From Cohnella abietis (GTDB lineage Bacteria > Bacillota > Bacilli > Paenibacillales > Paenibacillaceae), in contig NZ_AP019400.1 of NCBI RefSeq assembly GCF_004295585.1, forward strand, positions 6,750,501 through 6,814,500: DNA of 64,000 nucleotides, written 5' to 3'. The first letter of the stretch is position 1. Each line of letters opens with the position of its first letter. The notes below the pieces were generated by a model, which worked only from the letters and a program-made list of their open reading frames with translations, was not told the DNA's origin and did no database searches. Below, piece by piece: positions 1 through 64,000 of the stretch. The position numbers were made by a program, and so were the translations under genes.

Positions 1-323
1 AAGGCGACCAAGACGGTAGGCACTCCGAGGTTCATAATGGCAGTTGCAGCCGATGACGACGTGACGTACGTACTCAGATTACAGAATAAGAAGTCTACAT
101 CTTGGGCTCTCAGCCGAGCGGCCGCTGCGAACGATTTGTCCACGTTATCTACAAAACCCGCCGATACGATCTCCACGTCGTAGCCGCTAAGCATCTTCTC
201 GAACTCACGACCGTAACCCTCGAGTTCCTCCCGCAACCCCGGAAATTGTCCCCAATACGGCTCGTGACCAACCGTTATAACGCCAATGCGAGCTTTAGCC
301 CTTGTAAACAATGGTATACTCAT
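1..323 (-). CDS. Sugar isomerase, L-fucose/L-arabinose isomerase-like (N-terminal part, cut by window edge)
   Basis: The reading frame is open from an ATG at 323 to the window edge, about 107 codons, so only the N-terminus is visible. The protein begins MSIPLFTRAKARIGVITVGH and continues with a Rossmann-like strand, a YWGQFPGL segment and an FLFCNLSTYVTSS segment, typical of the N1 domain of fucose/arabinose isomerase-fold proteins that interconvert aldoses and ketoses. The start is supported by an AAAGGTGG ribosome binding site 9 to 10 bases upstream. It is the last visible gene of the minus-strand operon that begins at 12644 and follows the beta-mannosidase by 43 bases, so it probably acts on a sugar released by that system. 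The substrate cannot be told from this fragment, and catalytic metal ligands would lie outside the window. Confidence 0.7.
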   Translation of the reverse strand, partial: MSIPLFTRAKARIGVITVGHEPYWGQFPGLREELEGYGREFEKMLSGYDVEIVSAGFVDNVDKSFAAAARLRAQDVDFLFCNLSTYVTSSSAATAIMNLGVPTVLVA

Positions 324-366
324 TTCCACTTCCACCTTTTCGCGATTAGTGCTATTGATTGTCAAT

Positions 367-2934
367 CTAATTCCAACTGATCAGTTCGATCTCCCCGTTG
401 CCCCCGGCACCGGCACTAGCCCCCGTAGCCAATCTTCGATAATCGATCGTTCTGCGCTCGTCTGGCAACAGATCGAAGTAATTGTCTGAGAAAACATACT
501 CGCCGTGGAGCAAGACGGCTTTGGCATATCGATCCGCAGTAATGATTAGGCGGCCTCCTTCGGTCCCTTCCTGCCGAGACTCAATGCGTACGCCGGAAGC
601 TTCAAGCTCCATGTCCGCCGGAATACCCGTAAAATAAACGCATCGATCCTCGCCGAACGGACCCGAGATATCCATTACCAGCAAGTGAGAGTCGTCCAAC
701 AGCGCGTCCAATTCCTCCAATGGCACCGTCTCAATGGCGGAAGATGTTCCTCCCCCTACCCCGAAGCTGAACTCCCGACTCCACCGAGAAGCATCGTCGG
801 CTTTGCCGTCCAGCTTCAACACTCGCAGTCTTGCCGTCCCCAGAATTGCTTCAGGCTTGTCGTTGCATACCCAGAATGTATACCCGCCTTCCTTTTCCTG
901 CCGATCGATCGAAGCGATAACCGGACGGGCGGCTTTCTTGAACCCGTAATAACCGCCCTTCGGATACCCGTAATAATCGACGAGGCTCCATCCGCTCGCC
1001 GGCCAGCAATCGTTAAACATCCAGAACAGAATGCCGCCCGTATAAGGCCGGTTGCGTCTGTACGCCTCGAGGACGAGGCGGGTAATCTCATGTTGAGCGT
1101 AGGACATGTGCCTAATCTTCTCGACCGTCGAGACGGCCGGAGGCATCAGCTTATCGGCAAGCGTCTCAAGCGCGCGGAAGAGCGTAAAGTCGACTAGCCC
1201 GGGATGGTTCTTCGTATGATACTCTAGCATGTCGAATGAAGGATCGTTCAGATCCTCCTCGCTCATGAACCGCCTCAGCGTATGAATCTCCGGCGTGCCG
1301 AACATTGGAAACTCCGGGCAGAACCGGCTGAGCAAGCCTGCGAAGTAAGCTCGGTAATCCCGCATGTCCGTATGGCGCAAGTAGTCGAAAATATCGAACA
1401 ACGCACCGGTGTAATGCGCGGTGCCGATCGTGAATGAATTATTCTTGTTGCCGCCGAAAGGGCTCGTCGGCAAGAACGAACGGGACGGATCGAGCTCTGC
1501 GCACAGCCTGCCCGTAATCCGCTCGGCAATCGCCCGTCCGGGGTAGTCCGGATCATCTTCGCCGTCGAACATGCCGTTCTCGTTGTCGCCGTTCCACATG
1601 ATCAGGCTCGGGCGGCTGCGAAGCGAACGGATGACGCCTTCGGCCTCTACGGCCAACGAAGCAGCCCATTCCCCGTCTTCTTCGGGATACGTACCGCATG
1701 CCATCATGAAATCTTGGAAGACGAGAATCCCTAGCTTGTCGCACCCGTCCCAGAAGGGCTCCGGCTCGTAGATACCCCCGCCCCAGCAGCGAAGCATCGT
1801 CATATCGGCATCCCGGGCGAGACGAAGAAGATTCTCGTAATGCGAATCCGGGATACGCGACGGAAAGGGATCGCTCGGCACCCAATTGGCTCCTTTGCAG
1901 TAGATGGGGACGCCGTTCACCAATAGCGTGAACCCGCTTCCGGGCCGCTCCCCGTTCATGTCCCACTCCGCGCTTCGAGCTCTCAACTCCTCGGTCGTAC
2001 GCGCCTCGGCGCTCCCGGGCTTATCCGGAAGCTGCTCGATTCGCGCCGTGCGAACGCCGAATGAGCACTCCCGCTCGTCGACGATTCCCGTTTCTCCGTA
2101 AAGCTTCGCGACCGCCTTATACAACGGCTGGCCGCCGTATCCCGCGGGCCACCAGAGCTCGGGTTCGGCCAAGTCCGCCGTCAGCTCCAGCTTGTTCCCG
2201 AGCAGCTTGCGCGACGCCTCCCATACGATGCGGCCGGAAGGATCGAGGATGGCAGCCTCGACTCTGAGCGGCTGCCCGTCATGCCGGATCGTCTCCAATG
2301 CGAAGCCGATGGCCGCTCCCCTTCCGTCGATCGCCTTCGTATGGACATAGAGATCTTCGATCGCCGCGACGTCTTCGAAGACGAGCCGGACAGGACGCCA
2401 GATGCCATAGCTGACGAGACGTCCGACCCAATCCCATCCGAACGTGCACTGCATTCGCCGCACGTAGAGGCGTTCGCTCGTGAATGCCGCTCCGCGACCG
2501 CTGTAGGGCTTATTCTCGACTCCTTCCGCGATGGTACGGAACCGGACTTCTAGCTCGTTCGTACCCTTCCGCAGCAATCCCGATACGTCGAAGCGGTAGC
2601 GGACGAACATGTTGTCCGTCCGCGCTACCCGCGTCCCGTTCAGATATACGTCCGCGAAAGTATCCAGCCCCTCGAATTCCAGCACCATGCGCCCCGCGTC
2701 CAAGCGTTCAACCTCGAATTCGCGGGAATACGTCCATCGCCAATGCTCGACCCATGCGCAATCTTCCGCCTGCTTGCGATAACCCGGGTCCGCGATACAT
2801 CCCGCCGCGAGTAAATCCTGATGCACGTGTCCGGGCACGCGAGCATCGATATCGATGCTCGTCGGACCGCCCTCGGGTCGTTCGCCTTCGCCCTTTAACT
2901 TCCAATATCCATTCAACATTATCGTTCGTTTCAT
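367..2934 (-). CDS. GH2 beta-mannosidase
   Basis: An 855-aa glycoside hydrolase of family 2 that most likely removes terminal beta-mannosyl residues from manno-oligosaccharides. There is no signal peptide, so it should act in the cytoplasm. The order is an N-terminal jelly-roll sugar-binding domain (LNGYWKLKG, VPGHVHQDLL, about 1-190), an Ig-like domain (about 190-310) and a TIM barrel with RCWGGGIYEPEPFWDGCDKL. The acid/base motif WNGDNEN puts the acid/base Glu near residue 452, and the nucleophile is probably the Glu of CPEF near 541. The open frame extends 11 codons further upstream, but the ATG at 2934 has an AGAAGGGA ribosome binding site eight bases away and matches the family N-terminus. 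The gene follows the GH99-like gene in the same operon. A beta-galactosidase or exo-glucosaminidase role is less likely because the N-terminal and WNGxNEN pattern is mannosidase-like. Confidence 0.88.
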   Translation of the reverse strand: MKRTIMLNGYWKLKGEGERPEGGPTSIDIDARVPGHVHQDLLAAGCIADPGYRKQAEDCAWVEHWRWTYSREFEVERLDAGRMVLEFEGLDTFADVYLNGTRVARTDNMFVRYRFDVSGLLRKGTNELEVRFRTIAEGVENKPYSGRGAAFTSERLYVRRMQCTFGWDWVGRLVSYGIWRPVRLVFEDVAAIEDLYVHTKAIDGRGAAIGFALETIRHDGQPLRVEAAILDPSGRIVWEASRKLLGNKLELTADLAEPELWWPAGYGGQPLYKAVAKLYGETGIVDERECSFGVRTARIEQLPDKPGSAEARTTEELRARSAEWDMNGERPGSGFTLLVNGVPIYCKGANWVPSDPFPSRIPDSHYENLLRLARDADMTMLRCWGGGIYEPEPFWDGCDKLGILVFQDFMMACGTYPEEDGEWAASLAVEAEGVIRSLRSRPSLIMWNGDNENGMFDGEDDPDYPGRAIAERITGRLCAELDPSRSFLPTSPFGGNKNNSFTIGTAHYTGALFDIFDYLRHTDMRDYRAYFAGLLSRFCPEFPMFGTPEIHTLRRFMSEEDLNDPSFDMLEYHTKNHPGLVDFTLFRALETLADKLMPPAVSTVEKIRHMSYAQHEITRLVLEAYRRNRPYTGGILFWMFNDCWPASGWSLVDYYGYPKGGYYGFKKAARPVIASIDRQEKEGGYTFWVCNDKPEAILGTARLRVLKLDGKADDASRWSREFSFGVGGGTSSAIETVPLEELDALLDDSHLLVMDISGPFGEDRCVYFTGIPADMELEASGVRIESRQEGTEGGRLIITADRYAKAVLLHGEYVFSDNYFDLLPDERRTIDYRRLATGASAGAGGNGEIELISWN

Positions 2935-3025
2935 CGTCGTTGTCCCTTCTTTGGTTCGTGCCGCCAACCGGTAACGGTAACGGCTAAAGTTACGGTTGCT
3001 GTATCGTTAAAGCTACCACCAGCGC

Positions 3026-6000
3026 TTACGGCAATTGAAAGACGACCGTCTGATCCGTCGCGGTATCCTTCTGAATATTCGCGAGCGCCGTACCGTAGGT
3101 CATGCCGAACGTATAGGACGCCGGCAGCAGTTCCTTGCGAATCTCTCCATTAGCCGTGGCGCCGATCGTCTTCCAAGCACCTCCCGAATACACTTTGGCG
3201 ATGCCTCCGTCGACCGGCGCTCCTTGCGCGTCCTTCAACTGGATAAGAATGCTTGCCGTTTGGAAGACGACCGCCGGATCTTCTCCGACGTCCCACGCTT
3301 GCTGGTTGTAAACGCCCTCGTAAGTCATGCCGAACGTATAAGACCCCGCGAACACTTCCTTGCTTAATTCGCCGCTGCCGGTCGTGCCGATCGTCTGCCA
3401 GCTGCCGCCTACGTATGCTTTTGCGGTTCCGCCGGACAAATCGTTCCCTAGACTGTCCTTCAACCAGATGTTCGCCTTGACGGTCTGGAAGACGACCGTA
3501 GCGTTCGACGCCGTATGCTGCGTCGCTTGTTTTGTTACCCCTTGATAGGTCACGGAGAAAACATAACTTCTTTCCGGTAGCGACTTGGTCGCCTTGCCAG
3601 AGGCGTCCGTCGTCCCCAAGTCCTTCCAAGCCCCGTCGTAATATTTGACCGTTCCGCCGCTTAGCGGATTACCCGCGCTGTCCTTCAATTCAACGACCGT
3701 GGAGGTCGCTGAGAGCGCAAAGCTCGCGCTTTGCGCCGTTTCTTCGTTGCCCGCCTTGTCGATCGATTTGTAAAGCACCGCGTAAGAACCTTGCTTATCG
3801 AATACCAATGCGTTCGTATAGGGAGTCCAAGTCGTCCCATTATCCCGGCTGTAAGAAACCTGCTGAACGCCGGATACCCCGTCGGTTGCCGTCAACTCAA
3901 GCGTGACCGGGCCGATGTAAGTTCCGCCCGGACCGTCCGGAGACGACGGACCGAAGACGGCAGCGGTTACGGGAGCGGTAGCGTCCACGTAGACGGTCGC
4001 CGATTGCGCAGCACCTCCCGGATTGGTCGCGGTGATAACGGCTACGCCTTCGCCGACGGCAGTGACCGTTCCGCCGGCATCCACCGTCGCGACCGCCGGA
4101 TTGCCGGAGCTCCAAACGACGCTCTTGTTCGTCGCATTACCCGGCAATACCGTCGCTTCCAACGTTTCGCTTTGCCCGATCGGAAGAGTAATCTCGCTTT
4201 TGTTTAGTGTAATGCTCGTTACGCCGTAACTCACCTCGCGAACCTCTATGTCGTCAACGTAGAAATCCTGCAAATCGCCTAACTGCTCGGTATATAGGTA
4301 CACCCTCGTATCGGTGACGACCCCGGCATCCTGAATTTCGTAATAACCTTGAGCCTGAACCCAACCGCCGTAACCGAGAGCCGTGCTGCTGAATAAAATC
4401 TTCTGCTGCACGACGCCGTCCAGCTTATATTGAATGCATATCCGAAGCAGCGCCGGGCTGGCCGGCGCGGCATCCAGCTTGCCCCAGGCCGAGTAATAAT
4501 AAAGCTTGCCTTTTTCGATCGTCGTAGGCAGGAATACCGCTCCGTACCGGTTGTTGCCGGTCTTGGTCACCCTCAGCGATTGCGCGCCATTCCGATGCTC
4601 GGCGGCGTTAAGAGTAAGCGTCGCGCTCGAACCGTAATACGCCGAAGGCACCGCGCCGCCTTCCATGCCGGAATCGACGATCAGGTTGCTTCCGAGTAAC
4701 TCGTTGGACGGAAAACCCTGTCTGAGAGCTACCGTGACCTCGGTCGTCGCCGTGTGTCCGCCATCCAGAGACATGGCCGAGACACGTGCCGTCCCCGTGC
4801 TTTTCCCGTAGACGATGCCGTTGTTGTCGACGGTCGCCACAGCCGGATTATCCGAATGCCAGATGACTTCCTTGTTAATGACGCCGGTTGCCGGCTGGAA
4901 AGTCGGCACGAGCGTCAACGTTTTCCCGTAATAGACCGTCGCCGCGGCGTCCATACTTAAGCCCGTAGCGCTTATCCATGCCGGACTCGCCGAGTAGGAG
5001 ATCGGTCTGACTTCGACGTCGTCGACGTAATAGTCATGACGGTTAGCGTCGACCTCGGTATAGACGTATAAGTATACGTCGGTGACGGTGCCCGTCTCCG
5101 CGATCGCGTAGTTCCCCTGAACTTGAGTCCACGACTGATTGCTTAAACCCGCGCTGGTGAAAATAATGAGCTGCTTAATCGTTCCGTCAACCCTGTACTG
5201 CAAGCCTACCCGCAACGGCTCGGTCAGCGTGGGGGCCGTAGCGAGCTTCGCCCAAACCGAATAGCGGTATTCCTGACCCGGAACGACGCCGTTTAATTTG
5301 AACATCGCGCTGCTGTACCTTCCGATTTTGGCGACCTTCAAAGACTGGTGACCGCTATGGGCCTGCGATATATCCAATCCGAGCACGGTATTGGTCGTTT
5401 GCGCTTGAATCACGTTTCCTTCCATCCCCGGATCGACAACGAGATTATCCCCGATGATCGGCAACGCGACGGCCGTATCCATGTGCACGGAATCGATCAC
5501 GAAAGTTCCAGTCTCTAACGTCGGAACGACCTTGATCCGCCGGATCGTTCCCGTCCAACCGGCCGCGTTCGTCGCGTCGAACACGTATTCGCGGAATAAC
5601 GGTTCGTTCGGCAGGATGTACGACGACAGTTTTTTCATCTCGTTCCACGAGGAATCTCCCTCTGTCTGATAGTAGACCCGGGCCTCGTTGCCGGCAGTCT
5701 CGTTGCGAAGCTTCACTCGAACGCGTTTCACGGACGAGGCGGCCAGATTTAATCCGTCCGGCGATTCGATCGCCGGCGCGACTCCTCCCGATACGCCCAA
5801 GGAACTTCCGCTGAATACGCCGCCTAATACCGCGCCGCCCGCGATCTGCCCGTTTGCCGTCCAGCCGTCCGCGAATTCGAAGTCCCAGATCTTTCCGGCC
5901 GGATAAATTTCGATTTTCCGCACCGTCTCGTCCCAGCTTACGGTCGCTCCGAAAGCATCATGGACGTAAGAGAGCGGGACAAGAACCGTTCCGTTCGCAA

Positions 6001-9000
6001 GCAGCGTAGGCGCATGCTCGAGCGTAAGCGGTTGACCGTCCTTATGGGCCGTGGCGCTGCCGACCGTCAAGTCGTATAGGGCACTTCCCTTCAAGGCGAT
6101 GAACTTCTGCGCCGCGGCGTCCCATTCGGATTTGACGCCCAACTGGAGCCAAATATCCTTAATGGGAACCATGACGACCCCATCTTGAACGAGAGGTGGC
6201 TGGCTTAACGTTCTCCGCTTGCCGTCCACATACAGCTTTATCTCCATAGAATCGTTCGCGACGGCGCGAATGTAATCGATGTCGACCGTTCCCAAGGCCG
6301 ATACCGGGTCGATCCGGATTTGCCGGATGTTGCCTACCCAGCTTTTGTTTCGCCACATCTCCACGTAATAATCGGTATACCCGTCGTCTTGCGGATTAAC
6401 GAAGAAACCCATCGCTTTCGTCTCGTTCCAATCCCCGTCGAGCTCCGTCGTGAAGAAAACTCTGCCTTCGATATCGTTGGCGTTATTCTTCATGCGGATC
6501 TTGAGATAGGGAGCATCCTCCGCTTTGATCCCAAGGTGGTCGCCGGAGACGATCCCCGGATCCGTGTTGTTGAAGACGGCCGTCAAGCTGCCTCCCGAGA
6601 CGCCAACGGAATCTACCTCCCTCAGCGCGGTCCACCCTTCCTCGTCGCCGGCGGTATTGAACTCCCACGACGCAACGAAGTTGTCCGACACGGCTGGCGG
6701 CGTCAAAGTTCGGTTAGGGACGACTCTGCCCGCCGGATACAGAACGCCGATTCTATCCTTCTGCGCCTGCGTCGGCACGATATCGTCGTGAGCTGCGGAG
6801 CCCGCGAAGACGTCGCGGATCGCGTCCACGTACCCGAATCCGGCCAGTCCGGCAGGCATGAGGAAGTGGCCTTCCCCGAATTCGTTCCAGTTGTCTAGCA
6901 TGACGAGCTTCTTGCCAAGGTTACCCGCGGACAACGAAGGGATATACGTATCCTTCGTCCACTGCGCGAGTGACTGGAATTCCGACGGCGACGCGTAATA
7001 CCCGAAGTGGAGTCCCCAAGCGGTGTCGTCCCGGCCCATACTCAATCCAGGGATAACATCCAGTTCCCCGAATCCGTTCTCCAACGTCAGCTTAAGCTTC
7101 TGATAATCCGGATGTCCGCCGAACGAACCCCACGAATAGGCGTACACCGCATCGAAGCCTGCTGATCTGCGATTGATTAGATCTTGAGCGTTCGTACCGT
7201 TGTACACGTTCAGAATGATCAGGTCATCAAATCCGACCGCAATCGCCGCGTTCCGCAGATAATCGATATCGGCCTTAGCTCCTGCGATGGAACCCGATAG
7301 TTTAACGAATTGATCGTAATGGTAGATCGTGAATACCGGCTTGTTGTCGATCTTCAAGTACCGGGGATCCTTGAAGTAATATTCGACCCAATAGGGGACC
7401 AGATTGTTACGGAAATCATTGCTGTCGGCCGCTTTGGAGTTCAAGTTCTCCCACATAATCGCGAAATCTACTTGATCGCTATACTCCGAATTGAAGTAAC
7501 CGTCGTGTAGGGCGGAAGACAGGAAGGGATCCTTGACCGGGGCGTTCTCGCCGCCGATCGGCCTGAACCAGCAGGAAATCTGGAAGCCGATGCCGTGCTC
7601 GGCCTGCCATTTGGTCTCCCAATCCGCCGTCTCCGGATTTCCTTCGTCGTAGAATCCGAGCAACGGCGTACGATCGGGATACGGATTGATCATATCCCAG
7701 CCCAAGTGATGACCTTCGCGCCACATCGGGCAGCTCTGAACGCCGACGAGCTTGTCTCCGGTGCTTACTTTTACTGGCGGCGGGACGTAGTCGGAGGGCA
7801 AAGGCGTATCCGCGAAAGCGAGAACGTCGTCCAGCCACATCGTGCCTTTGTCGGCGGCGGAAGTTGAGAAGCGGATGCCGTCCACGGAAGAGATACCAGA
7901 AGCCAGCACGACATTGTCCGCGCTCAGCTTGCCGTTAATATAAATGTCTGCCCGGGAAGAAGCCAATCTTAGCTTCACCTTGAGGCTGTACCATAGATTT
8001 TCCCGGTAATCGTATAGCTCGACCGAATTACCCGCCGTGTCGACGTAAGCCAGCTTCCCGTTCGTCGTGACCAGCTTTAACGCGGTTCCGGTCCCGCTTT
8101 TCAGTTCCGCGGCGAGTCCGTTCTTCTTGACGGGTACGTAAAATTTATACTCCGCGGTCACGTCTCCCGAGAGCGGAGCGAAGCTCTTCGACAGCCCCAT
8201 GGCTCCCGTGGCGTTCGCGGCGTCCATCTTAAAGCTGTAGATGTCCGGCTTGGGAGACATGACGTAATACCGGGTGCTCCCGTTTACTTGCTCGGACATC
8301 TGCTCGACCTTGATAGTGCCGCCCGACGGGCTCGACGTCCAATCCTGGGGCACGGCGCCGTTCGCGACCGATAGCAGCCTTTCGTTGACGGCATAGCCCT
8401 TATAAATTTTGAGAGGTGTGAAATAAAAATCCCCCGTAGAGGCTACCCCCGTCGTCAGTTCAAATCGATTCAATGCGTCGACCGAATTTTTGAAAGACTG
8501 CGCCGCAGCTTTCTTGACGCCGTTAATATACACGTCCGCCTTGCCGGCGGCCATGTCCGCGATTACTTTCACGCCGTATTCCGTGTTAGACGCGTAAGCC
8601 TGCAACGTAACCTTTCCTCCGCCGGACGTCTCCAGCACGAGATCGCTACCGCTCGTGGCGATGCTGACGCCCGCGGTATCTCCGTCGAGCAGTTGCCACT
8701 TCAGGCCATCTATAATCGTTAACGGCTTAAAGCGGTATTCCATCGTGATGGTACCCTCGGTCTGCTCGGGGAACTTACGGCTCATCGATACGGGAAGAAC
8801 CTGACTCGTATCGCTCACTTTCAGCGTATCCGCATACAGGCTGACGAGCGCGCCGCCGGCGGAGCGAACGTCCCAGCCGGAAGGCCGGCTCTCGCCGGGG
8901 ACCAGATTGGAGAAAAACGTGAAGTCCTCGTCCACTAGATAAGAGGTTCCCGCGGGAGCGCTTTCACTATCGGCGAGAACGGTACGGGAATAAACTACGA

Positions 9001-9064
9001 TCATAAATGCGCATAAAACCATCGAAATGCTTAAAACGGTCCATCCAAATTTGATCTTGAACAT
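3026..9064 (-). CDS. Giant secreted multidomain GH99-like glycosidase
   Basis: A 2012-aa exported protein. The ATG at 9064 has an AAGGGGAA ribosome binding site, and the start is followed by one hydrophobic signal segment (about 7-30). Two LamG/concanavalin-like beta-sandwich regions (about 35-225 and 235-425) precede a GH99/WbsX-like TIM barrel (about 437-755) with VGVQSCPMW, GFYDEGNP, NKPVFTIYHYD and DNWNEFGEGHF; the two Glu of NEFGEG near 728-731 are candidate catalytic residues. Next come a carbohydrate-binding-like module, a copper-amine-oxidase-N-like stalk domain (about 940-1055), three further CBM-like modules beginning NLVVDPGMEG or similar, two Big_2 Ig folds, an Ig fold of the OmpL47 type (GNEETA) and three C-terminal 75-aa repeats (LKDSAGNPLSGG, SYTFGMTY). 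GH99 members cleave endo-alpha-mannosidic bonds, fitting the downstream beta-mannosidase, but the substrate here is inferred. No SLH or LPXTG anchor was seen. Confidence 0.8.
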   Translation of the reverse strand: MFKIKFGWTVLSISMVLCAFMIVVYSRTVLADSESAPAGTSYLVDEDFTFFSNLVPGESRPSGWDVRSAGGALVSLYADTLKVSDTSQVLPVSMSRKFPEQTEGTITMEYRFKPLTIIDGLKWQLLDGDTAGVSIATSGSDLVLETSGGGKVTLQAYASNTEYGVKVIADMAAGKADVYINGVKKAAAQSFKNSVDALNRFELTTGVASTGDFYFTPLKIYKGYAVNERLLSVANGAVPQDWTSSPSGGTIKVEQMSEQVNGSTRYYVMSPKPDIYSFKMDAANATGAMGLSKSFAPLSGDVTAEYKFYVPVKKNGLAAELKSGTGTALKLVTTNGKLAYVDTAGNSVELYDYRENLWYSLKVKLRLASSRADIYINGKLSADNVVLASGISSVDGIRFSTSAADKGTMWLDDVLAFADTPLPSDYVPPPVKVSTGDKLVGVQSCPMWREGHHLGWDMINPYPDRTPLLGFYDEGNPETADWETKWQAEHGIGFQISCWFRPIGGENAPVKDPFLSSALHDGYFNSEYSDQVDFAIMWENLNSKAADSNDFRNNLVPYWVEYYFKDPRYLKIDNKPVFTIYHYDQFVKLSGSIAGAKADIDYLRNAAIAVGFDDLIILNVYNGTNAQDLINRRSAGFDAVYAYSWGSFGGHPDYQKLKLTLENGFGELDVIPGLSMGRDDTAWGLHFGYYASPSEFQSLAQWTKDTYIPSLSAGNLGKKLVMLDNWNEFGEGHFLMPAGLAGFGYVDAIRDVFAGSAAHDDIVPTQAQKDRIGVLYPAGRVVPNRTLTPPAVSDNFVASWEFNTAGDEEGWTALREVDSVGVSGGSLTAVFNNTDPGIVSGDHLGIKAEDAPYLKIRMKNNANDIEGRVFFTTELDGDWNETKAMGFFVNPQDDGYTDYYVEMWRNKSWVGNIRQIRIDPVSALGTVDIDYIRAVANDSMEIKLYVDGKRRTLSQPPLVQDGVVMVPIKDIWLQLGVKSEWDAAAQKFIALKGSALYDLTVGSATAHKDGQPLTLEHAPTLLANGTVLVPLSYVHDAFGATVSWDETVRKIEIYPAGKIWDFEFADGWTANGQIAGGAVLGGVFSGSSLGVSGGVAPAIESPDGLNLAASSVKRVRVKLRNETAGNEARVYYQTEGDSSWNEMKKLSSYILPNEPLFREYVFDATNAAGWTGTIRRIKVVPTLETGTFVIDSVHMDTAVALPIIGDNLVVDPGMEGNVIQAQTTNTVLGLDISQAHSGHQSLKVAKIGRYSSAMFKLNGVVPGQEYRYSVWAKLATAPTLTEPLRVGLQYRVDGTIKQLIIFTSAGLSNQSWTQVQGNYAIAETGTVTDVYLYVYTEVDANRHDYYVDDVEVRPISYSASPAWISATGLSMDAAATVYYGKTLTLVPTFQPATGVINKEVIWHSDNPAVATVDNNGIVYGKSTGTARVSAMSLDGGHTATTEVTVALRQGFPSNELLGSNLIVDSGMEGGAVPSAYYGSSATLTLNAAEHRNGAQSLRVTKTGNNRYGAVFLPTTIEKGKLYYYSAWGKLDAAPASPALLRICIQYKLDGVVQQKILFSSTALGYGGWVQAQGYYEIQDAGVVTDTRVYLYTEQLGDLQDFYVDDIEVREVSYGVTSITLNKSEITLPIGQSETLEATVLPGNATNKSVVWSSGNPAVATVDAGGTVTAVGEGVAVITATNPGGAAQSATVYVDATAPVTAAVFGPSSPDGPGGTYIGPVTLELTATDGVSGVQQVSYSRDNGTTWTPYTNALVFDKQGSYAVLYKSIDKAGNEETAQSASFALSATSTVVELKDSAGNPLSGGTVKYYDGAWKDLGTTDASGKATKSLPERSYVFSVTYQGVTKQATQHTASNATVVFQTVKANIWLKDSLGNDLSGGTAKAYVGGSWQTIGTTGSGELSKEVFAGSYTFGMTYEGVYNQQAWDVGEDPAVVFQTASILIQLKDAQGAPVDGGIAKVYSGGAWKTIGATANGEIRKELLPASYTFGMTYGTALANIQKDTATDQTVVFQLP

Positions 9065-9156
9065 ATCAATCGGATTCCCCTTCGCACCGGAATTATGAAC
9101 GTTTGAAAAAAACGGCGACCCCACTACTACGTAGCAGAGCCGTCGGATCGATCTGA

Positions 9157-10746
9157 TTAGCTATTAGCCGTTTTCCAAGCGTCGAATTGTTTTTGGGCTT
9201 CTGCCAGAATCTTGTCCATACCGGCATCGTCCAACCGTTTTTGCAGACCCGTGTAATATTTCTCGAAGTCGGGCATGGAACCCGTCGTCAGAATCGGATT
9301 CGCTTCCTTCTGAATAGCGCTCACTTGCGCGATCTCGTTCTTTACAGGCTCTGGATTAAAGATGAAGCCGAGAATTCCCGATGCTTTGCCGTTCTCGTTG
9401 TTCTTCCTCATTGCTTCCAGCGCGGCCGTGGAGTTCCAATTGGAATCCCATTGATCCCATAGAGGTCCAAGCCAGTTGTGCCAGATCGCCCACGTTTGTT
9501 CCGAGCCGCTCTTAGCTTCGATTGTCGGATTGCCGTCTTTCACCGTTCCGGATTTTACCGTGTAGTTCTTTCCTTCGACGCCATAAGCCAGCGTGTTCAA
9601 CAAGTACTTGTCGCCCCAGATCTCGTTGAGCAACATCATCGCTCTTTCCGGATTTTTGGACGTGGCGCTGATGGCCGAAGCGGCCGAAGTCATCGAATTC
9701 GTCGAGATGGTCGGATAACCGGACAACGTTTCTACCGTCGGGAACCCGTAAGTCGCGGTCGACTTCGAACCATCCTCGGTATAACCGCCGGAATCACGCA
9801 TGACGGCGTATTTGCCCGATTTGGCTTCGGCAAGGTAGTCCGTCTTGATGGCCGCATCCTTGGCGATGTAACCCTTCTTGTAGAAGTCGTTGATCGTTTG
9901 GTAGTTTGCCTTGTTCTGGGCGACGCCCAGAATCTTGACGATCTTGCCATCCTGCTCGCTATAAGAAATCCCCGGGGAAACCGTCGTATAGTCGTATAAG
10001 GTAACCCCAGAAGCCGTCCCATTTGCGGTAGCTAAAAGAGGAATCATATCGGGCTCGTTCTTCTTGATCTCGGCTAGGAAGGGTTCCAGATCCTGAATGC
10101 TCTTGACGCTCTTATAATCGAACTGATACTTCTCGACCATATCTTTCTTGAATACATGGGCGCCAGCCGGAGAGTACGGAGTCTGCGCCGGAATCGCCAT
10201 AATCTTCCCGTTGTAGGTCACTGCTTTCCACGCGCGGGGATCGACCTTGGCCAGAATGTTCTGTCCATACTTCTGAAGCAGTTCGTCCAGCGGCAATAAA
10301 GCGCCCTTCTGCACGTTATCGCTGATCCGATTAGTCGCGAAAGTCGAGAAAACCAGATCGTAAGGCTCGCCCGCTGCCGAAATCAGCTTCATTTTGTCTT
10401 CCCAGCCGGCATTGTCGATCAGATTGAGTTGTAATTCAGCATTCAACTTCTCCTTGATAATCTTGTTCGCTTCCGCCAATACCGCATCCTGATCCTTCAT
10501 GTTGTCGATCGGCTTCGGCATGTACCAGCTGAGCTTGACGAAATCCTTCGTTTCGCTACCTGAATCCTCCGGAGATGCGGTCTGCGAGGCTTGAGATGCC
10601 GGTTGCGACGACTCGGGGTTGCCACTCGGACTGGATGCTGCATTCTCCTTCGAATTACAACCGCTTACGATGAACATTGCTGCTAGCATTGCGGACGTTC
10701 CTGACAAGAGCCACTTCTTTGATGTTTTCGTCTTTACACGACTCAC
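9157..10746 (-). CDS. Extracellular sugar-binding lipoprotein (LplA-like, DUF3502 C-terminus)
   Basis: A 529-aa solute-binding protein of a carbohydrate ABC importer, anchored to the outer face of the membrane. The signal peptide ends in the lipobox VSGC (about residues 27-30), followed by a Ser/Gln-rich linker. The start is a GTG at 10746 with a GGGAGG ribosome binding site. The C-terminal GFIFNPEPVKNEIAQV segment is the hallmark of the DUF3502 subgroup found with LplB/LplC-type permeases in Paenibacillaceae. It lies 75 bases after the second permease gene and 92 bases before the GH99-like gene, so it probably captures oligosaccharides released by that enzyme. The exact ligand is not readable. 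Confidence 0.88.
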   Translation of the reverse strand: MSRVKTKTSKKWLLSGTSAMLAAMFIVSGCNSKENAASSPSGNPESSQPASQASQTASPEDSGSETKDFVKLSWYMPKPIDNMKDQDAVLAEANKIIKEKLNAELQLNLIDNAGWEDKMKLISAAGEPYDLVFSTFATNRISDNVQKGALLPLDELLQKYGQNILAKVDPRAWKAVTYNGKIMAIPAQTPYSPAGAHVFKKDMVEKYQFDYKSVKSIQDLEPFLAEIKKNEPDMIPLLATANGTASGVTLYDYTTVSPGISYSEQDGKIVKILGVAQNKANYQTINDFYKKGYIAKDAAIKTDYLAEAKSGKYAVMRDSGGYTEDGSKSTATYGFPTVETLSGYPTISTNSMTSAASAISATSKNPERAMMLLNEIWGDKYLLNTLAYGVEGKNYTVKSGTVKDGNPTIEAKSGSEQTWAIWHNWLGPLWDQWDSNWNSTAALEAMRKNNENGKASGILGFIFNPEPVKNEIAQVSAIQKEANPILTTGSMPDFEKYYTGLQKRLDDAGMDKILAEAQKQFDAWKTANS

Positions 10747-10821
10747 TTGGATTGCCTCCCTTTTATTTGCATTTCATCTATAATTAGCATCCATAAGCTG
10801 GTAAGTCTTATGGAGTAATTA

Positions 10822-11730
10822 TCATCCTTTAACAGAGCCAACCGTCAAGCCTTGTACGAAATATTTTTGAAACAGTGGGAATACGAGCAGCATAGGACCC
10901 GCGGCAAGAATGCACATCGCCATTCGCGCGCTGAGGGAAGGCACGAGCATTCCTGGCTTGACCAGTCCGTATTCGATGGCTTCCGCCGAATTCAAGTACT
11001 CCATGTTCTTCAAGACGCGGATGAGCAAGTATTGCAGCTTCATCAGGTTGTCGTGTTCGACGTAGAGCAAGGTTAGCCACCAGTCGTTCCAATATTGAAG
11101 GGCGAAGAACAGGCCCAACGTCGCGAGCGCCGGTTTGGAAATCGGAAGGACGATCTGCGCGAAAATTCTCAGTTCGCCCGCTCCGTCGATTTTGGCGGAT
11201 TCGATGACCGCTTCCGGAATCGTCTGCAGGAACCCCTTCATCAGCATGACGAACCATCCGCTAATTAGATAAGGCAAGATAAGCGCTAGCGCGGTGTTCT
11301 TCAATCCCAGCCACTTAACCATCAGAATATAAGAGGGAACCATCCCTCCGTGGAAAAGCATCGTGAAGAAAATGAAGAAGGCGAGGAACGACCGGAAGCG
11401 GTAATCCTTGCGTGAGATGGCATACGCATAGGAAGTCGTCACCCACATTCCGACGATCGATCCGACGACGGTCGTCGCTATTGTCACGAAATAGGATTGA
11501 AGCAACGTCTGCGGACTGTGCAGGATAACCCGGTAGGCATCCCAGGTGAAATTCTTCGGGATTATGGAATACCCGAATCTCACAATATCGTTCTCGCTCT
11601 GAAAGGAAGTTCCGATAATGACCAGGAACGGAAATACGCAGACCGCGCAAAGAGCGATGAAGATAAAGTGGATAATCAGCTTCCCGACGGGCAGCGGTCT
11701 TCTTGCGAGTGACGTCGAGTAATCTTTCAT
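10822..11730 (-). CDS. Carbohydrate ABC transporter permease (LplC/YtcP type)
   Basis: A 302-aa inner-membrane permease with about six membrane segments. The binding-protein-dependent transport signature is clear: ESAKIDGAGELRIFAQIVLP, the EAA loop that docks the ATPase, followed by FFALQYWNDWW. The start ATG at 11730 has an AAGGGG ribosome binding site. It ends with the usual GLTVGSVKG tail of the MalG-like half. It is 11 bases downstream of its partner permease gene, and together with the lipoprotein at 9157-10746 it forms an importer without a dedicated ATPase. Confidence 0.92.
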   Translation of the reverse strand: MKDYSTSLARRPLPVGKLIIHFIFIALCAVCVFPFLVIIGTSFQSENDIVRFGYSIIPKNFTWDAYRVILHSPQTLLQSYFVTIATTVVGSIVGMWVTTSYAYAISRKDYRFRSFLAFFIFFTMLFHGGMVPSYILMVKWLGLKNTALALILPYLISGWFVMLMKGFLQTIPEAVIESAKIDGAGELRIFAQIVLPISKPALATLGLFFALQYWNDWWLTLLYVEHDNLMKLQYLLIRVLKNMEYLNSAEAIEYGLVKPGMLVPSLSARMAMCILAAGPMLLVFPLFQKYFVQGLTVGSVKG

Positions 11731-11741
11731 GGTTTGGCCCC

Positions 11742-12644
11742 TTAGAAGAGAGAGTTTTCCGGATTTATTTTCTTGACGATGGTATTCGTAACGAGAACCA
11801 GGCAGAATCCGACGATCGATTGGAAGAACCCCGCCGCCGATGCCATCCCGATATCGCCCAAATCGATCAGCGAGCGGTAGACGAACGTGTCGATAACATC
11901 CGTTGTGCTATAAAGCAACGACGAGTTCAGCGTTACGTTGTAGAACAGTCCGAAGTCGCTGTAGCAGATGCTGCCGATCTGCAGGATGACTAGCATGATA
12001 ATGATCGGCTTGATCATCGGCACTGAAATGGAGAACGCCTGCCGGATCTTGCTAGCTCCGTCGATCTTAGCTGCATCGTAATATTCCGAGTCGATGCCCA
12101 TCAGCGCCGCGTAATAGATAACGGAGCTGTAACCGAGACCTTTCCATACCGCCGCTATCACGATAATGTAAGGCCAGTATTTCGGATCGCTGTACCACAG
12201 GATCGGCTCTTCGCCCAAGGAGACCAGGAAGCGATTGATGACGCCGTATTCCATATCGAACAACGAGCGAAACGCGAATCCGGCCACGACCCAAGAGATG
12301 AAATAAGGAATGAACAGAATCGTTTGATACGCTCTCACGAATCGCCGGCTCAACTCGTACAGAAGCAATGCGACCACCACCGAGAGCGTCGTGCCGAGTA
12401 CGATAAAGGTCATGTTGTAGAGAATCGTATTCCGCAATACCCGATAGAGCACGTCTCCGTTAAAGAGGAAACCGAAGTTGTCGAACCCGACCCAAGGGCT
12501 GTTCCATATCCCCAAGTTGTACCGGTATGACTTGAAGGGCAGCAGCAACCCGTAGAGCGGTAAATAATTGAAAACAATGATGAGCAGAAATCCCGGCAGC
12601 GCCAACATCGACAGCCCCGCGTTCTTTTTCATAATCCTGATCAT
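11742..12644 (-). CDS. Carbohydrate ABC transporter permease (LplB/YteP type)
   Basis: A 300-aa inner-membrane permease, the MalF-like half of the pair. The N-terminus has LPGFLLIIVFNYLPLYGLLLPFK, as in LplB proteins. The EAA loop reads YDAAKIDGASKIRQAF. The C-terminus KKINPENSLF is the standard tail of this group. The ATG at 12644 is preceded by AAAAGGAAG about 13 bases away; an internal ATG at 12632 is possible. It is the first gene of the operon running down to position 1. A promoter should lie between here and the terminator at 12778; a weak TTGAAG/AATATA pair on the minus strand near 12710-12740 is the best candidate seen. Confidence 0.92.
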   Translation of the reverse strand: MIRIMKKNAGLSMLALPGFLLIIVFNYLPLYGLLLPFKSYRYNLGIWNSPWVGFDNFGFLFNGDVLYRVLRNTILYNMTFIVLGTTLSVVVALLLYELSRRFVRAYQTILFIPYFISWVVAGFAFRSLFDMEYGVINRFLVSLGEEPILWYSDPKYWPYIIVIAAVWKGLGYSSVIYYAALMGIDSEYYDAAKIDGASKIRQAFSISVPMIKPIIIMLVILQIGSICYSDFGLFYNVTLNSSLLYSTTDVIDTFVYRSLIDLGDIGMASAAGFFQSIVGFCLVLVTNTIVKKINPENSLF

Positions 12645-12777
12645 GCGTCCTGCACTTCCTTTTCGTGTTGCGTTTCGTTCTACCCCAACTTTAGGTGCGG
12701 AAGGCGGAACTGTATATTTTAAAAACGGTCTTTTCCTTCAAAAACACGCATTTGCCGCCTGAAATCGGAGCTTAAAC

Positions 12778-12816
12778 GAAAAAACAGAGCCCCGGCGGTT
12801 ATCGCCGGAAGCTCTG
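12778..12816 (-). terminator. Intrinsic terminator of the AraC-type regulator gene
   Basis: On the minus strand the stem CAGAGC..CCGGCG / CGCCGG..GCTCTG with a short loop is followed by TTTTTT. It lies 29 bases after the regulator stop codon and separates that gene from the importer operon. Confidence 0.85.
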
Positions 12817-12844
12817 GGTCTCGAATGATATCTTTGCAGCGTTA

Positions 12845-15181
12845 TTAATTAATCTTGTTTACGTTCCTTTGCAGGGCATATTCCTTCGGCGTTACCTTGT
12901 ACTTCTTCTTGAACAGGCTGAAGAAGTAGGTTTCGTTCGTAAACCCAACCTTCTGAACGACCTCGTAGACGCTCAGATCCTCTTGGATAAGAAGCTCCGC
13001 GGCTTTGGTCAGCCGCACCCCGTTGATCATATCCGGGATCGACAGATTCGTCGCCTCCTTGTAAATTTTGCTCAGGCTCCGGGAAGAAATCTTCATCATG
13101 GATGCGATCGAAGGCATGCTTAAGGATAAGTCCTGATAATTATTATGAATATATTCCGTTACCGCGTCTACGACGAAAGAGTTGAGCGTATCCGTATTCT
13201 CGGCCGGTTCCTTGTTAATAGAATCCTGAAGTCCGCCCCTTATGATCCGATGGATCTCGGCCATCGTCTCCTTCTCAAGAATGCGGCGGCCAATAGAGGC
13301 GATCTGGAGCGAAGGCGCAGCGGGTATTTTCGCATCTTCCAACGCTTCGATCGCCGTATTGACCAGTCTAATGATCGAGACCAAGGCATTGTGATAATTC
13401 AGCGTCTCCATTTCCCCGAACAGATTCGCAAGCACTTCCTTCATGGCGGCGACATTGCCCGACTTGATCGTCTCCACTAGCCATTCTTCCAATTCCTTCG
13501 AATAACCAGATTTTTTACTTTCGGCGTTTTTGCGAATGCGCGCGTACGTAATGATGGAGCCATGCCCGAGATGCAGCCGATACATGGCTTGATCTAACGT
13601 CTGATTGTATAGAGAATGCAACCCGCTAAGCGTATCTGTCTTGTCGCTGATCGAAGCCGTGAAAGTAACTTTGAAAAATCGGGAGAAGTTTTCCTGCGCC
13701 TCGGTAAGTAGAGTAACAAGCTCCGAGGGATAAGCGCCGTCTTGCTCCGGAAGACTCACGATCAGCAGCACATGATCCTCCTTCATATCGATTCCTTCGT
13801 TCGGATACGTTCGGGCTACGATCTCTGAGGCGATGTTGAGCAGCGCGAACCGGAACATCTCCTTATCCTTGGCGCTGAAGGCTTGCTGGAACTCCTTATA
13901 ATTATCGATTTTCAACATACATACCGCATACGAAGCCTCCGGAGACAAAGAAATTCGCATCTCTTTGAATAAAACCAGAAGCTCGTCCCTAGAAATCGTA
14001 AAGCGCTCGTCGAGCAGCCGACTCAGCCAATAATGCCTCATCACGTCCTTGTTGTCGTGCTTCTCCTTATAGAACAGTTCGAGCTCTTCCATCGATTGCC
14101 GATAGACGTTATTCAAATACGAGATCTCGTCGATGACTTCGTTCTCCCCCGCTCCGCGAGGTCTATCTCGCCTGATCGCATTCACGAGGTTGCCGAACGG
14201 CCGATAAATCCTGCGGGAGATCAGAATCGAGATGAAGAATGCCAGAATCAAGGCAATCAGCGTGATGACAATAATACTGGTTCGTAGACTCGCGATATAT
14301 CGATACACTTCGAGGATGGGCTGCGTCTTCAGCAACGTCATCCCGGCGCTCTCGACGCTCGAATAGGTGACTAAATAGGGGGTTCCGCCGTGCTTGCTTT
14401 CAAAAAATCCGTCAGCGCCCGCATCCTGATGGGTAGCCTTATAGTCCGCTAGATCGGACTTCAACCACTGCATCATCCCATTGTCACTCGTTCCGTCGGC
14501 CAAATACTCACCGGATTGGTCCAAGAGGAAGATATTGTCGCCTTTGCGCTTGTCGATCATATTAATCAGCCGGATGTTGTCGAGCAACCACTCCGACCTG
14601 ACGTTGATGACGATAACGCCTTCGGGCTTCAGACCGTCCGTCGAAGTTTCGTACATCATATAAGAAAACACATGCTCGGGCTTCGACTCTCTGTTCACCA
14701 ACTTCCCGATGTTGCGGAAGATCGGCTTCATCTTCGGCGGTAGCTGTTCCGAATGGTACATAGTATCTAGTAACTGATCTTCGAAGAACACGGGACTTCC
14801 CGCATTGTAAGTCTGGTCCAAGTTCCGGTTGTAGATCGTTATGGAATGAATGTACGGATTAGTCGAAGTTATTGAGCTCGTTACTTTATTCAAGCGAGTG
14901 GCCACGTCGACCATATTCTCCTGCGTTGCATACATCACTGCGCCTACGTCGCTGTTCAAATAGAGAGATTTGCACAAGCTGCTGATCGTATCGTCCATGA
15001 ACGCCATATTGTATTTCACTTGGAAAAGGATTTTCTGATTGGAGGCATACTCATTCTTCACCAGTAGTTTCTGGGTGTTGATATAGACGACCGCCGACAG
15101 CGCGGTGATGATGAGCAGGATTGCGATGCTGATCCAGAGTACCATCTTGGCATAGTAAGCTTTGATCCCGAATCGCTTCAT
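12845..15181 (-). CDS. Membrane-bound AraC-family transcriptional regulator
   Basis: A 778-aa one-component sensor/regulator. A first membrane segment (about 12-34) is followed by a roughly 260-aa extracellular sensor of the Cache type, then a second membrane segment (about 300-320, SIIVITLIALILAFFISILI), a linker, and a C-terminal AraC/HTH_18 DNA-binding domain (MPSIASMMKISSRSLSKIYK ... VGFTNETYFFSLFKKKYKVTPKEY). Such proteins sense extracellular sugars and activate a neighbouring importer operon, so the operon starting at 12644 is the likely target. The start is the ATG at 15181, with GGAGGAGG eight bases upstream; a TTG 18 bases earlier lies inside that ribosome binding site and is unlikely. 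It has its own downstream terminator. Confidence 0.9.
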   Translation of the reverse strand: MKRFGIKAYYAKMVLWISIAILLIITALSAVVYINTQKLLVKNEYASNQKILFQVKYNMAFMDDTISSLCKSLYLNSDVGAVMYATQENMVDVATRLNKVTSSITSTNPYIHSITIYNRNLDQTYNAGSPVFFEDQLLDTMYHSEQLPPKMKPIFRNIGKLVNRESKPEHVFSYMMYETSTDGLKPEGVIVINVRSEWLLDNIRLINMIDKRKGDNIFLLDQSGEYLADGTSDNGMMQWLKSDLADYKATHQDAGADGFFESKHGGTPYLVTYSSVESAGMTLLKTQPILEVYRYIASLRTSIIVITLIALILAFFISILISRRIYRPFGNLVNAIRRDRPRGAGENEVIDEISYLNNVYRQSMEELELFYKEKHDNKDVMRHYWLSRLLDERFTISRDELLVLFKEMRISLSPEASYAVCMLKIDNYKEFQQAFSAKDKEMFRFALLNIASEIVARTYPNEGIDMKEDHVLLIVSLPEQDGAYPSELVTLLTEAQENFSRFFKVTFTASISDKTDTLSGLHSLYNQTLDQAMYRLHLGHGSIITYARIRKNAESKKSGYSKELEEWLVETIKSGNVAAMKEVLANLFGEMETLNYHNALVSIIRLVNTAIEALEDAKIPAAPSLQIASIGRRILEKETMAEIHRIIRGGLQDSINKEPAENTDTLNSFVVDAVTEYIHNNYQDLSLSMPSIASMMKISSRSLSKIYKEATNLSIPDMINGVRLTKAAELLIQEDLSVYEVVQKVGFTNETYFFSLFKKKYKVTPKEYALQRNVNKIN

Positions 15182-15252
15182 TCGGTTGTCCTCCTCCAAT
15201 TCGTCGCGGCGTTAGCTAGAAGCTTCCGCCGCCTTGTATGCACAATGCCGAA

Positions 15253-15273
15253 GAGACTGGCATTAGCCAGTCC
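15253..15273 (-). terminator. Hairpin after the epimerase gene, probable terminator
   Basis: A perfect 7-bp stem GACTGGC/GCCAGTC with a 4-base loop lies about 12 bases after the stop of the gene at 15285-16082. The following minus-strand tract (TCTTCGG) is poor in T, so termination may be partial and could allow read-through into the regulator gene. Confidence 0.5.
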
Positions 15274-15284
15274 CTCGTACGATC

Positions 15285-16082
15285 TTATTCCGATATGGCC
15301 TCCAACTGATCGGCCAGCGCGTGCAGGTTGTCCAAGCTGATCCTCACGCTGTCGAGCGCTTCGCCCTCGCAAATATCTTGTTCCACGACATACCATTCCA
15401 CGCCGTTCCTCTCTCCCCATAGGAGCAGGGGCTCGAAGTCGATTATTCCCGTACCGATCTCGGCATAGGTCCTGCGCTCGTCGCCAGTCATATCCTTCAA
15501 GTGCATCGTAGGCATTCGGCCGCTGTAGGGCGTTAGGAATACCACAGGATCATAGCCTGCTTTTTTTACCCAGTATACATCAATTTCCGCCAGCACGGCA
15601 TTATCCAACACCGGTTCTATAAGATAACTCAGAGCATCCCTGCCGCGAACGCTCGTATCGAACTCGAAGGCATGGTTGTGGAATGCGACCGTGAAGCCCT
15701 CGGACCTCAACTCGGCAGCCGCCGCGTTCAGTTCCTCCCGCAACCTTACGTAGCCTTGCTCGTTGCGCCATTCATGAGGCACAGACGGACAGATCAGACG
15801 ATTTGTGCCTAGTAGTCTCGCTTCGGCCATGACGCCCTCCGTATCTGATCGCAATCGTTCTACCGAGACATGCATGCCTGCCGTTTTCAGCCCGGTCTCC
15901 CTCAGCACTTCGGCAATCTCCTCCGGGGCATGGCCATGAAGGCCAGCCGTTTCCACCCCGGCCCATCCCATGCGGCCAAGCGTTCTCAGCGTTGCGGGAA
16001 AATCACTCTCGCATTCCTTGCGTAGCGTATATAATTGAACGGCGAATTTGTGCTTCAATTCGACTCCCCCTCGGTTCACCAT
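15285..16082 (-). CDS. Sugar phosphate isomerase/epimerase (xylose isomerase-like TIM barrel)
   Basis: A TIM-barrel protein of up to 265 aa of the AP_endonuc_2 superfamily. Visible features are FAVQLYTLRKECESDFPATL, GWAGVETAGLHG, a metal-binding-like VAFHNHAFEF segment, EIDVYWVKKAG and MHLKDM. Members isomerise or epimerise sugars or inositol derivatives using a divalent metal. The ATG at 16082 overlaps the stop of the upstream gene by seven bases; a TTG at 16061 has a better GAGGGGGAG ribosome binding site and would give MKHKFAVQLY, so the true start is uncertain by seven codons. It is the last gene of the four-gene unit that starts at 20748. Confidence 0.83.
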   Translation of the reverse strand: MVNRGGVELKHKFAVQLYTLRKECESDFPATLRTLGRMGWAGVETAGLHGHAPEEIAEVLRETGLKTAGMHVSVERLRSDTEGVMAEARLLGTNRLICPSVPHEWRNEQGYVRLREELNAAAAELRSEGFTVAFHNHAFEFDTSVRGRDALSYLIEPVLDNAVLAEIDVYWVKKAGYDPVVFLTPYSGRMPTMHLKDMTGDERRTYAEIGTGIIDFEPLLLWGERNGVEWYVVEQDICEGEALDSVRISLDNLHALADQLEAISE

Positions 16083-18532
16083 GTGACTTCCATCTCTCCG
16101 CTAATATTCGAGATGACCAACCTGTCGCCGAATACGCAATCTTCCAAATTGAGATATACATTATCGGCTCTTACTTCTACTTCTCCCGCGATCAAGCTGG
16201 CTAACGGCGGGTAGATCGTGACCTTTGCCTCGCGCAGACCGGTAACGTGGATGAACCGTACCGTAACTTTCCTAGGCGTAGGATTCGGCATGTATTCCCG
16301 GCAGAAGACGGTTGTCGTCTCCCGCTGATCGACGAAGACGCGGCACTCGTCGTGGAACGTCCGATCCAACGAATAGGCGGCTTCGCCTTGTCCTGCTCTG
16401 ATCGTCTGACCGGCGATCACCGGAACCCCGTCGGGAAAGCGCATGCTCAAGGCAACCGAAGTATCCTGCCGCCCTCCCGTGAAGTAAAAGCCGTTGTCGT
16501 GTCGAGAGACGAACAGAAGAGCCGGCTTATTCGTTTCTTCATGCTTGATCTGGTTCAGCTCGTATCCGAATTCAGCGAGCAACAGCCGGACTAGAATCGA
16601 GATGTCCGAATAGGCATCCGGTTGCCGTACGGGCAGCTGCGTCACTTCCCCGCCTTCGAATGGCAGTGACCCCCGCACCCAGCCGACTTTGCCGCCGTTC
16701 CACTCCGGCAATTCCCTTGTCAAAGCAAGGATTCGAACTTGATTATCCCGACTCGCTGTCGCACATACTTTCGTGGCCCAATCGTCTGCATCGGCTAGAA
16801 TCTCATTCAGCACGCCCCCTCCAATCAGCGGATCGTGCTTGAATATCCTGGAGGCAGCGGCATCGCCGCGGATCGTGTCCGGCTGTAACGTGGAAGCAAG
16901 CTCCAATTCTCCCTCAAGACCGCTATCCTGCCGGATGTTGAGCAGTTCTTGCCACTGCGGATCGGTAACCGCCCCGTAGATAATCGCCCTGCCGCCTTCC
17001 CGCACGAAGGCTTCCAGAAGCCGCGCATTCGCTCCTATTAATCCGGAAGCCGGAACGAATAAGATCGTTTCCCGCAGCTTGCCCTTACCTTCCCCCGTCA
17101 TTGCCGCGAACTCATCCGTGCTCAGTACGGTATTCAGAGGCAAACCCTGATTGACCGCATTACGCACGAACCACTCTTCGAAGAAAATCGTGTTCGCTTC
17201 GTTCTCCGATGCCGCGACAGCCTCGTGATATTCCTTGAACGGATACAACCAGGTCAGAATGCCCGCTTGATCGGGGAAGTCTTGAATCGCTCTGCGCAGG
17301 TGGGGGATAATCTCCGCCGGACAATCCGGGTTCAACTCACCCTTCTCCGTATCGATCGTCAACAGCTCGATGATTCCCGGGTTTTCAAGCTCACCTTCGC
17401 CGTTCATCCGGGCGACGGTCAACGGACAATAGATGTCGTGCGGCTCCCGATCGTAGAGATCCCACCAAGGATTCTGCCAGAACCATGGGTCGTTCGGATA
17501 GAAGCGATAAGGGTACGTCTCTCCGGGCAGAACCGCGATTCTGGACATGTGCGAGGCGATCTCCAGACCGAAGTCGAAGTTGAGGGCACCCCATGGCGAA
17601 TTCGGCGGCGGAAACTCGATGTATTTTCTCCGGTACAGCTCCGCAAGCGGAATGAAATCTTTGGCGATATCCATTCCCGTCCCGAAGTTGGTGCCGCGCA
17701 CCTCCGTACGGTACCCTGGGCATTCCCGTTTGAAATGCTCCCAGAATGACAACGTTTTGCCCGTCAGCTCTTCGTAATTCGCCAGCGGCATTGAGGTTCC
17801 GTCGTAATTCGCTCCCAAGTACGTCCAAGGAAAATACGAGAAACCGAAGCCGTTCGAGAACCAAATATAATCGAAGCCGAGCTCCGGCAGGAAACTGGCG
17901 CATTGTCGTCCCAGAAATTCTCCGAAAGGCGTGCCTTCGGATATGCCATCCGGATAAGCCGCATAAGCGGTCTGATCCCCGTTCAACTTGGACCATGTGC
18001 AGATCACGGTGTAATCCGCCTTCAGCGCGACTTCTTTGCCGCCCAGCTCCGCATGGTTGATCTCCAGATGATGCTTGTATTTAAAATCCGAATAAGCGAA
18101 TTCTGGGCCGGCGTCGAACGTCGCACCGACTTCCATCCGGATACTGAATTTCTCTTCGGCGATCCGCTTAAACGCGGCTACGATGAACCGGAGGTCAGCG
18201 TAGGTGATCGAACACGCATCGGACCGATAAAGCTTGGCTACGCGTGGATCGTTCTTATCGGTATGTCCGAATTTATCCTCGTTCGCGAAGCCGATATAGC
18301 GTCCCCATTCGATCTCGCGCTCCCAGTTTCCGTCCCAGACGAGAATCTCGCTGCCGTCGGCCACCCATAGGAGCATCGAGCAACCGTCGGCCATGCCGAT
18401 CAGCGGCATCCATTGCCGAATCGCCTCCTCGCATACCGCTTCGATGGCGGATGGTTCCATACTCGTAAAAGGCTTCAAACTCATTTCCAGCGTTACTCGA
18501 TTTAGTCGCTTACTCGATTTTGCTCGTCCCAT
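16076..18532 (-). CDS. Large protein of unrecognised family, possibly a glycoside hydrolase
   Basis: An 818-aa protein without signal peptide or membrane segment. I do not recognise the family. It starts with RVTLEMSLKPF and has a long aromatic-rich first half (GFDYIWFSNGFGFSYFPW, PNDPWFWQNPWWDLYDREP) resembling a sugar-acting TIM barrel, with acidic residues in GNWEREIEWG and NFDFGLEIASH. A middle segment (about 490-580: RETILFVPASGLIGANARLL, REGGRAIIYGAV) looks like a class I glutamine-amidotransferase fold, and the end is beta-rich. This order resembles GH42 beta-galactosidases, which is an inference only. The ATG at 18532 has AGAAGGGACGACGGG upstream and overlaps the SGNH gene by 31 bases; a longer upstream frame is not supported. 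The neighbours (esterase, dehydrogenase, epimerase) suggest carbohydrate breakdown. Confidence 0.6.
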   Translation of the reverse strand: MGRAKSSKRLNRVTLEMSLKPFTSMEPSAIEAVCEEAIRQWMPLIGMADGCSMLLWVADGSEILVWDGNWEREIEWGRYIGFANEDKFGHTDKNDPRVAKLYRSDACSITYADLRFIVAAFKRIAEEKFSIRMEVGATFDAGPEFAYSDFKYKHHLEINHAELGGKEVALKADYTVICTWSKLNGDQTAYAAYPDGISEGTPFGEFLGRQCASFLPELGFDYIWFSNGFGFSYFPWTYLGANYDGTSMPLANYEELTGKTLSFWEHFKRECPGYRTEVRGTNFGTGMDIAKDFIPLAELYRRKYIEFPPPNSPWGALNFDFGLEIASHMSRIAVLPGETYPYRFYPNDPWFWQNPWWDLYDREPHDIYCPLTVARMNGEGELENPGIIELLTIDTEKGELNPDCPAEIIPHLRRAIQDFPDQAGILTWLYPFKEYHEAVAASENEANTIFFEEWFVRNAVNQGLPLNTVLSTDEFAAMTGEGKGKLRETILFVPASGLIGANARLLEAFVREGGRAIIYGAVTDPQWQELLNIRQDSGLEGELELASTLQPDTIRGDAAASRIFKHDPLIGGGVLNEILADADDWATKVCATASRDNQVRILALTRELPEWNGGKVGWVRGSLPFEGGEVTQLPVRQPDAYSDISILVRLLLAEFGYELNQIKHEETNKPALLFVSRHDNGFYFTGGRQDTSVALSMRFPDGVPVIAGQTIRAGQGEAAYSLDRTFHDECRVFVDQRETTTVFCREYMPNPTPRKVTVRFIHVTGLREAKVTIYPPLASLIAGEVEVRADNVYLNLEDCVFGDRLVISNISGEMEVTW

Positions 18533-19665
18533 TTCCCGTCGTCCCTTCTCGTTCGTTGTTCGATGACGGCATTCAGCAGTTCGGCAATGACGGGCCGAAG
18601 CGTCGTCGCTATGCGGGCATAGCCCAGATCGGATGGGTGTATGCCGTCCGTCGTGCAATCTTGGGGATCCTCGCCCAGCAGCAACGCGCCGTCGAAGAAA
18701 TGAACGTTGAGATCTCCCGCGGCTCGTTGCCGATCAACCTCTTCCCGCTGAATCCGCTTGCGCTCCTCCCTGCGAGAAACCAGTTCTCCGTCGAATGCCT
18801 CTCTCGCCAAACGTATTTGCGATAGCACTAGAATCGGAACGTCGGGATGACGATCGCGGTAGATCCGGATAAATTCGGGCAACGACTCGCGGAGTCGCTC
18901 TGTACTCGGCGTATTGGCTTCATAATCCAGAATCAGCAATCCGGGCGCCTCGATCTGACTGATCAAATGGGCGAGCTCCGGCTCCCCTTGCGCGTTGCCG
19001 GAGAATCCTAGATTCACGAATTCCAGCGGAAACATTCGGCTTAGAATGTTGGGGTAAGCCATGCCTGGCCTTGTCGCGCATGCACCGTGCGTAATCGAAG
19101 TTCCGTAGAGGAGTACCTTCTTATCGACGGGGAAACCCGGGAAAGCCGCGATCTCCGAAGAGGGAGCGACGCCGATGTGCAGTTCTGCTACTCCTTGATA
19201 TAAGGGAAGATTCAACGTAATTTCGCGCATCTCCCGCGTAAGCGAATCGAACAGTACGGATTCATACTCCTCTTGGGTAAAGTCGAACCGAGAAGTATTG
19301 ATATACTTCTGGTTTCCGATCGCACCGATATAACAATCCACGCCACATTGGCCGGTAGCCGCCATCTGATACATGCTATATTTGTCCGCTAGCTTCACCC
19401 GCACGTATAGATTTGGGGAATCCGTCCGAAAACGGACTTGCACGCCGGTCGTATTATTCGCCAATCGATCCACTTCTGGCCGAATCTCATGGCTAGGATG
19501 TACGGGCAACCTACGGTAGACGCCATCCCGATCCAGCCACGGCAAGCCCGTCACGCGAAACGGCGCTTCGAGCGCCGACACCCATTTCAAGTCCGACTCC
19601 GAATTTCCGCCTATCTTCAAGTTTGGGTCTGCTTGATTCTCGTCTTTGCGATCCACTCCGCTCAT
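18502..19665 (-). CDS. SGNH/GDSL-type esterase with N-terminal beta domain
   Basis: A 387-aa hydrolase. The N-terminal part (about 30-175) is beta-rich and carries CGVDCY, close to the GxDLY motif of the domain that precedes SGNH hydrolases of this group. The catalytic part follows: LLYGTSITHG (Ser190), LGFSGNA (Gly220, Asn224) and DGIHPSD (Asp340, His343) supply the Ser-Gly-Asn-His set. Such enzymes remove acyl (often acetyl) groups from sugars. No signal peptide is seen, so it probably acts inside the cell on imported oligosaccharides. The ATG at 19665 has AGGGGAG upstream and is 12 bases from the previous stop. Confidence 0.85.
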   Translation of the reverse strand: MSGVDRKDENQADPNLKIGGNSESDLKWVSALEAPFRVTGLPWLDRDGVYRRLPVHPSHEIRPEVDRLANNTTGVQVRFRTDSPNLYVRVKLADKYSMYQMAATGQCGVDCYIGAIGNQKYINTSRFDFTQEEYESVLFDSLTREMREITLNLPLYQGVAELHIGVAPSSEIAAFPGFPVDKKVLLYGTSITHGACATRPGMAYPNILSRMFPLEFVNLGFSGNAQGEPELAHLISQIEAPGLLILDYEANTPSTERLRESLPEFIRIYRDRHPDVPILVLSQIRLAREAFDGELVSRREERKRIQREEVDRQRAAGDLNVHFFDGALLLGEDPQDCTTDGIHPSDLGYARIATTLRPVIAELLNAVIEQRTRRDDGKWDEQNRVSD

Positions 19666-19677
19666 TCTATCACTCCC

Positions 19678-20748
19678 CTACTTGATGGCATCCATCATCA
19701 TGCTGAATATAGCGAGATCCTGCAGGTAATCTTCCGGCGTCGTCTTGGGACGCATTCCGGTTGCGGCTACTTGATGAAAATACTCGAGCTCGCACGTATA
19801 AGCGTCCTTGTAAGTCGGGCGTATGACCGTCTCCTCCAAGGCATCCCCGATTGTCTCCCTAATCCGCAGAGTTGTCGGCAATTGCCGCAAGTATGGCGTA
19901 TCGTATTGAACGAGAACCGATTTGCGCTCCCCGTACACCTCGATATGAGCATCAAAACGTCCTTGCTGATCTACGCCGGTCTCGAAGACGGCGTTATAAC
20001 CATCGAACTCCAGAATCGCGGTTTTGAATCTACCGCCGTGCGAGGAAGCGACCGCCTTCACGCTTTTGGGTACTCCGAGCATCTCCCGCATCGCGGAGAT
20101 GTCATGGCTGTTCAAGCCTAACAACAGGCCGTACGCGTCATAAGTCTCGGGGGCCTGATCGCCGATGGCTTCCCTCATGAGACGGGCATTCCTCGTCTTG
20201 CGATCCTGGACGGCTTCAGCCGGGATATCGTCGAATCGGTATACGCGGGTACCCGATTGGCCTGTGAAGTAAGCGTTCGGACCGATAATGTCCCGCACCC
20301 GCGCATAATTGATCGGCCCCATCGTCCGGACTTCTTCCAGTGCACGAAGATAAGCTGGCGCGAACCGCCTCATATAGCCGACCATCACTTGGGAGTTAGA
20401 GGCATCTCGCGCTCCGATAATCGCACGGGCTTCCTCTTCGGTCACGCACATCGGCTTCTCGACGAATACGTGAATGTTTCTTTGCAATGCCGCCACTGTA
20501 CAATCGGTATGGTATTCCATATTATTCAGTACGAAAACGGCATCCAGCTCGGACTGCTCGAGCATCTCCGTGACGTTCGAATACAGGTTCGTGACCCGGT
20601 ACTTCTCTCCCATCTTCGCAAGCAGCTTTGGTGAAATATCGCAGAACGCAACCATCTCGTAAAGCTCCGGCAGCGATTCTAGAATGGGCAAATGGATGAT
20701 CTGGGCAACCTCTCCTACACCGATAACGCCGACTTTCAACTTCTTCAT
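19678..20748 (-). CDS. Gfo/Idh/MocA-family NAD(P)-dependent sugar oxidoreductase
   Basis: A 356-aa dehydrogenase. The N-terminal Rossmann motif is VGVIGVGEVAQIIHLP, and the family signature HVFVEKPMCVTEEEA is present near residue 90. The C-terminal alpha/beta domain follows. These enzymes oxidise, reduce or epimerise sugars and inositols. The frame is open 37 codons further upstream, but the ATG at 20748 has AGGGGAGACAAAG directly before it. It is the first gene of a unit with the SGNH esterase (12 bases away), the unknown 818-aa protein and the epimerase. Confidence 0.9.
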   Translation of the reverse strand: MKKLKVGVIGVGEVAQIIHLPILESLPELYEMVAFCDISPKLLAKMGEKYRVTNLYSNVTEMLEQSELDAVFVLNNMEYHTDCTVAALQRNIHVFVEKPMCVTEEEARAIIGARDASNSQVMVGYMRRFAPAYLRALEEVRTMGPINYARVRDIIGPNAYFTGQSGTRVYRFDDIPAEAVQDRKTRNARLMREAIGDQAPETYDAYGLLLGLNSHDISAMREMLGVPKSVKAVASSHGGRFKTAILEFDGYNAVFETGVDQQGRFDAHIEVYGERKSVLVQYDTPYLRQLPTTLRIRETIGDALEETVIRPTYKDAYTCELEYFHQVAATGMRPKTTPEDYLQDLAIFSMMMDAIK

Positions 20749-20918
20749 CTTTGTCTCCCCTTTAATCGCTTTCCTTCGAGCACGACGCGCTAATCGGTAA
20801 CGCCGAGCATCGTCTCGCAACTTAAATCTACGTGTCGCATCCGGCCGTGTACACTTCAAATTATGTAGATTTCTTCGATAATTGGCTTCCCGATATAGAA
20901 TTTAGGGCTAATGCAAGA
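20749..20918. other. Intergenic leader of the dehydrogenase operon
   Basis: This stretch lies between the dehydrogenase start and the 3' end of the intron remnant. It must hold the promoter of the minus-strand operon starting at 20748, but no convincing -35/-10 pair was found and no ORF with a ribosome binding site is visible. Confidence 0.4.
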
Positions 20919-21139
20919 ATCGAGTAGGCCCATGCGCAATTGCATGGGCCTCTCACAGATCCGACATGCGGGTCGACTCATCCGGCTCCTCCAGTGATTA
21001 TCCCCTTTGGGGATGAAGTTCTCTTTAAATCTCAAGCAGACTATGATGGACACCCTTGCTCTTGGCTAGTGGTTGGCAACTACAAACCCCCCAAGTGGAC
21101 TTTCACCACCTAGTTAATCGCCATGCATGCACGCCACAC
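20919..21139 (-). mobile_element. ORF-less group II (IIC-like) intron remnant, 221 nt
   Basis: Read on the minus strand, the element starts GTGTGGCG (consensus GUGYG), continues with GGTGGTGAAAGTCCAC, then TAGTTGCCAACC..ACTAGCC and AGCAAGGGTGTCC, which match the start of domain I of bacterial group IIC introns. About 90 bases in, this is joined through an unrelated-looking stretch to GAGCCGGATGAG..CATGTCGGATC, a degenerate domain V that keeps the AGC triad. It ends in domain VI, GAGAGGCCCATGC / GCATGGGCCTACTC, with an unpaired A at 20925, seven bases from the 3' end CGAT. The reverse transcriptase and most of domains I-IV are missing, so it cannot move on its own. It starts a few bases after the terminator at 21142-21172, the kind of target class C introns use. 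Confidence 0.75.
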
Positions 21140-21141
21140 TT

Positions 21142-21172
21142 AAAAGAGGCAAACCAATTGGTTTGCCCCTCC
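21142..21172 (-). terminator. Intrinsic terminator of the SLH-protein gene
   Basis: A perfect 20-base palindrome GGCAAACCAATTGGTTTGCC at 21148-21167, flanked by GAG/CTC, is followed on the minus strand by TCTTTTAAG. It lies about 40 bases after the stop at 21213. Confidence 0.8.
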
Positions 21173-21212
21173 TACGAATAGAATATTTGGATTTGGACGG
21201 TGTCTGCTATGA

Positions 21213-24200
21213 CTAAGATTTAAGCTGGTCAAACAAAGCTTTAATGTCCGGATTCAAACTTAGCGCGCGCATAATGATACTCAAAGCTTCCGCCCTAGTT
21301 GAAGACTCGTTCGGAGCGAAGGTACCCGCAGCGCGGCCTTCAATAATGCCGGCAGATGCTGCCGTCTGAATCTCATCTGAATTCCAATAACCGACTACGT
21401 CATTGAATGACGCCGTTTGATGCTTTTCAACACCCTTGAAATCTACGATGCGACTTATGATGGCAATGATTTCAGCACGCGTAATAGCATGACTCGGTCT
21501 GAACGTATCGTCTCCATAACCCGTTATTATTCCGTTGGACGCTAGTGCTACAATTGCTTGACTAGCCCAATGATCCTTCACGTCCTTCAGCACCAGCGAG
21601 CTGCTCGCAGGTTCGATGTGGAACACTTTAGCTATTATTGCAGCAAACTCTGCACGTGTAATAGAAGCATCAGGACGGAAAGTTCCGTCTTTATATCCGG
21701 TTAAGAATCCTAATGTGACGAAAAGATCGATATTCGCTTTACTCCAATGCTCGTTAACATCAGGGAATACGTCCCTAACAGGCTCCGTTTGCGCTTGCTC
21801 CACTTTGCCTTTCAAATAGGCTTCGATTTTAGCTTGATCTACTACCGATTTGAAAATAGAAGTCGCAGGCGGTAAAGTAGGCTTCGGCTCGGTTGGCGTA
21901 ACCAGAGGCGGATTGTACCCTCCGGAAGGTGCGCTTTCCGCTATCGTAACCGTCACTACGTAGTCTTGCTTGTTACCATCTGCAGCGTAAACCGAATACG
22001 TTACAGGATTCGTAAAGTCTTGCGTAGTAACGCCGCTTACTTGATTCTGAAGTCCAACCTTCACATCTGCGCCAGTAGTCGTAAAAATAGGTGCCAATTG
22101 GGTCACATCTGTACCAAAAGGTACAGTTATCGATACTGTATGAGTAGTCTGATTAACGACTCCGTTACTCTCCGGGCTCGTTAGTTTGAAAGAGGTAAGC
22201 TCCTTCGCAGGATTCAAGCCCTTATTAATAATCAGGTTATAAGGGATAACCTGATTATCAGAATCTACCGCATGGATGGCCGGAGATAGACTTAGATCCG
22301 ATACCGTTACACCCGATTGTTGAACGACACCATTGATTTTAAGATGATCACCTGTTGTCACGAATGTAGCCTTAGCCGCGCTTAGATCCGTTCCATACGG
22401 AACATCAAGTGTAATCGTGCGTTGGACTAGATCGATCACTCCGGTCGCCAATACGGGAGAGATGAGGTCAAAAGACTTTAATTGATTGGCTACGACTACC
22501 GTGACCACATAATCTTGCTTGTTACCATCGGCAGCGTAAACCGAATACGTTACCGGATTCGTAAAGTCTTGCGTAGTAACGCCGCTGACTTGATCCTGAA
22601 GTCCAACCTTCACTTCTGCGCCTGTACTCGTAAAGACAGGTGCCAATTGGGTCACATCAGTTCCAAAGGGGACAGTTACCGATACTGTATGAGTAGTCTG
22701 ATTAACGACTCCGTTACTCTCCGGGCTCGTTAACTTGAAAGAAGTAAGCTCCTTCGCGGGATTCAAACCTCTATTAACTATTAGAGTATAAGTGATGGCA
22801 TTATTCTCAGAGTCTACCGCATGGATGATCGGAGACAGACTTAAATCCGATGCCGTGACACCCGATTGTTGAACAATACCATTGATTTTAAGATGATCAC
22901 CTGTTGTCACGAATGTAGCCTTAGCTGCACTTAGATCCGTTCCATACTGGACATCAAGTGTAATCGTGCGTTGGACTGGATCGATCACTCCGGTTGCGTG
23001 TACGGGAGAGATGAGGTCGTAAGAAGTTAGTTGATTGGCTAAGACTACTTTGACTACATAATTCTGTGTCAGCCCGTTCTCAGCAAATACAGTGTACGTT
23101 ACTGGGCTTGTAAAATCGTCAATCGTTTGGCCCGAACTTTGGACACTGGTTCCAATTTTTATAGATTGACCATTTGTCGTGAACGTTGCGATTTGATTGA
23201 GCCTTGAACTTCCGGTAGGCAATACAACAGTTATTGTATGCGTATCTTCATTCACAGTACCCTGTATACCAGCAACGGCATAAGTCAGCATTGCTTTGGT
23301 TGAGCTTACATCTGCAGCTGCAGCTTGTACCTTCACAGTATAGGATTGAGTGCCGCCGGCTTCATCACGAACGGTAAAGACAACATCCGATGTAAAATTT
23401 AATACGGCTTCTCCGCTAACTTGCTGTACATCATTCACATAAACCCCGGTACCCGTGGACGTAAAAACTGGCGCCAAAGATGTCAAGTTTGTACCGAAGG
23501 GAACTGTAAGAGCGATCGTATGGTTTGTCTCATCAATAATTCCGACAGAAGAGAGCGAAGCCAACCCGAAATAAGTGATTTCTTTGGCCGTACTGAGCTC
23601 TTTTTGGATATTAACGGTAACTCTATAGTCTCGTGTACTGCCATCCAAAGCCTCAACCATATAAATCAGTGGCTGCGTAAAATCCTGAGCGCTATTACCG
23701 CTTACTTGAACAACATCATTCACCTTAACTTTTGCCATCATTTCATCTGTAGTAAACGTGGGCTTCAACGCAGTCACATCCGTACCTTTTGGAACGGTAA
23801 GAAAGATCGCATAGGCTTCATCGTCGATAAAGCCCGTCACGGCAGGATTGGACAAATTAAACGACAGTATGGACTTTAAGTTGCTAGGACCGATAGTTAC
23901 CGTAACTGTATAGACTTGTATACTTCGGTCTTCGGCAACGACCGTTAATGTTTGGGGACTCGAATAATTTGTCCGAGTAACATTACTAGTATGATCAAGA
24001 ACGGACGCACCTTCGGAAACTGTAAAGATTTCATGCATATTATCAACGGCGGATCGGAAAGGAACGACGACATTGATCTTATGGTTCACGTTATCGATGA
24101 CACCAGGATTCCCCTCTACGGAAAAAGAAAGAAACTCCTTCGATGAGCTTTCGACTTTCGCAAAAATAACTTGAGGAAATACATTTAGAAATAAACTAAA

Positions 24201-24242
24201 AACTAGCGCTACTGACGCGGCTTTCTTGAATGCTTTAAACAA
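21213..24242 (-). CDS. SLH-domain surface protein with Ig-like repeats
   Basis: A 1009-aa exported protein. The start is TTG at 24242, with AGGAGG nine bases upstream. A signal peptide ends near VIFAKVE (about 28). Eight repeats of about 90 aa follow (about 33-775), each with the pattern I-D-x-x-x-H-T-I-x-V-x-V-P-x-G-T ... F-T-S-T-G ... S-G-x-x-x-x-D-F ... Y-x-V-x-V, a bacterial Ig-like fold of the DUF5018 type. A proline-rich linker leads to three SLH domains (about 800-1005: GYKDGTFRPDASITRAEF, GYGDDTFRPSHAITRAE, GRAAGTFAPNESSTRAE), which bind pyruvylated secondary cell-wall polymer. Repeats 5-6 and 7-8 are near-identical copies. It is transcribed alone. No catalytic domain was seen, so a structural or adhesive role is likely. 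Confidence 0.88.
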   Translation of the reverse strand: MFKAFKKAASVALVFSLFLNVFPQVIFAKVESSSKEFLSFSVEGNPGVIDNVNHKINVVVPFRSAVDNMHEIFTVSEGASVLDHTSNVTRTNYSSPQTLTVVAEDRSIQVYTVTVTIGPSNLKSILSFNLSNPAVTGFIDDEAYAIFLTVPKGTDVTALKPTFTTDEMMAKVKVNDVVQVSGNSAQDFTQPLIYMVEALDGSTRDYRVTVNIQKELSTAKEITYFGLASLSSVGIIDETNHTIALTVPFGTNLTSLAPVFTSTGTGVYVNDVQQVSGEAVLNFTSDVVFTVRDEAGGTQSYTVKVQAAAADVSSTKAMLTYAVAGIQGTVNEDTHTITVVLPTGSSRLNQIATFTTNGQSIKIGTSVQSSGQTIDDFTSPVTYTVFAENGLTQNYVVKVVLANQLTSYDLISPVHATGVIDPVQRTITLDVQYGTDLSAAKATFVTTGDHLKINGIVQQSGVTASDLSLSPIIHAVDSENNAITYTLIVNRGLNPAKELTSFKLTSPESNGVVNQTTHTVSVTVPFGTDVTQLAPVFTSTGAEVKVGLQDQVSGVTTQDFTNPVTYSVYAADGNKQDYVVTVVVANQLKSFDLISPVLATGVIDLVQRTITLDVPYGTDLSAAKATFVTTGDHLKINGVVQQSGVTVSDLSLSPAIHAVDSDNQVIPYNLIINKGLNPAKELTSFKLTSPESNGVVNQTTHTVSITVPFGTDVTQLAPIFTTTGADVKVGLQNQVSGVTTQDFTNPVTYSVYAADGNKQDYVVTVTIAESAPSGGYNPPLVTPTEPKPTLPPATSIFKSVVDQAKIEAYLKGKVEQAQTEPVRDVFPDVNEHWSKANIDLFVTLGFLTGYKDGTFRPDASITRAEFAAIIAKVFHIEPASSSLVLKDVKDHWASQAIVALASNGIITGYGDDTFRPSHAITRAEIIAIISRIVDFKGVEKHQTASFNDVVGYWNSDEIQTAASAGIIEGRAAGTFAPNESSTRAEALSIIMRALSLNPDIKALFDQLKS
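21946..23044 (-). repeat. Tandem duplication, two copies of about 549 bp inside the SLH gene
   Basis: Protein repeats 5-6 and 7-8 of the SLH protein are nearly identical (both include KELTSFKLTSPESNGVVNQT). The DNA copies, about 21946-22495 and 22496-23044, differ at few sites; for example tgagtagtctgattaacgac recurs 549 bases apart. This indicates a recent in-frame duplication of two Ig-like modules. Confidence 0.8.
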
Positions 24243-24298
24243 TATTGTTAGCCTCCTGCTTCATTTTGTAGATCATAGATGTCATATGCTCCACACCT

Positions 24299-24327
24299 CT
24301 TGTATCTATTTCTACAAATTTCGACAA
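24299..24327 (-). promoter_or_regulatory. Possible promoter of the SLH-protein gene
   Basis: On the minus strand TTGTCG, a 17-base spacer and TACAAG precede the SLH-gene start by about 57 bases. The -35 box is good and the -10 box is weak, so this is a tentative call. Confidence 0.3.
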
Positions 24328-24390
24328 AACCCTCTTTGAGCGTTGATAGCTCAAGATAGTTAAGGGACTATATTAGAGGAGGAATATTTC

Positions 24391-24438
24391 TTGATAAAGA
24401 AGAATCGTCCGCTGTTGCGGGCTTTTTCCTTTTTCTGA
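24391..24438 (+). promoter_or_regulatory. Possible leader peptide with embedded attenuator hairpin upstream of the germination operon
   Basis: A TTG codon eight bases after a perfect GAGGAGG site opens a 15-codon frame, MIKKNRPLLRAFSFF then TGA. Inside it GTCCGC/GCGGGC forms a 6-bp stem (24407-24422) with a TGTT loop, followed by TTTTTCCTTTTT, which looks like an intrinsic terminator. No plus-strand gene lies upstream that it could terminate, so it may be an attenuator or the end of a short RNA in the leader of the gerA-type operon. The stem is short and this remains speculative. Confidence 0.4.
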
Positions 24439-24521
24439 ATCATTTCTGCCAAATCGAAGGGGTATGGTAGGAGAAGGGAGTGGGGATAACTGGGTCATAT
24501 CCCCTATTCGGAGGTATAGCC

Positions 24522-26006
24522 ATGTCCGATCATTCCCGTTCATCATTCGGCAACCCCGATGTAGACGAGCCTAATGACTTTGTTCGCGAGCTAATCGAGG
24601 CCGTCGGACATCCACCAGACTTTAACCATCATCCCTTTGCGCTGGGTGAGAATTCAATAGGGCACTGTTTGTTCATTGAAACATTGGTCGATACCGACAG
24701 AATCGAGAACCTAATTCTTCGTTTTATCGCGGAAGGCTGGCTACCTGATGCATTGGCCAATGAGCCGGATAAGCTGGAAGCTTGGAAGGGGAAGCTTCCC
24801 AATGTGAAAACGGCGGTAGCCGACGATATTCATGCATGCATTCAAGGCTTACTAGATGGGAGATGCCTTCTCATCATGCCGGGAGTCGAATGGGCGTTGA
24901 TGCTGGATGTAGGTAAAACTTATCATCGTCCTGTAGATGAGCCGAAAACCGAAACGACCGTTCGTGGGTCACATGAAGCGTACAACGAAGATATGAATAC
25001 GAACATTGGTTTACTACGCAAAAGAATTCGTACTCGTCAATTACGATTTGAGGAAATGAAGCTGGGCACCGCAACAGAAACTAAAGTGGTCATCGCTTAT
25101 ATGCAGGATCTAGCCTCGTCAGACACAGTTGAAGAGTTTCGCAAACGACTTCGTTCTATACAATCCGATGGGATTATAGATTGCAGTTATGTCGAGCAAT
25201 GGATTGAAGATAAAACCCTGCTGCCGTTTCCCATGATCCAGAAAACCGAGCGTCCCGACGTAACCTCCTCTCATCTTTTAGAGGGAAGAGTCATTGTGTT
25301 AGTTGACGGTAGCCCCTATGCATTAATAGGTCCCATCACCTTCTGGCAGTTTTTCTCGTCACCGGAGGATTATTTTCAACGGGCGGATATCGCCACCTTA
25401 ATGCTCTGGATTCGGTTTCTCGCCTTTGTGCTAGCTGTATTCGTTCCAGCTTTATATATTGCCGTAACGTTATATCAACAAGCTTTAATCCCCCCTATGC
25501 TATTGGTTAGCTTGTCCTCGCAGAAGGAGGGAGTGCCTTTCCCATCCTATGTAGAGGCGTTTCTAATGACTATTATTTTTGAGGTGCTTCGTGAGGCTGG
25601 GTTACGAATGCCTAGAGTCGCAGGTCAGGCCATATCCATCGTCGGAGCTCTTGTGTTAGGGGAGGCAGCGGTTCAGGCAGGCCTTGTTTCAGCAGCGATG
25701 GTCATCGTCGTCGCCATTACGGCCATTTCTAACTTTGTCGCTCCCTATTACAACTTCGGACTGTCACAGCGTTTCTTGCAATACGCCTTTATGCTGCTTG
25801 CCGGGTTTATGGGGTTGTTCGGCATCTTGTGCGGCTTTCTGCTCACAGTCGTACATCTTGCTTCTTTAAAATCGTTTGGCGTCCCTTATCTAGCACCCGT
25901 AGCCCCTGTGTATATCTCGGATTGGAAAGACATTCTGATACGGATACCTCGGCCGAAGCAGAGAACATATCCTCGGATGAGCAAGCCACGTCGAAGAAAA
26001 AGGTGA
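24522..26006 (+). CDS. Spore germination protein, GerA/GerKA (A subunit) family
   Basis: A 494-aa subunit of a nutrient germinant receptor in the inner spore membrane. A hydrophilic N-terminal domain (about 1-280) with RKRIRTRQLRFEEMKLGT and LPFPMIQKTERPD is followed by about five membrane segments, with the conserved PPMLLVSLSSQKEGVPFP and EVLREAGLRMPR motifs. The ATG at 24522 has GGAGGTATAGCC before it; the frame open from 24480 is not preferred. It is followed after nine bases by the C subunit and then by the overlapping B subunit. In this family the operon is normally made in the forespore under sigma-G; no clear sigma-G promoter was found. Confidence 0.95.
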   Translation: MSDHSRSSFGNPDVDEPNDFVRELIEAVGHPPDFNHHPFALGENSIGHCLFIETLVDTDRIENLILRFIAEGWLPDALANEPDKLEAWKGKLPNVKTAVADDIHACIQGLLDGRCLLIMPGVEWALMLDVGKTYHRPVDEPKTETTVRGSHEAYNEDMNTNIGLLRKRIRTRQLRFEEMKLGTATETKVVIAYMQDLASSDTVEEFRKRLRSIQSDGIIDCSYVEQWIEDKTLLPFPMIQKTERPDVTSSHLLEGRVIVLVDGSPYALIGPITFWQFFSSPEDYFQRADIATLMLWIRFLAFVLAVFVPALYIAVTLYQQALIPPMLLVSLSSQKEGVPFPSYVEAFLMTIIFEVLREAGLRMPRVAGQAISIVGALVLGEAAVQAGLVSAAMVIVVAITAISNFVAPYYNFGLSQRFLQYAFMLLAGFMGLFGILCGFLLTVVHLASLKSFGVPYLAPVAPVYISDWKDILIRIPRPKQRTYPRMSKPRRRKR

Positions 26007-26015
26007 CACCACAAG

Positions 26016-27221
26016 ATGAAAGTCAACAATTGGCTCAGGAAGACAAGTCGGTGGCTCATCCTTTTGTCCTGCCTGTATTTGACGGGATGCTGGGATATGG
26101 TAGAAGTAAATCAGCTTGCTATCGTTAACTTTATCGGTGTGGATCGAGATCCCGAATCGGGAAAGTATAGTGTGTATTTTCAGATTGTTAATCCGTCAGG
26201 CTTAGCTGCCCAGAAATCCCCGGGGACAATTGCCCCTATCTATACCTACCGTATTGATACGACTAATACCATGGACCCGATGAACAAGATGCTTGATTTG
26301 ATTCCACGAAAGCCGTTCTTTGATCATTATCAGGCGTTGGTAGTGACGGAAAGAATGGCGAGGTGGGGACTGGTGGAGCAGCTCAATTTTTTGGAAAAAC
26401 AGCCTGATCGCAGATCGACGATCAACCTGATCGTAACCGATTCGTCAATTGAGGACATTATGCAAACCTACCTACCTCTGGAGAAAATGTCGGGCAGGGC
26501 GATTCGCTCTATTATTAACAATCAGGCAGCATTTTCGGGAAAAGCGAGCAAAAAATCGATGGTAAAAAGTCTGGTCGACAACCTCGAAAACACAGGCTTG
26601 ACCGCACATCCACTCATCAGTTTGGCAAGTAAGGACGTCACCTCTTCCGCAACCCGCTATCAGAAAATCGATGCTAATAAAGGCAACTTTATACTGAAGG
26701 GTGGAGCTTTATTCAAGCAGGGCATAATGATCGGTAAGCTGACTTCTGACGAAATGCCCTGGTTTAATCTGATGAGCGGAGACATTGACGTCTTGATCCA
26801 GTCGCTTACCGTTAACGGCAAGGGTGTTGAAATCCGCTCGGATAAATTGGAGGTTCGAAAGAAGCTGGTGATGCAAGATGGGCGTCCTGTCTTAAAGCTC
26901 CATGTCGAGGCAGGATTGCATATAACGGGCAACAATCAGAGCGAAAAGCTGACGGGTGATAATTTGGATCAAATTACCTCAGCCTTTAACCGCCAAGTGT
27001 CTGAGCAATCCGAAGAGTTCTTTGAGAAGGGGAAACAGCACGGCTGGGATGTGGCTGGCATTGAAGATACGATTAACCGCAAGCGTGGCCAGGAATGGAA
27101 AACAGCGAAGCAAGACAAAAATCAGTGGCGGTTGACGAAGCTCGAGATTACGGTTAGTAGTACGATTAAAACCGTGGGCATCACGATCGACCCCTATGTG
27201 GATAAAAAGGAACAGCCATGA
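26016..27221 (+). CDS. Spore germination lipoprotein, GerC family (C subunit)
   Basis: A 401-aa lipoprotein with the lipobox LTGCWD near residue 25, the classic GerC start that continues MVEVNQLAIVNFIGVDRD. The rest has the GerC N- and C-terminal domains (KPFFDHYQALVVTERMA; DQITSAFNRQVSEQSEEFF). It sits on the outer face of the inner spore membrane and is needed with the A and B subunits for germinant response. It overlaps the B subunit start by four bases (ATGA). Confidence 0.95.
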   Translation: MKVNNWLRKTSRWLILLSCLYLTGCWDMVEVNQLAIVNFIGVDRDPESGKYSVYFQIVNPSGLAAQKSPGTIAPIYTYRIDTTNTMDPMNKMLDLIPRKPFFDHYQALVVTERMARWGLVEQLNFLEKQPDRRSTINLIVTDSSIEDIMQTYLPLEKMSGRAIRSIINNQAAFSGKASKKSMVKSLVDNLENTGLTAHPLISLASKDVTSSATRYQKIDANKGNFILKGGALFKQGIMIGKLTSDEMPWFNLMSGDIDVLIQSLTVNGKGVEIRSDKLEVRKKLVMQDGRPVLKLHVEAGLHITGNNQSEKLTGDNLDQITSAFNRQVSEQSEEFFEKGKQHGWDVAGIEDTINRKRGQEWKTAKQDKNQWRLTKLEITVSSTIKTVGITIDPYVDKKEQP

Positions 27222-28318
27222 TTAAGGAACGTATTAGCGGATGGCAGTTTTTCTTATTGACCTTGAACTATGCGGTTGGAACGGCCTTATTCGTCAGGCC
27301 GGGAGGTATGATATCCGCAGCGAAGCAAGATGGCTGGATGATTCCACTCTTCTCCGGTGGATTTGCCCTTATAGTCGTCTTTCTTTGGATCGCTTTGGCC
27401 AAAGCAAATCCAGAAAGCAGCCTAGTTCAGATTTGTCTCAAAGCCGGAGGGAAAACGGTTGGCGGTTTGTTCGCGTTACTGTATATTTGGTATTTCGTAC
27501 AAACCTCCAGTTGGGTAACGCGCAATCTGGGTGATTTCATGAAGACTATCCTGATGCACAATACGCCGATTTCCGTGTTTCATATTATGATTCTGGCCGT
27601 CGCAGGTTACGCTGTAATTAAAGGAATCGAGACGATAGCAAGAATCAGCGAGTTTTTGACGCCGTTTATCGTTTTCGTCCTCATTGTCATTTACCTCCTG
27701 ACTTTGACGGAGTGGAACTGGATGCGTTTTGAACCGCCTTTCCAAGCAAAGGCGATGGAGATCGTGGAGGCGTCGCTCCCGATTATCGGCTTTCCCTTCT
27801 TGGAGTGCATTGCTCTGCTTATGCTTGTACCTAATGTCACTAGTGGCCTCAAATCCGGCTTATTGCTTGGTTTTATCACGGCAACTTCATTGCTAACCGG
27901 CATTGTATTCATTACGATCGGCGTATTGGGGGTAACACGAACATCGCATTTCATGTATCCCTTGTACATCATTGTTCAGGAGCTGCAGGTGGCAGAATTT
28001 ATCGAGCATGTGGAATCGACGATCGTTATCGTTTGGTTAATCTGGATTTTCCTGAAGCTCTGTATTGCGTATTATTGCGCCGTCGCTGGGATTTGCGAGC
28101 TGTTCCAGGTGAAGGATAGAACTTGGATTACCGTTCCGTTATTATTGTTAATCGCCGGGCTAGCGCTAACGATTCATGAGAATGTTGTGGAAAACGTCAA
28201 TTGGGACAAAGAGTACATCTTCAAATATTCCTGCCTATACGGAATTATTGTGCCAGCGCTTCTGCTACTTGTGACACGCTGGCGGAAGAAACACAAAGGC
28301 AAGGGGGAAACTTCTTGA
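27218..28318 (+). CDS. Spore germination permease, GerB family (B subunit)
   Basis: A 366-aa membrane protein with about ten hydrophobic segments, of the GerAB/endospore-germination permease branch of the APC superfamily. The N-terminus ISGWQFFLLTLNYAVGTALF is typical, and the conserved LPIIGFPFLECIALLM lies in the middle. B subunits are the part of the receptor thought to bind the germinant. Start ATG at 27218 overlaps the C-subunit stop; AAGGAAC lies upstream. Confidence 0.95.
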   Translation: MIKERISGWQFFLLTLNYAVGTALFVRPGGMISAAKQDGWMIPLFSGGFALIVVFLWIALAKANPESSLVQICLKAGGKTVGGLFALLYIWYFVQTSSWVTRNLGDFMKTILMHNTPISVFHIMILAVAGYAVIKGIETIARISEFLTPFIVFVLIVIYLLTLTEWNWMRFEPPFQAKAMEIVEASLPIIGFPFLECIALLMLVPNVTSGLKSGLLLGFITATSLLTGIVFITIGVLGVTRTSHFMYPLYIIVQELQVAEFIEHVESTIVIVWLIWIFLKLCIAYYCAVAGICELFQVKDRTWITVPLLLLIAGLALTIHENVVENVNWDKEYIFKYSCLYGIIVPALLLLVTRWRKKHKGKGETS

Positions 28319-28518
28319 ATGGTTTTATCGTGTTCTTTGTCTTAGTATTCAGCGTTATTGTCGTATATCTGATACGCGGTAAAAGACCCGTACGAGAAAT
28401 TGTGATTTTCACCGTGCTGTCACTGCTAGGGGCTACGGTCTGGATTAGTATTTTTACTAATAACAAGTTCAATCCCGACCGCTTGATTGGTTCGACTATA
28501 GATTGGATTGGATTATAG
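28315..28518 (+). CDS. Small membrane protein at the end of the germination operon
   Basis: A 67-aa protein that starts at TTG 28315, overlapping the TGA of the B-subunit gene, with AAGGGGGAAA seven bases upstream. It begins MNGFIVFFVLVFSVIVVYLI, a membrane segment, then RGKRPVRE and a second hydrophobic segment IVIFTVLSLLGATVWISIF. The coupling implies co-expression with the receptor. Short membrane proteins (D-subunit-like) are sometimes found with ger operons; whether this is one cannot be settled here. Confidence 0.7.
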   Translation: MNGFIVFFVLVFSVIVVYLIRGKRPVREIVIFTVLSLLGATVWISIFTNNKFNPDRLIGSTIDWIGL

Positions 28519-28577
28519 ACAGGGCGTGTATTGACCGGCATTCAGTCGGAGGGAACGCCACGTTCTCGAATTGTATG

Positions 28578-28622
28578 CAAAAGAAAGACCGCGCAGGAGA
28601 TAGAACTCTGCACAGTCTTCTT
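28578..28622. terminator. Terminator between the convergent germination operon and binding-protein gene
   Basis: Minus strand: AAGACTGTGCAGAG, loop TTCTAT, CTCCTGCGCGGTCTT with two G-U pairs, then TCTTTT. The plus strand also ends in a T-rich stretch (CTTCTTATT), so it may serve both convergent units. Confidence 0.75.
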
Positions 28623-28635
28623 ATTAAATAGAAGC

Positions 28636-30156
28636 TTATTTCGTTTTGTTCGCGGCCCAATCGTCTAATTGCTTCTGCTTCTCTGCGATGACTTTATCGA
28701 TGCCTGCTTTTTTCAATGCCTCATTAAACTTCGACAAGTAAGCGGTCGGATCCAACGTGCCCGTCTCAAGCGCCATCGTATATTGCTGAATGACGTTCTG
28801 GATAGCCGCTAATTCTGTCTTGACCGGCTCCGGATTGTACATAAAGCCTAGAGCTGCTGACTTCTGGGCTCCTTTATTAAATTCGTCCATCTGCTGCCAG
28901 ATATCTGGACTGTCTGTTGCCCAAGGGTAGGCAAGTAGCTGATTACCGAACATCCAGCCTTGTCTGAGGTTGTATCCGCTACTCTTACCATCTGTTCCAC
29001 TTGGGAAATCAATTGTGCCGTTCTCTTTAACTTCATAGTGCTTACCCTCGATGCCCCAGTGCAAGAGGTTAATGATTTGCTTGTCCGAGTACAACAGGTT
29101 GAGGAACATCATCGCACGTTCAGGATCCTTCGAGTTCGCAGTAATAGCGAGCATCGCATTCGTTACTGATAGCGTATTCATTTTTGCGGAAGCAAGCTTG
29201 ACCTGTGTCAATTCTTTGCCCGTCCAGTTGCCGGTTTGCGTTGTAATACCTGGTTTGCCTTTATTCGGTGTCGCGAATCCAATATTAGCTTTAATATAAT
29301 CCCGACCTGTCTGGGTTGATGTCGAAATGTCTTTCGGGATATATCCGGTCATAAACCATTTGCGCAAAGTCGTAACGAATTTAAGATATTCTTCGCTCTC
29401 GTACAGGTTGACTACTTTCAGGTTTTCCGTATCAGTAAGTACACCGATCATATCGCCGAGAGGGTCTATTGTCGTCATTAGCAGCGGGTACGCGATAGAG
29501 CCGCCACCAGAGGCTTTGCCGAGCAAGTTAATTTCGGGATGCTTTTCTTTAATCGCCTTGAAGATCGGCTCCATATCCTCCAGCGACTTCACTTCGCTAA
29601 CGTCAAGATTGCTTTCCTTCAATAGATCTGTACGCATCAAAATCGTTGGATAGGATGCAAAATCTCTAATACTCGGAATACCATACGTTTTTCCATTGAT
29701 CTTCGATGCTGAGAGTACATCGGGATCAAATGCAGCAATAATGTCCTTACCGTAGGATTGCAGCATCTCGTCTAGCGGACGAAGCTTCTTCTGTGCAACC
29801 TCAGAAATGTACTGATTTTCACCAGTAAAAATCAAATCAATCGGCTCGTTGCCTGAGAACATCAGCACTTTCTGTTGGGTCCATGCGGCTGATTCAATCC
29901 TTCTCAGCTTAACCGTTGCGTTAATCTTTTCCTTTGTGATCTTGCTAATTTCTTTCTCGATAAGGCCCAAATCAGTCTGATCCGGTCCCCAGAAGGCAAG
30001 CGTGATTTCGTAAGGCTTAAGCTCGCTCTCGCCTGTCCCTTTCGGCGACGCACTGCTTTCGTTCCCTTTGGAACCACCTGAGCTTGAGCAGCCGCTTAGA
30101 ACTAGAGTTGCAGCCAAGAAAAGGACCAACATCGTGTTAACCGTTTTTGTGAACAT
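28636..30156 (-). CDS. Extracellular sugar-binding lipoprotein (LplA-like, DUF3502 C-terminus)
   Basis: A 506-aa solute-binding protein with lipobox LSGC (about 20-23). The C-terminal GFMYNPEPVKTELAAIQNV marks the DUF3502 group, the same as the protein at 9157-10746, which it resembles throughout (both contain AMLAITANSKDPERAMMFLN-like segments). The ATG at 30156 has TTGGAGG upstream; the frame open from 30183 is not preferred. Unusually it is the last gene of its operon, four genes away from the permeases at 33652-35481 that it most likely serves. Confidence 0.9.
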   Translation of the reverse strand: MFTKTVNTMLVLFLAATLVLSGCSSSGGSKGNESSASPKGTGESELKPYEITLAFWGPDQTDLGLIEKEISKITKEKINATVKLRRIESAAWTQQKVLMFSGNEPIDLIFTGENQYISEVAQKKLRPLDEMLQSYGKDIIAAFDPDVLSASKINGKTYGIPSIRDFASYPTILMRTDLLKESNLDVSEVKSLEDMEPIFKAIKEKHPEINLLGKASGGGSIAYPLLMTTIDPLGDMIGVLTDTENLKVVNLYESEEYLKFVTTLRKWFMTGYIPKDISTSTQTGRDYIKANIGFATPNKGKPGITTQTGNWTGKELTQVKLASAKMNTLSVTNAMLAITANSKDPERAMMFLNLLYSDKQIINLLHWGIEGKHYEVKENGTIDFPSGTDGKSSGYNLRQGWMFGNQLLAYPWATDSPDIWQQMDEFNKGAQKSAALGFMYNPEPVKTELAAIQNVIQQYTMALETGTLDPTAYLSKFNEALKKAGIDKVIAEKQKQLDDWAANKTK

Positions 30157-30244
30157 AGTGAATGACCTCCAATGGATTTCCATATTTAGCGGATAATACC
30201 CTTTAAAGAATGGAGAATAACTATACAGCTTTTAATGCTGCGGA

Positions 30245-30287
30245 GGGTGATGGAAGCTTCAAAGCGACTGAAGACTTCCATCATCCC
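30245..30287. other. Long stem-loop between the MFS and binding-protein genes
   Basis: GGGTGATGGAAG pairs with CTTCCATCATCCC with one bulge, and an inner CTTCA/TGAAG stem extends it. No T-run follows on the minus strand, so it is more likely an mRNA-stabilising or processing element ahead of the binding-protein gene than a full terminator. Confidence 0.5.
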
Positions 30288-30295
30288 CCCGCGAT

Positions 30296-31495
30296 TCACA
30301 ATACGGAGTCGGGCTGTTTTCTCTGTCTCAACCACATAGCTAGAAATCCGAGAACGCCTGCCACGGATATGACAGCGCAGATCTCATACATGACCTTAGG
30401 TCCTAAGTGCTCGAACATCCAACCGCCGAACAAGCCGGCGACAATGCCCGATATGCCGCCCCAGGTCAGCGCGTAAATCGCTTGGCCTGTCGCTCTGTAT
30501 TCTGGTGGAATCAGATGCGCAGATAGGGCCGTGCCGACGTAATAATAACCGCCGAACGTAATACAGTGCAGAATTTGAATGAAAATAATATGAACTGGAC
30601 CGCCCACCATCGACATTAATAACCATCGAATAACGAACAAGATACTGATGAGCACTAGACAGCCAAGCATCATTCTCGTCGATTTTTTCAAGTAGCGATC
30701 GAACAACAAAAATACAGGTATTTCGAAAATGGCTGATAAGAAAACGGACCAGCCGATGAGTTGATTGGAACCGCCCAAATTAGAAATATACAATGAAACG
30801 AATGTTTGGTTAATCGAGTTTGGAATCGATATTAATACCCCAAGGATAACGAAAACGAAGAACACTTTGCTTGAAAGCATAACCTTCCAGTAGCTTTGTC
30901 TTTCCATCTTGGGTTTTGTCGTCACTCTTCCCCTAGGCAGGCGGACAGTGAACAATAAGGAAACAATCATCATAACGCCGTATAGTATCCATAGATTAAG
31001 TAAGCCAATCTCGGTTAGAACCAAGCCAGCTAGTACTGCGATAATTGCCCAGCCTAGCGAGCCCCAAAGGCGAAATGCTCCGAACTTATGCTTCGTGTTC
31101 TCGATGGCGTTCAGAATCAAGCTGTTACTCTGCGAGAACGTGGGACTGTTGAAGAAGAAGAATAAGAGCATTACGGCGAAAATGACAACGTAGTCCCGGA
31201 TCTGAAACACGATAACAGTCGCTATCAAGTTGCCGACAAGCAGAATAATCAGAATTCGTTTAACATTTTGTAGCCTGTCGCTCCAATATCCCCAGAAAGG
31301 ATTCGCGAAGATCGATATGAAAGGACCACCCGCCATGATCATGCCGATCTCTACCTTGGTAAGTCCGATCTCCTGAAAATAGAGTGGAAAGAAGGAGGTC
31401 AGAATCGCTATCGTACCGTATAGAAAAAAATTGAAGCGCTTAAGCGTTGACAAGGATTTTTCATTAACTTCGCCGGATGTAACAGCCGTAGCCAT
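30296..31495 (-). CDS. MFS transporter, PPP/LacY-like group
   Basis: A 399-aa membrane protein with about twelve hydrophobic segments. FFLYGTIAILTSFFPLYFQE, NPFWGYWSDRL and FGAFRLWGSLGWAI are typical of the MFS_1-like/3-phenylpropionate-permease group, many of which in Bacillota move sugars or sugar acids by proton symport. The ATG at 31495 has GGAGGG 11 bases upstream. It lies 33 bases after the dehydrogenase gene, giving this operon both an ABC importer and a secondary transporter; export of a product is also possible. Confidence 0.85.
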   Translation of the reverse strand: MATAVTSGEVNEKSLSTLKRFNFFLYGTIAILTSFFPLYFQEIGLTKVEIGMIMAGGPFISIFANPFWGYWSDRLQNVKRILIILLVGNLIATVIVFQIRDYVVIFAVMLLFFFFNSPTFSQSNSLILNAIENTKHKFGAFRLWGSLGWAIIAVLAGLVLTEIGLLNLWILYGVMMIVSLLFTVRLPRGRVTTKPKMERQSYWKVMLSSKVFFVFVILGVLISIPNSINQTFVSLYISNLGGSNQLIGWSVFLSAIFEIPVFLLFDRYLKKSTRMMLGCLVLISILFVIRWLLMSMVGGPVHIIFIQILHCITFGGYYYVGTALSAHLIPPEYRATGQAIYALTWGGISGIVAGLFGGWMFEHLGPKVMYEICAVISVAGVLGFLAMWLRQRKQPDSVL

Positions 31496-31528
31496 CGGAT
31501 GGAAGTCCCTCCTTCGTTACGGGCATCT

Positions 31529-32659
31529 TTATAATTTTATTGCGGTCGATTTGGAATGCTCGATGATCTCTTCTCGGCTCACTTCTCTCCCCAATCGGTC
31601 GGACAAGTAAATCCCTTCGCTAATGAGCATCGTCTGCAAAGCAATATGTGCGCTAGGAAGTAGCTCCACTCTTCCCTGCAATGCAGCTATCCAGTGATGC
31701 TGGGACGATTGGTAAGCATCGTAATTCGGCTTCAAGTGATTCCAACGTCCGTCCATCTCATCCAGATTAACGGTTGCGTTCATATCCATATCGCATACCG
31801 TAGTGTGGAAGCTGAATGGTGCCAATATCGTTTGGTCCGAATAAGCAGGCAATTTCACTCCACCCTTGTTACCGACGATCGAGCAGCCTTCAATACTACC
31901 GAGATGAATGCTCCAAGCTTCATAGATGTCCAACGTTGCTCCGCCTTCGAATTTAACGAGACCTAAGCCTAGCTCCTCTACATCGAAAACAGCTTGCCCC
32001 GCGCGGGTTGCATCCATATCCATCTCTCTATAGCCCTTGCCTGATACGCGTTCCACCTTAGGTGTGTCCAGCAAATACAGCATTTGCGCGATATGGTATA
32101 CGCCCATGTCGATCAGAGCGCCCCCCGCAGCGATTTCTTTGTTTAGGAATGCCGGTGTACCGTAGCCGTCTACAAATGGACGTCCCCGACGACGATGTCC
32201 CGTCGCTCGTGCATGATACAGCTTACCGAGCATGCCTCCATCAACAAGTGCTTTCGCGGCTTTCGTTTCCTTGCGGTATAGCGTGCCAAGCTGAACGTGG
32301 AGCTTCTTACCGTAAGACTTAGCAGCTTCGATCATGGTTACGCCGTCGCTATATGTACCTGCGATCGGCTTCTCGCAGTAAACGTCTTTGCCAGCTTGGA
32401 AGGCAGCAATCGTCACTGGTGAGTGCAAGTTATTATGAAGACACACATCGACGGCTTCAATATCGTCGCGCTTCAGCATTTCATTGAAATCCGAGTAAAC
32501 ATTCGGAATGTTATATTGCTCGGCTACCCGACTAGCTTCTTGTTCATTGACGTCGCAGATAGCGACGATCTCGACATTCTCGATGTTAGCGTAATTTCTC
32601 AAGTGAGCCTTGCCTATTAAACCGGCTCCTACAATTCCGATCCGTATGGTTCTTCCCAT
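31529..32659 (-). CDS. Gfo/Idh/MocA-family sugar oxidoreductase
   Basis: A 376-aa dehydrogenase with Rossmann motif IRIGIVGAGLIGKAHL, signature VYCEKPIAGTY and a C-terminal sensor domain (HARATGHRRRGRPFVDG; DMGVYHIAQMLYLLD). The better start is ATG 32659, nine bases from AGGGGG; the ATG at 32668 sits on that site. It lies 29 bases after the epimerase gene. It is a different subgroup from the dehydrogenase at 19678-20748. Substrate unknown; an inositol or keto-sugar is plausible given the partner epimerase. Confidence 0.9.
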   Translation of the reverse strand: MGRTIRIGIVGAGLIGKAHLRNYANIENVEIVAICDVNEQEASRVAEQYNIPNVYSDFNEMLKRDDIEAVDVCLHNNLHSPVTIAAFQAGKDVYCEKPIAGTYSDGVTMIEAAKSYGKKLHVQLGTLYRKETKAAKALVDGGMLGKLYHARATGHRRRGRPFVDGYGTPAFLNKEIAAGGALIDMGVYHIAQMLYLLDTPKVERVSGKGYREMDMDATRAGQAVFDVEELGLGLVKFEGGATLDIYEAWSIHLGSIEGCSIVGNKGGVKLPAYSDQTILAPFSFHTTVCDMDMNATVNLDEMDGRWNHLKPNYDAYQSSQHHWIAALQGRVELLPSAHIALQTMLISEGIYLSDRLGREVSREEIIEHSKSTAIKL

Positions 32660-32688
32660 CCCATTCATCCCCCTGATTATGCTTATGT

Positions 32689-33480
32689 TTATTTCAAATT
32701 AGTTAATATGCGTTTCACAGAAGCGATTGCCCAATCCATCTCCAAGTATTGATTGGCTGGTGAGTTGTACTCGATGCCCCAGTATCCGTCATAACCAACA
32801 TCCAGCAACGTCTTAACTAACTCCTCAGCTTTGCTAGAGGCTACGGTTTTGCCGTCGAAGTGCGTATGATAAACCCACGGAGCGACGAGGCTGTCTCCGA
32901 TTTCTTCATCTACATCCCAACGTCCCATATGGAGCAGAATGCCGAAGCTTGGATGATTGACAGCTTCCGCAACCTTTTTCAGATAATGCGGATTTTTTGC
33001 GGTTCCCATGTGATTTTCAGGTCCGACAATCAGCCCCAGATCGGCCGCTATTTGGCTAAGCTCTTGGAACTTCTTTACCGTGTATTCGAACTGCTCCTCC
33101 GTCTCAGGAACGGAGCTTTTATCTCCCGTGTCGATGCGCACCGAGGTAGCTCCGAGCGTATCTGAAATTTTCAAGTAAGCGACAGCGTTGTTGAAGAGCA
33201 GCTTCCGCTTATCTGGATCCTCATCCCACATGTGGGCGCCGTCTACTGCAATGTTGACGACCTTCATTTCCTTCTCATCAATAGCTTCGCGAAGCTTGGT
33301 AATATAGGCCTCATCAGGCAAAGAGAAAATATCGTCGCGTACTCCTATGAAAGCGCCATTCCACAAATCTACCGTATCCAGACGATACCTGTATTTCGAA
33401 GACTCTAGATACCCGAACGTATCCATCTTTCCTTCTTTCATTGTGTTGAAGAATGAAAAACCGCCGATGCTGATTTTCAC
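32689..33480 (-). CDS. Sugar phosphate isomerase/epimerase (TIM barrel)
   Basis: A 263-aa AP_endonuc_2-superfamily protein starting at GTG 33480, with GGGAGG seven bases upstream; the longer frame begins inside the tandem repeats and is not preferred. Features are ISIGGFSFFNTM, VNIAVDGAHMWDEDP, VGPENHMGTAKNPHYL with the metal-ligand-like Glu/His, ILLHMGRWDVDEE, VYHTHFDG and WGIEYNSP. The predicted activity is isomerisation or epimerisation of a sugar, paired with the adjacent dehydrogenase. Confidence 0.85.
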   Translation of the reverse strand: MKISIGGFSFFNTMKEGKMDTFGYLESSKYRYRLDTVDLWNGAFIGVRDDIFSLPDEAYITKLREAIDEKEMKVVNIAVDGAHMWDEDPDKRKLLFNNAVAYLKISDTLGATSVRIDTGDKSSVPETEEQFEYTVKKFQELSQIAADLGLIVGPENHMGTAKNPHYLKKVAEAVNHPSFGILLHMGRWDVDEEIGDSLVAPWVYHTHFDGKTVASSKAEELVKTLLDVGYDGYWGIEYNSPANQYLEMDWAIASVKRILTNLK

Positions 33481-33509
33481 GTTAACGCCTCCCAGTTTCA
33501 GTAAAAGAT

Positions 33510-33561
33510 CATGTTGTTCGTTCATGTTGTTCGTTCATGTTGTATGTTCATGCTGCTCGTT
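33510..33561. repeat. Four tandem 13-bp repeats
   Basis: Plus-strand units catgttgttcgtt, catgttgttcgtt, catgttgtatgtt, catgctgctcgtt lie head to tail. They occupy the 171-base gap between the permease stop and the epimerase start in the operon mRNA. Units one and two are identical, so the copy number may vary by slippage. Confidence 0.85.
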
Positions 33562-33651
33562 CTTGTCCTCAGGTGCATTCGCCCTGTCCGCATCACCCCC
33601 TCTCCATTCAGAAAAGCTATGTCGATCGCGGTACTTCAGATTAGCTTTGAC

Positions 33652-34533
33652 TTAGCCTTTAATTGCACCAACTGTTAATCCCTTGACGAAAAACCTTTGG
33701 AAAAACGGATAAGCGATGAGGATCGGTAGTGAGCCGATAACCGCAATTGCGACCCGCACCCCTTGCGTTGGTATAACGTCTCCGTCTACTCGGGTCGAGT
33801 AATCGACGTTATCAAGCAAGTATTGGACGTTTAGCAGAATCGTATTAAGCAGCACCTGGATGCTGTACAATCTATTGTCCGAAATATAGATCAGCCCATT
33901 GAACCAGTCATTCCAATAGTTGATCACCTGGAACAAACCAACCGTCGCTAAGACGGGAAGGGACAGTGGCAGCACCATTTGCATAAAGATTCTAAATTCC
34001 CCTGCACCATCTATGTGCGCCGATTCCAGAATAGCTCCGGGTACCGACACCGAGAAGAACGTTCGCAGTAGAATAACGTAGAAGGCACTGACCAGCAGAC
34101 CCGGAACAATTAGCGCGAGAAGCGTATTATCGATATTGAATACGTTTGCATAAATCAGATAGGTTGGAACCAATCCACCATTGAAGAGCATTGTGAAGAA
34201 AACGAAGAAGGAGAAGAAGCGGCGTGCAGGCAATTCTTTCTTGGATAGCGGATAAGCCAGTAGTGTCATCAGAATTAGACTGACAACCGTTCCGACGACA
34301 GTAATGAATACCGAAATCCCGTAAGCATTGAAAATATCGGTAGATTTCTCAAAAATAAATCGGTAGCTCTCCAGGCTGAATTCACTTGGAAAGAACGTGT
34401 ACCCTTCCCGAATAATCGTGTTCTCGTCTGTGAATGATGCCGATACGAGAAGCAGAAATGGAATGAGGCAGAACGCTGCAATAAGCACGAAGATGACATG
34501 GATGACGCTTTGTTCCAACGTGTTTCTTCTCAA
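33652..34533 (-). CDS. Carbohydrate ABC transporter permease (LplC/YtcP type)
   Basis: A 293-aa permease with six membrane segments. The EAA loop is LESAHIDGAGEFRIFMQMVLP, followed by FQVINYWNDWFNGL; the tail is GLTVGAIKG. The start is TTG 34533, with AGGGGG ten bases upstream. It lies 15 bases after its partner permease. No ATPase is encoded nearby. Confidence 0.92.
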   Translation of the reverse strand: MRRNTLEQSVIHVIFVLIAAFCLIPFLLLVSASFTDENTIIREGYTFFPSEFSLESYRFIFEKSTDIFNAYGISVFITVVGTVVSLILMTLLAYPLSKKELPARRFFSFFVFFTMLFNGGLVPTYLIYANVFNIDNTLLALIVPGLLVSAFYVILLRTFFSVSVPGAILESAHIDGAGEFRIFMQMVLPLSLPVLATVGLFQVINYWNDWFNGLIYISDNRLYSIQVLLNTILLNVQYLLDNVDYSTRVDGDVIPTQGVRVAIAVIGSLPILIAYPFFQRFFVKGLTVGAIKG

Positions 34534-34548
34534 TGGATTTGTGCCCCC

Positions 34549-35481
34549 TTAGAACAAAGAGTTGTCTGGATTTATTTTTTTAACTACATAGTTGGAGAAA
34601 ATGATTAGCACAAATCCGACGACGGACTGGTAGAATCCAGCAGCAGAGGCCATCCCAATGTCTCCGTTCTTAAGCAGCGCGCGGTACACATAGGTGTCCA
34701 AGACGTTAGTCGTTGGAAGAAGCGGTCCCGAATCCATCGGAACTTGATAGAACAGGCCGAAATCTGCGTAAAATATTCTTCCGATCTGCAGCAAAGTCAT
34801 GATTACGATGATAGGTGTTAGCGATGGGAGTGTAATATGCCAAATTTGTTTGAACTTCCCGGCACCATCTATCGTTGCTGCCTCGTAAAACTCGTGATCG
34901 ATCCCGACAACCGCGGCGAAATAAATAATGCATAAGTATCCGACGGTATGCCATACTTTCACGATCGTCAGAATGATCGGCCAGTACTTGGGCTCCGTAT
35001 ACCACATGATTGGATCCACTCCGAACAAGGGCAGAATAGAGTTGTTTACGAACCCCGTCTCCATGCTTAGCAACGAGAACACTAAGTATCCGATAATAAC
35101 CGTCGAGATCAGGTAGGGCAGCAGAATCGCGCTTTGGTAAAATCGGCGCATGAAGCGGCCTTTCAATTCATTGAGCATAATGGCCAGCACGACCGATAAA
35201 ACCAAATTCAAGACAATAAACCCGGCGTTATACAATATCGTGTTTCTCGTGATGATGTAAGCTTCCGATGTTTTGAACAAATATTCGAAATTCCGGAATC
35301 CGATCCAATCCCCACCGAAGACGCCCTTAGAGAAATCAACCTCCTTGAAAGCGATTACAACTCCGGCCATTGGAATGTAGTTATTGATTAACAAATAAGT
35401 AATTCCAGGGAGGAGCATTAAGTACAGTACTCTGTATTTTCTTATATTTCGAAATGCTGCTAGGTTCAACCAAGTCGTCAT
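34549..35481 (-). CDS. Carbohydrate ABC transporter permease (LplB/YteP type)
   Basis: A 310-aa permease, the MalF-like half. It has LMLLPGITYLLINNYIPMAG, the EAA loop YEAATIDGAGKFKQIWHITLP and the C-terminal KKINPDNSLF. The ATG at 35481 has GAGGGGAAGGG upstream. It is the first gene of the six-gene operon ending at 28636 and is driven by the promoter at 35695-35724. Confidence 0.93.
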   Translation of the reverse strand: MTTWLNLAAFRNIRKYRVLYLMLLPGITYLLINNYIPMAGVVIAFKEVDFSKGVFGGDWIGFRNFEYLFKTSEAYIITRNTILYNAGFIVLNLVLSVVLAIMLNELKGRFMRRFYQSAILLPYLISTVIIGYLVFSLLSMETGFVNNSILPLFGVDPIMWYTEPKYWPIILTIVKVWHTVGYLCIIYFAAVVGIDHEFYEAATIDGAGKFKQIWHITLPSLTPIIVIMTLLQIGRIFYADFGLFYQVPMDSGPLLPTTNVLDTYVYRALLKNGDIGMASAAGFYQSVVGFVLIIFSNYVVKKINPDNSLF

Positions 35482-35694
35482 AGCGATACCCTTCCCCTCT
35501 GTGTAATGACTTCAGGATGCCTCGTGAATGTTTCCCTTTTATTCTGAGCCACAGACTTTTTTATTGTCGTAATCCAGAAAGGATTCCCTATGATGGCACT
35601 TCGCGTTCGACTAATCCCTCCCCTATTCAATTAATTCTTCCAGCGGAAAAACTAATTAAACGTGCCTATTTGCTTTTTCCATCGATTTGTGATC

Positions 35695-35724
35695 ATTATA
35701 TTAACATTACTTGCCCCTTGTCAA
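35695..35724 (-). promoter_or_regulatory. Sigma-A promoter of the permease operon
   Basis: Minus strand TTGACA (35719-35724), an 18-base spacer and TATAAT (35695-35700), both boxes perfect. The left arm of the inverted repeat AAGGGGCAAGT fills the spacer next to the -35 box. The leader to the start codon is about 205 bases. Confidence 0.8.
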
Positions 35725-35777
35725 CGAATTATTTTAATATTTACCAGTTTATAAATGACGAGCTATAAGGGGCAAGT
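35709..35777. promoter_or_regulatory. Inverted-repeat operator candidate for the ROK regulator
   Basis: ACTTGCCCCTT (35709-35719) and AAGGGGCAAGT (35767-35777) are perfect 11-bp inverted copies with 58-base arm spacing. One arm lies in the spacer of the minus-strand promoter, the other eight bases upstream of the plus-strand -35 box. Binding of the neighbouring ROK repressor to both arms, with looping, is a natural reading but is inferred. The rest of the 35482-35875 gap holds no gene. Confidence 0.6.
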
Positions 35778-35785
35778 TCGAGGCG

Positions 35786-35815
35786 TTGACAGCCCATAGT
35801 GCCATTATCTATAAT
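35786..35815 (+). promoter_or_regulatory. Sigma-A promoter of the ROK regulator gene
   Basis: TTGACA (35786-35791), an 18-base spacer and TATAAT (35810-35815), 60 bases before the start codon. Both boxes match the consensus exactly. Confidence 0.8.
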
Positions 35816-35875
35816 CGCAGTGACACAACTTTTGCAATATTATCCAATATAATTCAAGGATATGGAGAGTATAAA

Positions 35876-37000
35876 ATGATTAAAATCGGAAATCAGCAAA
35901 TGCTAAGGGAGATCAATATTTCTACACTACTTCATACGGTTTTAGAGCATGGACCGATCTCTCGAGTCGAACTATCCCGCAAAACCAAGCTCAGTCCGAC
36001 AACCGTATCGGTACTCATAGAAGACATGATTCGTGAGCAGTACGTTCATGAGATAGGGATGTCTGGCAGCGGAGTCGGCCGTAAAATGACGCTTCTTAGC
36101 ATCCGCGCGGATGGCGGATATGTCATCGGTGTCGATCTGTCCATTTCGCCGGCACACTGCGTTCTTCTGAACTTGAATGGGGAGCTCATCGGCAGCCAGA
36201 ATCTTAAATCAGTATTCGGCGAGGAGCAATTTCGGACCGATTTGGTTCAATCTATTCAATCCTTTATCGAACAGCATCAGATTCCGATGAAGTCAATTAA
36301 ACGCATTGGTATTTCCCTACCGGGAAGACTTGACGATACGCAGAGCGTTGTCATCATGTCCCGCTATTTACAGCTTAATGATTTTCCTTTACGAAAAGTG
36401 CTGGAAGAGGCGCTCTCCATTCCGGTTCTTCTGACGAACGATCTGGACGCAGCCGGTTTCGCAGAGCGGTTTAGCGGAGCAGCCAAAGGGGATCATACGA
36501 TCATATTCCTGATGCTTGGGTACGGAACAGGCGCCGGACTTGTCTTAAACGGTGAGATTTACCATGGATCCAGCGGTGCGGCTGGAAGAATTTCATCTTT
36601 CGCTCCTTACACCACGCCTCTTCTCTCAGAACGGTTAAAGAGAGATTTTCCCGATAGATTTGAAGCCTTGACTCCAGAAGAAACGATTCAAACCTATGTT
36701 GATTTAGCTTTATCCGGTGTTCAACCCTTCACCGAGCAGGTCAATCTCATGATTGAAGAGCTGGCCGACTATTGTGGTAAAATACTACAAATAATAAATC
36801 CACAGAAAATGATACTGGGCGGCTGGATTACCGATAACAAATCGTTTCTCGATAAGTTAATTGCCTCCATTCACGCCAAAGAAAGCTCTCCTTATGGGGC
36901 TACTCCGATTGTCGTTTTCCATTGGAAAAAATACGGAGCAGCTAAGGGCGCAGCTATGCTTGGTCTGCATGAAATCTTTAAGCGCATAACAGTGCAATAA
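35876..37000 (+). CDS. ROK-family transcriptional regulator (NagC/XylR-like)
   Basis: A 374-aa regulator. An N-terminal winged helix-turn-helix (about 8-70: GPISRVELSRKTKLSPTTVS) precedes a ROK sugar-kinase-like domain (IGVDLSISPAHCVLLNLNGE; TNDLDAAGFAERFSG; GYGTGAGLVLNGEIYHGSSGAAG). The zinc-binding CxCGxxGC segment that usually follows is absent, replaced by RISSFAPYTTPLLSERL. The start ATG 35876 has GGAGAGT upstream; the frame is open to 35786 but that falls in the promoter. Divergent from the sugar operon at 28636-35481, it most likely represses that operon and itself, releasing DNA when a sugar binds. Confidence 0.9.
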   Translation: MIKIGNQQMLREINISTLLHTVLEHGPISRVELSRKTKLSPTTVSVLIEDMIREQYVHEIGMSGSGVGRKMTLLSIRADGGYVIGVDLSISPAHCVLLNLNGELIGSQNLKSVFGEEQFRTDLVQSIQSFIEQHQIPMKSIKRIGISLPGRLDDTQSVVIMSRYLQLNDFPLRKVLEEALSIPVLLTNDLDAAGFAERFSGAAKGDHTIIFLMLGYGTGAGLVLNGEIYHGSSGAAGRISSFAPYTTPLLSERLKRDFPDRFEALTPEETIQTYVDLALSGVQPFTEQVNLMIEELADYCGKILQIINPQKMILGGWITDNKSFLDKLIASIHAKESSPYGATPIVVFHWKKYGAAKGAAMLGLHEIFKRITVQ

Positions 37001-37042
37001 TCGTCTCTATACCACCAGTAAATATACGTAATAATACAAACT

Positions 37043-37091
37043 AATAAATAAGGAAGAACCCCGCACTTTCCGTGGCTCTCCCTTGCTTATT
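37043..37091. terminator. Bidirectional terminator between the ROK and aldo/keto reductase genes
   Basis: AATAAG..AAGGGAGAGCC on the minus strand pairs with GGTTCTTCCTTATT, with several G-U pairs, and A/T-rich runs lie on both sides. It sits between two convergent genes. Confidence 0.7.
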
Positions 37092-37111
37092 TCAACTATT
37101 TCAATCAGTTC

Positions 37112-38038
37112 TTATGGAAGAATATTTCCAGCTGCAGTATAAATTTGATACCATTCTTCTCTGCTAAGCGTAATTTCGCTCGCTTTCGCCATTTCTGCGA
37201 CACGCTGGGCATTCGTACTACCAAGAACCGGCTGCATTTGTGCCGGATGTCGGAGTACCCATGCGATCGCGATTGCCGCGCTCGTAACCGATTTTTCTTC
37301 TGACAAGCGGTTCAGCACAGCGTTAAGCTCGGGATACGCTTCATCATTGAGGAACGTCCCAGCAAAAAATCCATATTGAAGCGGAGACCACGTCTGGATC
37401 GTGATCTCTTTCAGTCGGCAATAATCCAGAATACCTCCGTCTCTGTTAATTGCGGCTTGATCCAGCATGTTAACATGCAAACCTGCATCCACCATACCAG
37501 AGAAGGCAGGACCGAATTGCAGTTGATTGACGATCAACTGTTGATTCAAGCTTTTGTTTAACAGCTCGATCTGCATGGGGTTCTGATTGCTTACGCCAAA
37601 AAAACGCACCTTGCCTTCATGCTGCAGCTGATCGAAGGCTGAGGCCACCTCTTCCGGTTCCACCAAAGTATCCGGCCTATGAAGAATAAGCATGTCCAAA
37701 TAGTCTGTATTCAGACGCTTCAAAATGCCATCAACGGAAGTGACAATATGTTCCTTAGAAAAATCGAAACTGCCGCTTCTTATCCCGCATTTGGACTGGA
37801 TAAACATTTGCTCCCGAACACTCGGCCTCATCTCAACGGCCTCGGCAAACAATTCCTCGGATTTCCCGTTCCCATAAATATCAGCATGATCGAATAGATT
37901 GATTCCGGATTCAAGCGCGGTACCGATCAAATGACTAGCATCCTTCAATTCCATTTCGGCAATACGCATACAACCAAGTGAGAGTACGGATGTTCTAAGA
38001 TTGCTTGTTCCAATATTCATTTGTCTCATGATGATCAT
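37112..38038 (-). CDS. Aldo/keto reductase (YdhF-like)
   Basis: A 308-aa NADPH-dependent oxidoreductase. The catalytic tetrad can be read: Asp and Tyr in FDHADIYGNGKSE, Lys in FIQSKCGI, His in LILHRPD. KVRFFGVSNQNP and the C-terminal PVLGSTNAQRV complete the fold. The ATG at 38038 overlaps the stop of the response-regulator gene by four bases; ATG 38029, with AAGGGA nine bases before it, is the alternative. It reduces aldehydes or keto-sugars; its coupling to a two-component system is unusual and suggests it belongs to the sugar pathway at 41638-45970. Confidence 0.9.
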   Translation of the reverse strand: MIIMRQMNIGTSNLRTSVLSLGCMRIAEMELKDASHLIGTALESGINLFDHADIYGNGKSEELFAEAVEMRPSVREQMFIQSKCGIRSGSFDFSKEHIVTSVDGILKRLNTDYLDMLILHRPDTLVEPEEVASAFDQLQHEGKVRFFGVSNQNPMQIELLNKSLNQQLIVNQLQFGPAFSGMVDAGLHVNMLDQAAINRDGGILDYCRLKEITIQTWSPLQYGFFAGTFLNDEAYPELNAVLNRLSEEKSVTSAAIAIAWVLRHPAQMQPVLGSTNAQRVAEMAKASEITLSREEWYQIYTAAGNILP

Positions 38039-39675
38039 TTCCCTTCAGGATTGTGTTTGTTTCTATACTCTTGAGGCGTTTCTCCCGTGTACTTCTTAAA
38101 TGAATAACTGAAATAATGCGCATTCTCATAACCTAATTCTTTGGAAATTTCCAACACCTTCAGTTTTGTATGCTTTAGGCTTTTTTTGGCGGCATTCATC
38201 TTCGTTTCAATGATAAATTCATTGATCGTATTATTCGTCTCACGTTTGAATACAGCGCAAATGTAAGTGGGCGACATGAACACTTCATTCGCAATTTCGG
38301 CTAGCGAAATATTGTCTGCATAATGCTCATTTACGTAATGCTTGATCCGGTCGACGAGAGAAAGATGCTTCCGACTGTACTTGAAGCTATAATAGTCGGT
38401 TACGCCGAACAGCATCTTGCTCGCATGGGTTTTGATTTCCGTTAAGCTTTCCGCTTTCATTATGGCTTGCAATGATGCGACGTAGCTGGCGTTAATGTCG
38501 CCAACTTCCCCTTCCGTTTTGCATATTTCACGGTATGCGTTAATGACAAGCTCTAGAAAGAGCCCTCTGCTATACGCTTGCGAAAAATTCTGAGCAAGTG
38601 CAAGCAAACGATAATATTCTTCTAAGGTGTCGCTGACTTTACCGCACTCTCCCATTTTGATTTGGGCAAGGATCAGCTCCTGTAATTCCTTTAATCTGGC
38701 ATTGTCATGAATATCGTTAATGGCGTCCATAGAGTTGGTATCGATAATATCATTGATATGAATGATAGAGTTGTTGCCGGTATAAAACTTATATCCAATC
38801 GCATGACAGGCGCAATCGTACGAAAGACTGGCGGTATGCATGTTGACACAATTCCCGATTCCGATCGACAGTGTAATCCCTTCAAAATCATGGAGCAGCT
38901 GCTCTATACCTTCGAAGATCGGCGTCATTTTCTCTGTCCTGCAAAATTCTCCGCTCAAAATAATGACAAACTCGTTATCCCTTGTCGTAAAACAAATCCC
39001 TGCTTGCCAATGATTTAAGAGCTGTTCGATCAAGTTCTTAATGGAAAAATTATAAAACTGTATACGTTCGACACCCTTGTTTTTGATCTGATTCTCATAT
39101 TCGTCCATTTTGGCGACTGCAACAACGATGTCTTGGTGAATCGTAAACGGGAGATCGAAATAGTGAATTCTTTCCTCGAGCTCATCTTCACTTTGCGTCC
39201 AATTCAAGACAAGTTGGTTCAGAAATTTGTCCCGCATTAGCGATAGGTTTTCTGAAAGCTGCTTTGTGAGCCGTTTCATCACCTGATCTCGTTGAAATTC
39301 CATTTCGATAGCATCGTGTACTTTCTTGAGAACAGAAATGACTTCCTTCAGCTGAATCGGCTTCAGAATGTACCCGGCAGCCTTCACGCTCAGTGCCATT
39401 CTGGCGTAATCAAAATCCTGCACACCGCTGATTAACACGATTTTCGTCTGTAATTCTTTCTCTTGCAATTGAATGGCAACCTCTAAGCCGTTATAGAAAG
39501 GCATTTGGATGTCCGTAATCAAAATATCGGGTTGCAGCTCCAAACAAAGCTCAAGCGCCTCCTTTCCATTACTTGCAACCCCAACAACCTTCATATCAAG
39601 CTCGTTCCAAGGAATTGCATCGCCTAATGTTTCCGTTACCATGAAATCATCGTCTGCTAGAACTATCGTTATCAT
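38035..39675 (-). CDS. Response regulator with AraC-type DNA-binding domain (YesN family)
   Basis: A 546-aa regulator. The receiver domain (about 1-120) has acidic residues at ADDD, phospho-acceptor Asp55 in LITDIQMP and Lys in YILKPI. A long middle region leads to a C-terminal AraC domain (ISLAEIANEVFMSPTYICAVF; KELGYENAHYFSYSFKKYTGETPQEYR). The start overlaps the stop of the kinase gene by 29 bases. The pair most likely activates the divergent importer operon at 41638. Confidence 0.93.
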   Translation of the reverse strand: MITIVLADDDFMVTETLGDAIPWNELDMKVVGVASNGKEALELCLELQPDILITDIQMPFYNGLEVAIQLQEKELQTKIVLISGVQDFDYARMALSVKAAGYILKPIQLKEVISVLKKVHDAIEMEFQRDQVMKRLTKQLSENLSLMRDKFLNQLVLNWTQSEDELEERIHYFDLPFTIHQDIVVAVAKMDEYENQIKNKGVERIQFYNFSIKNLIEQLLNHWQAGICFTTRDNEFVIILSGEFCRTEKMTPIFEGIEQLLHDFEGITLSIGIGNCVNMHTASLSYDCACHAIGYKFYTGNNSIIHINDIIDTNSMDAINDIHDNARLKELQELILAQIKMGECGKVSDTLEEYYRLLALAQNFSQAYSRGLFLELVINAYREICKTEGEVGDINASYVASLQAIMKAESLTEIKTHASKMLFGVTDYYSFKYSRKHLSLVDRIKHYVNEHYADNISLAEIANEVFMSPTYICAVFKRETNNTINEFIIETKMNAAKKSLKHTKLKVLEISKELGYENAHYFSYSFKKYTGETPQEYRNKHNPEGK

Positions 39676-41434
39676 CTGTTTCCTCCATGCTGTAATACGT
39701 AGGAATCGTCACCTCCACGGTGATTCCTTCGATTTGGTTGCGTAGGTATCGAATGCCGTATCCTTCCCCGAACGTGTTCTGAAGACGTTGATGCACGTTC
39801 TTAATCGCGAAGGAATGTTCTTTCTCGCAGTTTGAAGTCAGCAAACGATTGAGATCATCGACATCGGCCCCTACACCGTTATCAATAATGGAGATGACAA
39901 TTTTGTCCGCTATTCGACTCGCTGTGATTAGGATTTCAAGCTCGCCAATTTTTTGATGGAAACCGTGAATAATCGAGTTCTCAACAAGAGGCTGAATAAC
40001 GAGCTTTACAATCTTGAATGCGCGAAGCTCGCGCGGAATTTGAATCGAATACCGTAACTTCGGACCGAAACGCGACGATTGAATTTCCAAATAACTGTTG
40101 GTGTGGCTGATTTCTTCTTCCAGTGTAATAATTTCGCGCCCCTTGCTTAGCGAATACCGGTAAAAATTAGCGAGCGAATTAATCATTCTGCAAATAACGG
40201 GCGCATTGTATTTGATCGCATACATATTGATTGAATCCAAGGTGTTATATAAAAAGTGAGGATTTATTTGGGCTTGCAGCACTTTAAGCTCTGCATCTTT
40301 CGCATGTAGCTCGGCTCTTTGCTTGTTCAAATCACTGACGTACAGCTTCTCGATCAAGTCTTTGATTTGGCCAATCATCTGCTTATATTGCAAAATTAAA
40401 TAACCGAACTCGTCTTTCTTGTTATAGGTAATATCGATATCAAAGTTATTCCCGCGTACGTTACGCATCGATTTAACGAGCTTCGTTATCGGGCTGGAAA
40501 TGTTGCGCGAAAGGAAGAAAGCGGCTAAAAGCGCCGTTGTCATGCATAACAAGAGCAGAAGAACGACATTCCGCGTCAACTGAGTCTGATCAGAGTTAAC
40601 CTCGCTCAAGTTCGTAATATTTACGATTTTCCAATCGATATTATCTAACGTTTTAACCGTTACGATGGCTTTTCCCTTGTTCAAATCCATAATTTGCGCC
40701 GTGTCGGCACCTTTCTGCAATGATTGGAGAAGGCTGACTTCGGCTTTAGTGACGGTGTCGCTGCTCATCAAGATTTGATTGTTTGGATCCATAATGCATA
40801 TTTTGCTTTCCTTGGATGGTCTGTAATTGGACAGAACATCGATGAAGCTTGCTTTCTCCAATTCGATGGTCAGCAAGGCTGCGTAATCGTAGCGATCGGC
40901 ATTCTTTAAGCTGAACATGCGGCGCGAGAGGATTACATGATCTTGATCCGGACTGGCATACACCGCCATATTTTTCGTGCCTATGTTGTGATACCATGGT
41001 TCATGTTCGACCTGAGAAATATCTTGCACCTTCGATGATATGTCATATTTATGATATTCTGGTCGGTTTATGAAATAAAGCTTGGGCACAATAGCCGAAT
41101 GGGAAGTTACGTAATAATTGGACAAATAATAACTGTCTAGCGCGCGATCCACTTTGATAATTTGCGTGACGTTATCCGACAAATCATCCGAAGGGCTTTC
41201 GCCCAAAACCTCCTGAATCATGGGATTGAAAGAAATCAATGTGGTCAGCTCATAGGCAAATTCTAACCGCTCCTGTACGTTTAACCGGGCGGAGTCCAGA
41301 TTTTTTTCGATCAACTCGTTCATTTTCTTATTAATAATGTTGGTGGAGCCTATATAGACAACGATTGTAATAATGACGGATGGAATGAGAATCGAGGCCA
41401 GGAAGTATAACACCAGTCGTTTGCGAATGTTCAT
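39647..41434 (-). CDS. Sensor histidine kinase (YesM family)
   Basis: A 595-aa membrane kinase. Membrane segment one (about 9-31), an extracellular dCache-like sensor, membrane segment two (about 283-305), HAMP, then the His_kinase region QINPHFLYNTLDSINMYAI with the phospho-acceptor His, and HATPase_c (PLVENSIIHGF, IDNGVG). The G2 box, usually GxGLxNV, reads SFAIKNVHQRL, so nucleotide binding may be altered. ATG at 41434. It acts with the overlapping regulator gene and probably senses the sugar handled by the divergent importer. Confidence 0.92.
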   Translation of the reverse strand: MNIRKRLVLYFLASILIPSVIITIVVYIGSTNIINKKMNELIEKNLDSARLNVQERLEFAYELTTLISFNPMIQEVLGESPSDDLSDNVTQIIKVDRALDSYYLSNYYVTSHSAIVPKLYFINRPEYHKYDISSKVQDISQVEHEPWYHNIGTKNMAVYASPDQDHVILSRRMFSLKNADRYDYAALLTIELEKASFIDVLSNYRPSKESKICIMDPNNQILMSSDTVTKAEVSLLQSLQKGADTAQIMDLNKGKAIVTVKTLDNIDWKIVNITNLSEVNSDQTQLTRNVVLLLLLCMTTALLAAFFLSRNISSPITKLVKSMRNVRGNNFDIDITYNKKDEFGYLILQYKQMIGQIKDLIEKLYVSDLNKQRAELHAKDAELKVLQAQINPHFLYNTLDSINMYAIKYNAPVICRMINSLANFYRYSLSKGREIITLEEEISHTNSYLEIQSSRFGPKLRYSIQIPRELRAFKIVKLVIQPLVENSIIHGFHQKIGELEILITASRIADKIVISIIDNGVGADVDDLNRLLTSNCEKEHSFAIKNVHQRLQNTFGEGYGIRYLRNQIEGITVEVTIPTYYSMEETDDNDSSSRR

Positions 41435-41597
41435 ATAACCTGGTACAAAGCTCCTTTCTCAAAGGTTTATAAGTCACACACAGTATATCAACAAAAACAA
41501 AACCGCAACAAGATAGCGCATACATTTGCATAACATTTCGAACTTTTTACCTTAAGTTATTTAATTTCTTATCCTTTTTATTCTTGCTAACATAATG

Positions 41598-41613
41598 CTT
41601 GCAAGCGCTTAAC
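41598..41613 (+). promoter_or_regulatory. cre-like catabolite control site
   Basis: TTGCAAGCGCTTAACA is close to the CcpA-binding consensus WTGNAANCGNWNNCW, with the 3' C shifted by one base. It lies 25 bases before the start of the binding-protein gene, a position suited to repression. No strong promoter could be assigned in the 41435-41637 gap. Confidence 0.45.
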
Positions 41614-41637
41614 AAAATGATTAGAGGGGGATTCACT

Positions 41638-43065
41638 TTGAGGCCGAACCTTGTAAAACCGATTTACCGCGCAGGACTAGCCAGTCTTTTCTCCGTGGCG
41701 CTCATTGCTAGCACCGGGTGCGGAGGAAATAACAATTCATCGCCAAGCCATACAGCGAACAGCAGCTCACCAGCTGCTCCCAGCGTCAAAATGGAGACCG
41801 TACGTGTCTGGACAAACGATGCCTCATACAAGCCAGTATTGGAGCCTCTCGTCGAGAAGTATAATCAAGGCCAAGGCTTGATAGACGGCATCAATATCGA
41901 GTACAAATTGTTCGGAAGCAATTACGACGATGTATTGAAGGTTGCGCTGGCCGCCGGTCAGGCTCCCGAGCTGTATAAATTTGTCGGCACCGTGAAGGAG
42001 CCTTTTATTAACTCGCAATGGATGGTTCCGATTGACGATTTACCCGGCGGACCGGAATTTCTGAAAACTTATCAAGATATTCTGATCAAAGGATATAACA
42101 CGTTCAATGGCAAATCGTACAGCGTTCCTTACAAAGTGCTGACGACTAAGTTCATGTATAACAAGGAGTTGCTGGAAAAATCCGGATTCACTACTCCGCC
42201 GGAAACATGGGACGATGTCGTGGCGTATGCGAAGAAAATTACCGCAGACAATAAAGGCAATGCATACGGGTATGGGGTACATCTGAAAGATTCCGCTGCT
42301 TCGGGCAAATGGTATTTTGCCTCTCAATTTGCTAGCTCTGTCGGTCATATGGGATATGATTTCACGAAAGGCAGATACTCATTTATCGATCTCAAAGAAA
42401 ACATCAGCAAAATTCTTGAAATGAAGGCAGACGGCAGTATTTTCCCTGGCGGAGAAGGCATGGACAACGATGCACTGATGGCTCAATTCTCCACAGGAAG
42501 AATTGCCATGCTGCCGGGCGTCAACTGGGATGTCTCTAACTTCGAAAATTTCAAAAAAGAAGTTGGATCCACCTTCGAGCTCGGTGTAATCAATACGCCT
42601 GTTATCGATACAGCGAACAGACATAAGAACTATGCTCAGATTGCCGATGTCCTCTGCGTTGGACCAAGTGCGAAGAAAATGCCAGAGAAGTCGATGAAAG
42701 TATATGAATTGTTCCACAGCGACGAAGTGTTGAAAGCGATTCAAAGCGACGAAATTGATTTTGTTGCTAGACAAGATATTCAAGCGCAAAAGCCAACCAG
42801 CTTCAAAAAAGCCGGAACAGCAGAATTCGGTGATACGTCGAATTCCTACTTCACCATGACTCCACCGGATGGCGGTATCAAGATCGAGGGACAGCCTTAT
42901 CAAAATACGATTATTAACCTGATTGCTGGCTCGACGAAAGTCGATGTCGCCAAGGTACTGACGGATCTGGACAATCGCTACAACACGGCGCTTGATAAAG
43001 CCATCAAAGACGGCCTTGATATGACCTTGTACATCGACAAGGACTGGAATACGAAGTCCAACTGA
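41638..43065 (+). CDS. Extracellular sugar-binding lipoprotein (MalE/UgpB-like)
   Basis: A 475-aa family 1 solute-binding protein starting at TTG 41638, with GAGGGGG seven bases upstream. The signal peptide ends in lipobox ASTGC (about 25-29), followed by a Ser/Asn-rich linker. FMYNKELLEKSGFTTPPETWDDVV is the classic family segment. It lacks the DUF3502 tail of the two LplA-like proteins here, so it belongs to the MalEFG-type importers. It is followed by two permeases and a lyase and is divergent from a YesM/YesN pair. Confidence 0.92.
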   Translation: MRPNLVKPIYRAGLASLFSVALIASTGCGGNNNSSPSHTANSSSPAAPSVKMETVRVWTNDASYKPVLEPLVEKYNQGQGLIDGINIEYKLFGSNYDDVLKVALAAGQAPELYKFVGTVKEPFINSQWMVPIDDLPGGPEFLKTYQDILIKGYNTFNGKSYSVPYKVLTTKFMYNKELLEKSGFTTPPETWDDVVAYAKKITADNKGNAYGYGVHLKDSAASGKWYFASQFASSVGHMGYDFTKGRYSFIDLKENISKILEMKADGSIFPGGEGMDNDALMAQFSTGRIAMLPGVNWDVSNFENFKKEVGSTFELGVINTPVIDTANRHKNYAQIADVLCVGPSAKKMPEKSMKVYELFHSDEVLKAIQSDEIDFVARQDIQAQKPTSFKKAGTAEFGDTSNSYFTMTPPDGGIKIEGQPYQNTIINLIAGSTKVDVAKVLTDLDNRYNTALDKAIKDGLDMTLYIDKDWNTKSN

Positions 43066-43076
43066 CCCTAACACGA

Positions 43077-43115
43077 AGAGGATGGGCCTACGAAATTCGA
43101 TAGGCTTATTCCTCT
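43077..43115 (+). other. Stem-loop between binding-protein and permease genes
   Basis: AGAGGATGGGCCTACGAA pairs with TTCGATAGGCTTATTCCTCT with small bulges, without a following T-run. Such stems commonly stabilise the upstream binding-protein mRNA, giving more binding protein than permease. Confidence 0.5.
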
Positions 43116-43179
43116 CCGCCGTGAAGGATCTACCGTATCCATAGGCGACATTTTACAGCAGAAGGAAGGCATCGAATGT

Positions 43180-44121
43180 ATGATTGTTGTGAAACGCAAA
43201 AACGCATCAGTCCCTAACATAAACCCGAATCGAAAGGATACGTTGCAATCCTACCTCATGCTGGCTCCAATGCTCATTGGATTCGCGTTGTTTACTATCT
43301 ATCCGATGATGTGGCTAATCAGGTGGTCCTGGTTTGACTATAACGGAATCTCATCGGCCAAATTTATAGGATTCGAAAACTACGTGAGAGCATTTACGCG
43401 CGATACTCAATACTGGGATTCATTATGGAATACGGGATTTATCGTCGTTATGAAATTCGTGATTGAAATTCCGCTTGCCCTATTCCTTGCTATCGTGCTG
43501 AACAGCAAGAAAAAAATCAATTCGTTTTTCCGGACTATATTTTTCTCACCTACCATCGTAAGTACGGCCATCATCGGCATCGTGTTTTATTTGATGTTTG
43601 AACCGTTCCTTGGTGCCGTGAATCAATTGCTTAAATCCTTTAATGTCATTGACACGTCGATCAATTGGTTCGGCAATAAGTGGCTCGCCGATATCGTCAT
43701 CGTTATCGCAAGCGTATGGAAAGGCTTTGGCGTTAACATGATTTTCTTCTTAATGGGACTGCAGAATATCCCACAAGACATCTACGAATGTGCGGATATC
43801 GACGGGGTAACCAGGTGGCAACGATTTACGAGGATTACACTGCCTATGCTTTCTTCCACCGGCAAAGTGATCATGATGCTCTTTATCGTCAATAGCATCA
43901 AGATGTCGGATCTAGTATTGGTGTTGACCAATGGGCAACCAGGCGGTACAACCGAAGTCGTCATGTCCTATACATTCAAATATTTCTTCTCATACGGAGC
44001 TGCCGACTCGATCAGCCAATATGGCTACTCTTCCGCTCTTGCTGTGATCACCGCAATTATACTTTCTATCGTGGTTGGACTGTATCTGTGGGTGACACGT
44101 AAAGTCGGCGATCATTACTAG
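43180..44121 (+). CDS. Carbohydrate ABC transporter permease (MalF/UgpA type)
   Basis: A 313-aa inner-membrane permease with six membrane segments; YLMLAPMLIGFALFTIYPMM near the start is typical of MalF-like proteins. The EAA loop reads YECADIDGVTRWQRFTRITLP. The ATG at 43180 has AAGGAAGG upstream; GTG 43189 is an alternative. It pairs with the next gene. Confidence 0.92.
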   Translation: MIVVKRKNASVPNINPNRKDTLQSYLMLAPMLIGFALFTIYPMMWLIRWSWFDYNGISSAKFIGFENYVRAFTRDTQYWDSLWNTGFIVVMKFVIEIPLALFLAIVLNSKKKINSFFRTIFFSPTIVSTAIIGIVFYLMFEPFLGAVNQLLKSFNVIDTSINWFGNKWLADIVIVIASVWKGFGVNMIFFLMGLQNIPQDIYECADIDGVTRWQRFTRITLPMLSSTGKVIMMLFIVNSIKMSDLVLVLTNGQPGGTTEVVMSYTFKYFFSYGAADSISQYGYSSALAVITAIILSIVVGLYLWVTRKVGDHY

Positions 44122-44136
44122 TGAAGGTGATTCTGA

Positions 44137-44979
44137 ATGAAAACTAAAAAAGTGACCGAAGCGATTGGGCTATATGTTTTTCTTACCCTGCTGGCGGCAA
44201 TCGTCATCTTCCCGATATTTTACGTGGTGATCAGCTCGATGAAGAATACGGCGAGTATCTTAACGTCGACGTCCTTTTTTCCTAAGCAGATGACGTTGGA
44301 CAATTATGTCAAGGCATGGAACCTGTCCAATTTTAAGGTATACGTGTGGAACAGCATCTATATGTGTACGTTCATCGTTTTTGGGACGATCGTCACATCG
44401 ATTACTTCGGGCTATGTTTTTTCTCGCGGCAGATTTAAGGGAAAAGGTCCATTGCTTGCGCTCATTACCTTTTCCATGTTCATTTCGGCAGGCAGCTTGT
44501 ATCTATATCCCCAATTGAATATTGCGAAAATACTGCATATTAACAATTCACTATGGGGAGTCATTATCATCTATATCTTCGGCATCAATGTGACGAATCT
44601 ATATCTAGCCAAAGGCTTTATTGACGGGATTCCCAAAGAAATCGACGAAGCGGCCAAGATGGACGGCTGTAGTTTTTTCAGAATCTTTTACAACATTATA
44701 TTCCCGCTAACGAAGCCGCTTATCGCGACAGTCGGATTGCTCGCGTTCATGAATTCATGGAACGATTACTTGCTTCCGATGGTGTTTACGTTAGGAAATC
44801 CTGATATGCAACCGCTAGTGGTCGGGATCGTCTCGATGAAAAGCTCCGGTGAATCCGTGACGTCGTGGGACTTGATGATGGCAGGCACCGTGTTGTCCGT
44901 TATTCCGATGCTGATCGTATTCATTTCGTTGAACAAATATTTTGTGGCCGGGCTCACGAGTGGCGCCATCAAAGGATAA
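44137..44979 (+). CDS. Carbohydrate ABC transporter permease (MalG/UgpE type)
   Basis: A 280-aa permease with six membrane segments. The EAA loop is DEAAKMDGCSFFRIFYNIIFP, followed by FMNSWNDYLLPM; the tail is GLTSGAIKG. The start is 15 bases after the partner permease, with GAAGGTGA upstream. No ATPase gene follows. Confidence 0.92.
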   Translation: MKTKKVTEAIGLYVFLTLLAAIVIFPIFYVVISSMKNTASILTSTSFFPKQMTLDNYVKAWNLSNFKVYVWNSIYMCTFIVFGTIVTSITSGYVFSRGRFKGKGPLLALITFSMFISAGSLYLYPQLNIAKILHINNSLWGVIIIYIFGINVTNLYLAKGFIDGIPKEIDEAAKMDGCSFFRIFYNIIFPLTKPLIATVGLLAFMNSWNDYLLPMVFTLGNPDMQPLVVGIVSMKSSGESVTSWDLMMAGTVLSVIPMLIVFISLNKYFVAGLTSGAIKG

Positions 44980-45034
44980 GCTTATTGACTATTTCCATAC
45001 CCAACAAAAAACATAAACATTAGGAGCGATTAAT

Positions 45035-45970
45035 ATGCAAACAAAACAATCAGATCTCATCACCGGCGTTCTCCCGGCATTAGTTACACCACTGGATATT
45101 GAAGGAAACGTTAAGACGGAACTGGCACCTGATTTGGTCGATCTGTATGTCCGTCAACAGGCAGATGGATTGTATATGCTAGGATGGACCGGGGAAGGCG
45201 AATATTTGTCCGTCGAGAAAAGAAAACAATGGACTGAGGCCGTTTTGGCTGCAGCAAAAGGGAAACTGCCGATCTTCGTTCACGTGGGCTATAATAGCAA
45301 CCTGCAGGATTCGATTGATTTGGCTGCCCACGCCGCTGAGCATGGAGCCTATGCCGTTGCGTCTGTCGGGATTTCTGAATCGGCTACTTTGCAAGACAAT
45401 GTACAATACTTCAAACGCATTTCCGAGGCTGCTCCCCAAATTCCGTTCTATATTTACTGGGTAGCAATGGGGAAAACATTAACGGGTGGGCAAGAAATCG
45501 AACCTAACAAGCTGCTAGATGCGATGGATGAGGTTCCTACTTTCCGCGGCATTAAATTTACCGATAACAACTTCTACTACTTGGAACGCTTTAAAAAATA
45601 CCGCCCGGACATCAACATCTTAACGGGTGCCGATCAGCTAGCCGTATGCTCGCAGCTTATGGGTGCGGATGGAAACATCGGCGCATTGCAAGCCGTTACC
45701 TGCTATCATCATAAAGCCATCATGGAAAAGACGAATGCGGGTCTCTACGAAGAAGCGAGAGAGCTGCAATATCGCGCGAATGAAGTGGCCGAAGCCTTCC
45801 TCAAGCCTGAAATAGGCAATTTACCGGGAATCAAGCTTCTGCTGGAGCAAATCTTCCATATTCCTGTTGGATACTGCTCGTCGACTGGACCGTTCGAAGG
45901 CGTCTATCATACTTCGGAATCCGCCAAAGAGCTGATCGAAGTATTCCAAAAGAACATATTAGTAAAATAA
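45035..45970 (+). CDS. Dihydrodipicolinate synthase/N-acetylneuraminate lyase family protein
   Basis: A 311-aa class I aldolase of the DapA/NanA superfamily. The motif GWTGEGEYLSVEKR (about 50-63) corresponds to the GSTGE block, with Trp in place of Ser. PFYIYW supplies the catalytic Tyr, and GIKFTDNNF gives the Schiff-base Lys174. The spacing and context (last gene of a sugar importer operon) favour an N-acetylneuraminate lyase or keto-deoxy-sugar-acid aldolase over lysine biosynthesis. AGGAGCG lies upstream of the ATG. No other sialic-acid genes (NanE, NanK) are nearby, so the substrate remains open. Confidence 0.85.
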   Translation: MQTKQSDLITGVLPALVTPLDIEGNVKTELAPDLVDLYVRQQADGLYMLGWTGEGEYLSVEKRKQWTEAVLAAAKGKLPIFVHVGYNSNLQDSIDLAAHAAEHGAYAVASVGISESATLQDNVQYFKRISEAAPQIPFYIYWVAMGKTLTGGQEIEPNKLLDAMDEVPTFRGIKFTDNNFYYLERFKKYRPDINILTGADQLAVCSQLMGADGNIGALQAVTCYHHKAIMEKTNAGLYEEARELQYRANEVAEAFLKPEIGNLPGIKLLLEQIFHIPVGYCSSTGPFEGVYHTSESAKELIEVFQKNILVK

Positions 45971-46007
45971 GCTACCGAAATTCCGGCGAAGATCGTCACC
46001 ATATAAA

Positions 46008-46046
46008 ATGCAGCTCGTATCCGGTAGGATGCGGGCTGCATTTTTT
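46008..46046 (+). terminator. Intrinsic terminator of the lyase operon
   Basis: ATGCAGCTCGTATCC, loop GGTA, GGATGCGGGCTGCAT followed by TTTTTT: a 15-bp stem with one G-U pair. Its AT-rich flank also reaches the end of the convergent yidC gene. Confidence 0.9.
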
Positions 46047-46070
46047 GTACTTTCACTTTATATAAATCTT

Positions 46071-46904
46071 CTACTCCGTTAAGGAGGTTTTTACTTGCTG
46101 CTGCTTTGGCTTCGCGTACATTTTATTGAGTATAATCGTTTGCACGATAATGAATATACCGCCAACCGCCCAATATAACGGCAATGCAGCCGGCATTGCA
46201 AAAGAAAACACACCCATCATAATCGGGGACAACAATCCGATGAAAGCCAATTGGTTATTCTGATTTTGCTGATACTGCGACGAAATGGATTGCGACACGC
46301 GGAACTGGACGTAATAAATCGCAGCGGCAATAAGCGGCAAAATCATATCCGTTTTCCCCAAGCTAAACCACAGAAAATCGTGAGCTGCGATCTCTGGGGT
46401 ACGACGAATGGCGTAATAAAATGCGAGAGTAATCGGCCATTGGAGAAGCATCGGCAAACATCCCATGTTTAAGGGATTATATTGGTGCTTCTGGTAGATC
46501 TGCATCATCTCTACTTGCTGATTCCTTTTTGCTTCCGCGCTAACGTCGTTCTTATATTTCTCCTTAAGGGCGTTTAATTCCGGCTGGAGGATGGCCATCT
46601 TTTCTTTCATGCCTATTTGCTTCTTCGTTTGGTTCAGCATCAGCGGCATAATCGCAAATCTGATGATTAATGTCATCAGCACGATCGATAATCCATAATC
46701 TCCGTCAAACGCATTCGCGAAAAATTTGATCAGGAACGAGAAAGGGTAAATAAAATAGTGGTTAAATATCCCTGGAGAATCGGCATAAATCGGATTTGAT
46801 GGAGCTGCTGTCGAGCACCCGCTAATCAGAATTACCGGAACAACCCCGATCAACATGACGAGAATAGGCTTCGCCCACTTTTGGGGCATTAGTATCTTTT
46901 TCAC
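46071..46904 (-). CDS. yidC: YidC/OxaI-family membrane protein insertase
   Basis: A 277-aa lipoprotein-type insertase that helps integrate proteins into the cytoplasmic membrane. It has a lipobox ISGC (about 27-30), then YFIYPFSFLIKFFANAF, a membrane segment with the essential-type Arg82 in TLIIRFAIMPLML, a charged cytoplasmic hairpin (LNALKEKYKND), and NPLNMGCLPMLLQWPI. The start is GTG 46904 with AGGGAGG upstream. Its gene context (sugar genes, no rnpA or jag) shows it is an accessory paralogue rather than the housekeeping spoIIIJ copy. Confidence 0.93.
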   Translation of the reverse strand: MKKILMPQKWAKPILVMLIGVVPVILISGCSTAAPSNPIYADSPGIFNHYFIYPFSFLIKFFANAFDGDYGLSIVLMTLIIRFAIMPLMLNQTKKQIGMKEKMAILQPELNALKEKYKNDVSAEAKRNQQVEMMQIYQKHQYNPLNMGCLPMLLQWPITLAFYYAIRRTPEIAAHDFLWFSLGKTDMILPLIAAAIYYVQFRVSQSISSQYQQNQNNQLAFIGLLSPIMMGVFSFAMPAALPLYWAVGGIFIIVQTIILNKMYAKPKQQQVKTSLTE

Positions 46905-46934
46905 AGTTGTCCTCCCTAATTGAATAATTAAATA

Positions 46935-47183
46935 TCAATTTGTGGAAGGACCATTGGCGTCTTCATCAGGCGCCTCTTTTCGTCTAGTGGTACGTGCTAT
47001 CCATCGCTGGATACCGTTGGGCTGCGGCTGTCTGTCAGACACAAACAAAGTTGAACCCGCGGTAGCAATATCTTGACTCCAGCGTATATCTTGTATAGAA
47101 AAATTAGTGTAAGGAAGAAACAATATGGAAGAAATGAGACCTAACGAAAGTGCCACTTGAACCAAGTCAAAAAAATACTCCAC
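46935..47183 (-). CDS. Small membrane protein upstream of yidC
   Basis: An 82-aa protein starting at GTG 47183, with a perfect GGAGGTGA eight bases upstream. One hydrophobic segment (about 5-24, FFDLVQVALSLGLISSILFL) is followed by a polar tail rich in Arg, Asp and Pro. It is 30 bases upstream of yidC and likely co-transcribed. No family recognised. Confidence 0.65.
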   Translation of the reverse strand: MEYFFDLVQVALSLGLISSILFLPYTNFSIQDIRWSQDIATAGSTLFVSDRQPQPNGIQRWIARTTRRKEAPDEDANGPSTN

Positions 47184-47322
47184 TCAAGTTCACCTCCATT
47201 TGAGCCATTTTGTACACACTAGGATTATTGAGTTTTTTCCTCAAGTACTTAAGACAAGCATACAAAATACGTACTGCTTCATTAATAATACCACAAAATG
47301 GATATTATAGGTTAACAGGAGG

Positions 47323-47455
47323 CTAACGAATTCCGCAACTCTTATTTGATCTAAATGTAATGATTTTGCATTGTAAAGAACCCCACAAACCTTATATCCA
47401 GCAAAGTAGCACCGTTCCTCCTCTAAATGACTCAATAACGCCACTGCAGTTCGTT
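47323..47455. repeat. Inverted-repeat element with GCTAACGAA/TTCGTTAGC ends
   Basis: The 133-base element has perfect 9-bp inverted ends: it starts GCTAACGAATTCCGCAACTC and ends CACTGCAGTTCGTTAGC. A third copy of the end lies at 47501-47509; with its flanks, GGAGGCTAACGAATT (47318-47332) and AATTCGTTAGCCTCC (47498-47512) form a perfect 15-bp inverted repeat around the whole. From memory, similar GCTAACGAACTGCAG elements are dispersed in Paenibacillus genomes; that is not verified here. Confidence 0.6.
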
Positions 47456-47623
47456 AGCACAAATAAGAAGCCATTTTATCGACAATAAGCACGATACAAT
47501 TCGTTAGCCTCCACATACGTCTCCCTGCTGGATGTAGAAAGGGAGACGGGAAATGAGATGAAGGAGTCGGTGATACTCGAAGGTTCGGAGGGGACTCAGC
47601 ATAGGGTGGTGATTTTAGGGCGT

Positions 47624-47653
47624 ACAAAAAAGAGCCCCTACAATAGGGCTCCC
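47624..47653 (-). terminator. Intrinsic terminator of the importer-YesMN operon
   Basis: Minus strand GGAGCCC, loop TATTGTA, GGGGCTC followed by TTTTTTGT, 24 bases after the stop of the response regulator gene. Confidence 0.88.
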
Positions 47654-47676
47654 GAATACCTAAATAATCCCCCGAA

Positions 47677-49248
47677 TCATAGCGCAATGTCGTGGTATTT
47701 CCCTTCTCGTTCATACTTCCGCCGCATCAGCTGCCGGTACTCTGTGGGCTGCATGTCCATCACTTCCCGGAATGCCCGGGTAAAGCTTTTATAGCTTTCA
47801 TACCCTACCATAGCAGCTACCTCGACGATTTTATGCTCGGTTTCCGCCAGCAGTCGCCGGGCTTTATCCAGGCGCACATCGCGTAGATACTCTGCAAAGC
47901 CTTTGCCGATATTCTTCTTAAACAGGTTTGAAAAATAGGCATAATTAAGTGACACATGGTTGGATACCATCGCCAAGTCCAGCGGCTTATGATAGCTTTC
48001 GTGTATAAAGCGGATAGCTTCGTTCACGTCCTGAGTGTTGCGATAGCTACACTTATATTCATAATAAAACTGGTTCAGCCGAAGCAGTTGCTGTTGCAGC
48101 GCTTGAATATAATCGCGGATGCCCGGGTAATCGAAAAGATTACGCAAGCATTCTATATCCAACGCCTCTTCCCCCATGTAGGGGCGGATAACACGCTCAT
48201 ATTCCTCCAGCATCTGTACCATGGCACGACAAAGCTGCTGTGTGTAGCGAATGTGGTACCGTTGCAGCACATCCTTATGGAACATCATTGATATTCCTTG
48301 AGTGATTTCGCTGCTGTTTTTGGCGCCAATTAACTGAAAAAGGGCATATAACTCCTCATGCGGAAGCTGCCACTGCTGCTCCAGCCGCTCAATATGCGTA
48401 GGCAGAATGCAGCGCTTATCTGGAAACAGGTAGCTGTGGCGGTATAGCTCCAATACTTGTGTATAGCTGTCCGGCAGCCCCTTTAATCCTTGCTGCGGAT
48501 CGGTCATCGCAGTAATGGCATCAATCTGTCCGGCCTGGAGTGCAGCGGGCAAAGCACCTGCATCAACATCCGCATCAACGGCAAGGATCAGGTGCGGGCC
48601 GTGCTGCAGGCATATGCACCCCCGCCTGCCATATACGCTATAGGCAATGGATTCCATGCTATGGGCACTGCTCGCCCCAGGTTGATTAATCCATAGCTTC
48701 TCCCGCAGCAGGCATAGGCGGTAGTTGCCCCACAGCTCTGGATTTTGCTGCTGGGTCTGATGAACCCACGCCTCATCGTTCGTCGCACCCTGCATATACA
48801 TGCACAGCTCTTTCCGATCTGTCTCCCGGGCACGCCGGGATATATGCTTCATATTGCGCGAAAGCGTCTGCCGTGTTTTTATTTCTTGCCATACATGCTC
48901 TACCGCGGTTTGCAGATCCTCCTGCTTCACCGGCTTGAGTAAATATCCTTTTGCCCCAAGCCCAATGGCTTTTTGGGCATAGGCAAAATCGCTATAGCCG
49001 CTAATAATCAGGTAATCGACCTTAATGCGCTCTTCTTTGGTGATCGCCATTAGTGCTAGGCCATCCATTTCCGGCATCCTGATATCGGTAATCACCAGCT
49101 GAATGCTGGTCTGACGCAATATTTGCAACGCCTCAATCCCATTGGCGGCACAGTAAATGCTGTCAGGCTGCAGAGAAAATTGGCTCAGCATAGCCTGCAA
49201 GCCATCCCGTATGTGCTTTTGGTCGTCCACAATCAGAATGTTGAACAT
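47677..49248 (-). CDS. Response regulator with AraC-type DNA-binding domain (YesN family)
   Basis: A 523-aa regulator. The receiver has acidic residues in VDDQ, phospho-acceptor Asp55 in LVITDIRMPEMDG and Lys in GYLLKPVKQ. The C-terminal AraC domain reads LAMVSNHVSLNYAYFSNLFKK and VAAMVGYESYKSFTRAFREV. The ATG at 49248 has AGGGTGG upstream and is two bases after the kinase stop; the longer frame is not preferred. It is the last gene of the operon that starts at 54817 and likely controls that operon and the divergent GH16 gene. Confidence 0.93.
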   Translation of the reverse strand: MFNILIVDDQKHIRDGLQAMLSQFSLQPDSIYCAANGIEALQILRQTSIQLVITDIRMPEMDGLALMAITKEERIKVDYLIISGYSDFAYAQKAIGLGAKGYLLKPVKQEDLQTAVEHVWQEIKTRQTLSRNMKHISRRARETDRKELCMYMQGATNDEAWVHQTQQQNPELWGNYRLCLLREKLWINQPGASSAHSMESIAYSVYGRRGCICLQHGPHLILAVDADVDAGALPAALQAGQIDAITAMTDPQQGLKGLPDSYTQVLELYRHSYLFPDKRCILPTHIERLEQQWQLPHEELYALFQLIGAKNSSEITQGISMMFHKDVLQRYHIRYTQQLCRAMVQMLEEYERVIRPYMGEEALDIECLRNLFDYPGIRDYIQALQQQLLRLNQFYYEYKCSYRNTQDVNEAIRFIHESYHKPLDLAMVSNHVSLNYAYFSNLFKKNIGKGFAEYLRDVRLDKARRLLAETEHKIVEVAAMVGYESYKSFTRAFREVMDMQPTEYRQLMRRKYEREGKYHDIAL

Positions 49249-49250
49249 AC

Positions 49251-51089
49251 CTACCACCCTCCAAGATTCACATTTTCCCAAGGCAAGCGTATGGTTACAC
49301 AGGTATAGGAGCCCTGCTCACTGTCAATCCAGAGTCCGCAGCCTTCACCATAGTGAAGCTGAAGACGTTTACGCACATTTTCTAAGCCTAACCCGGATTT
49401 GCTTGTGACTATCGGAGAATTCGAGTCGCCCCGCAGCACAGCCTGCAGACTAGTTAACATCTGCGGGTCAACGCCCACGCCATTATCACGTATCTCTATT
49501 AATAGCATGCTGTCATCCTCCACCATTACGGTGATTTGGATGTTCACACTGTCGCCCAAGGGCGCAGCATGATGAACCGCATTTTCAACGATGGGCTGCA
49601 TACACATTTTGGGAATGGCATAGCGGAGCACCTCTTGAGGGAGATCGGCCGTCAAGACAATGCTACCACCTTCCATAAAGTTAATGAATTGAATATAGCT
49701 CTGTATGTTAGCAAGCTCCTCACTAAGGGCAACGGTATCACTACGCCACTTCATGCTGTAGCGCAGCAACGAACCTAATGACACCAGTGCATCGGCGATA
49801 GCAGGCTGCCGCTGAACAACCGCCTTCATACGGATTGATTCCAGTGCGTTATACAAAAAGTGCGAGTTGATCTGCGAATGCAGTGAGTGCAATTGCGCGT
49901 TTTTAGCAATCAGCTGCTTATCGACGACCTGCGTCATCAACTGTTTGACCTCGTCTAGCATTTTGTTGTAGTTGACGGCTACCTCGTCGATTTCATCGCC
50001 TCTTTCGTGATCACCCAGACCGGTATCAATCTTCGCATCCAGCTGACCTCTTCGTACCTTGCGCATAGAAAATAACACACTGTCCAACCGACGGAAAATG
50101 CGCCGGGTAGTATGCGATAAAAGCAGCATGATTAGGAGCAGCACACCCAATGTAATCGCTACCACAAATACATACCAGCTGCGCGGCCCCTTCATTAGTG
50201 CCTGATGAGAGGCGATATCCACCACATAAGCGTTCAGTGGGGCAATATAGCGGTAAAGCGCGTAGTAAGTATGGTCTCCTACATTGACTTTAATAGGGCT
50301 TTTTTGCTGCAGCACATCCAATTGCTCATGAATACTGCCAAAGATATCTTTCAAATCCTCCCCGGCATTCCGAGAAAACATATGCTTAGGATTGTAAACA
50401 TATCGGGTCGGATTCGTTCCGTCCATCACTACACTAAAGAAATCTCCCCCAGTCTCCTCCAGCAGGTTGCTGAAAAATACACTGTGCTTAGCGCGAACTT
50501 CCATAATACTGGGGCGTTTGTGCTGCTGACCTGGAAGTCGTACTAACCGATAGTAGGAAAGCGTATGCTCACCATTCTTAAAAGCAAACAAGCGGTATGC
50601 CGCGCCGCCTTCATCACGGAGTGTTACCCAGTAATCCTGCGGCTTAAATTTGTCATAATGATAGATTTCGGGCCAAATTTCATACAGGTTCGGGTTATCG
50701 ACATAAAAGCTGAGCTCACTTATCATCTCGTGACTTTGGATGATATTATGCATCTGCTCAAATTGGTTTTGCTTAAATTTCACCAGGCGCAGGCCATCCT
50801 CGCGCATATTGGTGTGAATAAAATCCACAAATGCCTTTTGAGTGAGCGCAGTAGAGGAAGCGTTTTCAATCGTATCCATTCTGCTGCGTAGCTTTTCGGC
50901 TAGCCGTGAAACATGACTGCTGCCGGTGGTCATAGCGTCCTTGTACAGCTGTTTCTCCTGAATGCGGATAAACAAAAAGGATACTACAATGGCAGGGATA
51001 GCAATCACAATACTAAAGGCGAAAAACAGCTTATGGGATATGCGAGAATTACGGTAAAGCTTTCTCATTTTATTAAGTAAATACTTCAA
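49251..51089 (-). CDS. Sensor histidine kinase (YesM family)
   Basis: A 612-aa membrane kinase starting at TTG 51089 with GGGGAG upstream (ATG 51068 is the alternative). Membrane segments lie at about 22-43 and 298-320, flanking an extracellular sensor; then come HAMP, the His_kinase region QINSHFLYNALESIRMKAV (Ser replaces the usual Pro before the phospho-acceptor His), PIVENAVHHA, DNGVG and SGLGLENVRKRLQ. The nucleotide-binding boxes are intact. It is encoded between its binding protein and response regulator, suggesting signalling tied to the importer. Confidence 0.92.
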   Translation of the reverse strand: MKYLLNKMRKLYRNSRISHKLFFAFSIVIAIPAIVVSFLFIRIQEKQLYKDAMTTGSSHVSRLAEKLRSRMDTIENASSTALTQKAFVDFIHTNMREDGLRLVKFKQNQFEQMHNIIQSHEMISELSFYVDNPNLYEIWPEIYHYDKFKPQDYWVTLRDEGGAAYRLFAFKNGEHTLSYYRLVRLPGQQHKRPSIMEVRAKHSVFFSNLLEETGGDFFSVVMDGTNPTRYVYNPKHMFSRNAGEDLKDIFGSIHEQLDVLQQKSPIKVNVGDHTYYALYRYIAPLNAYVVDIASHQALMKGPRSWYVFVVAITLGVLLLIMLLLSHTTRRIFRRLDSVLFSMRKVRRGQLDAKIDTGLGDHERGDEIDEVAVNYNKMLDEVKQLMTQVVDKQLIAKNAQLHSLHSQINSHFLYNALESIRMKAVVQRQPAIADALVSLGSLLRYSMKWRSDTVALSEELANIQSYIQFINFMEGGSIVLTADLPQEVLRYAIPKMCMQPIVENAVHHAAPLGDSVNIQITVMVEDDSMLLIEIRDNGVGVDPQMLTSLQAVLRGDSNSPIVTSKSGLGLENVRKRLQLHYGEGCGLWIDSEQGSYTCVTIRLPWENVNLGGW

Positions 51090-51188
51090 TTAAGTACACT
51101 CCCCACCTCTGTAATATACCATATATTACAACCTCCGAGGTAGATTAGTAGGTGCTATGACTGCTGATAGAAACACGAAAGCGAGCAA

Positions 51189-51215
51189 TACCGGCCACCA
51201 TTTCGGTGACCGGTA
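51189..51215 (-). terminator. Hairpin after the binding-protein gene
   Basis: TACCGG(T)CACC, loop GAAAT, GGTG(G)CCGGTA on the minus strand, about 20 bases after the stop. The following bases (TTGCTCGCTTTCG) are only moderately T-rich, so it may lower rather than stop transcription into the YesM/YesN genes. Confidence 0.6.
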
Positions 51216-51236
51216 GCAATGATTATAAGGGCATTG

Positions 51237-52910
51237 TTACTCCGCCATTTTGGCTTTTCGTACATTCAGCTCAGCTTGTCGGTATTCCATCACCTTGTCA
51301 AAGCCGTACTTCGCGCGACGGGTAAGGAAGCTCTCAAAGGTTTTGTCAAAGGCAGCTTCAGTTTTGGCGGTAATAAGCTCAGGCAGCACTTCCTCCCAGC
51401 TTTGGGAAATACGCGCCCAGGATACTGCCGCATCAGAATCACCCTGCGGATCTAAGCCCTTGTAAATACCACTGTCAATATCAGCCTGACGGTTCGCAAA
51501 GTCCTCCATTTGCTTAATAACAGGGGCTTTCTCTGGTCTCCACTGGTTAATAATTACGGGGTTTCTCACCATCCAGTAGGTATCCATAATGCCATATTCC
51601 TTTTCCAGCTTCTCAATATTAGTTTTGAATAGCTCTACCATTTCAGCCTTCAACTGCGGCTTATCATCGACCATTTCCCAGGTTTCGCCTTGCTTGCCAA
51701 GGAATAGATCCCTTTGGCCTTCTTCGCTAGACAGATATGTCAAAAAGCGGATTGCACGTTCAGGATTTTTGGTGGATTTACTGATCATAGTAACCATCCA
51801 GCCATCCATATTACCGGGGAATAGCTTAGCGTTATCTCCTTTGCTGTTCCTCGGCCCGTCCACTGCAATGTAGTTAGAATCCGGGTTTGCACTAGCAGCC
51901 AGCAGAGGGTTAACAGCCGTCATGCCCGTCCACTCACGAATCATCATAAAATAACGAGCGTTGTTCGTTTTTTCCTCTACTTGAGTGTCAGAATCGACTA
52001 GGAAATCTACATTAATAAGCCCGCGCTCGTAGGCAGTACGTAACGTTTTCAGCCAATTAATATAATCCGGATCTGTGGTGCGATCGTATACCTTGCCGTC
52101 TTTCTCCGACGGAACAGCCAGCAGGTTTTGTAGGTACTCGCTCATCCCGTAAGGTACATTCCCCTGGGCAAATAAAGGACTGATATTCTGGCCCTTATAC
52201 TTGGAATACTTATCCTTTAGCAATTGTAGTGCGTTTAGGAAGCCCTCCGGAGTAGTTAAGTCCGGTCTCCCCATCTCCTCATACAGATCTTTTCTCACTA
52301 AAAAGGTTTGGTTGGCAGCCGTCATACCCGTTTCATGCATCAGGTTGGGGCTGTATGAATCATTAGGTACGCCATAGGTATTGCCATTATCTTGCCGATA
52401 CCACTTCAATGTACCGTCGCCCGCTACCTTGAAGAAGTAGGGATCATACTTTTCCGCCAATTCATTCAAAGCATACACATGGTCGCCTTCCCATAGCTTT
52501 TTGACAGCGTTTTCCCAAGAGCCCATAGTAATCAAGTCCGGCAGCTTGTTGGAGGTCATCATCAGAGTCATTTGCTCGTTAGCATCACCGGAAGGTACCT
52601 CAATCTTGACGTTGACACCTGTTTTTTCCGTTACATACTGGGAAGCCAAGCTTTTCCCCCAGCTATGGCCATACCAAGATGCACCTACAAACCAGGATAA
52701 TTCAACAGGGCTGGTATCCAGCTGCCATGCAGCTTTATCCGGGTTAGGCGTAGATTCCCCAGATGGGACCTCGGACTGCTGCGTACTGGCTGGTGTACTG
52801 GAGGTCGGTTTACTTTCATTTGACTTAGACCCGGCACACGCGGTCATGCTCAGCACTAGAATGACTGTCAAAACTAGAGCTATACCTTGCTTAATGTGAT
52901 TACGTTTCAT
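51237..52910 (-). CDS. Extracellular sugar-binding lipoprotein (LplA/YtcQ-like)
   Basis: A 557-aa solute-binding protein with lipobox MTAC (about 24-27) and a long Ser/Thr/Pro linker. It contains KVAGDGTLKWYRQDNGNTYG and the family segment GRPDLTTPEGFLNALQLLKD. It has no DUF3502 tail. The ATG at 52910 has GAAGGG 12 bases before it; the longer frame is not preferred. It follows two permease genes and is followed by YesM/YesN. Ligand probably a beta-glucan oligosaccharide in view of the divergent GH16 gene (inference). Confidence 0.9.
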   Translation of the reverse strand: MKRNHIKQGIALVLTVILVLSMTACAGSKSNESKPTSSTPASTQQSEVPSGESTPNPDKAAWQLDTSPVELSWFVGASWYGHSWGKSLASQYVTEKTGVNVKIEVPSGDANEQMTLMMTSNKLPDLITMGSWENAVKKLWEGDHVYALNELAEKYDPYFFKVAGDGTLKWYRQDNGNTYGVPNDSYSPNLMHETGMTAANQTFLVRKDLYEEMGRPDLTTPEGFLNALQLLKDKYSKYKGQNISPLFAQGNVPYGMSEYLQNLLAVPSEKDGKVYDRTTDPDYINWLKTLRTAYERGLINVDFLVDSDTQVEEKTNNARYFMMIREWTGMTAVNPLLAASANPDSNYIAVDGPRNSKGDNAKLFPGNMDGWMVTMISKSTKNPERAIRFLTYLSSEEGQRDLFLGKQGETWEMVDDKPQLKAEMVELFKTNIEKLEKEYGIMDTYWMVRNPVIINQWRPEKAPVIKQMEDFANRQADIDSGIYKGLDPQGDSDAAVSWARISQSWEEVLPELITAKTEAAFDKTFESFLTRRAKYGFDKVMEYRQAELNVRKAKMAE

Positions 52911-52996
52911 TGCACGAATCATCCCTTCATTACTTTGGTTTTTTGTATATATACCATACACCTCTCTACACGACAGCTTAGAAAGGCATATGACAA

Positions 52997-53881
52997 TTAC
53001 CCCTTAATCGCACCAATCATGACACCCTTGACCAGATAGCGCTGAATAAAGGGATAGAACACTAGAATAGGTAAGGTCGCCACCATCATGGATGCAAACT
53101 TTATCGAGTTACCTGGCAGCTTTGCACCGAACTGAGCCATCGCTTGCTGCTGCATGAAAGTCATGGAGTTTTCTGCAATGATTTTGAATAGCATAGTTTG
53201 CAGCGGCAGCTTGTCCTGCGTATGGATATACAGCACACCCTGATAATAATCATTCCAATGATATACGGCTGAAAATAATGATATGGTAGCAAGCACCGCC
53301 ATGCTGTTGGGCAGTACGATTTTGAACAGGACACCATAATCCGAAGCTCCGTCTACCTTCGCGGATTCCTCAAGGCTGTCGGGGATAGTCCTATAGAAGC
53401 TCATGAAAATGACCATATTGAAAAAAGTGTACATAGCAGGAATGATGAATACTAAGAAATTATCGTATAGGCCCAGCTTAGTCATTAGGATAAACGTAGG
53501 AATTAGTCCGCCTGAGAACAGCATTGTAATCAAAGCGATTTTTAGATACAGCTTGCGACCAATGAGATTCGACTTGCTCATTCCGTAAGCCACAATAGCG
53601 GTAAACAATACATGCACCGCTGTCCCTATCACTGTCCGCATAGTCGTAATATAAAAGCCGTTCATCAAGCTTTTATTGTTAAACACGACATTGTAGCTAT
53701 CTAGCGATATAGCCTTTGGAAACCAGTTGACCGTACCCAATAAGGCATGCTGCGGCGCATTAAGCGAGTTTACGAATACAAACCACATCGGGTACAGCGT
53801 TATAAAGCAAACAGCGAGCATCAGCACGGTATTTCCGACATCAAACACTCCGATGCGCCGAAACCTTCTGCGTTTTTTCAT
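52997..53881 (-). CDS. Carbohydrate ABC transporter permease (YtcP/LplC type)
   Basis: A 294-aa permease with six membrane segments. The EAA loop is LEESAKVDGASDYGVLFKIVLP, then FSAVYHWNDYYQGVLYI; the tail is GVMIGAIKG. AGGGGAGGG precedes the ATG. It lies 15 bases after the partner permease. Confidence 0.93.
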   Translation of the reverse strand: MKKRRRFRRIGVFDVGNTVLMLAVCFITLYPMWFVFVNSLNAPQHALLGTVNWFPKAISLDSYNVVFNNKSLMNGFYITTMRTVIGTAVHVLFTAIVAYGMSKSNLIGRKLYLKIALITMLFSGGLIPTFILMTKLGLYDNFLVFIIPAMYTFFNMVIFMSFYRTIPDSLEESAKVDGASDYGVLFKIVLPNSMAVLATISLFSAVYHWNDYYQGVLYIHTQDKLPLQTMLFKIIAENSMTFMQQQAMAQFGAKLPGNSIKFASMMVATLPILVFYPFIQRYLVKGVMIGAIKG

Positions 53882-53896
53882 AAATCTGCCCTCCCC

Positions 53897-54817
53897 TTAA
53901 AAAATGCTATCGCCAGTCAGTTTTTTTGAAGTGTAATTGGCCAAAAACAACAGCCCTAGTGCTACTATTGATCGGGCAAACAGGACGGCTGTAGAGAAGG
54001 AATGGCGCCCAGATACCAAGCCCATATTGTAGATATACAAATCTAGGCTTTCAGCCATTCTCATGTTCATGTTGTTCTTCAACATAAAGATCTGTTCAAA
54101 GTTGCTGCCTAGCATTCCACTGACAGCGAGGATAAACAAAATGGCGATAGTAGGGCGTATGCTCTGAACGGTAATATGCCACATTCGCTGCCATCGGTTT
54201 GCGCCATCCAGCTCCGCCGCTTCGTATAGCCCCGGATCAATGCCAGATACTGCAGCTATGTAGATGATGGCACTCCAGCCGGTTTCTTTGAGCGTATCGG
54301 AGAAAAAGGTAATCCACCAGAAGTACTTAGGGTCGCTATTAAACAAAATTTCGCTTTGCTGGAGCCCCAGTGCCATGCCCAACTGGTTGATCACACCGCC
54401 CTCGCCCAGCCAGTTAAGCATAATGCCGCCAAAGATCGTCCAAGCAATAAAGTGCGGCAGGTACGAGATGGTTTGAACGGTACGCTTAAATTTAATGCTC
54501 CGTATTTCATTGAGCATTAAGGCAAATAAAATAGGAATGGGAAAGCCCAATACTAGCTTGATGGTGCTCATCCCAAGAGTATTGCGAATAGAGCGCCAGA
54601 AACGGTCATCCGTAATAAAATCCTGAAAGTGTTTCAGCCCCACAAAGGGTGATTCCAGCATGGGCTTAGCAATGCTGTAGTCCATAAATGCAATAATGAG
54701 CCAAAACATGGGGAGATAACAAAAGATCACCATCCAGATAATCCCGGGGATTACCATGCTTTGTATTTGCCATTGCTTAAGAAACATCTTCATTTGTCCT
54801 GTTTTGTACTGGAACAT
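53897..54817 (-). CDS. Carbohydrate ABC transporter permease (YtcO/LplB type)
   Basis: A 306-aa permease with six membrane segments, the EAA loop YEAAELDGANRWQRMWHITV, and the C-terminal SKKLTGDSIF. The ATG at 54817 has AAGGGGG upstream; the frame extends 32 codons further but without a site. It is the first gene of the five-gene operon ending at 47677 and is divergent from the GH16 gene 147 bases away. Confidence 0.92.
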   Translation of the reverse strand: MFQYKTGQMKMFLKQWQIQSMVIPGIIWMVIFCYLPMFWLIIAFMDYSIAKPMLESPFVGLKHFQDFITDDRFWRSIRNTLGMSTIKLVLGFPIPILFALMLNEIRSIKFKRTVQTISYLPHFIAWTIFGGIMLNWLGEGGVINQLGMALGLQQSEILFNSDPKYFWWITFFSDTLKETGWSAIIYIAAVSGIDPGLYEAAELDGANRWQRMWHITVQSIRPTIAILFILAVSGMLGSNFEQIFMLKNNMNMRMAESLDLYIYNMGLVSGRHSFSTAVLFARSIVALGLLFLANYTSKKLTGDSIF

Positions 54818-54964
54818 ATTGTCTGCCCCCTTCCCCTTTATCGTATGAAAATACGCATGGGAAAAAAAGGCCACGATTATTGACCCTATCCCATTTTTAT
54901 AGATTTGCCTCACCCAACGCTAAAATTAAGTATGCTGTGAATAAATGAAAGGAGTGTGCAAGGG

Positions 54965-55708
54965 ATGAATAAGCTTTTATGGCAGCAGAATTTTTTAGAT
55001 AGAAATACCGACTTGAGTGCATGGAACATTCGCGTTGGCAACGACTTGATTGATAGCAATGGCAATGCCATATGCCCAGGTTGGGGGAATGGGGAGCAGC
55101 AGTTTTATACGGGGAATTCTAGCAACCTGTATATTAATGAATCCGGCCTAAATCTTTGTGCGAACCGTGAAACCATTGAAGCAGACGGACGTCGCTTTGC
55201 ATATACATCGGCCCGTTTGGACACCAAGGACCATCTCTCTTTCTGCTACGGTAAGCTAGTCGTGCGTGCGAAGCTGCCTGTAGGACAGGGATTATGGCCC
55301 GCCATCTGGCTACTTCCACAGCAAGACACTTATGGCACCTGGCCCGCCTCCGGTGAAATAGATATTATGGAAGCCAAAGGCCGCCTGCCCCAGCAAATAT
55401 CCGGTACGCTACACTACGGTAAGGATATGGAAAATAAATTTACCGATGAGTTCTCCTATCAGCTTGAAAACGGGACGATTAACCAATTCCGCGATTATGC
55501 GTTGGAATGGGACTCCAGCTCCATCCGTTGGCTGGTAGATGGACATTGCTACGCCGAGCAGCGCCTGCAGCCGGGCATCATGCCCTTCGATCAGCCTTTT
55601 TATCTGGTGCTCAACCTTGCCATAGGCGGCTGGTATGATAATGTATCGGTAGATGAAGCTGCGCTGCCTGCGGTAATGACGGTTTCAGGCATATGGCTGT
55701 ATGAGTAG
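54965..55708 (+). CDS. GH16 beta-glucanase without signal peptide
   Basis: A 247-aa glycoside hydrolase of family 16, the laminarinase/lichenase group that cuts beta-1,3 or beta-1,3-1,4 glucans. The catalytic motif GEIDIMEAKG gives Glu131 (nucleophile), Asp133 and Glu136 (acid/base); WPAIWLLPQ and the C-terminal FYLVLNLAIGGWYDN are family hallmarks. The ATG at 54965 has AAAGGAG ten bases upstream; no hydrophobic leader exists, so the enzyme is probably cytoplasmic and acts on imported oligosaccharides, or is released by another route. It is divergent from the importer operon at 47677-54817. Confidence 0.92.
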   Translation: MNKLLWQQNFLDRNTDLSAWNIRVGNDLIDSNGNAICPGWGNGEQQFYTGNSSNLYINESGLNLCANRETIEADGRRFAYTSARLDTKDHLSFCYGKLVVRAKLPVGQGLWPAIWLLPQQDTYGTWPASGEIDIMEAKGRLPQQISGTLHYGKDMENKFTDEFSYQLENGTINQFRDYALEWDSSSIRWLVDGHCYAEQRLQPGIMPFDQPFYLVLNLAIGGWYDNVSVDEAALPAVMTVSGIWLYE

Positions 55709-55756
55709 TTGATAGAGTAGGCAGGGCATACGAGGAATAGGCAATAGGGAAAATGG

Positions 55757-55796
55757 AAACGACCAGACGTAGCTTATGCTACTCCGGTCGTTTTTC
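55757..55796. terminator. Terminator after the GH16 gene
   Basis: AAACGACC..GTAGC, loop TTAT, GCTAC..GGTCGTTT followed by TTCC on the plus strand, 48 bases after the GH16 stop. Confidence 0.8.
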
Positions 55797-55816
55797 CTAT
55801 CTATCTACTCAAAAAA

Positions 55817-55845
55817 TTGATAAAGTAAAGATAGTCTTGTATTAA
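55817..55845 (+). promoter_or_regulatory. Sigma-A promoter of the response-regulator gene
   Basis: TTGATA, a 17-base spacer and TATTAA, 37 bases before the start codon; one mismatch to consensus in each box. Confidence 0.6.
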
Positions 55846-55882
55846 ACTGAGTGTTAGGCCTTATAGAAGGGGAAAAGGAATC

Positions 55883-56578
55883 ATGGCGACTACCATCTTA
55901 ACTGTAGATGATGATGTTCATTTACAAGAAATGCTCCAGCTGTTTCTTAATGCTGAAGGATTTCTTGTCCACCAAGCTTTCAACGGGGAGCAATGCATTC
56001 GCTTTCTCAAAGACCAGCAGCCAGATTTGATCCTGTTAGATATCCAAATGCCAGATATCGATGGTATTACCTTGTGTCGAGAAATTAGACCTCTTTATAA
56101 TCTCCCCATCCTGTTTCTAACGGGAAACTCTCAGCAGGAGGAAATGTTAAACTCCCTGCAGGCTGGCGGTGATGATTTTATTACCAAGCCTTACAACCAT
56201 ATAGAATTAGTGGCCAGAATTCATTCCCACCTCCGTTGGGGTAAGCTGCTTAATCAGACAAAACGGTCTATAAATAAGCTCAGCTTTCCAGGGTTGGAGA
56301 TTGATCTGGACCGCTTAACTGTCATTGTAAACGATCATCCCGTTACTCTCATGGCTAAAGAGCTTCATTTACTACTCACACTCGTTCAAAATCCTAAGAG
56401 AGTCTATCATCCCAGACAGCTCTACGATTTAATTTGGAACGACATTGCAGGCTACTCCTCTAGTCTGATCAAAGTACATATCCATAAGCTGCGTAAGAAA
56501 ATTGAGGCCAACCCGCTAGAGCCGCGATATATTCAAACAGTAAAAGGATTTGGATACAAATTTGAGATAAGAGAGTAA
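55883..56578 (+). CDS. OmpR-family response regulator
   Basis: A 231-aa regulator. The receiver domain (about 1-118) has acidic VDDD, phospho-acceptor Asp53 in LILLDIQMP and Lys in FITKPYNH; the winged-helix domain (about 133-230) ends with VHIHKLRKKIE and YIQTVKGFGYKF. AGAAGGGGAAAAGG lies upstream of the ATG. No kinase is encoded in its own transcript; the two 7TM-DISM kinases that converge on it (56840-60845) are the nearest candidate partners, which is inferred from position only. Confidence 0.93.
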   Translation: MATTILTVDDDVHLQEMLQLFLNAEGFLVHQAFNGEQCIRFLKDQQPDLILLDIQMPDIDGITLCREIRPLYNLPILFLTGNSQQEEMLNSLQAGGDDFITKPYNHIELVARIHSHLRWGKLLNQTKRSINKLSFPGLEIDLDRLTVIVNDHPVTLMAKELHLLLTLVQNPKRVYHPRQLYDLIWNDIAGYSSSLIKVHIHKLRKKIEANPLEPRYIQTVKGFGYKFEIRE

Positions 56579-56588
56579 ATTCCCCTAC

Positions 56589-56741
56589 CTATTCCACCCA
56601 AATAGTGACGACATTATATTTTGCTAGACTAACTACCATTGTCTCCGTTAATTTATGTCCCGCTTTCAGCAAGAGAAATCCTTGTCCCGTATAAATATCC
56701 TGTGCCACCGTTTTTCCAATTACAAACTTGGTTACGATCAT
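56589..56741 (-). CDS. 50-aa protein resembling the N-terminal segment of HD-GYP proteins
   Basis: The minus-strand frame starts at ATG 56741, ten bases after AGAGGTG, and ends TAG at 56589. The protein starts MIVTKFVIGKTVAQDIY, then GFLLLKAGHKLTETM and ends KYNVVTIWVE. The pattern (V..G.xVAxDIYTxxGxLLLxxGxxLTExxVxxLxxYxVxxVxV) is that of the beta-rich leader found before HD-GYP cyclic-di-GMP phosphodiesterase domains, but no HD-GYP domain follows. It is 98 bases downstream of the degenerate kinase gene and in the same direction, so it may be part of that operon, or a remnant of a larger gene. Confidence 0.6.
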   Translation of the reverse strand: MIVTKFVIGKTVAQDIYTGQGFLLLKAGHKLTETMVVSLAKYNVVTIWVE

Positions 56742-56839
56742 CTTTTGCACCTCTATACCCCCTCTAACCTAAGCTAAAGCAAAGTATAATTTTCCGAGGT
56801 TAACTGGGGGTAAATTATAAAAGTTTCTCACCATCTGCA

Positions 56840-58777
56840 TCACTCTGTAACCATTAATGGCAAGCTAACATAGTACCGGCTGCCTTGCCCTAGCTCGTTA
56901 TCCGCCCATAGTTCTCCGCCATGCCGCTCGACAATTTCTTTGGCAGCCGCAAGACCTGCTAAGCGCTGCTCAGTCTCTTCGCCATCGCCACTGTCACCCA
57001 CCATAATCCTGACCGTTTTATGCTGATGACTCGCTTGCAGTGTAATCATTCCACCCAGCGGAGTACAGGCACAAGCATTTTCCACTAGATTCTGCACAAC
57101 TCTTCGCATCAATAAGGGCTCCAGAAGCACATCAGCATCGCAATCAGGGGAGCTAATAAGCACCTCACAGCGATGTCCTCTCTCTTCTATATCTGCAGCA
57201 AGTCCAGTAAATATATCTTCAATCCATTCCATGAATATTACCATTTGCAAGGCATCCTGCTCGTTATGATCATGGCTTAAATCTAGGAAGCCATCCACAT
57301 GATGGTTGATGTCCTGTAATTTATCGAATGCTCTAGCAAGCAGCCCCTCTTGCTGCTCTGGCTCCATTTCAGTCTGCTTCATAATAAGCTCGATGCTCTC
57401 TTGGACATGATTCAGCGGGCTTCGTACTTCCTGAGAAATATTAGATAACAATTCCATACGCTTAGCCTCCGTAATAATGAGCTCATCATTTTTCCGTCTT
57501 AGACTCTCCTTCTGAGCGTCAACAGTTTCCTTCAAGTCCACGTTCCATTTGGCCAAGGTTTCCACTAGAATGAGCTGTGCTTGTTCGTTATCCTTTTGTA
57601 TACGACTGAGCTGCTTAGCGACTACTATAGCCGTGATGATAAATTCGCCTAGTGAACCGAATTGTATGGCGTAATGGGTAAAAAATGTATCCGTTAAAAC
57701 TCCATAAGACAGTAAGGTACTGGGAACCACAATTGCTAGAAAAGCCGGTATTTTGGCAAGAGCCAAATATTTCGCCATCCGATTTCCCTTCCACGCGCAC
57801 CCTATAATAACTGCGATCATTAAGACGATGATTACCATCTTAAATTGCGCTACATAAGGCGCTATGCCCAGCGGATACATACTAACAATCGCAATTAAAA
57901 CCAAGGGACACACCCAAATCATGCAACGAAGCAATCCGTCTATCTTCGGCGCATAGGAGGCTGGGGACATTATATTTCTTAAGAACAAGCAGCCAAACCA
58001 AACGCTCAGAACAAAATAAAATTCATAGGCCACTGCCGGTGTGTCAAAAAGAATCGTTCGTCCGACTTTCTCTGTTATAGGACCAGTACCTGAATATATC
58101 CCCGCCAATCCATTCCAAACATAGTTAGCCACGCTATAAAACAAAATATATAAAGAGTAGTAAAAGAAGGCGCGATTCTTAGTTGAGATATAAAGTGCAA
58201 ACAAACAGATAACAATAATGAGCATTGCTCCAAAATATAATCCCAGCGTGAGAAATTCAATGTGCGTGGATTTATACAAGGTCGACTGCTCTGCTAACTG
58301 CAACGGAATTATCATTGTATCCGGTGTTTCACTGCGTATATATAAGGTAGAAACTTTTCCTTGAGGAAGCTGGACGGCAAAGGTCGGAATATTACGCTGT
58401 AGTGCGGTTACTTGGTTAAGTCCATACACCTCTACCTTGTTCATCAATGGATTTTTCAAGCTTATTTCCCATTTAACCTTTGCCGAATCATTACGAATAG
58501 AAACACGCACCCAATAAACGGCTGCTTCGTATCCAAAGGAGGATTTGCCGTGTGCGGTTTGAAAGCTTTTATCCATACTGGAAGAAGACACGTCACTATA
58601 CGACCAATTCCCTTTGAAATCTGCTAAAACTTCGATATAAGGGTTTAAGGAATAAGTATGGAGACTGTCCACCAGATTAAGCGTTTTGTTCTTATCAGAC
58701 GCATGAGCTGTTACTGTGAAAGCAACAAGGAATAGGCATATTATATTTAGTATACTTACATATCGTAACATTCGCAT
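56840..58777 (-). CDS. Degenerate 7TM-DISM histidine kinase (H-box His replaced)
   Basis: A 645-aa membrane protein with signal peptide (about 1-26), a 7TMR-DISM extracellular domain (about 30-165: FGYEAAVYWVRVSI), seven membrane segments (about 175-390), a coiled coil, and a kinase-like end. The phospho-acceptor block reads NISQEVRSPLNHV, with Gln449 where His is expected. The N box is NLVENACACTP, and the ATP lid is about 15 residues shorter than in the upstream paralogue, with no GLGL. ATP binding and autophosphorylation are therefore doubtful. The gene is 37 bases after the intact paralogue and has its own AGAAGGGAGAG site, so the open frame is kept under selection; it may act as a receptor or modulating partner of the intact kinase. 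Confidence 0.88.
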   Translation of the reverse strand: MRMLRYVSILNIICLFLVAFTVTAHASDKNKTLNLVDSLHTYSLNPYIEVLADFKGNWSYSDVSSSSMDKSFQTAHGKSSFGYEAAVYWVRVSIRNDSAKVKWEISLKNPLMNKVEVYGLNQVTALQRNIPTFAVQLPQGKVSTLYIRSETPDTMIIPLQLAEQSTLYKSTHIEFLTLGLYFGAMLIIVICLFALYISTKNRAFFYYSLYILFYSVANYVWNGLAGIYSGTGPITEKVGRTILFDTPAVAYEFYFVLSVWFGCLFLRNIMSPASYAPKIDGLLRCMIWVCPLVLIAIVSMYPLGIAPYVAQFKMVIIVLMIAVIIGCAWKGNRMAKYLALAKIPAFLAIVVPSTLLSYGVLTDTFFTHYAIQFGSLGEFIITAIVVAKQLSRIQKDNEQAQLILVETLAKWNVDLKETVDAQKESLRRKNDELIITEAKRMELLSNISQEVRSPLNHVQESIELIMKQTEMEPEQQEGLLARAFDKLQDINHHVDGFLDLSHDHNEQDALQMVIFMEWIEDIFTGLAADIEERGHRCEVLISSPDCDADVLLEPLLMRRVVQNLVENACACTPLGGMITLQASHQHKTVRIMVGDSGDGEETEQRLAGLAAAKEIVERHGGELWADNELGQGSRYYVSLPLMVTE

Positions 58778-58814
58778 GCGGCTCTCCCTTCTCCCTCGCT
58801 AATCTGGAACAGAG

Positions 58815-60845
58815 CTAATCCTCGGCTAGCGGTACGGTGAAATAAAACCGAGAGCCGACCTCAAGCTCGCTTTCCACCCAAATTTCGCCGCCGGAGCGTT
58901 CAACAATTCCCTTAGCAATATCTAAGCCCAACCCACTACCCTGAGCTTCCCCAGCCTTATAATGCCTGCGAAAAATATGATCCAGATGCTCTTGCGCAAT
59001 ACCTTGCCCTGTATCTTGAACCATAATAATACCGATTTTTTGTCCTAAAGCTGCTTTAAGCGTTATTGTCCCGCCCCTAGGCGTAAATTTACATGCATTA
59101 CTAACCAAATTCGCTATTGCTCGTTGTAGCAAACGGGGATCGATGACTATCCTCGCTTCGAGATTAGCGGTTTCCACAATAACATCACAATGTAACCCCA
59201 TATACTCAATTTCTATGGCAAGCTCTTCAAAAACAGCGGTCATATATTCATGGAAAACAACGCTCTGCAGAGCCTGCCTTTCCTGCAAGCCTTGCTGGCG
59301 GCTCAACTGCAAAAAATCATCTATAAAACGATTAACATCGATAACTTTATCGTATACATTGCCTAATATTTTTGCCTGCTGCTCAGGCTGTTTCACTATT
59401 TTCTGCATAAGCGCTTGAATGCCGCCTTGTACATAATTGAGCGGACTACGAATATCATGGGAGATATTTTGCAGAAGCCGTGTACGCGACTGTTGAGCAG
59501 CAATGAGCTCGTTGTTCGTCACCTTCAGGCTTACAGTTTGATCTTCTACTGTTTTCTGCAAAGCCTCGTTCCAATTCTCCAGCCTAACTACGACATCATT
59601 CTGAGCTTTAGCTTGGCTTTTCTGCAATCTTGAAACGTGCTCATACAAAACAAGTGACATAATGAGGAATTCAGTTGCCGATCCGAATTGCATACCAAAG
59701 TGCGTCAGTACATTGTCAGGAAGCAATCCAAATGATAGCAGTATACTGGGGCCTCCAATGATCAGCAGCGGCAAAATAGCGATAGAAAGATACTTCGCTA
59801 AGCTATTTCCTTTCCACGCACAGCCAATAATGACGACCGGCACCATAAAATTAATTAACATTTTAAACCAGATCAAATACGGGGCAATTCCAAAGGAATA
59901 AAAGAAGAACACACCGACAACCATTACGGCACAAATAATAATCATCCACCGACAGAAAAAATCCATTAAGGGGAAGTAATTTTGCGGAACCAATATTTTT
60001 CTAATCGCCAGAAACCCGAAGCCTACACTCATAATGAAGAAAAAATCATACGTATTGGCCGGACCACTCAGCATAAGGCTTCTCTCCATATGCTCCGTTA
60101 AAAATCCGGATTGGAAAATTGGGCGTGCCAGCCCGTTCCAGACAAACTGCGCTAAGCTAAAACAAAAAATATAGAGAATATAATAGAGATAGGACGGGTT
60201 GCGAAAAGTAATATAAATGGAGAACATATACACGATAATGAGCAGAATCATACCGTAATACAAACCATATAATAAGGATTCAATACTTACAGATTCATAA
60301 GTAGTCGACTGTTCTGCTATACGCAAGGGTATGATCATCGATCCCCATGTTTCACAATGAATATATAGAGTAGCAGCCTGTCCAGGAGGTAGGTTAATTG
60401 CATAGGTGGGATACTGTCGTTTTAGGTCTGTATAGGGGGTTGAGCCTTGTATACTGGGAGCAAAAACCTGTATTTTATCCATTAGGGGGTTTATCAAGCT
60501 TATCTCCCATTGCTCGCTAGTAGATTGATTTTCTACTTTAAGTCGAATCCAATAGGAGGACGCAGCGTAACCAAAAGCTGACTTGCCGTTAGCAGGCTGG
60601 AATTTGCTCTGAAGCTCCGTCGTTTGTATATCAGTAAGCGACCATTCACGGTTACTGTCTGGCAGGACGTCCATATGCTCGTTAACGATATATGTAAGTG
60701 CATTGTCCGATAAAAGTAATGGCTCTGAATAACTTGTTGCTTGTTCCTTTGCCATTACATTCGTTGAGCCCATAAGAGCAGTCAATGTCAGGAGAATAAT
60801 AATGGCTATAGCAAGCTTGTAGCCATCACTCTTGTATGCTCGCAT
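58815..60845 (-). CDS. 7TM-DISM sensor histidine kinase
   Basis: A 676-aa membrane kinase. A signal peptide, a 7TMR-DISM extracellular beta domain of the carbohydrate-binding-like type (FGYAASSYWIRLKVE), seven membrane segments (about 190-400), then a kinase core with an intact H box (NISHDIRSPLNYV, His463), N box (NLVSNACKFTP), G1 (DTGQG) and G2 (GSGLGLDIAKGIV). The ATG at 60845 has AAAGGAGAT upstream. A perfect TATAAT lies at 60889-60894 on the minus strand, with a poor -35. It is the first gene of a unit with the degenerate paralogue and the 50-aa ORF. Ligand unknown. Confidence 0.92.
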   Translation of the reverse strand: MRAYKSDGYKLAIAIIILLTLTALMGSTNVMAKEQATSYSEPLLLSDNALTYIVNEHMDVLPDSNREWSLTDIQTTELQSKFQPANGKSAFGYAASSYWIRLKVENQSTSEQWEISLINPLMDKIQVFAPSIQGSTPYTDLKRQYPTYAINLPPGQAATLYIHCETWGSMIIPLRIAEQSTTYESVSIESLLYGLYYGMILLIIVYMFSIYITFRNPSYLYYILYIFCFSLAQFVWNGLARPIFQSGFLTEHMERSLMLSGPANTYDFFFIMSVGFGFLAIRKILVPQNYFPLMDFFCRWMIIICAVMVVGVFFFYSFGIAPYLIWFKMLINFMVPVVIIGCAWKGNSLAKYLSIAILPLLIIGGPSILLSFGLLPDNVLTHFGMQFGSATEFLIMSLVLYEHVSRLQKSQAKAQNDVVVRLENWNEALQKTVEDQTVSLKVTNNELIAAQQSRTRLLQNISHDIRSPLNYVQGGIQALMQKIVKQPEQQAKILGNVYDKVIDVNRFIDDFLQLSRQQGLQERQALQSVVFHEYMTAVFEELAIEIEYMGLHCDVIVETANLEARIVIDPRLLQRAIANLVSNACKFTPRGGTITLKAALGQKIGIIMVQDTGQGIAQEHLDHIFRRHYKAGEAQGSGLGLDIAKGIVERSGGEIWVESELEVGSRFYFTVPLAED

Positions 60846-60888
60846 GCTGGATCTCCTTTCACCTGTTACATTAAAGAGGCACACTGAA

Positions 60889-60917
60889 ATTATACACTTT
60901 TCGCTAATATTCTTTAT
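60889..60917 (-). promoter_or_regulatory. Possible promoter of the kinase operon
   Basis: Perfect -10 box TATAAT (60889-60894, minus strand) with ATAAAG in the -35 position at 17 bases. The -35 is weak, so an activator or extended contact would be needed. Confidence 0.35.
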
Positions 60918-60926
60918 ACAATATCA

Positions 60927-60967
60927 ATTAAAAATAGGCCGCTCTCATCAAGAGATTACGGCCTATT
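60927..60967 (-). terminator. Intrinsic terminator of the repeat-rich SLH gene
   Basis: Minus strand AATAGGCCG..TCTC, loop, GAGA..CGGCCTATT followed by TTTAATT: nine perfect outer pairs. It lies 16 bases after the stop and separates the SLH gene from the kinase operon. Confidence 0.88.
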
Positions 60968-60982
60968 CATCATCTTATGCCT

Positions 60983-63900
60983 CTATTCCTTAAGCTCTAA
61001 CACTCTTAATAGAACGGTTATAACTTCGGCTCTAGTAGCCACGGAGTTTGGTGCAAAATGATTGCCCGCTTGACCCTTCACAATCCCCAGCTTAACCGCA
61101 GCAGCTATTTCAGCCTTTGCCCATTGCGGTATGCTTGCTTGATCGTCAAAGGTTAATAAGTCTTTAGTTGGATCAACCTCAATACCATAAATGATGTTTA
61201 TCGTTCTGGCCAACATTACCGTCATCTCGGCACGAGTAACTTTCCGATCCGGCTGGAAGCTCCCATCTCCATAGCCACTTACTATACCCAGTTTCACTAG
61301 CTGAGCAATTGCATTTTTAGCCCATGAACCAATATTATCCTTATCATTAAAGGAAGGTTCTTCGCTTTTCTCCTGTTTGAGGTTCAAAGCTCGGAAAAGC
61401 ATAACCGAAAATTCAGCCCGGGTAATTGATTTATTCGGTTGGAACGTTCCATCGGGATAACCAGTTGCTAAACCTTTAGCCACAGCTTGGTCAATGCTTG
61501 TAGCTGCCCAATGTCCTTGTACATCTGAGAAAACAATTTTTGGACTCTCTGGCTGTGTTGTTGTTGGCTCCTCCAGAGGGTCCGGATTGTTAGTCGGCAC
61601 TGTAACCACAGGAGGATTACCACCACCGCCTGGGTTGCTTGGTAATGTAGGAGCAAGGGTCACAGTAATTAGATAGATCTGCTGTATCCCGTTTTGTGCT
61701 GTTACAGTATAACTGACGGAACCATTAGAAAAGTCCACAGTTGCTCCAGAAGCAGGGCTTACCGTTGCATTCGTAGATACCGTCACTGTCGGCGCTAAGG
61801 TTGCCAAGTCGGCTCCATGCGACACTTCAATCACGACCGTATGCGTCGCTGGATCAATCGTGGCTACTCTTGTTTGCGCTACTAGCGCGAAGCTCACAAT
61901 ATTTTTCGCTCCGCTTAGAGGCGCTGGCTCTATACTTACCGTTACATTCCATACTTGCGTATCTCCGTTTTCGGCCTTCACCGTGTAACCTACCGCTCCT
62001 CCACTGAAATCTACGGTCGCCCCCGATACTGGGCTTACCGTTGCATTCGCAGATACCGTCACTGTCGGCGCTAAGGTTGCCAAGTTCGTTCCATGCGACA
62101 CTTCAATTGCGATCGTATGTGTCGCTGGATCAATCGTTGCCGCTCCTGTTTGCGCTGCTAACGCAAAACCCACAATTTCCTTCGCTCCGCTCAAAGGCGC
62201 TTGCGCTTTACTTACGGTTACGGTCCATACTTGCGTATCACCGTTTTCGGCCTTCACCGTGTAGCTCACCGCTCCTCCGCTGAAATCTACGGTCGCACCC
62301 GAAACTGGGCTTACCGTTGCATTCGCAGATACCGTCACTGTCGGCGTTAAGGTTGCCAAGTTCGTTCCGTGCGCCACTTCAATTGCGACCGTATGTGTCG
62401 CTGGATCAATCGTTGCCACTCCTGTTTGCGCTGCTAGCGCAAAGCCCACAATTTCCTTCGCTCCGCTTAGGGGTGCTGGCGCTTTGCTTACCGTTACGGT
62501 CCATACTTGCGTATCACCGTTTTCGGCCTTCACCGTGTAGCTCACAGCTCCACCACTGAAATCCACGGTCGCTCCCGACACTGGGCTTACCGTTGCATTC
62601 GCAGATACCGTCACTGTCGGCGCTAAGCTTGCCAAGTTCGTTCCGTGCGCTACTTCAATCGCGACCATATGTGTAGCTGGATCAATCGTAGCTACCCCTG
62701 TTTGCGCTACTAGCGCAAAGCTTACAATATCCTTCGCTCCGCTCAAAGGCGCTGGCGCTTTGCTTACCGTTACGGTCCATACTTGCGTATCGCCGTTTTC
62801 GGCCTTCACCGTGTAGCTCACCGCTCCACCGCTAAAATCCACGGTCGCTCCCGATACTGGGCTTACCGTTGCATTCGCAGATACCGTCACTGTCGGCGCT
62901 AAGGTCGACAGGTTCGTTCCATGCGACACCTCAATTGCGACCGTATGTGTCGCTGGATCAATTGTTGCCGCTCCTGTTTGCTCTGCTAGCGCGAAGCTCA
63001 CAATATTTTTCGCTCCGCTTAGGGGCGCTGGCGCTTTACTTACCGTTACGGTCCAAACCTGCGTATCACCGTTTTCGGCCTTCACTGTATAGCTTACCGC
63101 TCCACCGCTGAAATCCACGGCCGCACCCGAAACTGGGCTTACCGTTGCATTCGCAGATACCGTCACTGTCGGCGCTAAGGTTGCCAAGTTCGTTCCGTGC
63201 GCTACTTCAATCGCGACCGTGTGCGTTGCTGGATCAATCGTTGCCGCTCCTGTTTGCGCTGCTAGCGCGAAGCTCACAATATTTTTCGCTCCGCTTAGGG
63301 GCGCTGGCGCTTTACTTACCGTTACGGTCCAAACCTGCGTATCACCGTTTTCGGCCTTCACTGTATAGCTTACCGCTCCACCGCTGAAATCCACGGCCGC
63401 ACCCGAAACTGGGCTTACCGTTGCATTCGCAGATACCGTCACTGTCGGCGCTAAGGTTGCCAAGTCGGTTCCATGCGACACTTCAATCACGACCGTATGC
63501 GTCGCTGGATCAATCGTTGCCGCTCCTGTTTGCGCTGCTAGCGCGAAACCCACAATTTCCTTCGCTCCGCTTAGGGGCTCCGATGCCTCATTTACCGTTA
63601 CCGTATAATTTTTGATCGTCGTCCCGTCTTCCGCTGTAACCTTATAGATGACTGAGGAGTTAAAATTATTCGCCGTTACACCACTCGTCTGCGGAGTCGA
63701 CCCTACATTAACAACCGATGCTTGAGCGCTAGTGAAGGTTGCAACTAACGCATTTTTACTCGTTCCATAGGGAACGGTCAAGGCAATCGCTGTTCCGCTG
63801 ATTGTGCCCGTCACTGCTGGTGACAGTCCTTCGAAGCTAAAGGATGTCATATCAGCATAGTTACTTTTATTACGGGTAACCGTGATCTTGTAAGTTTTCG

Positions 63901-64000
63901 TCGTTGTGCCATCCTGAGCTGTTACAACTACATTAATAACATTCGAACCGGTATTTAGAGCAAGAGGTGCACTACTTTGGCCGCTAACAACCGTTGTCGC
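60983..64000 (-). CDS. SLH-domain surface protein with seven 92-aa repeats (5' end outside window)
   Basis: The frame stays open through the window edge, so the start is not seen; 1005 codons are visible. An ATG at 63850 is internal. The first visible part ends with AQDGTTTKTYKITVTR, the end of a cadherin-like beta-sandwich domain, then an Ig-like module, then seven nearly identical 92-aa modules (GAKEIVGFALAAQTGAATID; VKAENGDTQVWTVTVSKAPA), a glycine/proline linker, and three SLH domains (GYPDGTFQPNKSITRAEF, GYGDGSFQPDRKVTRAEM, GQAGNHFAPNSVATRAEV) that anchor the protein to the cell wall. It differs from the SLH protein at 21213 in repeat family detail but shares the layout. Function is likely structural or adhesive. 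Confidence 0.88.
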   Translation of the reverse strand, partial: ATTVVSGQSSAPLALNTGSNVINVVVTAQDGTTTKTYKITVTRNKSNYADMTSFSFEGLSPAVTGTISGTAIALTVPYGTSKNALVATFTSAQASVVNVGSTPQTSGVTANNFNSSVIYKVTAEDGTTIKNYTVTVNEASEPLSGAKEIVGFALAAQTGAATIDPATHTVVIEVSHGTDLATLAPTVTVSANATVSPVSGAAVDFSGGAVSYTVKAENGDTQVWTVTVSKAPAPLSGAKNIVSFALAAQTGAATIDPATHTVAIEVAHGTNLATLAPTVTVSANATVSPVSGAAVDFSGGAVSYTVKAENGDTQVWTVTVSKAPAPLSGAKNIVSFALAEQTGAATIDPATHTVAIEVSHGTNLSTLAPTVTVSANATVSPVSGATVDFSGGAVSYTVKAENGDTQVWTVTVSKAPAPLSGAKDIVSFALVAQTGVATIDPATHMVAIEVAHGTNLASLAPTVTVSANATVSPVSGATVDFSGGAVSYTVKAENGDTQVWTVTVSKAPAPLSGAKEIVGFALAAQTGVATIDPATHTVAIEVAHGTNLATLTPTVTVSANATVSPVSGATVDFSGGAVSYTVKAENGDTQVWTVTVSKAQAPLSGAKEIVGFALAAQTGAATIDPATHTIAIEVSHGTNLATLAPTVTVSANATVSPVSGATVDFSGGAVGYTVKAENGDTQVWNVTVSIEPAPLSGAKNIVSFALVAQTRVATIDPATHTVVIEVSHGADLATLAPTVTVSTNATVSPASGATVDFSNGSVSYTVTAQNGIQQIYLITVTLAPTLPSNPGGGGNPPVVTVPTNNPDPLEEPTTTQPESPKIVFSDVQGHWAATSIDQAVAKGLATGYPDGTFQPNKSITRAEFSVMLFRALNLKQEKSEEPSFNDKDNIGSWAKNAIAQLVKLGIVSGYGDGSFQPDRKVTRAEMTVMLARTINIIYGIEVDPTKDLLTFDDQASIPQWAKAEIAAAVKLGIVKGQAGNHFAPNSVATRAEVITVLLRVLELKE
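61637..63568 (-). repeat. Seven tandem 276-bp repeats
   Basis: Seven in-frame copies of a 276-base unit (92 codons). For example, ttgcattcgcagataccgtc recurs every 276 bases at about 62041, 62317, 62593, 62869, 63145 and 63421. Units near 63001-63140 and 63277-63416 are almost identical at the DNA level, pointing to recent duplication or gene conversion. The last copy (61637-61912) is the most diverged. Confidence 0.9.

What the first reader, a model, noticed from the sequence alone, without database searches (positions are those of the whole stretch)
16076..18532. 818-aa protein of no recognised family inside an esterase-dehydrogenase-epimerase operon
The protein has a barrel-like aromatic-rich first half and an amidotransferase-like middle segment reminiscent of GH42, but none of the family motifs I know. 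Tight coupling (7- and 31-base overlaps) with an SGNH esterase, a Gfo/Idh/MocA dehydrogenase and a TIM-barrel epimerase suggests a dedicated pathway for an acylated or otherwise modified sugar. This is the best candidate for an undescribed enzyme in the window.
Basis: inference. Interest (0 to 1): 0.6.

Follow-up and report, generated by a model that had tools for sequence, protein, structure and literature searches.

The report
Unclassified sugar-cleaving enzyme paired with isomerase
This soil-bacterium gene belongs to a real but unnamed protein family that looks like a three-part sugar-cutting enzyme, nearly always travels with one particular sugar isomerase, and lacks the catalytic residue its look-alikes use, so it is a good candidate for a new glycosidase family.

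Summary
The 818-aa protein (FAM) is real, on the minus strand (18532 to 16076), with exactly the overlaps stated. Nothing in Pfam, NCBIfam or PDB sequences matches it. It founds a coherent family: relatives in Cohnella, Paenibacillus, Clostridia MAGs and Microbacteriaceae, plus remote actinobacterial cousins. AlphaFold2 (pLDDT 86) gives a (beta/alpha)8 barrel, a GH42/GlmA-like Rossmann-type domain and a beta-sandwich, closest to GH42, GH164, GH35-type and GH151 enzymes. Sequence homology to GH42 is absent, and the end of barrel strand 4 (SNGFGF) has no conserved carboxylate, unlike both GH-A and GH29/GH151 enzymes.

Context is the strongest clue. Among 295 Paenibacillaceae genomes, an L-arabinose/L-fucose-isomerase-like protein occurs in 20 of the 21 that have FAM and in none without it, usually as the adjacent gene. 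In the window it sits at the far end of the same 22-kb minus-strand cluster. Actinobacterial loci lack it and instead carry a lactonase/dehydratase/diketo-hydrolase set of L-rhamnose/L-fucose type.

Best reading: a cytosolic exo-glycosidase of an undescribed family that frees an L-fucose- or L-rhamnose-like aldose from imported, probably acylated, oligosaccharides. Activity, substrate and catalytic residues are unproven.

The parts
16076..18532 (-). FAM: 818-aa protein of undescribed family; barrel (about 1-475), GH42M/GlmA-like Rossmann-type domain, beta-sandwich
18502..19665 (-). SGNH esterase (GxDLY + Lipase_GDSL_3), no obvious signal peptide; overlaps FAM by 31 bases
   Evidence: PF14606 5.6e-41, PF14607 8.1e-35
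15285..16082 (-). AP_endonuc_2 (xylose isomerase-like TIM barrel) protein; overlaps FAM by 7 bases
   Evidence: PF01261 1.1e-12
19678..20859 (-). Gfo/Idh/MocA oxidoreductase (true start probably the MKKLK codon near 20748)
12845..15199 (-). membrane sensor/AraC-type regulator
   Evidence: HTH_18 2.6e-17
11742..12644 (-). ABC sugar permease
   Evidence: position and sequence; conserved next to FAM in relatives
10822..11730 (-). ABC sugar permease
   Evidence: PF00528 7.6e-12
9157..10746 (-). lipoprotein-type ABC solute-binding protein (DUF3502)
   Evidence: PF12010 3.8e-21
3026..9124 (-). 2032-aa putatively secreted protein with WbsX (GH99-like) domain, CBM_4_9, Big_2 and Cu_amine_oxidN1 domains
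367..2967 (-). GH2 enzyme with beta-mannosidase-like domain set
   Evidence: PF22666 1.8e-49, PF17753 5.1e-9
1..365 (-). 5' part of the FucI/AraA-like isomerase gene; it continues outside the window to genome position about 6749369

Best explanation
FAM is a cytosolic exo-glycosidase of a family not described in the libraries searched. Proposed order of steps: the secreted WbsX/GH99-like protein cuts a polysaccharide; the ABC importer takes up the oligosaccharide; the SGNH enzyme removes acyl groups; FAM (and GH2) removes terminal residues and frees an aldose; the aldose goes to the FucI/AraA-like isomerase (Bacillota) or to a dehydrogenase-lactonase-dehydratase-diketo-hydrolase route (Actinobacteria). 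The aldose is most likely L-fucose- or L-rhamnose-like. The barrel strand ends carry invariant carboxylates (E16, D59, D140, E144, D348, D394) and a Trp on strand 8 (W428), as expected of a sugar-binding active site; the usual carboxylate after strand 4 is missing, so the catalytic pair must sit elsewhere. Shown: conservation, predicted fold, partner co-occurrence, gene context. Inferred: catalysis, substrate, order of steps.
For: Predicted whole-length architecture matches GH42/GH164/GH35/GH151 enzymes; 10 of 28 members weakly hit the GlmA second domain; isomerase co-occurs in 20 of 21 FAM genomes and 0 of 274 others, usually adjacent, either side, sometimes with ATGA overlap; its metal-site residues align with L-arabinose isomerase 7cx7; actinobacterial loci carry an alternative route for a free aldose; invariant carboxylates at strand ends.
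Against: No activity shown. No superposition of the active site was possible. The strand-4 carboxylate of the look-alike families is absent. One isomerase-less genome (G182) has no recognised alternative route near FAM among the ORFs read. The pathway enzymes in Actinobacteria all score below curated cut-offs, so the sugar is not fixed.
Confidence: 0.55

Rival explanations
1. FAM cleaves a sugar chain by another chemistry: a hydrolase or lyase for 3-keto-glycosides made by the Gfo/Idh/MocA dehydrogenase, with the AP_endonuc_2 protein as helper. A general acid on strand 4 would then not be needed.
For: Gfo/Idh/MocA and AP_endonuc_2 genes flank FAM in the closest group and reappear in Actinobacteria; strand-4 carboxylate missing; the dehydrogenase has weak matches to NCBIfam glycoside 3-dehydrogenase models.
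Against: Many loci (for example L017-L019, L029-L031, L035) show no Gfo/Idh/MocA or AP_endonuc_2 gene like the window's within the flanks, while the isomerase is there.
Confidence: 0.15
2. FAM already belongs to a recent CAZy family that Pfam and NCBIfam do not cover.
For: CAZy could not be searched here; some CAZy families are small, for example GH151 with 203 members in 2022 (PMC10154630).
Against: No PDB relative by single sequence or 28-sequence profile; two paper searches aimed at new families found no description.
Confidence: 0.2
3. FAM is a non-catalytic relative of glycosidases, for example a sugar sensor or a scaffold for the isomerase.
For: The strand-4 catalytic position is Gly in all 36 members compared; tight coupling to the isomerase.
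Against: Many invariant carboxylates and aromatic residues line the strand ends, which is unusual for a decayed enzyme; actinobacterial members persist without the isomerase.
Confidence: 0.1

Closest known systems
GH42 beta-galactosidases (5e9a, 3tts) and GH164 beta-mannosidase Bs164 (6t5o)
   Same: Predicted three-domain layout: barrel, Rossmann-type trimerisation domain, beta-sandwich; Foldseek E 2e-14 to 1e-12
   Different: 8-10% identity, TM about 0.35-0.45; no Pfam GH42 match; hhalign not significant; no Glu after the strand-4 Asn
GH35-type enzymes with a GlmA-like second domain: I. album beta-1,2-glucosyltransferase (7x87) and archaeal exo-beta-D-glucosaminidase (8oug, 5gsm)
   Same: Aligned over about 550 residues, Z 14-16; 10 of 28 members weakly hit GLMA_2nd
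   Different: 7-9% identity; the window protein itself has no GLMA_2nd match; different catalytic-site pattern
GH151 alpha-L-fucosidase ALfuk2 of Paenibacillus thiaminolyticus (6tvk)
   Same: Whole-length alignment, 546 residues, Z 14.5; barrel plus Rossmann plus C-terminal domain (PMC10154630); the context also points to an L-fucose-like sugar
   Different: 7% identity; strand-4 nucleophile Asp154 of ALfuk2 corresponds by strand order to Asn227 here
L-arabinose/L-fucose isomerase superfamily and sulfoquinovose isomerase SftI (for the partner protein)
   Same: Arabinose_Iso_C over cut-off; metal-site residues align with 7cx7
   Different: Three to four copies tested score 58-68 bits against a cut-off of 622 (AraA) and 47-64 against 700 (SftI): a separate subfamily of unknown substrate

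Membership tests
GH42 (Pfam PF02449) | Match to the family's sequence profile | tested here: not met
   No PF02449 match for FAM or any of 28 members at E<=1; hhalign with GH42 proteins probability about 1%
GH42 / GH164 (clan GH-A) | Three-domain layout: barrel, trimerisation domain, beta-sandwich | tested here: met
   Predicted structure and Foldseek matches; layout described in PMC7105311
Clan GH-A (GH42, GH164, GH35, GH5) | Acid/base Glu directly after an Asn at the end of barrel strand 4 | tested here: not met
   N227-G228 in all 36 members; no conserved carboxylate from 222 to 262. Strand numbering comes from the predicted structure, not from superposition
Clan GH-A | Nucleophile Glu at the end of strand 7 | tested here: inconclusive
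   Invariant Asp394 at that place by strand order, Glu or Gln in remote cousins; role untested
GH151 (and GH29) | Nucleophile Asp at the end of strand 4 | tested here: not met
   Asn227 in all 36 members, Asp only in three remote cousins; GH151 residues from PMC10154630
GH151 | Acid/base Glu at the end of strand 6 | tested here: inconclusive
   Invariant Asp348 near the end of strand 6; no superposition possible
GH151 | Alpha-L-fucosidase activity | not testable with these tools
   Needs an assay
Any CAZy family | Assignment by CAZy/dbCAN models | not tested
   No CAZy library on hand
L-arabinose isomerase (partner protein) | NCBIfam equivalog score above cut-off (622 bits) | tested here: not met
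   58-68 bits
L-arabinose/L-fucose isomerase superfamily (partner protein) | C-terminal isomerase domain and conserved metal-site residues | tested here: met
   PF11762 5.9e-9 to 2e-11, over cut-off; Glu, Glu, His, His align with 7cx7 (which residues bind metal is from general knowledge)

The most novel reading that the evidence does not exclude
Founding family of a new glycoside hydrolase group: a GH42-shaped enzyme without the strand-4 catalytic carboxylate, which cleaves with a different pair of carboxylates (strands 1, 3, 6 or 7), working with a new aldose isomerase subfamily in an undescribed pathway for an acylated 6-deoxy-sugar glycan.
Probability: 0.3. Interest if true: 0.65.

Novelty: new variant of a known kind. 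Interest (0 to 1): 0.5.

Why it matters
It gives a testable pair: an unclassified three-domain glycosidase-like family and an uncharacterised isomerase subfamily that co-occur almost without exception, with an oxidative route in the isomerase's place in another phylum. Assaying the isomerase would name the sugar and so predict what the glycosidase releases. If FAM is active, it would show how a GH42-shaped enzyme works without the strand-4 carboxylate.

Tried and rejected
GH42 membership by sequence: rejected. Spread by phages or plasmids: no match in phage records, no relative in viral contigs, one remote match in a Nonomuraea record of 11.9 Mb filed as a plasmid. Barrel alone, refolded (pLDDT 78): Foldseek lists GH5_18, ene-reductases, amylases and dextranases at E 5e-5 to 1e-3, and VIA-align gives GH5_18, Cwp19, GH151, GH20, GH66 and others at nearly tied Z of 12-15.6, so the barrel by itself does not pick a clan; GH164 is not in those rows, which proves nothing. 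Prediction that the one isomerase-less Paenibacillaceae genome (G182 = L028) carries the oxidative route near FAM: not borne out in the ORFs read about 20 kb either side, not exhaustively scanned; its Amidohydro_2 neighbour has no lactonase match. Residue-level superposition of the model on GH42/GH151 was impossible because model coordinates are not released. A literature search on 3-keto-glycoside cleavage found nothing.

Full report
WHAT IS THERE. The reading frame is on the minus strand, 18532 to 16076, 818 aa, without stops. The overlaps of 7 and 31 bases with the flanking genes are exact. The window lies in a 7.06-Mb single-contig genome at 6750501-6814500; same-genus genomes include Cohnella assemblies, recognisable by matching contig lengths, so the host is Cohnella or very close.

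NO KNOWN FAMILY BY SEQUENCE. Pfam, NCBIfam and the PDB give nothing for the single protein, and a 28-sequence profile gives nothing meaningful in the PDB. Ten of 28 family members, but not the window protein, weakly hit the GLMA-like second domain (best 3.5e-5). Alignment with GH42 proteins has no significance.

A REAL FAMILY. The species-level scan found 39 loci, from 87% identity in Cohnella to 37-40% in Microbacteriaceae. In Paenibacillaceae 21 of 295 genomes have it. In a phylum-wide draw it appeared in 3 of 398, one being the window's own genome and one a short weak fragment, so it is patchy. Remote cousins exist in Nonomuraea (hhalign E 1e-15) and as three tandem genes in another actinobacterium. 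The N-terminus begins straight at the first barrel strand, with no signal-peptide-like stretch (inspection), so the protein is probably cytosolic.

FOLD. AlphaFold2 with the family alignment gives mean pLDDT 86 and pTM 0.89. Foldseek's best matches are GH42 beta-galactosidases (2.4e-14), the Ignavibacterium beta-1,2-glucosyltransferase, GH164 beta-mannosidase and a GH42-like trimeric GH5 mannosidase; the Ignavibacterium enzyme is a GH35 protein (PMC8861115, abstract). The second aligner adds Cwp19, GH5_18, GH151 fucosidase and GlmA, all within about 3 Z units. The long alignments are those to three-domain enzymes (GH42, GH35/GlmA, GH151). The barrel alone does not single out a clan.

CATALYTIC RESIDUES. 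By DSSP on the model the eight barrel strands are 10-18, 48-56, 133-139, 222-225, 275-278, 341-344, 387-390 and 426-430. In GH164, as in clan GH-A, strand 4 ends in Asn159-Glu160 and strand 7 carries nucleophile Glu297 (PMC7105311). Here strand 4 ends in Ser-Asn-Gly-Phe-Gly, with no conserved carboxylate from 222 to 262, and strand 7 ends near Asp394. In GH151 the strand-4 nucleophile is Asp154 and the strand-6 acid/base is Glu235 (PMC10154630); here those ends hold Asn227 and Asp348. Invariant carboxylates at strand ends are E16, D59, D140, E144, D348 and D394. Which two act, if any, is unknown; this is inference from strand order, because coordinates could not be superposed.

THE CONSTANT PARTNER. 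In most loci outside the closest group the gene just before FAM (just after it in L030, L031, L033) encodes a protein of about 480 aa of the L-arabinose/L-fucose isomerase superfamily, in some cases with an ATGA stop/start overlap, for example L009, L011, L013. It aligns with L-arabinose isomerase 7cx7 at the Glu, Glu, His, His residues of the metal site (that these are the metal ligands is general knowledge). In the window genome the 84%-identical orthologue opens at window base 365, one base after the GH2 gene ends, and runs out of the window. Across the same 295 genomes, orthologues (49% identity or more, with a clear gap above a 40-44% paralogue group) occur in 20 genomes, all with FAM; FAM without it occurs in one, G182. 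Fisher p is 4e-30, to be read with caution because the genomes are related. Paenibacillus genomes whose FAM copy lacks the neighbour (L022, L023, L024) have it elsewhere; the three actinobacterial genomes tested and L028's genome (G182) do not.

THE ALTERNATIVE ROUTE. In Herbiconiux (L038) and Leifsonia (L040) FAM sits among an enolase-superfamily dehydratase closest to L-rhamnonate dehydratase, an amidohydrolase closest to L-fucono-1,5-lactonase, a FAH-family protein closest to 2,4-didehydro-3-deoxy-L-rhamnonate hydrolase, a zinc alcohol dehydrogenase, an SGNH hydrolase, an AP_endonuc_2 protein, a Gfo/Idh/MocA protein and a GH42 (not every gene was checked in both loci). All score below curated cut-offs, so they give the type of pathway and not the exact sugar. 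Two unrelated ways to use a free aldose beside the same protein argue that the protein supplies that aldose.

THE WINDOW CLUSTER. All genes from 20859 down to the window start point the same way: oxidoreductase, SGNH esterase, FAM, AP_endonuc_2 protein, AraC-type membrane regulator, two permeases, binding protein, a 2032-aa putatively secreted WbsX/CBM protein, GH2, isomerase. The order from oxidoreductase to binding protein is kept in close relatives such as L002, L003, L004, L006, L008 and L012.

VERDICT. A genuine glycosidase-like family, undescribed as far as these libraries show, with a strong functional partner. It is known in kind (three-domain glycosidase architecture) and differs in the catalytic-site pattern. 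Activity is untested.

Noticed in passing
window 20860-21212, minus strand (hit at 20919-20990): The gap upstream of the oxidoreductase reads like a decayed group II intron: Rfam Intron_gpII matches at 21.2 bits, below its gathering score of 40. No reverse transcriptase ORF there.
   Followed up: partly
window 21213-24242, minus strand: 1009-aa protein with repeated DUF5018/cadherin-like modules and three SLH domains: probable S-layer-anchored surface protein.
   Followed up: no
L083 3782-4313 (genome C1 about 6748781-6749312): Just past the isomerase's 3' end lies an array of near-identical repeats, giving translations such as RNIRTTPLNRASSGPRCSKYSNNTT. Nature unknown.
   Followed up: no
L016 and L032, 5770-10457: Two Cohnella assemblies share frameshifts at the same points in the SGNH gene and FAM. 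Could be shared sequencing errors or true decay.
   Followed up: no
L082 2834-9385: Three tandem remote relatives of FAM (about 650-750 aa each) in an actinobacterium, with Asp instead of Asn at the strand-4 end; none has a Pfam match.
   Followed up: partly
window 3026-9124, minus strand: A 2032-aa protein combines a WbsX (GH99-like) domain with CBM_4_9, Big_2 and Cu_amine_oxidN1 domains; possibly the secreted enzyme that feeds the pathway.
   Followed up: no
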